Shown: in pieces, positions 1 through 32,816 of the stretch
Position numbering within the stretch: the stretch's first letter is position 1
Layout of the letters: each line of letters starts with the position of its first letter
Origin: Alphaproteobacteria bacterium HGW-Alphaproteobacteria-6
Lineage (GTDB): Bacteria > Pseudomonadota > Alphaproteobacteria > Rhodobacterales > Rhodobacteraceae
NCBI GenBank assembly: GCA_002841115.1
Contig: PHEC01000016.1
Location: 1-32,816, forward strand
Reading direction: 5' to 3'
DNA length: 32,816 nucleotides
Translations under genes and position numbers: made by a program
Notes under the pieces: generated by a model
Databases searched by the model: none
What the model was told of the DNA's origin: nothing
Seen by the model: the letters and a program-made list of their open reading frames with translations, nothing else

Positions 1-42
1 TTCGCGCACTTCAGGGGAAAACTTGTTCGTTGTCTTGCTCAT
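1..42 (-). CDS. IS3-family transposase OrfA, N-terminal fragment (runs off the window)
   Basis: Fourteen codons are visible from the ATG at 42 and read MSKTTNKFSPEVRE, the familiar N-terminus of IS3-family OrfA proteins, which carry a helix-turn-helix that binds the element ends. The protein is cut by the window edge. A purine-rich GGATGGAG stretch just upstream may serve as ribosome binding site. The call rests on this short motif plus the adjacent terminal repeat. Confidence 0.7.
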   Translation of the reverse strand, partial: MSKTTNKFSPEVRE

Positions 43-95
43 GATGCTCCATCCTACTCAGGAGTTGGAGCCTCCGGAAAACCCGGAGCGGTTCA
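1..95 (-). mobile_element. IS3-family insertion sequence, terminal fragment
   Basis: Read on the minus strand, the sequence starts at 95 with TGAACCGCTCCGGG, the TGA...-type terminal repeat usual for IS3-family elements. An ATG at 42 opens an IS3 OrfA-like reading frame. The element continues off the left edge of the window, so its other end and full length cannot be seen. It sits directly inside an IS66-type tnpA reading frame (96-248), so it inserted after that element. Target duplications cannot be judged from one end. Confidence 0.75.
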
Positions 96-248
96 ACCAT
101 AGACCGCGTAGCGCCGCGCCACTTGTGCCACCGAAATAACCGGCGCAGCCGTCTGGAAACGGATCGACCGCTTTTCCTCATGCGTCCAAAGCCGTTTCGT
201 CCGACGCGTCACGACATCGCCATAGTGTTCACTATCGATGGTGGACAC
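96..248 (-). pseudogene. IS66-type TnpA (OrfA) remnant, interrupted by the IS3 element
   Basis: An open frame of 51 codons from a GTG at 248 contains the stretches RRTKRLWTHEEKRSI and SVAQVARRY, matching the helix-turn-helix N-terminus of IS66-family accessory protein TnpA. The frame is broken at 95/96, where the IS3 terminal repeat begins and puts a stop (TGA) in frame. About 48 bases upstream of the start, the sequence GTAGCCGTCC (minus strand, from 296) could be the IS66 end, since IS66 elements begin with GTA-type repeats and have tnpA first. Too short and broken to be functional. The family call is from motif memory and not from a search. Confidence 0.6.
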
Positions 249-250
249 TA
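223..250. promoter_or_regulatory. 28-bp imperfect palindrome over the IS66 tnpA start
   Basis: The arms TAGTGT (223-228) and ACACTA (245-250) are perfectly complementary, and the inner parts CAC/GTG and ATCGAT also pair. Only two symmetric positions (four bases) break the 28-bp dyad. There is no loop and no T-run, so it resembles a dimeric protein-binding site more than a terminator. It covers the start codon of the tnpA remnant. Function is inferred only. Confidence 0.35.
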
Positions 251-279
251 CCGCGCACTCTCGCCCTGCGGCACTGCGC

Positions 280-1032
280 TCAGACAGGACGGCTACCCAT
301 ATACGGACCGGTCGCCAGATAGACCGCCGCCATCAGGCGACGCTGGGGCGTCATCCGGCGATCGCAGTCACGGGCAAACCGGGTCATCCGCCGGGTGGCC
401 GGGTCATCCAGGATACGGGCGGCGAGGAGACGCTCCTGCGCGGCCGGTTCGGGCCGGGCCTGCCGATCGAACAGCAGGGCGCAGTTGTGATGGATACTGG
501 CGAGCCCCTCATCGCGCGCACCGAAGGATGCCCGCCATGCCGCCGCCGCTTGCTCCAGAAGTGCCGCGGCCTCGGTCAACCGGTCGCTGGCCAACAGGAC
601 GCAAGCCAGATTGTTTCGTGTCGCGGCCTGCCCGGCGCCTGCCAGCTTCATCTTCTGATGGCGCGCGATCTCGGTGAGGTCGTCGCGAAACCGGTCCTGA
701 AGGCCGCGGTGGTAGGACACGCTGCTTGGCTTCAGGGCGACCGGCATCGCCGCCACCCAGCCCATTGCACTTTGCCACAGTTCAAGCGCCTGCCGATGCA
801 TCCGTTCGGAGTGCTCGAGATCGCCTGCCAGACGATGGCAGACACCCAGACTGTCCATGCTGGCGGCCCGGCGCGGGTCAGCGGCGTCGAAGGTCTCGGC
901 AACCCTGGACGCCAGCCGCCATTGCTCATGCGCCTCTTCGGCATAGCCGGCTTGGCGGGCCTTCTCTGCCCCCCAGGCGAATGTCTCCCAGATCAGATCA
1001 CTCGCGACGCATCCCGCCGACGGCTGTCGCAT
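280..1032 (-). CDS. TPR-repeat protein, probably 3'-truncated by an IS66 element
   Basis: A 250-residue, mainly alpha-helical protein whose repeating A/L/W-rich helix pairs (for example around RRAASMDSLGVCHRLAGD and AATRNNLACVLLASD) look like tetratricopeptide repeats, which act as protein-interaction scaffolds. There is no signal peptide. It starts 11 bases after the livF stop, so it is probably the last gene of the glutamine synthetase-livG-livF transcript. The last codons (GSRPV, then stop) fall inside sequence that could be the IS66 end starting at 296, so the natural C-terminus may be lost. The role in the transporter/ligase unit is unknown. Confidence 0.6.
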   Translation of the reverse strand: MRQPSAGCVASDLIWETFAWGAEKARQAGYAEEAHEQWRLASRVAETFDAADPRRAASMDSLGVCHRLAGDLEHSERMHRQALELWQSAMGWVAAMPVALKPSSVSYHRGLQDRFRDDLTEIARHQKMKLAGAGQAATRNNLACVLLASDRLTEAAALLEQAAAAWRASFGARDEGLASIHHNCALLFDRQARPEPAAQERLLAARILDDPATRRMTRFARDCDRRMTPQRRLMAAVYLATGPYMGSRPV

Positions 1033-1043
1033 GCCTGAACACC

Positions 1044-1751
1044 CTATATTCCCAGATAGGCCTTGCGCACATGGTCGTTTCCGCGCAACTCATCGGCTGG
1101 CCCGTCCAGCGTGATCTTCCCGGTTTCCATCACGTAGCCGTAGTTCGCCAGCCTCAGTGCCATCTCCGCATTCTGTTCCACAAGAACAACCGGGGTGCCG
1201 TTCTCCCGGATGGTGAGAATGATCCGCGAGATTTCCTTCATCATCTTGGGTGACAGGCCCAGCGAAGGCTCGTCGAGCAGGATGAGCCTCGGTGACGACA
1301 TCATCATGCGACCGATTGCAAGCATCTGCTGCTCGCCACCGCTGAGTGTGTTGGCGCGCTGGTCGCGTCTTTGCGCAAGAACCGGAAAATATTCATAGAT
1401 CTGTTCCAGTATGGTGTTGAGCCTGGCCTTGTCCCTGCTCAGATAGCCCCCGGTGTAGAGGTTCTGCAAAACGGTCAGGTTCGCAAAAACGTGCCGGCCT
1501 TCCGGCACATGGGCAATGCCGCGCTTGACGATCTCGACCGGCGCAAGCTGATCGATGCGCTCTCCGTCAAACCAGATCTCTCCCTTTGAGGGTCGATTGA
1601 GACCGGATATCGTCCGCAGCGTCGTGCTTTTCCCGGCACCGTTGCTGCCGATCAGGGTCACCACCTGCGCGTCGTCGACTTCAAGCGATACCCCGCGCAC
1701 CGCCCGCACCTGTCCATAATTCACTTCGATCGATCTGACGCTGAGCAGCAT
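1044..1751 (-). CDS. livF: Branched-chain amino-acid-type ABC transporter ATPase LivF
   Basis: ATP-binding subunit of a HAAT (Liv)-class importer acting at the inner face of the cytoplasmic membrane. Visible are Walker A GSNGAGKST, the signature LSGGEQQ, Walker B LILLDEPSLGL and the switch region VVLVEQNAEMAL typical of LivF. At 235 residues it has the normal family length. I chose the ATG at 1751, three bases after the livG stop codon begins, because the longer frame would add a non-family tail overlapping livG. It forms a pair with livG, but the permeases LivH/LivM and a binding protein are absent here, so they must be encoded elsewhere. The substrate need not be an amino acid: amides, urea and other compounds also use this class. 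Confidence 0.93.
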   Translation of the reverse strand: MLLSVRSIEVNYGQVRAVRGVSLEVDDAQVVTLIGSNGAGKSTTLRTISGLNRPSKGEIWFDGERIDQLAPVEIVKRGIAHVPEGRHVFANLTVLQNLYTGGYLSRDKARLNTILEQIYEYFPVLAQRRDQRANTLSGGEQQMLAIGRMMMSSPRLILLDEPSLGLSPKMMKEISRIILTIRENGTPVVLVEQNAEMALRLANYGYVMETGKITLDGPADELRGNDHVRKAYLGI

Positions 1752-1753
1752 TC

Positions 1754-2503
1754 TCAGACCCCTCCCAGATAGGCTTCGATCACGGCCTCGTTGCGAACGA
1801 CCTTCTCGGGGGGGCCGTCGGCAAGGAACCGGCCGAAATTCAGCACCGTGATCCGATCGCAAAGCGACATCACGGCGTGCATGTCATGCTCGACAAGAAC
1901 GATGGAAATGCCGTGCTCGCGCACCTTGCGGATCAGTTCGATCATACGGTTGGTCTCTTCCGAGTTCATCCCCGCAAATGGTTCGTCAAGCAAGAGCAGC
2001 CGGGGTTCAGCGGCCAGAGCGATGGCCAGACCGAGAACCTTCTGGTGCCCGTGCGAAAGGCTGCCGGCGCTTTCATGAAGCCGGTTGCCGAGCCCGACGA
2101 TATCGAGGATCTCGATCGCCCGGCGCTCGTTCTTGAACTCGCCATCGGCACCGCTGCGGACAAGCGCGGTCAGGATGTTGTAATGCGTGTGCATGTGGCG
2201 CCCGGCGACAACGTTCTGCAGCACCGTGAAGTCCTTGAACACGGTCGTCGCCTGAAAGGTCCGGACAATGCCGAGCTTGGCGATGTGATGGATATTCATG
2301 CCGGCGATGTCGCGTCCGTCAAACACGATCTGCCCCGATGTCGGCTTGTAGAATCCGCTGATCAGGTTGAACGTCGTTGTCTTGCCGGCGCCGTTGGGGC
2401 CGATCAGGCCATGGATTTCATTGCTGCGGATCGTGAAGGACAGATCCTGTATCGCCTTCAGCCCACCGAAACTCTTGCTGAGCGCATCAACCACAAGTAG
2501 CAT
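1754..2503 (-). CDS. livG: Branched-chain amino-acid-type ABC transporter ATPase LivG
   Basis: Partner ATPase of LivF. It has Walker A GPNGAGKTT, a signature variant LSHGHQK, Walker B LLLLDEPFAGMN and the conserved VLVEHDMHAVM switch stretch. The characteristic LivG insertion is present (FQATTVFKDFTVLQNVVAGR). I prefer the ATG at 2503 (249 residues), eight bases after an AGGGGG ribosome site, over the TTG at 2509. It follows the glutamine synthetase-like gene by about 150 bases on the same strand, so the two may be co-transcribed, which suggests import of a compound that the ligase handles. Confidence 0.93.
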   Translation of the reverse strand: MLLVVDALSKSFGGLKAIQDLSFTIRSNEIHGLIGPNGAGKTTTFNLISGFYKPTSGQIVFDGRDIAGMNIHHIAKLGIVRTFQATTVFKDFTVLQNVVAGRHMHTHYNILTALVRSGADGEFKNERRAIEILDIVGLGNRLHESAGSLSHGHQKVLGLAIALAAEPRLLLLDEPFAGMNSEETNRMIELIRKVREHGISIVLVEHDMHAVMSLCDRITVLNFGRFLADGPPEKVVRNEAVIEAYLGGV

Positions 2504-2653
2504 TTCCAAATCCCCCTGATCGCCGGCATCTATGCTCGATCCGCCTCTCCGGACGATCCTCCGCCTGCCGCTGGCATCGGGTCGCCCGGCCCTCGACTGC
2601 GGATGCGCCCACCCTGACGGGCAGGCGGATCCGGCTTGGGTTCGTCACGCGGA

Positions 2654-4039
2654 TCAGATGGTATCGAAGTAGCGACGCAGTTCCCATTCGGTGACATTCT
2701 CCGCGACCCACTGCTCGTAGAGGTCGCATTCGGTATCGCGGGTCAATGCATACTGCCCGACGAAGTCGCTGCCGAAGAGTTCCTGCACCTTCTCCGACTC
2801 CTTGAACATGCGCGTCGCGTCCCTGAGATTGCGCGGAAGCTTGCGAAAGCGCGGGTCGTTGCCGGCATTGCCGGTGGCATAGCTCAGCGGCTCCAGCCCG
2901 TTCTCGATGCCGTGCAGGCCCGAGAGAATGCAGGCAGCAATGCACAGATAGGGGTTCATGTCGCCGCCCGGCTGACGGGTCTCGATGCGCACGCCCTCGG
3001 GTTTGGGGCCGGTGATCGCGCGCAGCGCGGCGGTTCGGTTGTCCTCTGCCCAGGACGCGTTTTCGGGGCACCATTGCAGGCTGCTGCGCCGCCGGTAGGA
3101 GTTGATCACCGGGTTGTAGATCGCCGTCAGCTCGGGCATGACGTCCATCATCCCGGCAGCAAACTGGCGCCCGACGGTCGACATCCCGCCGGCCTTTCCG
3201 GTCGAGAATGCCGGCTTGCCGTCTTTCCACAGGCTGAGGTGGATATGCGCGCCGGTTCCGGTATCGCCGATCCTCCACTTCGACATGAAGGTCGCCACCA
3301 GACCGTGCTCGATGCAGAGCTGCTTGAAGTAGAGCTTCGCCCGGGCCGCGCGGTCGGCCATTTCCAGAGCCGGAGCATGCGACAATGCGAACTCGACCTG
3401 GCCATAGCCCAGCTCGCAGTGGAAGGCGTCGATCTCGATGCCGACGCTTGCCATGCGGCTATGGTATTCGCGCATGATCTCTTCGATGTCGACGATCCGC
3501 GTCAGGCTGTAGGCGTTCATCGTTCGGCTCAGCATCGGCAGATCATAGTGCCGGCCCTGTTTGATCAGGTCATTGTCGGCATGCATGATGTAGGTTTCAT
3601 ACTCGACCGCGCAGCGCACATCGAACCCCGCCGCCTCGGCCTTGTCGATCGCCTTGCGCAGCACGGTGCGCGGCGACATCGGGCAAAGCTCGCCGTTCGC
3701 GGGGTCGACCATGTCGCAGACCACCGAGGCGAACTCGGGCCGCCAGGTCTGATGGATCGCCGAATCGAGGTCGGGCACCGTAAACAGGTCCGGGAACCCG
3801 TTCTCGAAGGAACTGAACTTCGATTCCATGACGTCGTCCTGCGTGGACAGGCCATAGAGGATGGTGCAATAGGCATTGCCCAGATCGCCGAGACCCTTGC
3901 TGGGCTTCGTGATCTTCCCGCGCAGCATCCCGTCCATATCGGGAACCTCGATCTGGACATATTTCACGCCAGCCTTGGTCATCTTGTCGATCAGCGCCTT
4001 TGTCCGCGCAGGATCGTTCATCACCGAATTCCTGGACAT
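2654..4039 (-). CDS. Glutamine synthetase-family ligase (probable gamma-glutamyl-amide synthetase)
   Basis: A 461-residue member of the glutamine synthetase fold, which joins glutamate to ammonia or an amine with ATP. Conserved elements in order: the N-terminal beta-grasp (about 20-110); VEYETY with metal-binding Glu (about 145-150); HCELGYGQVEFAL (about 207-219); the ATP-site signature GTGAHIHLSL (261-270); NSYRRR (313-318); NRTAALR (334-340); and RIETRQPGGDMNPYL (351-365). The adenylylation-type C-terminus of classical GlnA is not evident. Together with liv transporter genes and a catabolic operon on the other strand, this points to an amine-specific enzyme (as in isopropylamine, methylamine or aniline routes) rather than housekeeping GlnA. 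The substrate is unknown. The ATG at 4039 has an AAGGA site six bases upstream. Confidence 0.85.
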   Translation of the reverse strand: MSRNSVMNDPARTKALIDKMTKAGVKYVQIEVPDMDGMLRGKITKPSKGLGDLGNAYCTILYGLSTQDDVMESKFSSFENGFPDLFTVPDLDSAIHQTWRPEFASVVCDMVDPANGELCPMSPRTVLRKAIDKAEAAGFDVRCAVEYETYIMHADNDLIKQGRHYDLPMLSRTMNAYSLTRIVDIEEIMREYHSRMASVGIEIDAFHCELGYGQVEFALSHAPALEMADRAARAKLYFKQLCIEHGLVATFMSKWRIGDTGTGAHIHLSLWKDGKPAFSTGKAGGMSTVGRQFAAGMMDVMPELTAIYNPVINSYRRRSSLQWCPENASWAEDNRTAALRAITGPKPEGVRIETRQPGGDMNPYLCIAACILSGLHGIENGLEPLSYATGNAGNDPRFRKLPRNLRDATRMFKESEKVQELFGSDFVGQYALTRDTECDLYEQWVAENVTEWELRRYFDTI

Positions 4040-4246
4040 TTGAAGTCCTTACCTCCCGTTGAGTGTCTTATTGATCATCCAAGTTTTTCACCGCGTTTCC
4101 GGGCGGTGCCTATCTGCGCAGAGGCGTGGACAGTCGCGCGCACCTGGGCGCGCTTTTTCCTGCGTCATGCATCCGCGGCCGATTGTCTGGAGTCCTGCGC
4201 CGCGCGTCATTTGCAGAACGAGGCGCGACGGCATCCGATTTCACTA

Positions 4247-4275
4247 TTGACTTCACCTCCATGCCAGTATTGCAT
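4247..4275 (+). promoter_or_regulatory. Candidate promoter of the gntR-led operon
   Basis: TTGACT at 4247-4252 is a good -35 match. Seventeen bases later TTGCAT (4270-4275) is a weak -10. The predicted transcript would start near 4281, leaving about 25 untranslated bases before the GTG at 4307. The -10 lies inside the tandem 13-bp repeat, which would suit repression by the adjacent regulator. Confidence 0.35.
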
Positions 4276-4294
4276 ACAGTGATTGCATCCAGTA
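4269..4294. promoter_or_regulatory. Tandem 13-bp direct repeat, candidate operator
   Basis: Two abutting 13-mers, ATTGCATACAGTG (4269-4281) and ATTGCATCCAGTA (4282-4294), agree at 11 of 13 positions. They lie between the regulator gene and the divergent glutamine synthetase gene, over the predicted -10 and transcript start of the regulator. GntR/FCD regulators usually bind short symmetric sites, so a head-to-tail pair is a plausible autoregulatory operator. This is inference from position and repetition. Confidence 0.5.
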
Positions 4295-4306
4295 AGGGGG
4301 CGCAGC

Positions 4307-5104
4307 GTGCCGGTGTCAAGTGAGAAATCAGGTCGATCAGCATCCCAGCCCGAGGGATTGGTGGCTGCTGTCCATGCGACAATCCTGGATGCCATCTGTA
4401 GCGGCATGTTTCCGCCTGGCACACGTCTGGGGCAGGAGTGGCTGGCCGAACGGTTCGGCGTCTCGCGTCAGCCCGTCGCGCAGGCGCTTGCCCTGATGAA
4501 GGCGCAGGGGTTTGTCACCGACGTTGGTCGGCGCGGACTGATGGTCAATTCGCTTACCTCCGACTATGTCTCCTCGATGTACGAGGTGCGCGGTGCGCTT
4601 GACGCGCTGGCAGCAAGACTGGCCGCTGCAAACTGTCGGTCGGCCGACCAAAGGGCGTCCGCGCGTGCGGCGTTCGACCGGCTCCTCGCTGCCGGCGATG
4701 CGGCCATCGCCTCGAAAGCCGTGACCGACCTGATCGCCGCGGATGTGGCCTTTCACAGCTATATCTACACGCTCTCGAAGAACTCGGTGATCAGCGAGAC
4801 GATGGAACCCTTGTGGAGCCGGATGCGCTGGGTGATGTCGGCCTATCTGCGCGAGCATGACTGGGCGAAAGGCACCTGGGGCGAGCATCGACGGATCATC
4901 GAGGCTATCCTCGCCGCCGACCCGCAGGCTGCCGCGGCGGCTGTCGACGCGCATTTGGTCAATGCCATCGGCCTGATCGAAGGATCGATCGGCGACGGGA
5001 TGACGAAACTGGGCGCCGCGCAATTTCACTCGCCGATCAGCCTGAAAGGCGATCGCGAGGTGTCGAGGCAAAACGAAAATCAGGAGAAGAGCGATGAAAA
5101 ATGA
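4307..5104 (+). CDS. GntR-family transcriptional regulator, FCD subfamily
   Basis: A 265-residue regulator. The N-terminal winged helix (about residues 15-80) contains LAERFGVSRQPVAQAL, the recognition helix. The C-terminal FCD ligand-binding domain has the metal-site pattern Asp-x3-His in AADVAFH, a His in EHRRII and a His in DAHLVNA. FCD regulators sense small organic acids, so the ligand is likely a pathway acid. The upstream TTG at 4283 is unlikely. The GTG at 4307, six bases after AAGGGGG, is chosen. The gene overlaps the next coding region by 11 bases and is divergent from the glutamine synthetase, so it probably controls both directions. Confidence 0.9.
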   Translation: MPVSSEKSGRSASQPEGLVAAVHATILDAICSGMFPPGTRLGQEWLAERFGVSRQPVAQALALMKAQGFVTDVGRRGLMVNSLTSDYVSSMYEVRGALDALAARLAAANCRSADQRASARAAFDRLLAAGDAAIASKAVTDLIAADVAFHSYIYTLSKNSVISETMEPLWSRMRWVMSAYLREHDWAKGTWGEHRRIIEAILAADPQAAAAAVDAHLVNAIGLIEGSIGDGMTKLGAAQFHSPISLKGDREVSRQNENQEKSDEK

Positions 5105-5510
5105 TGCGGCCCCGATCCGGGTGATGATGACGAAGCTTGGGCTGGATGGTCATGATCGCGGCGTGAAGATCGTCGCCCGCGTCCTGCGCGATGCGGGTAT
5201 CGACGTGATCTATGCCGGTCTGCACCGGTCGCCCGAAGAGGTCGTCACCGCCGCCATTCAGGAAGATGTCGATGTCCTCGGGGTCAGCCTGCTTTCGGGC
5301 GCGCACATGCCGCTTTTCGGGAAGGTCCTGGACCTTCTGAGGGAAAAGAACGCGCTTCACATCACCGTCGTCGGCGGCGGACTGATGCCCGATGAGGATG
5401 TCGCGAAGCTGAAGGAAATGGGGGTTGCCGACATCATGCGGCAGGATTCGACCCCCGAGCAGATCGTGGCAACCATCCGTCGTGTCGTCGCCGAACGCAG
5501 TGATGCGTGA
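5094..5510 (+). CDS. hcmB: B12-binding small subunit of an acyl-CoA mutase (HcmB/IcmB-like)
   Basis: A 138-residue free-standing cobalamin-binding domain. The DGHDRG motif (residues 18-23) supplies His20, the lower axial ligand of cobalt. SLLSG (65-69) and GGG (94-96) complete the Rossmann-like nucleotide-tail pocket. A separate small subunit of this size is typical of isobutyryl-CoA and 2-hydroxyisobutyryl-CoA mutases, whereas methylmalonyl-CoA mutase usually carries the domain fused. It pairs with the large subunit at 7942-9642, although ligase and chaperone genes lie between them. The start overlaps the regulator gene and the stop overlaps the GTG of the next frame, indicating tight translational coupling. 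Confidence 0.92.
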   Translation: MKNDAAPIRVMMTKLGLDGHDRGVKIVARVLRDAGIDVIYAGLHRSPEEVVTAAIQEDVDVLGVSLLSGAHMPLFGKVLDLLREKNALHITVVGGGLMPDEDVAKLKEMGVADIMRQDSTPEQIVATIRRVVAERSDA

Positions 5511-5542
5511 GCGATCGAACAGCGCGCCTTTTAGGGATTAGA

Positions 5543-6967
5543 ATGATGGAAGACTGGTCGTTCCCGCCTGCCTACAATTCCAGCTACCTGCCAGACGCCA
5601 GCCAGCGTTTCTGGTATCCGAAACGCGAGACCATGGATCCCGGCGCGCGCGAGAAGGCAATTCTGGAACGCATCCGCGACGTGATGGCCTATGCCTATGC
5701 CAAGGCGCCATTCTACAAGAACAAGTGGGACGCGGCCGGCATCCACCCGTCGCACATCCGGTCGCTGGAAGATTTCGAGAAGGTTCCGGTCGTCACCAAG
5801 CAGGAATTGCGCGCGGCACAGGAACGCGCCGAACCATTCGGGGACTATCTGTGCATTCCCGAGCAAGAGGTGCACCGCATCCATGGCACATCCGGCACCA
5901 CCGGACGCCCGGTCATCTTCGCGATCGGCAAGAACGACTGGGACGCGATCGGCAACGCCCATGCGCGCATCATGTGGAGTTTCGGCATTCGCCCGGGTGA
6001 TCTGGTGTTCATCGGCGCGCTCTTTTCCCTTTACATCGGCTCCTGGGGCATTCTGGCGGGGTCCGAGCGGATGCGCGCCAAGTCCTTCCCCTTCGGCGCC
6101 GGTGCCGCGGGGCAGACCGCGATCGCCGCGCGCTGGCTGAAACTTGCCAAGCCCAAGGCCATCTACAACACCCCGTCCTATGCGCTGCATCTGGCCGAAG
6201 TCGCCCGCGAGGAAAAGATCGATCCGCGCGAGTTCGGCATCAAGATCATGATGTGTTCGGGCGAGCCGGGCGGATCGATTCCGGCGATCCGCAACAAGCT
6301 TCAGGAAATCTACGGCGCCAAGGTGATCGATTGCGGCACCATGGCGGAGATGACGCCGTGGATGTCTTCGTCCGGCAACAGCGAAACCGATCTCGGCATG
6401 GTGCTGTGGCAGGACATCGTCTATCACGAGGTCTGCGACCCCAAGACCTTCACGCGGGTGCCCTATGGCAGCCAGGGGACGCCGGTCTACACCCATCTCG
6501 AACGCACGTCGCAGCCGATGATCCGGCTTGCTTCGGGCGATCTGACGATGTGGGAAGCGGGCCCTGCCCCCTGTGGCCGCACCTATCCCTATCTGCCGAA
6601 AGGGCTTTACGGCCGGATCGACGACATGTTCCAGATTCGCGCCGAGAACGTCTATCCCAGCGACATCGAGGCGATTGTCGCGGGCATGCCCGAATACGGC
6701 GGCGAACACCGGGTGATCATCACCCGCGCCGGGCAGATGGATGAGCTTTTCGTCCAGATCGAAGCATCGCCGGGCATCTATCAGGCGGGCGATGCCGCGA
6801 TCGCGGACTTGCGTGCGAAAGCGGCGACGCTGCTGCAACGCGGCATCGGCGTCCGCGCCAAGGTCGAGGTGCTGGCGCCCAATACCCTTGAGCGGGCGCA
6901 GCACAAGGCACGCCGGGTCATCGATGACCGCAATCTCTTTGCCTCGCTGCAACAAGACAGGACCTGA
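5543..6967 (+). CDS. PaaK-type acyl-CoA ligase (2-hydroxyisobutyryl-CoA ligase-like)
   Basis: An AMP-forming CoA ligase of the phenylacetate-CoA ligase branch. It should activate a carboxylic acid to an acyl-adenylate and then to the CoA thioester. The phosphate-binding loop reads HGTSGTTGRP. Further motifs are the adenylate pocket CGTMAEMTPW, the hinge YGRIDDMFQIRAENVYPSDI and a C-terminal ERAQHKARRV Lys/Arg stretch. I favour the ATG at 5543 (474 residues), seven bases after AGGG. A GTG at 5507 overlapping the previous stop is an alternative adding 12 residues. Its location between mutase subunit genes strongly suggests it makes the mutase substrate, as Hcl does in the 2-hydroxyisobutyrate pathway. 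Substrate not proven. Confidence 0.88.
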   Translation: MMEDWSFPPAYNSSYLPDASQRFWYPKRETMDPGAREKAILERIRDVMAYAYAKAPFYKNKWDAAGIHPSHIRSLEDFEKVPVVTKQELRAAQERAEPFGDYLCIPEQEVHRIHGTSGTTGRPVIFAIGKNDWDAIGNAHARIMWSFGIRPGDLVFIGALFSLYIGSWGILAGSERMRAKSFPFGAGAAGQTAIAARWLKLAKPKAIYNTPSYALHLAEVAREEKIDPREFGIKIMMCSGEPGGSIPAIRNKLQEIYGAKVIDCGTMAEMTPWMSSSGNSETDLGMVLWQDIVYHEVCDPKTFTRVPYGSQGTPVYTHLERTSQPMIRLASGDLTMWEAGPAPCGRTYPYLPKGLYGRIDDMFQIRAENVYPSDIEAIVAGMPEYGGEHRVIITRAGQMDELFVQIEASPGIYQAGDAAIADLRAKAATLLQRGIGVRAKVEVLAPNTLERAQHKARRVIDDRNLFASLQQDRT

Positions 6968-6974
6968 ACCGAAC

Positions 6975-7937
6975 ATGGCAAAAGTTGCTCCAATGGATCT
7001 GGTTGCCGGCGTTCTGAAGGGCGAGACGGTTCCCATCGCGCGGCTGCTCTCCTGTGCCGAGGCCGCCGATGATGCGAGCCGCCCGGCGCTGGCGCGCATC
7101 TTCGAGCATACCGGCAAGGCCCATGTCGTCGGCATTACCGGGGTTCCCGGCAGCGGCAAGTCGACCCTGACCGCGGTTCTCGCCGAGGAGTTTGCCAACA
7201 GCGGGCGCAAGGTCGGGATCATCGCGGTCGATCCGTCAAGCCCGTTTTCCGGCGGCTCGATCCTGGGCGACCGGATCCGGATGGCCGATATCGCCATGAA
7301 CCCGAATGTCTTCATCCGCTCGATGGCGACACGGGGCGCGATGGGCGGGCTGTCGCGCGGCTGTCTCGACGCGGTCGATATCCTGGACGCCGCCGGTTTC
7401 GACCTCATCCTGATCGAGACGGTCGGCGTCGGCCAGGACGAGATCGAGATCGTGCAGGCCGCGCATACCGTGATCGTGGCGTCCGCGCCCGGTCTCGGCG
7501 ACGAGATTCAGGCGATCAAGGCCGGTGTTCTGGAAATCGCCGACATCCACATCGTGACCAAATGCGACCGATCCGACTCCAATCAGACCATCCGCGAGCT
7601 CAAGGGCATGCTCAAGATGGGCGATCTCACCAAGTTCATCGAGGGCTGGGAGCCCAAGGTGATCGGCACAAGCTCGTTGCGCCGCGAAGGCATCGCCGAG
7701 CTTGCCGCCGCGATCGACGGGCATCGCAGCTATCTCGAGACCTCGGGCGAGATCGTTGCGCGGCGCCGCAAGATTTCCGAGACGCGGATGCTCAAGATCG
7801 CGGAATCGCTCATTCGGAAACGGTTCTACGAGGAACGCCTTGGCTCCATCTCCGAACTTTGCGGCCAGATGGAACGCAAGATGATCGCCCCGGATGCCGC
7901 CGCACGCCAGCTGCTGGCCAGAATTAACGGAGAGTGA
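6975..7937 (+). CDS. meaB: MeaB/ArgK-type G-protein chaperone of B12 mutase
   Basis: A 320-residue GTPase that gates loading and protects adenosylcobalamin in acyl-CoA mutases. It has P-loop GVPGSGKST (about 57-65), the DPSSPFSGGSILGDRIRM region (about 87-104), ETVGVGQDE (149-157) as the G3 motif and TKCD (196-199) as the guanine-specificity motif ((N/T)KxD). The C-terminal helical dimerisation arm is present. The ATG at 6975 is preceded by a short gap after the ligase stop. It sits immediately upstream of the mutase large subunit, so it is a dedicated chaperone and not a general one. Confidence 0.93.
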   Translation: MAKVAPMDLVAGVLKGETVPIARLLSCAEAADDASRPALARIFEHTGKAHVVGITGVPGSGKSTLTAVLAEEFANSGRKVGIIAVDPSSPFSGGSILGDRIRMADIAMNPNVFIRSMATRGAMGGLSRGCLDAVDILDAAGFDLILIETVGVGQDEIEIVQAAHTVIVASAPGLGDEIQAIKAGVLEIADIHIVTKCDRSDSNQTIRELKGMLKMGDLTKFIEGWEPKVIGTSSLRREGIAELAAAIDGHRSYLETSGEIVARRRKISETRMLKIAESLIRKRFYEERLGSISELCGQMERKMIAPDAAARQLLARINGE

Positions 7938-7941
7938 CTCA

Positions 7942-9642
7942 ATGACGAAGCATGACATCTTTCAGCCAACCACGCTGAAGAAGCTCGAAAAGCAGTTCGC
8001 CGACTGGGAAGCCAATGAACTGGCCGAGTCGCTTGAACGCCGCGGTGAAAGCAAGGACGAGTTCCGGACCGAGGCAGGCATCGCGATCAAGCGCGTCTAT
8101 ACCCCGCTCGACATCGCGGACATTCCGCCCGAGGACATCGGGCTTCCGGGGCAATACCCCTTTACCCGTGGTCCCTATCCGACCATGTATCGCGCGCGTC
8201 CCTGGACGATCCGGCAGGTGTCCGGCTACGGCAATGCCGAGGACACCAACGCGCGCTACAAATATCTGATTGCGGCGGGCCAGACCGGCATTTCAACGGA
8301 TTTCGACATGCCGACGCTGATGGGCTACGATTCCGATCACCCGATGGCCTTCGGCGAGGTTGGCCGCGAGGGCGTGGCGATCGACACGCTCGACGACATG
8401 GAGGCATTGTTCGACGGCATCGACCTGAACGTCATCTCGGCCTCGCTGACGATCAATCCCACCGCGTTCATCATCTATGCGATGTGGGTGTCTGCGGCCA
8501 AGAAGCGCGGCTACGACCCGCAGCGCCTGATGGGCACGATCCAGGCCGACATCCTCAAGGAATATGTCGCGCAGAAGGAATGGATCTTTCCGGTGCGCCC
8601 CTCGGTCCGGCTGGTGCGCGACACCATTCTTTACAGCGCCGAGCACACCAAGCGGTTCAACCCGATCAGCATCTCCGGCTACCATATCTCCGAGGTCGGC
8701 GGCAACGCGGTCCACGAGGTGGCATTCACCATCGCCTTCGCGATCTCCTACATCGAGGAATGCCAGAAACTCGGCATGTCGGTGGATGAATTCGCGCCGC
8801 GCCTTTCGTTCTTCTACGTCTGCCAGGCGGATTTCTTCGAGGAGATCGCGAAATTCCGGGCCGCGCGCCGGGTCTATGCAAAGGTGATCAAGGAGCGCTT
8901 CGGCGCGGAACTGGCCGAGTCGATGCGCATGCGCATGCATGTCCAGACGGCGGCGATGACCCTGACCAAGCCGCAATACCGGATCAACCTGATGCGCACC
9001 GCGGTTCAGGCGCTGGCCGCCGTGCTTGGTGGTGCGCAGAGCATGCACACCAATGGTTTCGACGAAGCCTTCACGATTCCCACCGCGGAGGCGATGAAGC
9101 TTGCGATCCGCACCCAGCAGATCCTTGCCGAAGAGACCAATGTCACGTCGATTGTCGATCCGCTCGGCGGTTCCTATGCGGTAGAGGCGCTGACTTCGGA
9201 GTTCGAGGCCAAGGTCTTCGAGATGCTGAACCAGATCGACGATCTGGGCGGCGCGATCAAGGCGGTCGAAGCCGGGTGGATGCAGCGCATCTGCGCCGAC
9301 ACGGCCTATGAATACGAACTTCGCAAGGCGCGCGGCGAACGCACCGTGATCGGCGTCAACAAATACGTCGAAGAGGACGAGGAACCGGCCGACTTTGCGC
9401 CCCATCCCTATGACGAGGGCACGCTCGAACGCCAGCTGGCGCGACTGAACCGCGTCCGCGCCGAGCGGGACACGGCCAGTGTGCAAGCGATCCTGGAGCG
9501 GATGAAGGTCATCGCGACCGACGAAAAACAGAACCTTCTGCCGGTGACGATGGAGGCGGTGGAAGCCAAGGCAACACTTGGGGAAATCTGCGATGCGCTG
9601 CGCTCTGTCTGGGGTGTCTACCGCGAAGAACCGATCTTCTGA
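7942..9642 (+). CDS. hcmA: Large subunit of a 2-hydroxyisobutyryl-CoA mutase-like acyl-CoA mutase
   Basis: A 566-residue TIM-barrel subunit without a B12 domain, as in HcmA/IcmA. The substrate-facing region is TMYRARPWTIRQVSGYG (about 81-97) followed by GISTDFDMPTLMGYDSDHP (about 116-134). In characterised HcmA, Ile90 and Asp117 define specificity. Here the equivalent positions, kept 27 residues apart, are Val93 and Asp120. Methylmalonyl- and isobutyryl-CoA mutases have Tyr or Phe at the first site and no Asp at the second. The Asp argues for a hydroxylated acyl-CoA, and the smaller Val for a different or larger side chain. Other conserved stretches are ISGYHISEVGGNAVHE and LGGAQSMHTNGFDEA. 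The start is four bases after the chaperone stop. Confidence 0.93.
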   Translation: MTKHDIFQPTTLKKLEKQFADWEANELAESLERRGESKDEFRTEAGIAIKRVYTPLDIADIPPEDIGLPGQYPFTRGPYPTMYRARPWTIRQVSGYGNAEDTNARYKYLIAAGQTGISTDFDMPTLMGYDSDHPMAFGEVGREGVAIDTLDDMEALFDGIDLNVISASLTINPTAFIIYAMWVSAAKKRGYDPQRLMGTIQADILKEYVAQKEWIFPVRPSVRLVRDTILYSAEHTKRFNPISISGYHISEVGGNAVHEVAFTIAFAISYIEECQKLGMSVDEFAPRLSFFYVCQADFFEEIAKFRAARRVYAKVIKERFGAELAESMRMRMHVQTAAMTLTKPQYRINLMRTAVQALAAVLGGAQSMHTNGFDEAFTIPTAEAMKLAIRTQQILAEETNVTSIVDPLGGSYAVEALTSEFEAKVFEMLNQIDDLGGAIKAVEAGWMQRICADTAYEYELRKARGERTVIGVNKYVEEDEEPADFAPHPYDEGTLERQLARLNRVRAERDTASVQAILERMKVIATDEKQNLLPVTMEAVEAKATLGEICDALRSVWGVYREEPIF

Positions 9643-9672
9643 TCACCATCTCAGCAGGGAAAGAAAGACCGA

Positions 9673-10431
9673 ATGGCGGATAACATACTCATCGAAAGTC
9701 TCGACGGCGGCATCCGGCGCGTCACTTTCAACCGTCCGCATTGCCTGAATGCGGTCAATCTGGCGCTGATGGACGATCTGATGACGGTGATCGCCGACCT
9801 TCAGAAGGACGACGACGCGCGCGTCGTCATCCTGCGCGGAGCGGGGAGAGCGTTCAGCACCGGTGACGACCTGAAGGATTTCGAGAACCAGATCGAGACC
9901 GAGGCGCAGATACGCCGCTTCATCGGCCAGTATCAGATCGTCAGCAAGGCCATCGTCGACTCGCCGAAGATCTTCATTGCCGAAGTGCATGGCTGGGCGG
10001 TCGGCGGGGCGCTGGAATGGGTGATCAACTGTGATTTCAGCGTGTTCTCAAGCGAAACGCGCTGCTTCTTTCCGGAAGTCACGTTCGGGCTTTTCGTCAC
10101 CGGCGGGATCGCTTCGCTGCTGACCAAGCAACTCGGGCCGCAGCGCACCAAGGAGTTGATCCTTTTCGGCGAAAAGTTCGACGCGCAGCGCGCGCTTGAA
10201 CTCGGAATCGCCGGCCGTGTGGTCGCGCCCGAGACCCTGGAGGAAACGACACTCGACATGGCGCGGCGCATCTGCGAGCGGCCGCGCAAGGCGGTGATCG
10301 ACCTCAAGCGCGTGATCAACGCGGGCTATCACCTTGATGTTGCAGCGGCGATGGAACTGGAAACCGAGGCCGCCGTGCGCGGATTCCTCGACCCGGATAC
10401 TGCCGCACGCGTGGGCAAGGCCGCCGGCTGA
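9673..10431 (+). CDS. Enoyl-CoA hydratase/isomerase family protein
   Basis: A 252-residue crotonase-fold protein. The oxyanion-hole segment AFSTGDDLKDF is near 60-70, and HGWAVGGALEW (106-116) provides the second backbone amide and Glu115. PEVTFGL supplies Glu135. Both glutamates used by true hydratases are therefore present, so hydration or dehydration of a CoA thioester is possible, though isomerase or hydrolase members share the fold. An AGGGAAAG ribosome site precedes the ATG. The position after the mutase suits processing of its product or a branched enoyl-CoA feeding it. Confidence 0.9.
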   Translation: MADNILIESLDGGIRRVTFNRPHCLNAVNLALMDDLMTVIADLQKDDDARVVILRGAGRAFSTGDDLKDFENQIETEAQIRRFIGQYQIVSKAIVDSPKIFIAEVHGWAVGGALEWVINCDFSVFSSETRCFFPEVTFGLFVTGGIASLLTKQLGPQRTKELILFGEKFDAQRALELGIAGRVVAPETLEETTLDMARRICERPRKAVIDLKRVINAGYHLDVAAAMELETEAAVRGFLDPDTAARVGKAAG

Positions 10432-10488
10432 GCCCGCCTGGAGATGAGATGACGGAAATGGCTCGACGCCGATTTGGGGGATGAGGAC

Positions 10489-11250
10489 ATGAGGTTCACG
10501 GATACTGTCACGGTGATCACCGGCGCTGGCGCCGGCATGGGGCGGGCGGCGGCGCTAAGGCTTGCGGCCGAAGGCGGCAAGGTCATGTGTCTCGACCTGT
10601 CCGCCAAGACCGCCGCGGAAACGGCCGATCTGGTGCGCGCTGCCGGCGGCGTCGCGGAATCGATCGCTTGCGACGTGCGCGACCGCGCCGCCATCGTAGC
10701 GGCCCGCGACCACGCGATCAAAAGCTTCGGCGCCGTCCACAACCTGGTCAACAGCGCCGGTGCGCTGACCATGCAGGGCCTCGCCGATACCGATGATGCC
10801 GGCTGGAACCTGGTGATGGACGTCAACGTCAAGGGCGTCTTCCTGATGCTGCAGGTGTTTGTTCCCGAAATCGAGCGTGCGGGCGGCGGCTCCATCGTCA
10901 ACATCACCTCGATCGAGGCCGAGGTCGTGGTGGCGAGCGGCGAAAACACGCAGCCGCATTACGCTTGTTCCAAAGGTGCCGTGAAGACGATGACGCGCAC
11001 ACTCGCCCATGATCTCGGGCGCAAGAACATCCGCATCAATGCGATCGCACCGGGCCTGATCGCCACCGGTTTCGGCGGGTCCAATCCCGGTTCCGAGCGT
11101 TACCAGCAGTATGTCCACCAGCACAGCGCGCTCAGGCGGGCGGGTCAGGCCGAAGAAATTGCCGGCGCGATCGCCTTCCTGTTGTCGAAAGACGCAAGCT
11201 ACATCACCGGCGCACAACTGCCCGTGGATGGCGGCTGGCTGATCTATTGA
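10489..11250 (+). CDS. Short-chain dehydrogenase/reductase, likely hydroxyacyl-CoA dehydrogenase
   Basis: A 253-residue classical SDR. The nucleotide motif TGAGAGMG follows the first strand, CDVRD (Asp after beta-4) and NSAG are present, and the catalytic set is Ser in NITS, Tyr and Lys in YACSK. An acidic residue at the end of beta-2 (CLDLS) predicts NAD rather than NADP. The ATG at 10489 lies behind GGATGAGG, and the longer TTG start at 10474 is rejected. In this operon it would oxidise the 3-hydroxyacyl-CoA produced by the mutase, as an SDR does in the 2-hydroxyisobutyrate route, or a P450-derived alcohol. Confidence 0.9.
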   Translation: MRFTDTVTVITGAGAGMGRAAALRLAAEGGKVMCLDLSAKTAAETADLVRAAGGVAESIACDVRDRAAIVAARDHAIKSFGAVHNLVNSAGALTMQGLADTDDAGWNLVMDVNVKGVFLMLQVFVPEIERAGGGSIVNITSIEAEVVVASGENTQPHYACSKGAVKTMTRTLAHDLGRKNIRINAIAPGLIATGFGGSNPGSERYQQYVHQHSALRRAGQAEEIAGAIAFLLSKDASYITGAQLPVDGGWLIY

Positions 11251-11370
11251 TGCGCGTTGCGCGGGCCGCAGATTGCCGCAGGCAAAGCCGGATCCGGCAC
11301 CCTTCGGGGGCGGGGGGCGACAAGACGGCCGGCGTGGCGATCCCGCGCGGTCCGGATGAGGGAGGGCAAC

Positions 11371-12348
11371 ATGGCAGAAGACATCTTTGACGTGGTGATC
11401 GTCGGAGCCGGCCCGGTCGGACTTTATGCCGCCTACTATGCCGGATACCGATCGCTGAAGGTGGCGGTCATCGACGCCCTGCCGCAGATCGGCGGCCAGG
11501 TCTCGGCCATGTATCCCGAAAAGGAGATCCGCGACATCGCCGGTTTTCCCACGATCCTCGGCAAGGACCTGATCCATAACCTGCACGAGCAGGCCGGCCG
11601 CTATCCATTTGAACTCGTGCTGGGGGAAACCGTCAATGCGGTCAGGACGGTTTCGGACGATCGGCTTGTGCTGGCGACCGAGACCGGGCGCCAGATCGAG
11701 ACGCGGTCACTTCTGATCGCCGCGGGGCTGGGCCGGTTCACGCCCAAGTCGTTGCCGAGCCTTCAGCCGCCCTATCCCGACGGGGTCATGCATTTCGTCC
11801 CCGACGTGTCGGAGCTTGACGGACGGCGCGTGGTGATCGTCGGCGGCGGCGACAGCGCCGTCGACTGGGCCCTGGCGGCCCTGCCGCGCGCCAGATCGGT
11901 GACGGTGATCCATCGGCGCGCGCGGTTCCGCGCCCATGAGGCCAGCGTCGAGGAAATCCGTGCCGGCGGGGCACGCATCATCGCGCCCGGCGAGATAGGC
12001 CAATTGCGCGGCATGTCCACCATCGAGGGGGTCGTGGTCCGGCAGCCCGGTGCCGAGGCCGAGGAGATCGCCTGTGACAGGCTGATCATGGCGCTTGGCT
12101 TCACCTCCGATCTTGGCGCCTTCGCGGAATGGGGGCTGGCATCGGCAGGCATCCACTTCACGGTCGGTGCGGACATGCAGACCTCGCGCAAGCGGATTTT
12201 CGCGATCGGCGACGTCAGCGAGTATCCCGGCAAGGTGCGGCTCATTGCGGTCGGGTTTGGCGAGGCCGCCATCGCCGTCAATCACATCGCCGCAACGCTC
12301 AACCCCGATCAGCAAATCTTCCCCGGCCACAGCACACACGCAGAGTAA
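11371..12348 (+). CDS. Ferredoxin-NADP reductase, thioredoxin-reductase-like type
   Basis: A 325-residue flavoprotein with FAD motif VVIVGAGPVGLYAAYYAG at the N-terminus, NADPH motif VVIVGGGDSAVDWA in the middle and the FAD-closing IFAIGDVSEYPGK near the C-terminus. The CxxC redox pair of thioredoxin reductase is missing, which places it with the YumC-type ferredoxin-NADP reductases. The start ATG at 11371 follows GGGAGG; about 120 bases separate it from the SDR stop. Directly followed by a 7Fe ferredoxin, so the two make one electron-transfer pair, probably feeding the P450. Confidence 0.9.
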   Translation: MAEDIFDVVIVGAGPVGLYAAYYAGYRSLKVAVIDALPQIGGQVSAMYPEKEIRDIAGFPTILGKDLIHNLHEQAGRYPFELVLGETVNAVRTVSDDRLVLATETGRQIETRSLLIAAGLGRFTPKSLPSLQPPYPDGVMHFVPDVSELDGRRVVIVGGGDSAVDWALAALPRARSVTVIHRRARFRAHEASVEEIRAGGARIIAPGEIGQLRGMSTIEGVVVRQPGAEAEEIACDRLIMALGFTSDLGAFAEWGLASAGIHFTVGADMQTSRKRIFAIGDVSEYPGKVRLIAVGFGEAAIAVNHIAATLNPDQQIFPGHSTHAE

Positions 12349-12353
12349 GACCA

Positions 12354-12701
12354 ATGCCCTATGTCATTTCAGATCCATGCATCGCCAGCCGCGACCAGGC
12401 CTGTGTCGATGTATGCCCGGTGGACTGCATCTACGAAGGATCAAAACGGTTCTGGATTCACCCGACCGAATGCATCGATTGCGGCGCCTGCGAAGCCGTC
12501 TGTCCGGTCAGTGCGATCTACTACGTCGATATGGATCACCCGACCGATGACCTGACCGAAGCGCATGAATTCTTTGACACGGTGCTGCCCGGGCGCGAGG
12601 CGCCGCTGGCCTCGCCGCGCGGTGCCGCGAAGGTTGGTCCGCTGGAAACCGATCTGCCGCGCCTGCTGGCGGAAAACACCGCTGCCGCGAAAGAGGAATA
12701 G
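12354..12701 (+). CDS. fdxA: 7Fe-8S ferredoxin (FdxA type)
   Basis: A 115-residue ferredoxin. Cys9, Cys17 and Cys50 match the [3Fe-4S] ligands and Cys21, Cys40, Cys43 and Cys46 the [4Fe-4S] ligands of the Azotobacter FdI pattern, with a one-residue offset; an extra Cys25 also matches. The C-terminal extension contains an acidic helix and a low-complexity Ala/Pro tail. It starts five bases after the reductase stop, so the pair is translated together. Expected role: single-electron carrier between the reductase and the P450 or another oxidase. Confidence 0.93.
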   Translation: MPYVISDPCIASRDQACVDVCPVDCIYEGSKRFWIHPTECIDCGACEAVCPVSAIYYVDMDHPTDDLTEAHEFFDTVLPGREAPLASPRGAAKVGPLETDLPRLLAENTAAAKEE

Positions 12702-12758
12702 CACGACCGGGGAAACGCGCAGTTTGCTTGGCTCTGATCAACGCAAGGGAGGATGAGA

Positions 12759-13931
12759 ATGACAAGTATCAAGGACATCGAGCGCACCATGGATTTCCAT
12801 GGCGAGGCGCTGGACAACATCTTCGAGACCTATCGGCTGATGCGGGAAAACTGCCCGGTCGGCAGAAGCGAGAAATACGGTGGCTTCTGGTTCCTGAGCA
12901 AGAGTGACGATATCTTCAAGGTCGAGCAGGATGCCGAAACCTATTCGGTCAAGCCGACCATGCTGGTGCCGCCGGTGGCCGATTTTCCGATGATCCCGAT
13001 CGATACGGACCTGCCGGAATTGATGGACTACCGGCGCATCCTGCTGCCGCTCTTCACGCCGCAGGCCCTTGCGAAGATGGAAAAGCCGGTGCGCGACATC
13101 TCCCAGGACCTGGCGAGGAAATTCGTCGAATCCGGATCGACCGACGCCACCGCCGGGTTCGCCCGGGCACTTCCGACGATCTTCTTCAGCCGCCTCGCCG
13201 GCTTTCCCGAAAAGGACTGGCCGAAATTCGATGCCTGGGTCGATGACATCCTTTACGAGCGCACCGTGGATCCGGAGCGGGCCAGGAAGGCACAGGATGC
13301 CGTCATCGCCTATTTCGATGACCTGATCGAAAAGTATCGTGGCCGGACCATCGACGAGGCCGATACCGGCACGATCATGGACTTCCTTCTCGAAGCCAGG
13401 ATCAAGGGCGAGCCGCTGAGCCGCAAGGAACTGCTGTCCTATTGCTACCTGATGTTTCTTGGCGGGCTGGACACCACGGCATGGGCCATTCGCGCAAGCC
13501 TGTGGCACCTGGCGCAGGACCTCGACGCGCAGCGCAAGCTTCGCGAAAACCCCGAACTGATCCCGATGGCAGCCGAAGAGTTCCTTCGCACCCTGTCGCC
13601 GGTGCAGGCGATGGGGCGCACCTGCAAGAAGGACACCGTCATCCGCGGACAGGAAATCAAGGCTGGCGACCGGGTAGTGCTGCTGTTCGGCGCGGGCAAC
13701 CGCGATCCGGAAATCTACGACGAGCCCGAGAAGATCAAGATCGACCGCGAAGACAATCGTCATCTGGCCTTCGGCGCCGGGCATCACCGCTGCCTCGGTT
13801 CCAATCTCGGGCGGCGCGAACTGGTCATCGGGCTTGAGGAATTCCTGAAGGTCGTGCCCGAGTTCACCCTCGGGGACCCGTCGGAGAAATGGTATGGTGT
13901 CGGTCGTCTGACCCTCAACTTCAAGTCGTGA
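12759..13931 (+). CDS. Cytochrome P450 monooxygenase
   Basis: A 390-residue soluble bacterial P450 that inserts one oxygen atom using electrons from a ferredoxin. The I-helix shows GGLDTT (acid plus Thr for oxygen activation), the K-helix EEFLR, and the haem loop FGAGHHRCLG with Cys345 as the iron ligand. The ATG at 12759, six bases after AAGGGAGG, is better placed than the ATG at 12753, which directly abuts that site. It is surrounded by two ferredoxins and two reductases. A tertiary methyl, tert-butyl or ether substrate would fit a pathway ending in a tertiary-hydroxyacyl-CoA mutase, but the CYP family and substrate cannot be assigned by eye. Confidence 0.95.
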   Translation: MTSIKDIERTMDFHGEALDNIFETYRLMRENCPVGRSEKYGGFWFLSKSDDIFKVEQDAETYSVKPTMLVPPVADFPMIPIDTDLPELMDYRRILLPLFTPQALAKMEKPVRDISQDLARKFVESGSTDATAGFARALPTIFFSRLAGFPEKDWPKFDAWVDDILYERTVDPERARKAQDAVIAYFDDLIEKYRGRTIDEADTGTIMDFLLEARIKGEPLSRKELLSYCYLMFLGGLDTTAWAIRASLWHLAQDLDAQRKLRENPELIPMAAEEFLRTLSPVQAMGRTCKKDTVIRGQEIKAGDRVVLLFGAGNRDPEIYDEPEKIKIDREDNRHLAFGAGHHRCLGSNLGRRELVIGLEEFLKVVPEFTLGDPSEKWYGVGRLTLNFKS

Positions 13932-13944
13932 GGGAGAAGGCAAG

Positions 13945-14145
13945 TTGAAAGTCCTGCTTGATTCCCATCGCTGCCAGGGTCACGCCAGATGCGCGGCCTT
14001 TGCCCCCGAAACCTTCGTTTTCGACGATGACGGCTTCTCACGCGTGCGCGAAGGCATGGAAGACGTCAAACCCGAGAACCAGGCCGGGGTCAGGAAGGCC
14101 TGCGCCAACTGTCCCGAACTCGCCATTTCCATCGTCGAAGACTGA
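13945..14145 (+). CDS. [3Fe-4S] ferredoxin of P450 systems
   Basis: A 66-residue ferredoxin with the pattern Cys10-x2-His13-x2-Cys16 and a distal Cys56-Pro. Replacement of the second Cys of the usual motif by His is the mark of the P450-associated ferredoxins of Rhodopseudomonas (HaPux type) and many actinobacteria. The start is a TTG at 13945 behind AGGGAGAAGG. It is located just after the P450 and just before an FAD reductase, so it is most likely the direct donor to the P450. Confidence 0.92.
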   Translation: MKVLLDSHRCQGHARCAAFAPETFVFDDDGFSRVREGMEDVKPENQAGVRKACANCPELAISIVED

Positions 14146-14162
14146 CCTTGGACCGGGAAGTG

Positions 14163-15362
14163 ATGACAAAGAACAGCGCCGAGGACCGGCACGGCATTCG
14201 CAGTGTCGCGATCATCGGCGCTTCCCTTGCCGGAGGCGCGTGCGTGGCGCGCCTCCGTGCTCTTGGCTACGATGGGCAGATCACCGTGATCGACCCGGAC
14301 CCGCTGGCGCCCTATGATCGGCCGCCACTGTCCAAGGGGGTTCTGACCAGAGCAGCCCCCATCGAGACGCCGCGCTGGTGGTGCGACGACTGCACGCTCT
14401 TGCGCGGACGGGCGGTCGCACTCGATCCTTGGGCGCGCCGCATCGGGATCCGCGAACCCGACGGCCAAAGCCGGTTTGTGTCTGCCGACGCCATCGTGAT
14501 TGCCACCGGGGCCAGACCGCGCAGGTTGCCGACAGAGCCTGCGGGCGTCCTGGCGCTGCGCAGCGCGGCAGATGCGAAGGCCCTGTGCGATGCGCTCGAT
14601 CGCGGGGCGAAAAGCGCCACCATCATCGGGGCCGGGGTTCTTGGCTGCGAGATTGCCTCTTCCTTGCGGGCACGCGGTGTCGAGGTTGCCATGGCAGATC
14701 TGGCACCGCTGCCGCTCGTTCGTATCTTCGGTGCCGAAATCGGCAAGATGGCGGTCGGCTGGATGACAGAGGCCGGCGTCGCCCTGCACCTCGGCGTGGG
14801 GATCGCCGCAATCCGCGCCGGGTCCGCCGGATTTTCGGTGGACCTCGCCAGTGGCACGCAACTGCAAAGCGATCTGGTGATCAGTGCCATCGGCGCGGAA
14901 CCCGAAACCGAGTGGCTGAACGGCAGCGGGATCGGGATCGCCAATGGCGTGCTTTGCGACGGGTCCGGGGCGGTGCTTGATCGCGACGGGGCGATCTTGC
15001 CGAATGTCTTTGCCGCCGGGGATGTCGCGGCCTTGCGCGACCAGAATGGCAGCCACCGGCGCCACGAGGCCTGGACCGCCGCCCGACAGCAGGGCACCGA
15101 GGTCGCGGAGCGGATCCTGAATGGATCGCAGGCATCTGCGCCCGATGCAGAAGACTATTTCTGGACCGACCAGTTCAGCCGCAAGATTCAGGTCCTCGGA
15201 AGCGTGCCTGCCAATGGCACGCTGAACTGCGTCAGAACGACTGCCCGGCGGCACGGTGCCCTGTTCGAGGTTCGCGACGGCGAAAGGCATGCTGGCTGGA
15301 TCGCCATGAACTGCCCGGAACTTCTTGCGCAGGTTCAGGCCGGATTGCTTGCGGCAGAATGA
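14163..15362 (+). CDS. FAD-dependent ferredoxin/rubredoxin reductase of the P450 system
   Basis: A pyridine-nucleotide-disulfide-oxidoreductase-fold enzyme of 399 residues like putidaredoxin reductase. The FAD motif is AIIGASLAGGACVARL, the NAD motif IIGAGVLGCEIASSL, and the second FAD motif VFAAGDVAAL; the stretch PYDRPPLSKG is typical. I use the ATG at 14163; an in-frame GTG at 14160 and TTG at 14148 are alternatives. It is separated from the [3Fe-4S] ferredoxin stop by under 20 bases. This gives the operon a second complete NAD(P)H-to-P450 chain beside the FNR/7Fe ferredoxin pair. Confidence 0.9.
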   Translation: MTKNSAEDRHGIRSVAIIGASLAGGACVARLRALGYDGQITVIDPDPLAPYDRPPLSKGVLTRAAPIETPRWWCDDCTLLRGRAVALDPWARRIGIREPDGQSRFVSADAIVIATGARPRRLPTEPAGVLALRSAADAKALCDALDRGAKSATIIGAGVLGCEIASSLRARGVEVAMADLAPLPLVRIFGAEIGKMAVGWMTEAGVALHLGVGIAAIRAGSAGFSVDLASGTQLQSDLVISAIGAEPETEWLNGSGIGIANGVLCDGSGAVLDRDGAILPNVFAAGDVAALRDQNGSHRRHEAWTAARQQGTEVAERILNGSQASAPDAEDYFWTDQFSRKIQVLGSVPANGTLNCVRTTARRHGALFEVRDGERHAGWIAMNCPELLAQVQAGLLAAE

Positions 15363-15472
15363 TGAGCGGGTCGTCGACCGGTCCGCGGCATGATCGAACA
15401 GCGGGCGCCCGCCGGCAACCGGTCGCGCCGCAGCCAACGGGAATGTCAACATCGATAGCTCTGGGGTGATCC

Positions 15473-15760
15473 ATGGGACAGTTGCGCAAACAGGCCAAGG
15501 CATTGTCACGGCAGGTGCGGCGAGGCGATGTCTCGGCTGCGCGACAACTTCTGTCGCACAGCGTCCGGATGGGGCACCGGAATCTGGCCGTGCGTCGGTT
15601 CTTTCTTGCCCTTGCCATGGGGGCGCGGGACGTGGAGGATGAAGCACGCTACTGCGCAGAGATCATCTCGGTGCTGCCCGACGAGACTGTCAGGAAGATG
15701 ATCGCCGAAGCCCGGTGCAACGCAGGCGTCTTCACGACAAGGGGAAACCACGATGCCTGA
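15473..15760 (+). CDS. Unknown small basic helical protein
   Basis: A 95-residue protein that I do not recognise. The N-terminal half is rich in Arg and Lys with predicted helix (QLRKQAKALSRQVRRGD), followed by further Ala/Arg-rich helices and two cysteines. There is no signal peptide or membrane segment. Its stop overlaps the start of the next gene by eight bases (ATGCCTGA), so both are likely made in fixed ratio, which suggests a partner role for the hexapeptide-repeat protein. About 110 bases separate it from the reductase. Confidence 0.65.
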   Translation: MGQLRKQAKALSRQVRRGDVSAARQLLSHSVRMGHRNLAVRRFFLALAMGARDVEDEARYCAEIISVLPDETVRKMIAEARCNAGVFTTRGNHDA

Positions 15761-16820
15761 GCCATGCGGTGCCGTCTTCGCCCCCTACATGGGCATTTCC
15801 CCCCGTTTTCTGGGGTCTCCCGCCTTTGTCGGCGCTGGCGCTTCCGTCTTGGGCCGGGCAACGATCGGACGGCGCGCCTGGCTGGGCAGCTATTCCGTGA
15901 TCCGAGCGGACGGCCACCATGTCGCGATCGGCGACGATTTTCACCTTGGAGAGCACGCCACGGTTCATATCGCCCATGAGGTCTATCCGACGGTGATCGG
16001 AAGCCGGGTGGTCGCAGGCAGGCATGCCGTCGTTCACGCCTGCGAAATTGGCGACGACTGCATCATCGAAGCCGGGGCAGTCGTCCTCGACGGATCAAAG
16101 GTCGGTGCCGGTGCCGTGATTTCGGCAGGATCGATCGTTTTTCCCCGGTCCGAACTTGCGGGCGGCTGGCTCTATTCAGGCAGCCCGGCCCGGCCGGTCA
16201 CGCCCGTCACGCCGGAAGACCTTGTTTCGCGCCGCCATACGCCCGGAGATGCTGCGACCGGAAGTCCTGCGGCGGGGAAGGTCGGCGAGCCGGCCAAATC
16301 CCGTGCGACGAACCCGGCGCGGTTCGACTGCTTCGTGGCACCGACCGCGCGCCTTTCCGGTGATATCCGCCTCGGACAATCGGTCGGCATCTGGTATGGA
16401 TGCGTTCTGGACGGAGGCAGCCATGGCATCACGATCGGCGCCGGCACGAACGTTCAGGACAATACCCGGATCCTCTGCCAGCACGACGCCGTTGCAATCG
16501 CGGCGGATGTCACGATCGGCCACAACGTTACGCTCTTGGATTGCCGCATCGACAGCGGCAGTCTGGTCGGCATAGGGTCGGTCATTTCCCGCGGGACCGT
16601 CGTGGAACGCGACGTTCTCGTAGCCGCCGGGACCGAGACGACAACCGGACAACGTCTGACAAGCGGACAGGTATGGGCCGGAAAACCGGCCCGTCCGATC
16701 GGCAGGATGGACGACCGCAAGCGCGCGATGCTGGCTGAAACGCTGCCGACCTATCAAGGTTACGCCGAGCAATTCCGGCGAACTCAGCATGAAGCGCTGT
16801 CAGCGGAAGGCGCGCGATGA
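15753..16820 (+). CDS. Tandem gamma-carbonic-anhydrase-like hexapeptide-repeat protein
   Basis: A 355-residue protein made of two consecutive left-handed beta-helix domains (about 10-150 and 190-330), joined by a Pro/Ala-rich linker. Single-domain relatives (PaaY, CaiE, YrdA) are about 180-200 residues and act as thioesterases or carbonic anhydrases. The expected metal triad lies around a GHxxxxHGC motif. Domain 1 reads GRHAVVHAC and domain 2 GHNVTLLDC, so each domain lacks part of the usual histidine set. PaaY and CaiE occur in CoA-ester pathways, so a CoA-thioester salvage role is plausible. It is probably the last operon gene. Confidence 0.8.
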   Translation: MPEPCGAVFAPYMGISPRFLGSPAFVGAGASVLGRATIGRRAWLGSYSVIRADGHHVAIGDDFHLGEHATVHIAHEVYPTVIGSRVVAGRHAVVHACEIGDDCIIEAGAVVLDGSKVGAGAVISAGSIVFPRSELAGGWLYSGSPARPVTPVTPEDLVSRRHTPGDAATGSPAAGKVGEPAKSRATNPARFDCFVAPTARLSGDIRLGQSVGIWYGCVLDGGSHGITIGAGTNVQDNTRILCQHDAVAIAADVTIGHNVTLLDCRIDSGSLVGIGSVISRGTVVERDVLVAAGTETTTGQRLTSGQVWAGKPARPIGRMDDRKRAMLAETLPTYQGYAEQFRRTQHEALSAEGAR

Positions 16821-16934
16821 ATGGCAAATGTGCCGTCGAAATCCGCCAATCGAAATGGGGGGTCGGCTCAGGTTTCCTGTCGGATGGGCGTTGCAGAGGT
16901 GGTTCGGGTGATCTGAACAGGTCTCGGGCGGTGT
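16821..16934. other. Intergenic spacer with possible insertion-sequence remnant
   Basis: No gene is visible. The stretch around 16855-16925, containing GGGGGGTCGGCTCAGG and GTTCGGGTGATCTGAACAG, has the feel of IS-terminal sequence that I associate with IS21-like elements, but this is memory only. The remainder of the 16821-17444 gap holds the repeat copy at 16935-17254 and about 190 bases of GC-rich sequence without a recognisable feature. Confidence 0.25.
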
Positions 16935-17254
16935 TAACAGGTTGCTGAAGAAATCACGCACCCAGCCGGTTTCACCCTTGAGATCGGAAACCTGTTCCTC
17001 GCCACGTTCCCCACATTCTCGGGCCCGGGCGACCAGCCCGGGCCGCGCCCGACCCTCCCGGCGGGAGGGCGCATGACACCGTCGGAAACAGCACAGCGCT
17101 CGGAAGGGCTTGGCTGGCATAAAGCACCGCAGCCGCGGCGTGGCACGGCGCCCCCCCAGGGTCGGGCGCGTCCCTCGGCGCCAGGATCGGATGGCGCGAC
17201 CGGAAAGGTTTCCTCGCCGGACACTGCCCGAACTCCTTTTTCAGCGGCCTGTTA
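16935..17254 (+). repeat. Interspersed ~320-bp repeat, copy 1, with terminal inverted repeats
   Basis: The ends are inverted repeats: TAACAGGTTGCTGAAGAA at the left and the complement of TAACAGGCCGCTGAAAAA at the right (15 of 18 match). Inside are two strong hairpins, CCCGGGC-GACCA-GCCCGGG and CCCTCCCGGCGGGAGGG. Closely related copies occur at 29264-29574, 30503-30826 (reversed) and, truncated, 32649-32778. No transposase is encoded, so it is a MITE-like, non-autonomous element. Short open frames within it are by-products of its GC content. Confidence 0.85.
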
Positions 17255-17444
17255 GGAGGAAGGCGCGCGCGACGGCTTTCCAGCATCCTGCCAGGAGGGC
17301 GGGCCTGCAACCCGGCGGTGCGGGGGCGGCCAGAGGGCAATCGCGACCGGCCTGCCGGGGGCGACCGCGCGCCGTGTTCACCCCGCCTCAACGCCGGCCC
17401 GCTCTGATCGGGGCCTCTGCGCCAGACGAAAAGGGCCGCCCGCC

Positions 17445-17660
17445 GTGACACTCCTTCGCAAATACGTCAAGCCGACTTCGCTGACCTGGCTGGCCTCGGC
17501 CCTGCCGCTGCTGGCCGGGCTCTTCATCGCCTTCGAGCCGGTCCATCACCTGGCCGACTGGTCGAAGGCGGTCAGCCTGACCTTCGGCGGCACCTCGCCC
17601 TATCTGCTGATCAACGCCGGCCTGGTCGGAATCGGCCTGCGCGGCGCGGTGCGGTCCTGA
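17445..17660 (+). CDS. Small membrane protein, possibly holin-like
   Basis: A 71-residue protein with two hydrophobic segments (about 14-32, LTWLASALPLLAGLFIAF, and about 50-68, SPYLLINAGLVGIGLRG) joined by an amphipathic loop. The GTG start at 17445 has no clear ribosome site. Similar short proteins occur in Rhodobacterales next to muramidase genes and are sometimes linked to holin function, but no muramidase is present here, so it may be a stranded remnant. It lies 75 bases before a tRNA gene. Confidence 0.6.
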   Translation: MTLLRKYVKPTSLTWLASALPLLAGLFIAFEPVHHLADWSKAVSLTFGGTSPYLLINAGLVGIGLRGAVRS

Positions 17661-17734
17661 ACACCCCGCAGACCCTGCGCCCGTGCCGTGGCCGGCTTGC
17701 CTGATTGGGCGGGTCGTCATAAGACGGGCGCGCA

Positions 17735-17810
17735 GGGTGATTAGCTCAGCTGGTAGAGCGCTTCGTTTACACCGAAGATGCCGGGGGTTCGAGTCCCTCA
17801 TCACCCACCA
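17735..17810 (+). tRNA. tRNA-Val (anticodon UAC)
   Basis: A 76-base cloverleaf. The acceptor stem GGGTGAT pairs with ATCACCC, the D-arm has AGCTCAGCTGGTAGAGC, the anticodon stem CTTCG/CGAAG holds a loop with TAC, and the T-arm contains GGTTCGAGTCC. The CCA end is encoded. The anticodon TAC reads valine codon GUA and, with modification, other GUN codons. It lies at the point where base composition rises, so it may mark an island edge. Confidence 0.97.
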
Positions 17811-17952
17811 GCCTCTGGCCACACTCATGCCGCAGGCGACCCGATCAATTCGGTTGCCAACCCCCCGCCCGCCTGTCTAAGGTCACTGTCATAAAACCGT
17901 TACAATCCGGGCCCTCCGGATCGGTGACCAACGGAACTTCGGGAGGAAGACC

Positions 17953-18993
17953 ATGACCGGACGCCTTGCTACACCCGTGATGCAGACCGCCGTGCTGGCG
18001 CTCGGCACCGCCCTTGCCGGCTCGGCCGCCGAGGCCGCGGGGCGGCTGAACTTCTACTGTTCGGCGCAGGAGGAATGGTGCCAGATCATGGCCCGCGGCT
18101 TCGAGGAGGCGACCGGGATCGATGTCGACATGACCCGCAAATCCTCGGGCGAGACCTTCGCGCAGGTCAAGGCCGAGGCCTCGAACCCCAAGGGCGACAT
18201 CTGGTGGGGCGGCACCGGCGATCCGCATCTTCAGGCCGCCGAGGAAGACCTGACCGAGCCCTACATCAGCCCGATGCGGGCCGAACTGCATCCCTGGGCG
18301 ATCGCCCAGGCCGAAAGCGCCGGCGACCGCACCATCGGCATCTATTCCGGCGCGCTCGGCTTTGGCTACAACGCGGACCTGATCAAGGCCGACAACCTGC
18401 CCGAGCCGAAATGCTGGGAGGACCTGACCCGGCCCGAGTTCAAGGGCCATGTCCAGATCGCCAACCCCAATTCCTCGGGCACCGCCTACACGACGCTGGC
18501 CACCATGGTGCAGCTTTTCGGCGAGGACGGCGGTTTTGACTACATGAAGCGGCTCCATGCCAACATCAACCAGTATACCAAGTCCGGCTCGGCGCCGATC
18601 AAAGCGGCCGGGCAGGGCGAGACCGCGGTCGGCATCGTCTTCATGCATGACGCGGTCGCCCAGACCGTCGCCGGCTTTCCGATCGTGACCGTGGCGCCCT
18701 GCGAGGGCACCGGCTACGAGATCGGCTCGATGTCGATCATCAAGGGGGCGCGCAACCTCGACGAGGCCAAGGCGTTCTACGACTGGGCGCTGAGTGCCGA
18801 GGCGCAGAACCTCGCGCTCGAGGTCAACGCCTTTCAGGTGATGTCGAATGTCGCGGCGAAGAAATCCGACTTCGCGCCCGACCTTTCGGCGATCAAGCTG
18901 ATCGACTACGACTTCAAGAAATACGGCTCCAGCGACGAGCGCAAGCGGCTTCTGGCCAAGTGGGACAACGACGTCTCCACCCTGCCGCAATAA
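17953..18993 (+). CDS. Periplasmic substrate-binding protein, AfuA/FbpA class
   Basis: A 346-residue binding protein with a Sec signal peptide (cleavage near AEAAG, about residue 29). Family traits are the N-terminal strand LNFYCSAQEEW, GDIWWGGTGDP (81-91), YSGALGFGYNADL and NPNSSGTAYT. FbpA-type iron binders use an adjacent Tyr pair that I do not see. Instead His232-Asp233 (FMHDAV) and Glu256 occupy places resembling the sugar-phosphate site described for AfuA (from memory). The ligand could be a phosphorylated sugar or another organophosphate rather than ferric iron. GGGAGGAAG precedes the ATG; it heads a three-gene importer operon. Confidence 0.88.
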   Translation: MTGRLATPVMQTAVLALGTALAGSAAEAAGRLNFYCSAQEEWCQIMARGFEEATGIDVDMTRKSSGETFAQVKAEASNPKGDIWWGGTGDPHLQAAEEDLTEPYISPMRAELHPWAIAQAESAGDRTIGIYSGALGFGYNADLIKADNLPEPKCWEDLTRPEFKGHVQIANPNSSGTAYTTLATMVQLFGEDGGFDYMKRLHANINQYTKSGSAPIKAAGQGETAVGIVFMHDAVAQTVAGFPIVTVAPCEGTGYEIGSMSIIKGARNLDEAKAFYDWALSAEAQNLALEVNAFQVMSNVAAKKSDFAPDLSAIKLIDYDFKKYGSSDERKRLLAKWDNDVSTLPQ

Positions 18994-19008
18994 GGCCGCG
19001 CCGGACCC

Positions 19009-21219
19009 TTGCGCGCGCCTGCGACCGCCAGAACCGCCGATCCGGTGCTGATCTTCTGGATCATCGCCGGGTGGGTGGGGCTTGCCCTTCTGCCCTGGTA
19101 CGGGGTCGAGGATTTCCTGACCTTTTCCTGGCTGGCCGAGGGCTGGCCGCTTGATCCCGACCTCGCGCCGGCCGCGGTGCTGGTGGCGAAGGGGGAAAAG
19201 CTGTGGCTGGCGCCGCTGCTGCTGGCGCTGGCCGCACCCCTCATGGTGCTGGGCCGGGCCAAGTCCGACCCCGTCCATGCCCGCATCCTGATCGCCGCCG
19301 GCGGTTTCGGCTTTGCCTGGCTGGTGGCGCAGGGGCTGGGCATCGGCCTGCGCGGCTTTACCGCGCCCTGGCTCGAGGCGCTTTTCGGCCCGCTTGGCGA
19401 GCGGCAGTTCGGCATGGGCTACGGCGCGCTCCTGACCGCCTCGGCCTTCCTCTTTCTCTTCACCCAGGGCATCGCGGCGCGGGGAGCGGTCGGCGGCGAT
19501 GTCTTTGTTGCCGGCGCGATCGGCGGGGTGATCGCGGTGGTGGCGATCTTCGTCTTCTTCCCGATCGCCAGGATGCTGATGGCGGCCTTCGTCAGCGACG
19601 AGGGGCGGCTGTCGATCGGCGTCTTTGCCGCGAAGGTCACCGACGGGCGGATCTGGGGCCTTGGTTGCCTGTCGGGCGGGCGCTGCGGGGCGGCGTGGAA
19701 CTCGCTGGGGCTGGCGGTGCTGGTGGGCGTGCTGACGACGGCCCTGGGGCTGGCCTTCGCGCTGGTGCTGACCCGCTCGGGCTTTCGCCACAAGCGCAGC
19801 TTGCGGGCGCTGACGGTGCTGCCGATCATCACCCCGCCCTTCGTCATCGGCCTGGCGATCATCCTGCTGTTCGGCCTCTCGGGCGCGGTCACCACCGGGG
19901 TTGCCGATATCCTCGGCATCCGCCCGACGCGCTGGGTCTACGGGTTGCCGGGCGTGCTGATCGCGCAGGTCCTGGCCTTCACCCCGATCGCCTTTCTGGT
20001 GCTGATCGGCGTGGTCGAGGGCGTCAGCCCGTCGATGGAAGAGGCCGCCCAGACCCTGCGCGCCAGCCGCTGGCAGACCTTCCGCACCGTATCCCTGCCG
20101 CTGATGCGGCCGGGGCTGGCCAACGCCTTCCTCTTGGGCTTCATCGAAAGCATGGCCGATTTCGGCAACCCGCTGGTCCTGGGCGGCAATTTCGACGTGC
20201 TCTCGACCGAGATCTTCTTTGCCATCGTCGGCGCGCAATATGACCAGAGCCGGGCGGCGATCCTTGCCATGGTGCTTCTGGGCTTCACCCTTGGCGCCTT
20301 TTACCTGCAACGCTTCTGGCTTGGCCGCAAAAGCTATACCACGGTGACCGGCAAGGGCGATGCCGGGGTGCATCCGGCGATGCCGAAGGGGCTGGCGGTG
20401 CCGGTCCATGTCGTCGTGGCGCTGTGGTCGGCCTTCACCCTGGTGATCTACGGGATGATCCTTTACGGATCGGTGGTGCGGCTCTGGGGGGTCGACAACT
20501 CGTTGACCCTCAAGCACTACGTCACCGCCTTCTCGCTGGCCTGGGGCGAGGGCGGGCTGCGCTGGACCGGCTCGGCCTGGGACAGTTTCTGGACCACGAT
20601 GCTGATCGCCAGTGCCGCCGCGCCGCTGACCGCGGCGATCGGGCTGATCACCGCCTATCTGCTGACAAGGCAGGATTTCGCCGGCAAGAAATCCTTCGAG
20701 TTCGGCACCATGCTGTCCTTCGCGATCCCCGGCACGGTGATCGGGGTCGCCTATATCATGGCCTTCAACGTGCCGCCGATCGAGATCACCGGCACCGGCC
20801 TGATCCTGGTGATCAGCTTCATCTTCCGCAACATGCCGGTGGGCGTGCGCGCCGGCATCGCCTCGATGAGCCAGCTTGACCGCAGCCTCGATGAATCCTC
20901 GCTGACGCTGGGCGCCAATTCCTGGCAGACCTTCCGCGCGGTGATCCTGCCGCTTCTGCGCCCGGCGATCCTGGCGGCGCTGGTCTACAGCTTCGTGCGC
21001 GCGATGACCGCGATCTCGGCGGTGATCTTCCTCGTCTCGGCGCGCTATGACATGGCGACGAGCTATATCATCGGCCGGGTCGAGAACAACGACTACGGCC
21101 TGGCCATCGCCTATTCCACCGCGCTCATATTCGTCATGCTGGCAGCGGTCGGGCTTTTGCAACTGCTGGTCGGGCGCACCCGGATCGGCCGGCGCACCTC
21201 ATTCGGGCAGGGACACTGA
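19009..21219 (+). CDS. Fused ABC transporter permease with two membrane domains
   Basis: A 736-residue inner-membrane protein consisting of two copies of the binding-protein-dependent permease domain. The coupling EAA-like loops are visible at MEEAAQTLRASRWQTFRTVSLPL-type sequence in the first half (around residues 343-366) and the related LDESSLTLGANSWQTFR stretch in the second (around 628-645). About twelve membrane segments can be traced. The N-terminal start is uncertain: TTG at 19009 is used, 15 bases after the binding-protein stop. Gene order matches AfuB/FbpB fusions. Confidence 0.87.
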   Translation: MRAPATARTADPVLIFWIIAGWVGLALLPWYGVEDFLTFSWLAEGWPLDPDLAPAAVLVAKGEKLWLAPLLLALAAPLMVLGRAKSDPVHARILIAAGGFGFAWLVAQGLGIGLRGFTAPWLEALFGPLGERQFGMGYGALLTASAFLFLFTQGIAARGAVGGDVFVAGAIGGVIAVVAIFVFFPIARMLMAAFVSDEGRLSIGVFAAKVTDGRIWGLGCLSGGRCGAAWNSLGLAVLVGVLTTALGLAFALVLTRSGFRHKRSLRALTVLPIITPPFVIGLAIILLFGLSGAVTTGVADILGIRPTRWVYGLPGVLIAQVLAFTPIAFLVLIGVVEGVSPSMEEAAQTLRASRWQTFRTVSLPLMRPGLANAFLLGFIESMADFGNPLVLGGNFDVLSTEIFFAIVGAQYDQSRAAILAMVLLGFTLGAFYLQRFWLGRKSYTTVTGKGDAGVHPAMPKGLAVPVHVVVALWSAFTLVIYGMILYGSVVRLWGVDNSLTLKHYVTAFSLAWGEGGLRWTGSAWDSFWTTMLIASAAAPLTAAIGLITAYLLTRQDFAGKKSFEFGTMLSFAIPGTVIGVAYIMAFNVPPIEITGTGLILVISFIFRNMPVGVRAGIASMSQLDRSLDESSLTLGANSWQTFRAVILPLLRPAILAALVYSFVRAMTAISAVIFLVSARYDMATSYIIGRVENNDYGLAIAYSTALIFVMLAAVGLLQLLVGRTRIGRRTSFGQGH

Positions 21220-21220
21220 C

Positions 21221-22297
21221 ATGCACGCGATCAACGCCAAGGCCGCTTCGGTCCGCTTTCAGGGGGTGACCAAGGTCTATGGCCGCGACGTGGTGGCGGT
21301 GAACCAGATCGACCTCGAGGTCGCGGCCGGCACGCTGGTGACGCTGCTCGGTCCTTCCGGCTGCGGCAAGACCACGACGCTTCGGATGATCGCCGGGCTG
21401 GAGATGGCCACGAAGGGCCGCATCCTGATCGGCGATCGCGACGTGACGGCGCTGCCGGCGACCGACCGCGACGTGTCGATGGTGTTTCAGTCCTATGCGC
21501 TCTTTCCGCACATGACGGTGATGGAAAATGTCAGCTACGGGCTGAAGTTTTCCGGATTCGCCAAGGCCGAGACCCGCGAGCGGGCGCTGGCGGGCCTCGG
21601 TCTTGTCGGGCTGGACGGCTATGGCGGGCGGCTGCCCTCGGAACTGTCGGGCGGCCAGCAGCAGCGCGTCGCGGTGGCGCGCGCGCTGGTGCTGGAGCCG
21701 CAGGTGCTCTTGTTCGACGAGCCCCTGTCGAACCTTGATGCCAAGCTGCGCCGCCAGGTCCGCGAGGAGATCCGCGAGATCCAGCAGAAGCTTGGCCTGA
21801 CCGTAGTCTATGTCACCCATGACCAGGAAGAGGCGCTGGCGGTGTCGGACCGGATCGTGGTGATGCGCAATGCCGCGATCGCCCAGATCGGCAGCCCGCG
21901 CGACCTTTACGAGGCCCCGGCCGATGCCTTCGTCGCCGATTTCATCGGCGAGGCCAACCTGATCGGCGTCGAGATCATCGCGGTCGCGGGCGAGATCGCC
22001 GAGATCGCCATCGCCGGCTATCGCCACCGGCTGGCCGCGCGCGGGCTGACGCCGGGGCCGGCGCAACTGGCGGTGCGGCCGTCGCGCCTGCGGCTGGTGC
22101 GCGGTGCGGACGGCGACGGGGTGGCGGCCGAGGTCGCCAAGGCGACCTATGTCGGCAACCGCATGGAATACACGCTTGTCGCGCCCTTCGGGACGCTCTT
22201 CGCGGTCAGCGACGACGTGGTGACGCCCTACCGGCCGGGCGAGGCGGTGACGATCTCCTTCGCCGCCTCGGGGCCGGTGCTGATCCCGGCGGGATAG
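21221..22297 (+). CDS. ABC transporter ATPase of the AfuC/FbpC type
   Basis: A 358-residue ATPase energising the preceding permease. Walker A GPSGCGKTT (about 45-53), Q-loop FQSYALFPHMTV, signature LSGGQQQRVAVARAL, Walker B VLLFDEPLSNLD and switch His in THDQEEAL are all intact. The C-terminal 110 residues form a TOBE-type regulatory domain, as in the carbohydrate/iron/polyamine subclasses. The ATG at 21221 lies directly after the permease stop, so translation is coupled. The longer frame reading back into the permease is spurious. Confidence 0.93.
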   Translation: MHAINAKAASVRFQGVTKVYGRDVVAVNQIDLEVAAGTLVTLLGPSGCGKTTTLRMIAGLEMATKGRILIGDRDVTALPATDRDVSMVFQSYALFPHMTVMENVSYGLKFSGFAKAETRERALAGLGLVGLDGYGGRLPSELSGGQQQRVAVARALVLEPQVLLFDEPLSNLDAKLRRQVREEIREIQQKLGLTVVYVTHDQEEALAVSDRIVVMRNAAIAQIGSPRDLYEAPADAFVADFIGEANLIGVEIIAVAGEIAEIAIAGYRHRLAARGLTPGPAQLAVRPSRLRLVRGADGDGVAAEVAKATYVGNRMEYTLVAPFGTLFAVSDDVVTPYRPGEAVTISFAASGPVLIPAG

Positions 22298-22450
22298 GCG
22301 CCTTTTGCGCCCTTCCGCGACAGGGCAGTGGATGGCTGCGGGCAGCCGCGCCACCCTGCGCGGTCTGCGCTTTATCCCAGCCATGTCCGGGCGACCTTGA
22401 GCGGCGCGGGCCCGTCGCCCAAGCGGCTGGCCGGGGGGCGGCCATCCGCT

Positions 22451-22479
22451 GCCCGGGCCGCGAACGCGGCGGCCCGGGC
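22451..22479. terminator. Perfect 11-bp hairpin between convergent operons
   Basis: GCCCGGGCCGC (22451-22461) and GCGGCCCGGGC (22469-22479) are exact complements around the loop GAACGCG. The hairpin lies between the ABC operon (ends 22297, plus strand) and the copper cluster (ends 22528, minus strand), where a two-way terminator would be expected. There is no T-run on either side, so factor-independent termination would be weak. The rest of 22298-22527 shows nothing else. Confidence 0.5.
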
Positions 22480-22527
22480 GGGGGGCGCGATCAGCCGATG
22501 GCGGGGCAACGGTCCGCCGATCCGGGG

Positions 22528-23007
22528 TCAGGCGGCCGGGTAGCTTGAATACGCCTCCGTGCTCCCGTCGCGGCGGATCAGGTGGACGACATAGGCGTCA
22601 CGCTCGCTTTCCGGCCCCATGCCGGGCGCGCCATAGGGCATGCCGGGCACCGCCAGGCCAACCGCGTCGGGGCGTTCGTCAAGCAGACGGCGGATATCGG
22701 CGACCGGGACATGGCCCTCGATCATGTAGCCCTCGATCCGGCCGGTATGGCAGGAAACCATCTCGGGCGGGATGCCGCTTTCGGCCTTGTAGCGCATCAG
22801 CAGGGTGCCGGCGGCGGGTTCGGTCGTGACCGCGAAGCCGGCGCCGGCGAGGATATCGATCCAGCCCGAGCAGCAGCCGCAGTCGGGATCCTTCAGCACA
22901 TGGATCGCCGGCCCGGCGCCCTGCGCCAGGGCCCCGAGCGGCGATGCCGCCAGGAGCGCGGTTGCGCCGAACAGGACCGCGCGGCGCGAGTGAGCATGAT
23001 GTTTCAT
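22528..23007 (-). CDS. DUF411 family periplasmic metal-related protein
   Basis: A 159-residue protein with a twin-arginine-like signal (SRRAVLFGATALL). The mature part begins with a thioredoxin-like strand and the motif KDPDCGCCSGW, then VSCHTGRIEGYMIEGHVP and PGMPYGAPGM, the standard pattern of DUF411 proteins. These occur with copper and silver resistance genes, and the CGCC cluster probably binds copper. The ATG at 23007 has GGAAAGGA upstream; a longer frame is not supported. It is the last gene of the copper cluster, 38 bases downstream of the ATPase. Confidence 0.88.
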   Translation of the reverse strand: MKHHAHSRRAVLFGATALLAASPLGALAQGAGPAIHVLKDPDCGCCSGWIDILAGAGFAVTTEPAAGTLLMRYKAESGIPPEMVSCHTGRIEGYMIEGHVPVADIRRLLDERPDAVGLAVPGMPYGAPGMGPESERDAYVVHLIRRDGSTEAYSSYPAA

Positions 23008-23045
23008 CGGGTTTTCCTTTCCAGCTTCCATGGAGTGATGGCAGG

Positions 23046-25379
<2,334 letters not shown>

Positions 25380-25432
25380 GATGTGCGAACCTTTCTGGTC
25401 TCGTTGCAGATAAGGACCGGGGGTATCCCCGG

Positions 25433-26104
25433 TCAGGGCGTCGTGCGGCCCTCGCGCCGGATCGCCACCCAGAGCAGCGGCAGCCCGGTGACCAGGCCAA
25501 GGCCAAGCACCGCCCAACTGGCGCGGCCGATGTCGCCGCTGGCCGCCTGCCCGCCGACGTGGGCAAGAAGAAAGCTTGCCGGGACGATCCCGGCCAGCGT
25601 CGCAAGCGCGAACCGCCAGGCGTGCAGGCGGCTGAGCCCGGCCGCATAGCTGATCATGTCGAAGGACACGAAGGGCATCAGGCGGCTGGCAAAGACCGTC
25701 GTCGTCAACGCGGCCTGCGAGCCGAGCAGCCCGGCATCGACGCGGGCACCGAACATCCGCCGCAAGACGTCATGGCCCAGCACCCGGGCCAGCCCGAAGG
25801 CGATCAGCGCGCCCAGTTCGGCGCCGATCACTACCTGCACCGTGCCCCACAGATGGCCGTAGGCCGCCCCGGCCGCCAGCGCGATCGGCGCCGAGGGGAT
25901 CGGGCTGGCCACCACCGCGGCGGTCATCAGCGTGACGATCAGGACCGGGCCCCAGAGGCCGGCGCGCGCCACCACCGCCGCCAGCGCCTCGCGGTCCAGC
26001 AGATCGCGCGCCTCGACCAGCCGCGCCGGCGCGACAAGCCAGACGCCAAGCAGGGTGATCCCGAGGATCGCCAGACCTGCGAGGATGCCGGTGCGCAGGT
26101 TCAT
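25433..26104 (-). CDS. TVP38/TMEM64 (VTT-domain) membrane protein
   Basis: A 223-residue inner-membrane protein with about six hydrophobic segments. The VTT (DedA-like) signature is seen in [17 protein letters not shown] followed by [17 protein letters not shown], and in [19 protein letters not shown]. These proteins are lipid scramblases or metal-linked membrane factors; some are next to mercury or copper genes. It begins one base after the DUF302 stop codon on this strand and ends 53 bases before copA, so it belongs to the copper operon. Confidence 0.9.
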
Positions 26105-26105
26105 C

Positions 26106-26492
26106 TCAGATCGCCTCGACCGCCTTCGCCAGAAGGTCGCGGACCTGGCCCGCGACGGCCGTCAGTTCGGCGTTCTCGATCGCCTGCATGGATGCCACCG
26201 GGTCGATCGCGCTGACCTCGACGCCCCCCGCGACCTCGCGCAAGATGACGTTGCAGGGCAACATCGCACCAACCCGCGGCTCGATCCCGATCGCCTGATG
26301 CGCCATCTTCGGGTTGCAGGCGCCAAGGATGCGATAGGCCGGCATCTCGACATCGAGCTTCTTCTTCATCGTCGCCTTGACATCGATCTCGGTCAGGATG
26401 CCGAAGCCATGATCCGCCAGCGCCTTGCGCGTTCGGGCGTCGATGTCGTCGATACCTGCGTCGGAGATCATTCGATTGATCGTGTAGGCCAT
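26106..26492 (-). CDS. DUF302 domain protein
   Basis: A 128-residue cytosolic protein with the DUF302 pattern: ALADHGFGILTEIDVKATMKKKL, YRILGACNPKMAHQAI and LPCNVILREV. DUF302 proteins often accompany copper, sulfur or multicopper oxidase genes; the biochemical role is unknown. The conserved Cys residues in GACNP and LPCNV could bind copper or take part in redox chemistry. The ATG at 26492 follows GAAGGA by about eight bases; an upstream GTG-type start at 26513 would overlap the preceding small gene. Confidence 0.88.
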   Translation of the reverse strand: MAYTINRMISDAGIDDIDARTRKALADHGFGILTEIDVKATMKKKLDVEMPAYRILGACNPKMAHQAIGIEPRVGAMLPCNVILREVAGGVEVSAIDPVASMQAIENAELTAVAGQVRDLLAKAVEAI

Positions 26493-26509
26493 TGCGAGGT
26501 CCTTCTCTT

Positions 26510-26638
26510 TCACTTGCGCAGATACTTGATCAGCGCCGCGATGGCCAAGACCACCAGCGCGAGGACCAGCAGGCCGAAAAGCCAGCCGAACCCCATGCCA
26601 AAACCCATGCCGTTGCCCATTGCGTCCCAGTTCATCAT
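26510..26638 (-). CDS. 42-residue membrane peptide, Gly/Met-rich N-terminus
   Basis: A short frame reading MMNWDAMGNGMGFGMGFGW and then one hydrophobic segment (LFGLLVLALVVLAIAALI) ending in the positive tail KYLRK. It has a consensus ribosome site AGGAGG five bases before the first ATG, and its stop is only 17 bases before the DUF302 start, so it is a genuine operon member. The Met- and Gly-rich face could bind Cu(I) at the membrane. Similar SHOCT-less mini membrane proteins occur in copper and multicopper oxidase operons. Confidence 0.75.
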   Translation of the reverse strand: MMNWDAMGNGMGFGMGFGWLFGLLVLALVVLAIAALIKYLRK

Positions 26639-26773
26639 CCGATCCTCCTGAATTGCGGGTTGTCGTGATTGCCTATCGCTCGAGCCTTTTGCGATTGCCG
26701 GAACCGGGGCGCAGGGCCGGGCGAGAGCGGGTTGGAACGGGGCGCGCCGGGTCCGGGCGCCCCGTCCCCGTGG

Positions 26774-28258
<1,485 letters not shown>

Positions 28259-28330
28259 GGTCGTCTCCCCGGGACATCCGTCCCGTGCATCAAGGCCGAT
28301 GGAACGCCGCGGGCGTCGGCCCGGGCGCGA

Positions 28331-28687
28331 TCAGAGGAGACGGAGCATCGGCGGCCGTTCGGCCAGATCGGGCGCGCGGCCAGCATGGACCGCAGCCGCG
28401 GGCAGGTCATGGCCAGCGGGGTGGTGCGCCCGTCCGGCGCCTTCGCCCGGCGCCGCAAGAACCGCCGAAAGGCCGGTGCAGACCGACTTGCACAGCCCGG
28501 CCTCGGTCGCGCCGCAGTCGGGGCGGCCACCACAATCGGGCACGCCGGCATCCGGCGCCGGCATCATCGCGCCGGCATGGACAGCGTGATCCTGCCCGAC
28601 CGCCATCCGCGCGGCATGCGCCGAGGTCATCGTGGTGACCATGGCGATCGCAAGGACGGCAAGCATGATGACGATGCGGCGGATCAT
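28331..28687 (-). CDS. Small secreted His/Cys-containing protein, first gene of the copper cluster
   Basis: A 118-residue protein with an N-terminal hydrophobic signal or anchor (MIRRIVIMLAVLAIAMV, cleavage near SAHA). The mature part carries His and Cys in loose spacing (GQDHAVHAG, VPDCGGRPDCGATEAGLCKSVC, AHHPAGHD), suited to metal binding. Similar short proteins stand before multicopper oxidase genes in other copper clusters. The start at 28687 is chosen over 28723 because the signal follows it directly. Not a recognised named family. Confidence 0.65.
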   Translation of the reverse strand: MIRRIVIMLAVLAIAMVTTMTSAHAARMAVGQDHAVHAGAMMPAPDAGVPDCGGRPDCGATEAGLCKSVCTGLSAVLAAPGEGAGRAHHPAGHDLPAAAVHAGRAPDLAERPPMLRLL

Positions 28688-28804
28688 GCACCGAAGATAG
28701 GCATTGCGCGCGGGAATGTCCATTGCCGCCGCCGGCGCTTTTCCGGCAGGATGTCATATCGGCAGGGTGCCGGTGATCTTCCGACCCGACCGGAGAGACA
28801 GGGC

Positions 28805-29263
28805 TTGAAGACGGACCTTCGCATCGCCGGCCGGGCCGGAGTGCCGGCCGGCGCGCTGGCGCTGGCGCTCGTCGCCGGATGGTGGCTTGTCCGGCCTGCA
28901 TCCACCACCCCGTCCGCCGGCGTCATCGCGCAGGGGCGGCAGGTCTATGCGGATCACTGCGCCGCCTGCCACGGCGCCGATCTTGAAGGGCAGGCCGACT
29001 GGCGCTCGCCGCTGGCTTCGGGGCGGCTGCCGGCGCCGCCGCATGACGCGACCGGCCACAGCTGGCACCATCCCGACGATGTGCTGGCGCGCATCATCAG
29101 GGACGGCACCGCCGCCGTCGTCGGTGGCGGATACCAGAGCGACATGCCGGGCTTTGCCGACAGGCTGGACGAGGCCGCGATCGGCGCGGTCCTTGCCTAT
29201 ATCAAAAGCACCTGGCCAGAGCGCGAGCGGCGCTACCAGGAAAGGGCATCGCAGGGGAACTAG
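28805..29263 (+). CDS. Membrane-anchored c-type cytochrome
   Basis: A 152-residue class I cytochrome c. The N-terminal membrane anchor (about 8-29, rich in Ala/Leu/Trp) is uncleaved in appearance. Haem attachment is CAACH (52-56) and the distal ligand is probably Met114 in DMPGF. It starts with TTG at 28805 behind GGAGAGAC; the long upstream open frame is a shadow of the copper genes. It is transcribed divergently from the copper cluster, with about 117 bases between. It could accept electrons in copper-dependent oxidation or pass them to an oxidase. The repeat copy 2 starts right at its stop codon. Confidence 0.85.
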   Translation: MKTDLRIAGRAGVPAGALALALVAGWWLVRPASTTPSAGVIAQGRQVYADHCAACHGADLEGQADWRSPLASGRLPAPPHDATGHSWHHPDDVLARIIRDGTAAVVGGGYQSDMPGFADRLDEAAIGAVLAYIKSTWPERERRYQERASQGN

Positions 29264-29574
29264 GGTCTGTTGAAAAAGCCAGGCCTCCAGCCGTTTTCAA
29301 CCTTGAGATCGGAAACCTGTTCCTCGCCACGCTTCCCACAATCCCGGGCCCGGGCGACCAGCCCGGGCCGCGCCCGACCCTCCCGGCGGGAGGGCGCATG
29401 GCAATGTCGAAAATAGCGCAACGGTTTGAGTGATCTGGCTGCCATAAAGCACCGTAGCCCCGGCGTGCCAAAGCGCCCCCCCAGGGTCGTGCGCGCCCCT
29501 CGGTGCCAAGATCAGTAGGGCAGGAAAGTTTCCCCGCCAGACACTGGCCGAGTTCCTTTTCCAGCAGCCTGCCA
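29264..29574 (+). repeat. Interspersed ~320-bp repeat, copy 2
   Basis: Same family as copy 1 and in the same orientation. It shares CCTTGAGATCGGAAACCTG, the hairpin CCCGGGCGACCAGCCCGGG, the GC-rich stem and ATAAAGCACCG. Ends read GTCTGTTGAAAAAG at the left and the complement of GCTGCTGGAAAAG at the right. It begins directly after the cytochrome c stop and ends about 45 bases before the suhB stop, so its hairpins could act as terminator for both genes. Confidence 0.85.
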
Positions 29575-29619
29575 GGGGCGATCGCCGCGCCCGCCATGTC
29601 CGCGACGCGGGTCGGGCCT

Positions 29620-30414
29620 TCAGTCCCAGGCGCCGAGGGCCAGCCCGCGCATTGCGTCAAAGACCGCCGGCGCGCCGGCCAGGACCCGGGCGCCGACCTG
29701 CATCGCCCGGTCGGCCTCGACCGGCTCGACCCGGCCGCCGGCCTCGGTGACGATCAGGTGGCCGGCAAGGAAATCCCAGCCGTTCATGTGCTCCTCGGCA
29801 TAGCCGAGGATACGCCCGCTGGCGACATAGGCCAGCGACAGCCCGCCCGATCCGTTGCGCCAGAAGACGGTGCCGGCATCAATGGCCAGCCCGACCAGTC
29901 GCTTGATCCCCTCGGCGCCGGTGCGCCCGGAAAAGCCGACCCCGATCGAGCCCTCGGTCAGCCGGGTCTTGGCCGAACATCGCGCCGGTCGGTCGTTCAG
30001 AAACGCGCCGCCGCCGAGGCTCGCGTGATGCATCTCGTCCAGCACCGGGTCATGGACGACGCCGATCACCACCCGGCCCTGATGGACGCAGGCGATGATC
30101 ACGCACCATTGCGCGATGCCGTTGATGAAATTCGTGGTCCCGTCGATCGGGTCGATCACCCAGGTATAGCCGCTGGTCCCGGAGCTCGGCGCGCCTTCCT
30201 CGCCAAGGATCGCATCGTCGGGAAAGGCCTCGGCCAGGCGCTTGCGCACCAGGATCTCGACGTTCCTGTCGGCCTCCGAGACGAAATCCTGATGGCCCTT
30301 GGTCTCGATCGTCAGCCGGTCCCAGCCGCGGAAATACTCAAGCGCCAGCGCCCCGGCCTCGGCGGCGATGCGGCGGGCGGCCGCGTAGCGGGCGGCGGGT
30401 TCGGATGCGGACAT
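29620..30414 (-). CDS. suhB: Inositol monophosphatase family protein (SuhB-like)
   Basis: A 264-residue Mg-dependent phosphatase. The metal motifs are GEEG near residue 70, DPIDGTTNF (around 90-98) and WDFLAGHLIVTEAGG near 215. It hydrolyses inositol-1-phosphate or related sugar phosphates, and in some bacteria SuhB assists rRNA transcription. The start is set at the ATG at 30414: the upstream in-frame extension to 30837 is the translated repeat copy 3 and not part of the protein. The gene sits between two inverted repeat copies. Confidence 0.92.
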   Translation of the reverse strand: MSASEPAARYAAARRIAAEAGALALEYFRGWDRLTIETKGHQDFVSEADRNVEILVRKRLAEAFPDDAILGEEGAPSSGTSGYTWVIDPIDGTTNFINGIAQWCVIIACVHQGRVVIGVVHDPVLDEMHHASLGGGAFLNDRPARCSAKTRLTEGSIGVGFSGRTGAEGIKRLVGLAIDAGTVFWRNGSGGLSLAYVASGRILGYAEEHMNGWDFLAGHLIVTEAGGRVEPVEADRAMQVGARVLAGAPAVFDAMRGLALGAWD

Positions 30415-30502
30415 CGGGCAGGCTCCTCGTGGCGGGGCCGGGTGGCGGGGTCGGCCGGACAGTATCAGGGCTGGCGGCGGGCGAAAGGGGCGGGCGATGG
30501 AT

Positions 30503-30826
30503 ATCTTGCACGCTGCTGACGAAGGACTTCGCGCAGTGCCTGGCGAGGAACCATTTCCTGTCCCGCCATCCGATCCCGGCGCCGAGGGACGCGCCCGACC
30601 CTCGGGGGGCGCCTTGCTACGCCGGGGCTGCGGCGCTTTATCGCAGCCAGGCCCTTCCGAGCGCTGTGCTATTTCCGACGGTGCCATGCGCCCTCCCGCC
30701 GGGAGGGTCGGGCGTGGCCCGGGCTGGTCGCCCGGACCCGGGATTGTGGGGGGCGTGGTGACGCATGGTTTTCCGATCTCAGGGTTGAAAACGGGGTGGA
30801 GGCGTGGCTTGTCAGCAGCCAGATAG
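30503..30826 (-). repeat. Interspersed ~320-bp repeat, copy 3, inverted
   Basis: Read on the minus strand it matches copies 1 and 2 along nearly the whole length, including GAGATCGGAAAACC, CCGGGCGACCAGCCCGGG, CCCTCCCGGCGGGAGGGCG and the conserved ATAAAGC. The ends are GGCTGCTGACAAG (minus-strand left end) and the complement of GCTGCTGACGAAG. It lies between suhB and lipA in opposite orientation to copy 2. In the upstream direction it supplies an in-frame leader to suhB that can mislead start prediction. Confidence 0.85.
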
Positions 30827-30881
30827 CGCCGCGACAAGGCCGCGCCGGCGGTAGACGTGGCCCCAGGGCCCGGCCCCCGGA

Positions 30882-31832
30882 TCAGCCCCGGCCCAGACGC
30901 TCCAGCCGGGCCGCCCTGAGGCGGGCGAAATCGGCGCCGGCATGGTAGGAGGATCGCGTCAGCGGGGTTGCCGAGACCATCAGGAAGCCCTTGCCATAGG
31001 CGGCCTTCTCGTAGCCGGCGAATTCCTCGGGCGGCACGAAGCGGTCGACCCGGTGATGCTTGGGCGTCGGTTGCAGATACTGGCCGATGGTCAGAAAGTC
31101 GATGTCGGCGGCGCGCATGTCGTCCATCACCTGGCGCACCGCCGGCGCGTCCTCGCCCAGCCCGACCATGATGCCCGACTTGGTGAACATCGCCGGGTCA
31201 AGCTCCTTGACCCGCTGCAAGAGGCGCAGCGAATGGAAATAGCGCGCGCCGGGGCGCACCGAGGGATACAGCCCCGGCACCGTCTCGAGGTTGTGGTTGA
31301 AGACATCGGGGCGGGCTTCGACCACGGTTTCAAGGGCGCTGTCGGGACATTTCAGGAAATCCGGGGTCAGCACCTCGATCGTGGTTTCCGGGGCGCGGTG
31401 GCGGATCGCCCGGATGGTCTGGGCAAAATGCTCGGCGCCGCCGTCGGTCAGGTCATCGCGGTCGACCGAGGTCACCACGACATGTTTCAGCCCCAGCGTC
31501 TCGACCGCATGGGCGACACGGCCCGGCTCGAAGGCATCGAGCGTGTCGGGCCGCCCGGTGGCGATGTTGCAGAACGAACAGCCGCGGGTGCAGATCTCGC
31601 CCATGATCATCATGGTGGCGTGGCCCTGGCTCCAGCATTCGCCGACATTGGGGCAGCCGGCCTCTTCGCAGACCGTCACCAGCCGGTTGTCGCGCAGGAT
31701 GTCGCGGGTCGCCTTGTAGCCTTCCGAGGTCGGCGCCTTGACCCGGATCCAGGCCGGCTTCTTCGGCTGGGCCTGATCGGGGCGATGGGCCTTCTCGGGG
31801 TGGCGCTGGTCGGGCAGAGTGATGTCGCGCAC
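30882..31832 (-). CDS. lipA: Lipoyl synthase LipA
   Basis: A 316-residue radical-SAM enzyme that inserts two sulfur atoms into the octanoyl group of lipoyl proteins. The auxiliary cluster motif [12 protein letters not shown] and the radical-SAM motif CTRGCSFC are both present, as is the C-terminal RSSY that provides the extra cluster ligand. The GTG at 31832 (start [18 protein letters not shown]) agrees with alphaproteobacterial LipA starts; the upstream extension to 31928 is not supported. Core gene, so this part is chromosomal backbone. Confidence 0.96.
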
Positions 31833-31945
31833 GGAATTTTCCCACTTCGCGGTCGGTTCCTTGGCAGATAAGCCTTTCCCGGCGCGAAGGCAACGCGGCA
31901 GGGCGCCTTGCGTGCCGGGACCGTGCAATCGGACGAGGGAGTATC

Positions 31946-32632
31946 ATGGCCAGGAAACTGACGGCGGAGGTGATCGGCACCTTCATTCTGGTGTTCTTCG
32001 GGGTAGGATCGGCGGTGCTGATGGGCGCGCAGATCGGCATGCTCGGCATCGCGCTGGCCTTCGGTCTCGCGATCGTCGCGGCGGCCTACGGGCTTGGCGC
32101 GATATCGGGGGCGCATCTCAACCCGGCGGTGTCGCTGGGCATGGTGACGGCCGGCCGGATGCCGGCGGGCGAATTCATCGGCTATGCGCTGGCACAGGTC
32201 GCGGGTGCGGTTCTGGGCGCGCTCAGCATCTATCTGATCGCCAGCGGCCGGGCGGGCTATGACATCGCGGTCGACGGGCTTGGCCAGAACGGCTATGGCG
32301 CCGGCTATCTCGGCGAATACCGGGTGGGCGCGGCACTGATCTTCGAGACCGTCGCGACCTTTGTCTTCGTCACCGTGATCCTTGGCGCCACCGGGCCGGG
32401 CAGCGTTGCGGGCTTTGCCGGGCTGGCGATCGGCCTGACCCTGGCCGGGATCCATCTGGTCGGCATCAATGTCACCGGGGTTTCGGTCAACCCGGCGCGT
32501 TCGGTCGGGCCGGCGCTCTTCGTCGGCGGCAGGGCGCTGGCCGATCTGTGGCTTTTCATCCTGGCGCCGCTGGCCGGGGGGGCGCTGGCCGGTCTTGTCC
32601 ATGGCACCGGCGCGACCCGCGCCGGGGACTGA
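31946..32632 (+). CDS. aqpZ: Aquaporin Z
   Basis: A 228-residue six-helix water channel. Both NPA boxes are visible (SGAHLNPAVS and GVSVNPARS), and the selectivity filter keeps His in LAGIHLVG, Thr in NVTG and Arg in NPARS, with the AqpZ-like Phe in ALAFGL. The loop IASGRAGYD is also AqpZ-like. The gene is divergent from lipA, with a GAGGGAG-type ribosome site ahead of the ATG at 31946. The wide agreement with E. coli AqpZ favours water over glycerol. Confidence 0.96.
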   Translation: MARKLTAEVIGTFILVFFGVGSAVLMGAQIGMLGIALAFGLAIVAAAYGLGAISGAHLNPAVSLGMVTAGRMPAGEFIGYALAQVAGAVLGALSIYLIASGRAGYDIAVDGLGQNGYGAGYLGEYRVGAALIFETVATFVFVTVILGATGPGSVAGFAGLAIGLTLAGIHLVGINVTGVSVNPARSVGPALFVGGRALADLWLFILAPLAGGALAGLVHGTGATRAGD

Positions 32633-32648
32633 GGCGGCAACCGGCCGG

Positions 32649-32778
32649 CCTGGCAAGCCGCCGAAAAAGTCACGCATCCAGCCGTTTTCACCCTTGAGAT
32701 CGGAGAACCGTTCCGCGCCACGCTTTCCAAAAGCTCTGGCCCGGGCGACCAGCCCGGGCCGCGCCCTCCCCGCCGGGC
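32649..32778 (+). repeat. Interspersed repeat, copy 4, truncated
   Basis: The left end GCCGCCGAAAAAGTCACGC and the following CCTTGAGATCGGAG and GGGCGACCAGCCCGGGCC match copy 1. The homology stops in the GC-rich stem around 32778, after which unrelated sequence begins (TATCAGATTCACACATC). The break may be a deletion or an insertion boundary; the window ends 38 bases later, so the right part cannot be followed. Confidence 0.75.
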
Positions 32779-32816
32779 TATCAGATTCACACATCTCGGT
32801 TGCGTCGCTGGATCAT

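Follow-up and report, generated by a model that had tools for sequence, protein, structure and literature searches.

The window, by which we mean the whole stretch of DNA analyzed, comprises 32,816 nucleotides of contig PHEC01000016.1 (GCA_002841115.1) from Alphaproteobacteria bacterium HGW-Alphaproteobacteria-6. It contains the following features, where identities given for the LIV genes refer to loci of R. amnigenus (L103) and Aestuariivirga (L023):

280-1032, minus: TPR protein (PF13424), downstream of livF; in Aestuariivirga L023 a similar ORF, recognized by eye, follows livF at 2332-3099
1044-1862, minus: LivF-type ABC ATPase (92% in L103, 71% in L023)
1754-2509, minus: LivG-type ABC ATPase (PF00005, PF12399; 96% in L103, 75% in L023)
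2654-4039, minus: glutamine synthetase (GS)-like enzyme, putative gamma-glutamyl-alkylamide synthetase (PF00120)
4283-5104, plus: GntR/FCD regulator (family search), start codon uncertain; the copy in R. amnigenus L005 has one stop within the aligned stretch
5094-5510, plus: hcmB-like small B12-binding mutase subunit (PF02310, TIGR00640)
5507-6967, plus: PaaK-type acyl-CoA ligase, hcl-like (677 bits to 2-hydroxyisobutyryl-CoA synthetase 6hdw, next match 221)
6975-7937, plus: MeaB/MeaH-type G-protein chaperone (PF03308, TIGR00750)
7942-9642, plus: large mutase subunit, hcmA-like (807 bits to HCM 4r3u; the next match, at 453, is methylmalonyl-CoA mutase)
9673-10431, plus: enoyl-CoA hydratase family protein (ECH), putative ammonia lyase/hydratase, both catalytic Glu present
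10489-11250, plus: SDR dehydrogenase, putative alcohol oxidation (PF13561)
11371-12348, plus: TrxR-like FAD ferredoxin reductase (family searches)
12354-12701, plus: 7Fe-type (FdxA-like) ferredoxin
12759-13931, plus: cytochrome P450 of a GS-linked (isopropylamine) clade (PF00067, tree)
13945-14142, plus: small ferredoxin with TTG start, frame read by eye (52-57% in four of five GS-linked clusters)
14163-15362, plus: putidaredoxin-reductase-type enzyme, pdR (PF07992, PF14759)
15473-15760, plus: orf95, without Pfam family, an accessory gene in some canonical HCM operons
15753-16820, plus: double gamma-carbonic-anhydrase (gamma-CA)/PaaY-like hexapeptide protein, an accessory gene in many canonical HCM operons

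Overlapping ORFs without a Pfam family (e.g., 2636-4282 and 238-1038, both plus) were dropped. The 13 named genes from hcmB to the gamma-CA gene all lie on the plus strand between 5094 and 16820, and their successive gaps (-4, 7, 4, 30, 57, 120, 5, 57, 13, 20, 110, and -8 bases) bear out the short gaps and overlaps described in the sequence-only reading. That reading also proposed a single operon starting at 5094; the same-strand layout agrees with an operon, inferred as such from layout, but the GntR/FCD gene and hcmB have 11 bases in common, which places the start of the unit further upstream. The P450 half may have a promoter of its own, since promoter-like matches in the window scan stayed at shuffle level (2 against a mean of 2.1) and the Aestuariivirga copy (L023) has gaps of 548 bases between ech and sdr, where a RidA-type gene lies, and 598 bases between sdr and trxR. 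The terminator scan gave 12 matches against 9.6 +/- 3.8 in shuffles.

From hcmB to the second reductase, the gene order is the same in R. amnigenus (L005, 90-99% identity per protein) and in an Aestuariivirga MAG (L023, 54-84%), and the aligned stretches of both copies are free of stops up to pdR. The joined cluster was thus found in three genomes of two bacterial families, and a chimeric contig is ruled out by its presence in the two other genomes. The sequence-only reading knew of no HCM operon joined to a dedicated P450 chain, and no P450 match was present in the flanks examined around 79 other HCM-like mutases. The expectation that the P450 half accompanies orthologous mutases was borne out in part: three of the four members of the closest mutase group carry it, and in the fourth (L006) neither a P450 nor an ECH match occurs in the 615 bases examined 3' of hcmA, with an ECH at 47% elsewhere in the genome. 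With the P450 as query (1e-60), the window's own copy was the only match across 394 genomes of the family and 22 of the genus, among which R. amnigenus is presumably not included, while 397 genomes of the Aestuariivirga order yielded the copy of the Aestuariivirga genome itself (80%) and 16 others at 34-38%.

An HCM operon is described as carrying an HCL-type ligase, a MeaH-type chaperone, and a GntR regulator (PMC7176365), and all three were found in the window. With the HCM/HCL/MeaH clusters of Aquincola tertiaricarbonis and Methylibium petroleiphilum PM1, it shares the hcmB-hcl-meaB-hcmA order, the GntR regulator, the PaaK-type ligase, and the gamma-CA accessory gene; relatives of orf95 also follow hcmA in Cereibacter (L046) and in L016, L022, L033, and L035. 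It differs from those clusters in having ECH, SDR, and the P450 chain between hcmA and orf95, as well as an adjoining GS-like gene with LIV ATPases. The mutase alignment (83 rows) kept all 79 other HCM-like loci and left out L002 and L084 (window copies) as well as L003 and L004 (at most 480 aligned residues). Asp120 and Gln211 of the window mutase align with Asp117 and Gln208 of HcmA, which we take to be HCM functional residues and which none of the 83 rows has lost; the DxHxxG motif was likewise present in all 74 rows of the small-subunit alignment, and the ligase alignment comprised 45 rows. Val93 aligns with Ile90 of HcmA, a key pocket position, which is Ile in 4r3u and in the M. petroleiphilum mutase. 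A plain methylmalonyl-CoA mutase was excluded, because Val and Gln align with its Tyr89 and Arg207, which we assume to serve the dicarboxylic substrate.

Position 90 holds Val in 30 of the 83 rows (window included) and Ile in 53; the two groups were set by this residue and are pure there by construction, so that the independent tests are the tree and the neighboring genes. The Val rows form one clade, supported at 99 when all 83 mutases are included and at 100/100 in a rooted 31-sequence tree (29 of the 83 plus two mutases of the window's own genome as outgroup, on long branches). A related adjacent ECH (> 150 bits to the window ECH) was found at 28 of the 30 Val loci, i.e., 25 of 26 in group E and three of four in group W, and at none of the 53 Ile loci, 43 of which have at least 3 kb of downstream sequence; a distant ECH (30-31%) lies less than 2 kb from the mutase at L039, L047, and L049, all Ile loci. 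Among the best 15 of 1718 plasmid matches to the window ECH, 13 lie, by coordinates, no more than 30 bases away from a mutase of type E, and the remaining two records are absent from the mutase match list. The E clusters look like amino-acid pathways, since 25 of the 26 contain a class III aminotransferase and 23 a LIV-type binding protein. The Rhizobiales mutase-ECH-aminotransferase cluster (Sinorhizobium meliloti, Mesorhizobium, Shinella) shares the Val-type mutase, MeaB, and the adjacent ECH (47-55%) with the window, and its SDR (54%) and thiolase (61%) have relatives near the Aestuariivirga cluster. Unlike the window, it has a LysR regulator, a class III aminotransferase, and a different AMP-forming ligase, and no P450, GS-like, or HCL-type ligase match was obtained in the flanks searched.

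The ten best of 1276 plasmid records for the P450 are 58-62% identical to it, and the eleventh is at 36%. In all five of these ten that were inspected, the cluster includes one gene of the GS family and one of the amidotransferase type; two of the GS-family genes beside the related P450s are annotated as gamma-glutamylisopropylamide synthetase. The window group and the five GS-linked P450s form one clade (100/100) against 14 comparator P450s at 35.5-37.4%. Most hosts of the ten plasmids are, we assume, triazine degraders; for TC1 this is documented (PMC6776027), and one came from an atrazine factory according to its plasmid record. The redox partners have counterparts in the same clusters: the TrxR-like reductase (50-55%) and the 7Fe ferredoxin (65%) in Aminobacter and Agrobacterium, and the pdR-type reductase (39-43%) in three actinobacterial ones. 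The ipu-type clusters (Paenarthrobacter aurescens TC1, Aminobacter SR38, Agrobacterium AT13, Microbacterium YJN-G) share the P450 and the small ferredoxin with the window, as well as either the TrxR-like reductase with the 7Fe ferredoxin (two clusters) or the pdR-type reductase (three); a GS-family enzyme and an amidotransferase also have distant counterparts, the former in the window and the latter elsewhere in its genome. In contrast to the window, no mutase is annotated in the stretches of them examined, and the three actinobacterial ones contain an alanine dehydrogenase. The TC1 P450s, IpuC proteins, and amidotransferase are predicted parts of an isopropylamine catabolism via gamma-glutamyl-isopropylamide and gamma-glutamyl-alaninol with a postulated amidotransferase step (PMC6776027).

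The GS-like gene adjoins the operon and is conserved in R. amnigenus (96%) and Aestuariivirga (81%), and its product is 33-36% identical to IpuC-type enzymes. Its list of plasmid matches comprises 15 records, nine of which, at GS identities of 33-36%, also carry a 58-62% P450; three inspected matches ranked above the IpuC-type ones have no annotated P450 in the stretch examined. A set of genes for a substrate-binding protein, LivH, LivM, and an aldehyde dehydrogenase (ALDH), with a divergent class-I amidotransferase (GATase), is present in the window's genome (L109, on a separate contig), R. amnigenus (L103), and Aestuariivirga (L104), so that the GATase stands beside LIV genes in all three genomes; ALDH and GATase were identified by family search, whereas livH and livM were recognized by eye and with tblastn. 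The conserved GATase is 28-32% identical to the GATases of four amine plasmids, and its best plasmid matches are from Azospirillum (40%), with one P450-linked record among the 12 listed (32%). The Agrobacterium GATase as query had no match at 1e-10 in the window's genome and R. amnigenus, and matched Aestuariivirga at 4.9e-13. Both the GS-like enzyme and the amidotransferase are therefore distant (28-36%) from the ipu-type ones.

Together, the conserved cluster joins a P450 of a kind associated with the degradation of herbicide-derived amines to a B12 mutase of the type that rearranges carbon skeletons, and suggests a possible route for compounds with nitrogen on a fully branched carbon. The window may contain the central part of a catabolic island that serves a gem-dimethyl tertiary alkylamine, with tert-butylamine and 2-amino-2-methylpropanol as the simplest candidates, an assignment that we hold tentatively, at slightly short of an even chance. 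A carbon that bears a tertiary C-N bond can undergo neither transamination nor dehydrogenation; hence the skeleton has to be rearranged or cleaved first, which would also explain the ECH. The RidA-type gene of L023 counts in favor of the assignment as well. What we observed directly are the genes, their conservation, the clades they fall into, and the diagnostic residues, from which we infer every substrate and reaction of the following scheme. The amine would be imported via the LIV-type ABC transporter and joined to glutamate by the GS-like enzyme, and the resulting gamma-glutamyl amide would be hydroxylated on a methyl group by the P450, which would draw its electrons both from the TrxR-like reductase with the 7Fe ferredoxin and from the second ferredoxin/reductase pair. 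SDR and aldehyde dehydrogenase could then convert CH2OH to COOH, and an amidotransferase-like enzyme would release glutamate to give 2-aminoisobutyrate, of which the HCL-like ligase would form the CoA ester. The B12 mutase is predicted to shift the thioester (2-aminoisobutyryl-CoA to 3-aminobutyryl-CoA), by which the amino-bearing carbon becomes secondary, followed by putative ammonia elimination to crotonyl-CoA and hydration by the ECH-family enzyme, and by a dehydrogenase and thiolase leading to acetyl-CoA. The scheme would combine known modules and, provided that the amino-acyl step is correct, add a new B12 reaction. It is possible, though less likely than not, that the Val-type mutases as a whole constitute a B12 enzyme in their own right, which would act as a 2-aminoisobutyryl-CoA (2-amino-2-methylacyl-CoA) mutase paired with its own ammonia lyase of the crotonase family, and which in the window would be joined to a glutamylation-P450 front end that opens tertiary alkylamines to degradation.

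The sequence-only reading had likewise proposed a joined route of oxygenation, CoA activation, and 1,2-rearrangement for a gem-dimethyl compound, which gains from the conservation of the cluster in three genomes. The mutase departs from canonical HCM at a key pocket position (Val for Ile). Among the substrates it listed, the branched amines, named last, fit better than tert-butyl alcohol, MTBE/ETBE, or pivalate, given the P450 clade, the adjoining GS-like gene, and the transporter, ALDH, and amidotransferase genes that all three genomes share. The main rival, in line with the sequence-only reading, is an ordinary HCM route, in which the P450 would hydroxylate a tert-alkyl alcohol or ether, SDR/ALDH would yield 2-hydroxyisobutyrate, and HCL and HCM would lead to 3-hydroxybutyryl-CoA. 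The retained Asp117 and Gln208, the ligase closest to the 2-hydroxyisobutyrate ligase, and the match of operon core and gamma-CA gene to canonical HCM operons speak for this rival, the first two also directly against the tertiary-alkylamine reading, and the 2-HIBA pathway via the same gene set is established (PMC7176365, PMC13188929). We nevertheless consider it unlikely given the GS-linked P450 clade, the conserved GS-like and amidotransferase neighbors, and the Val at position 90; moreover, 3-hydroxybutyryl-CoA needs no ECH downstream, and the annotation of the M. petroleiphilum cluster lists a 3-hydroxybutyryl-CoA dehydrogenase but no ECH in the stretch examined. EthABCD P450 and HCM reportedly occur together in ETBE/MTBE degraders for tert-butyl compounds, not in one operon, and the window P450 differs from that system by its GS-linked clade.

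The cluster could also unite two independent neighboring pathways with no common substrate, one an HCM-type acid pathway and the other forming an amino alcohol by hydroxylation of an alkylamine such as isopropylamine or a related compound. A canonical HCM operon seems to have received the ech-pdR block between its hcmA and orf95 genes, the Aestuariivirga gaps around sdr are wide, and either half is found alone in other genomes; order and content are, however, kept across two bacterial families at 54-99% identity, ech, tied to the Val-type mutase, stands on the P450 side, and an alanine dehydrogenase was not noticed by eye among the genes read beside the cluster. We regard this reading as quite improbable. 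Least probable of the three is a related amine pathway with another skeleton (tert-amylamine, an isovaline-type compound, or a cyclic amine whose ring the P450 opens), where the mutase would act on a larger 2-amino- or 2-hydroxyacyl-CoA: it agrees with the Val in all 30 clade rows, which is roomier than Ile, and with the varied amines accepted by GS-like enzymes (PMC11335346), but we found no sequence feature that indicates a particular larger substrate. Against the preferred tertiary-alkylamine route itself stand the low identities of the GS and amidotransferase links, the lack of an ECH or P450 match in the 615 bases examined after hcmA in L006, and the distant ECHs of the three Ile loci; moreover, we know of no crotonase-fold 3-aminobutyryl-CoA ammonia lyase.

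In a literature search covering few subscription papers or preprints, no paper joining HCM with a GS-linked P450 and none on bacterial tert-butylamine catabolism was found among the matches listed, and 'aminoisobutyryl-CoA' did not occur in the literature searched. One preprint title is said to name tert-butylamine degradation via 2-propanamine, which, if so, would be another route for this amine; the word butylamine was not found in the passages of PMC4684385 examined. Nitrogen on a fully substituted carbon resists the usual deamination, as in tert-butylamine (terbuthylazine, drugs), 2-amino-2-methylpropanol (CO2 capture), and 2-aminoisobutyrate. If the proposed route is true, methyl oxidation, B12 radical conversion of the tertiary to a secondary carbon, and ammonia elimination would be a new solution to this problem, and acyl-CoA mutases would gain a substrate class. 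For alpha,alpha-dialkyl amino acids, two routes are described in PMC7782822 (decarboxylation to acetone and methyl hydroxylation), and the Val-type mutase would then be a third bacterial way to dismantle them. The genes would also serve as markers to be sought in wastewater and soil, and the same reading offers a testable function for the Rhizobiales mutase-hydratase cluster.

All thirteen genes that the sequence-only reading had assigned to one operon (5094-16820, forward strand: hcmB-hcl-meaB-hcmA-ech-sdr-trxR-fd-P450-fd-pdR-orf95-gamma-CA) were confirmed in position and strand. The window corresponds to bases 1-32816 of contig C198, from a source genome of 3.77 Mb (288 contigs, 87% complete), and the operon is flanked by the following features:

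2654-4039, divergent from the operon: glutamine-synthetase (GS)-family gene, followed by a LivG-type ATPase, a LivF-type ATPase and a TPR protein
4283-5104: GntR/FCD regulator, overlapping the first of the thirteen operon genes by 11 bases
17735-17810, downstream of the operon: tRNA-Val

The GC content was 63% in the operon, 62% in the left flank and 69% in the right flank, a contrast that, together with the tRNA-Val, would fit an acquired island; the tRNA, with higher GC beyond it, is a possible boundary. Further downstream, an apparently unrelated ABC transporter set (17953-22297; Pfam matches for the binding protein and the double-length permease, the ATPase read by eye) was followed by a gene for a DUF411 protein that overlaps one for a P-type metal ATPase carrying YHS and heavy-metal domains (22528-25517), the pair being likely involved in metal handling.

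The joining of the P450 system to the mutase, as proposed in that reading, was conserved in Rhodobacter amnigenus HSP-20 (L005) and an Aestuariivirga MAG (L023), the only two of 79 loci kept from a genome-contig scan with the large mutase subunit that had the P450 half within the stretches examined. Both kept the order from hcmB to pdR, with aligned stretches free of internal stops, while the GntR match in L005 had one stop within its aligned stretch. At L006 (mutase 71% identical, GntR-hcmB-hcl-meaB-hcmA), the stretch examined ended 615 bases 3' of hcmA, and neither an enoyl-CoA hydratase (ECH) nor a P450 match occurred in those bases. None of the 79 other mutase-alignment rows (53 Ile and 26 Val; 76 from the genome-contig scan, three from plasmids) had a P450 match (1e-5) within the stretches examined, which extended at least 3 kb beyond the mutase in 69 and at least 8 kb in 56. 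Since orf95 and the gamma-CA-like gene directly follow hcmA in several canonical 2-hydroxyisobutyryl-CoA mutase (HCM) operons (e.g., Cereibacter L046), the ech-to-pdR block looks like an insertion into such an operon in the Rhodobacter lineage; L023 has neither orf95 nor the gamma-CA gene.

The closest solved structure to the large subunit was HCM (4r3u, 807 bits), followed by methylmalonyl-CoA mutase (453). Positions 90 and 117 of HcmA have described roles in HCM. Residues aligned with Asp117 and Gln208 were kept in all 83 large subunits, and the Ile90 position held Ile in 53 and Val in 30, the latter comprising 26 loci of a mostly Rhizobiales group (E) and the four of the window's group (W, including L006). 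A single branch (SH-aLRT 99) separated the Val rows in the 83-row tree. When 29 of the 83 were combined with two outgroup rows on long branches and the tree was rooted, the Val rows formed one clade (100/100) nested among Ile enzymes: one branch (96/95) divided two Ile rows from Rokubacteria from the Val rows and most other Ile rows, and another (84/87) united the Val rows with L007 and L010. Other changes common to the Val group included window positions 98, 106, 243 and 339, and in the small subunit Pro73 was found in all W (4/4) and E (26/26) loci vs. Thr in the 44 others.

A related ECH (> 150 bits) adjoined the mutase in 25/26 E, 3/4 W and 0/53 Ile loci, with a distant ECH within 2 kb in three Ile loci (L039, L047, L049); both catalytic glutamates were kept in all 28 aligned rows. 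The 15 listed of 1718 plasmid matches to the window ECH were all from Sinorhizobium or Shinella; in 13 the ECH lay, by coordinates, directly beside an E-type mutase, and the remaining two records were not among the mutase matches listed. The E arrangement, found in L091 and 25 similar loci centred on Rhizobiales, is exemplified by:

L091, 4183-11081: LysR, class III aminotransferase, hcmB, meaB, Val-type mutase, ECH, AMP-forming ligase and, in most of these loci, a LIV-type binding protein

By their content of LysR (25/26), aminotransferase (25/26), an S. meliloti-type AMP-forming ligase at ≥ 69% (25/26), LIV-type binding protein (23/26) and SDR plus thiolase within the stretch examined (12/26), the E clusters look like amino-acid pathways. 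In L006 (95-5007), the Val-type mutase operon adjoins dimethylglycine-dehydrogenase-type genes (one with DAO and GCV_T domains, the other by eye), and L125, from the same genome, carries a related ECH beside an OYE-like/Pyr_redox protein and a ligase-like ORF.

The P450 shared 58–62% identity with the ten best listed of 1276 matched plasmid records (eleventh, 36%). A GS-family and an amidotransferase-type gene were present in all five neighbourhoods read among these ten (Aminobacter SR38, Agrobacterium AT13, P. aurescens TC1 pTC1 and pTC2, Microbacterium YJN-G), the former annotated ipuC on both TC1 plasmids. The window group and these five P450s formed one clade (100/100), with all 14 comparison P450s (35.5–37.4% identity) outside it. 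PMC6776027 assigns the TC1 P450, IpuC and amidotransferase proteins a predicted role in the breakdown of isopropylamine, with gamma-glutamyl-isopropylamide and gamma-glutamyl-alaninol as intermediates.

The window's GS-like gene was conserved at 96% in R. amnigenus and 81% in Aestuariivirga. Within about 10 kb after GS-livG-livF, R. amnigenus L103 has genes for an adenosyltransferase and an amidotransferase as well as SBP-livH-livM-aldehyde dehydrogenase (ALDH); the Aestuariivirga contig has SBP-livH-livM-ALDH with divergent amidotransferase, thiolase and SDR genes, and contig C215 of the window's own genome carries SBP-livH-livM-ALDH with amidotransferase and adenosyltransferase. Transposase-like ORFs at the contig's left end (window 1-280, insertion-sequence type, by eye) and near 13903 in L109, another locus of this genome, suggest that an IS element may have come between the GS operon and the LIV genes. 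Counting against a link to the amine pathways, identity to the amine-plasmid counterparts was low (GS-like 33–36%, amidotransferase 28–32%), the best listed plasmid matches of the amidotransferase were Azospirillum genes (40%), and the Agrobacterium amidotransferase as query (1e-10) had no match in two of three genomes (the window's and R. amnigenus). Further genes near the cluster were:

L103 4000-4578, L109 12960-13532, L023 19421-19999: cob(I)alamin adenosyltransferase, near cluster genes in all three genomes (44% identity to the annotated M. petroleiphilum one)
L103 11081-12085, L023 1107-2240: CobT-like gene, by eye
L023 12553-12951: RidA-type protein (PF01042), encoded between the ech and sdr genes of Aestuariivirga

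The first two agree with a B12-dependent pathway, and the RidA-type gene is suggestive of imine/enamine chemistry.

Where an amine sits on a fully substituted carbon, neither transamination nor dehydrogenation can release its nitrogen. In the catabolism of a tertiary alkylamine, one methyl group would be oxidised to a carboxylate and activated, B12 chemistry would then shift the thioester, leaving the amino group at the beta position, now on a secondary carbon, and an enzyme of the crotonase type could release ammonia from there. Chief among the alternatives is an ordinary 2-hydroxyisobutyrate route, which accounts for the ligase and the retained Asp117 but leaves unexplained the ECH, the GS-like gene and the P450's place in the GS-linked clade; we consider it less likely. 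The modules are each already known singly, being described for HCM clusters (PMC7176365), the ipu system (PMC6776027) and amine glutamylation by GS-like enzymes (PMC11335346), and for 2-aminoisobutyrate PMC7782822 describes two routes, neither via a mutase. No report combining these modules was found among the open-access matches listed, which does not prove that none exists. Tertiary alkylamine catabolism is our best, still tentative reading, and would explain together why a GS-like gene, an ALDH, an SDR, a ligase and an additional ECH occur here, why the P450 falls in its clade and why the mutase pocket is altered.
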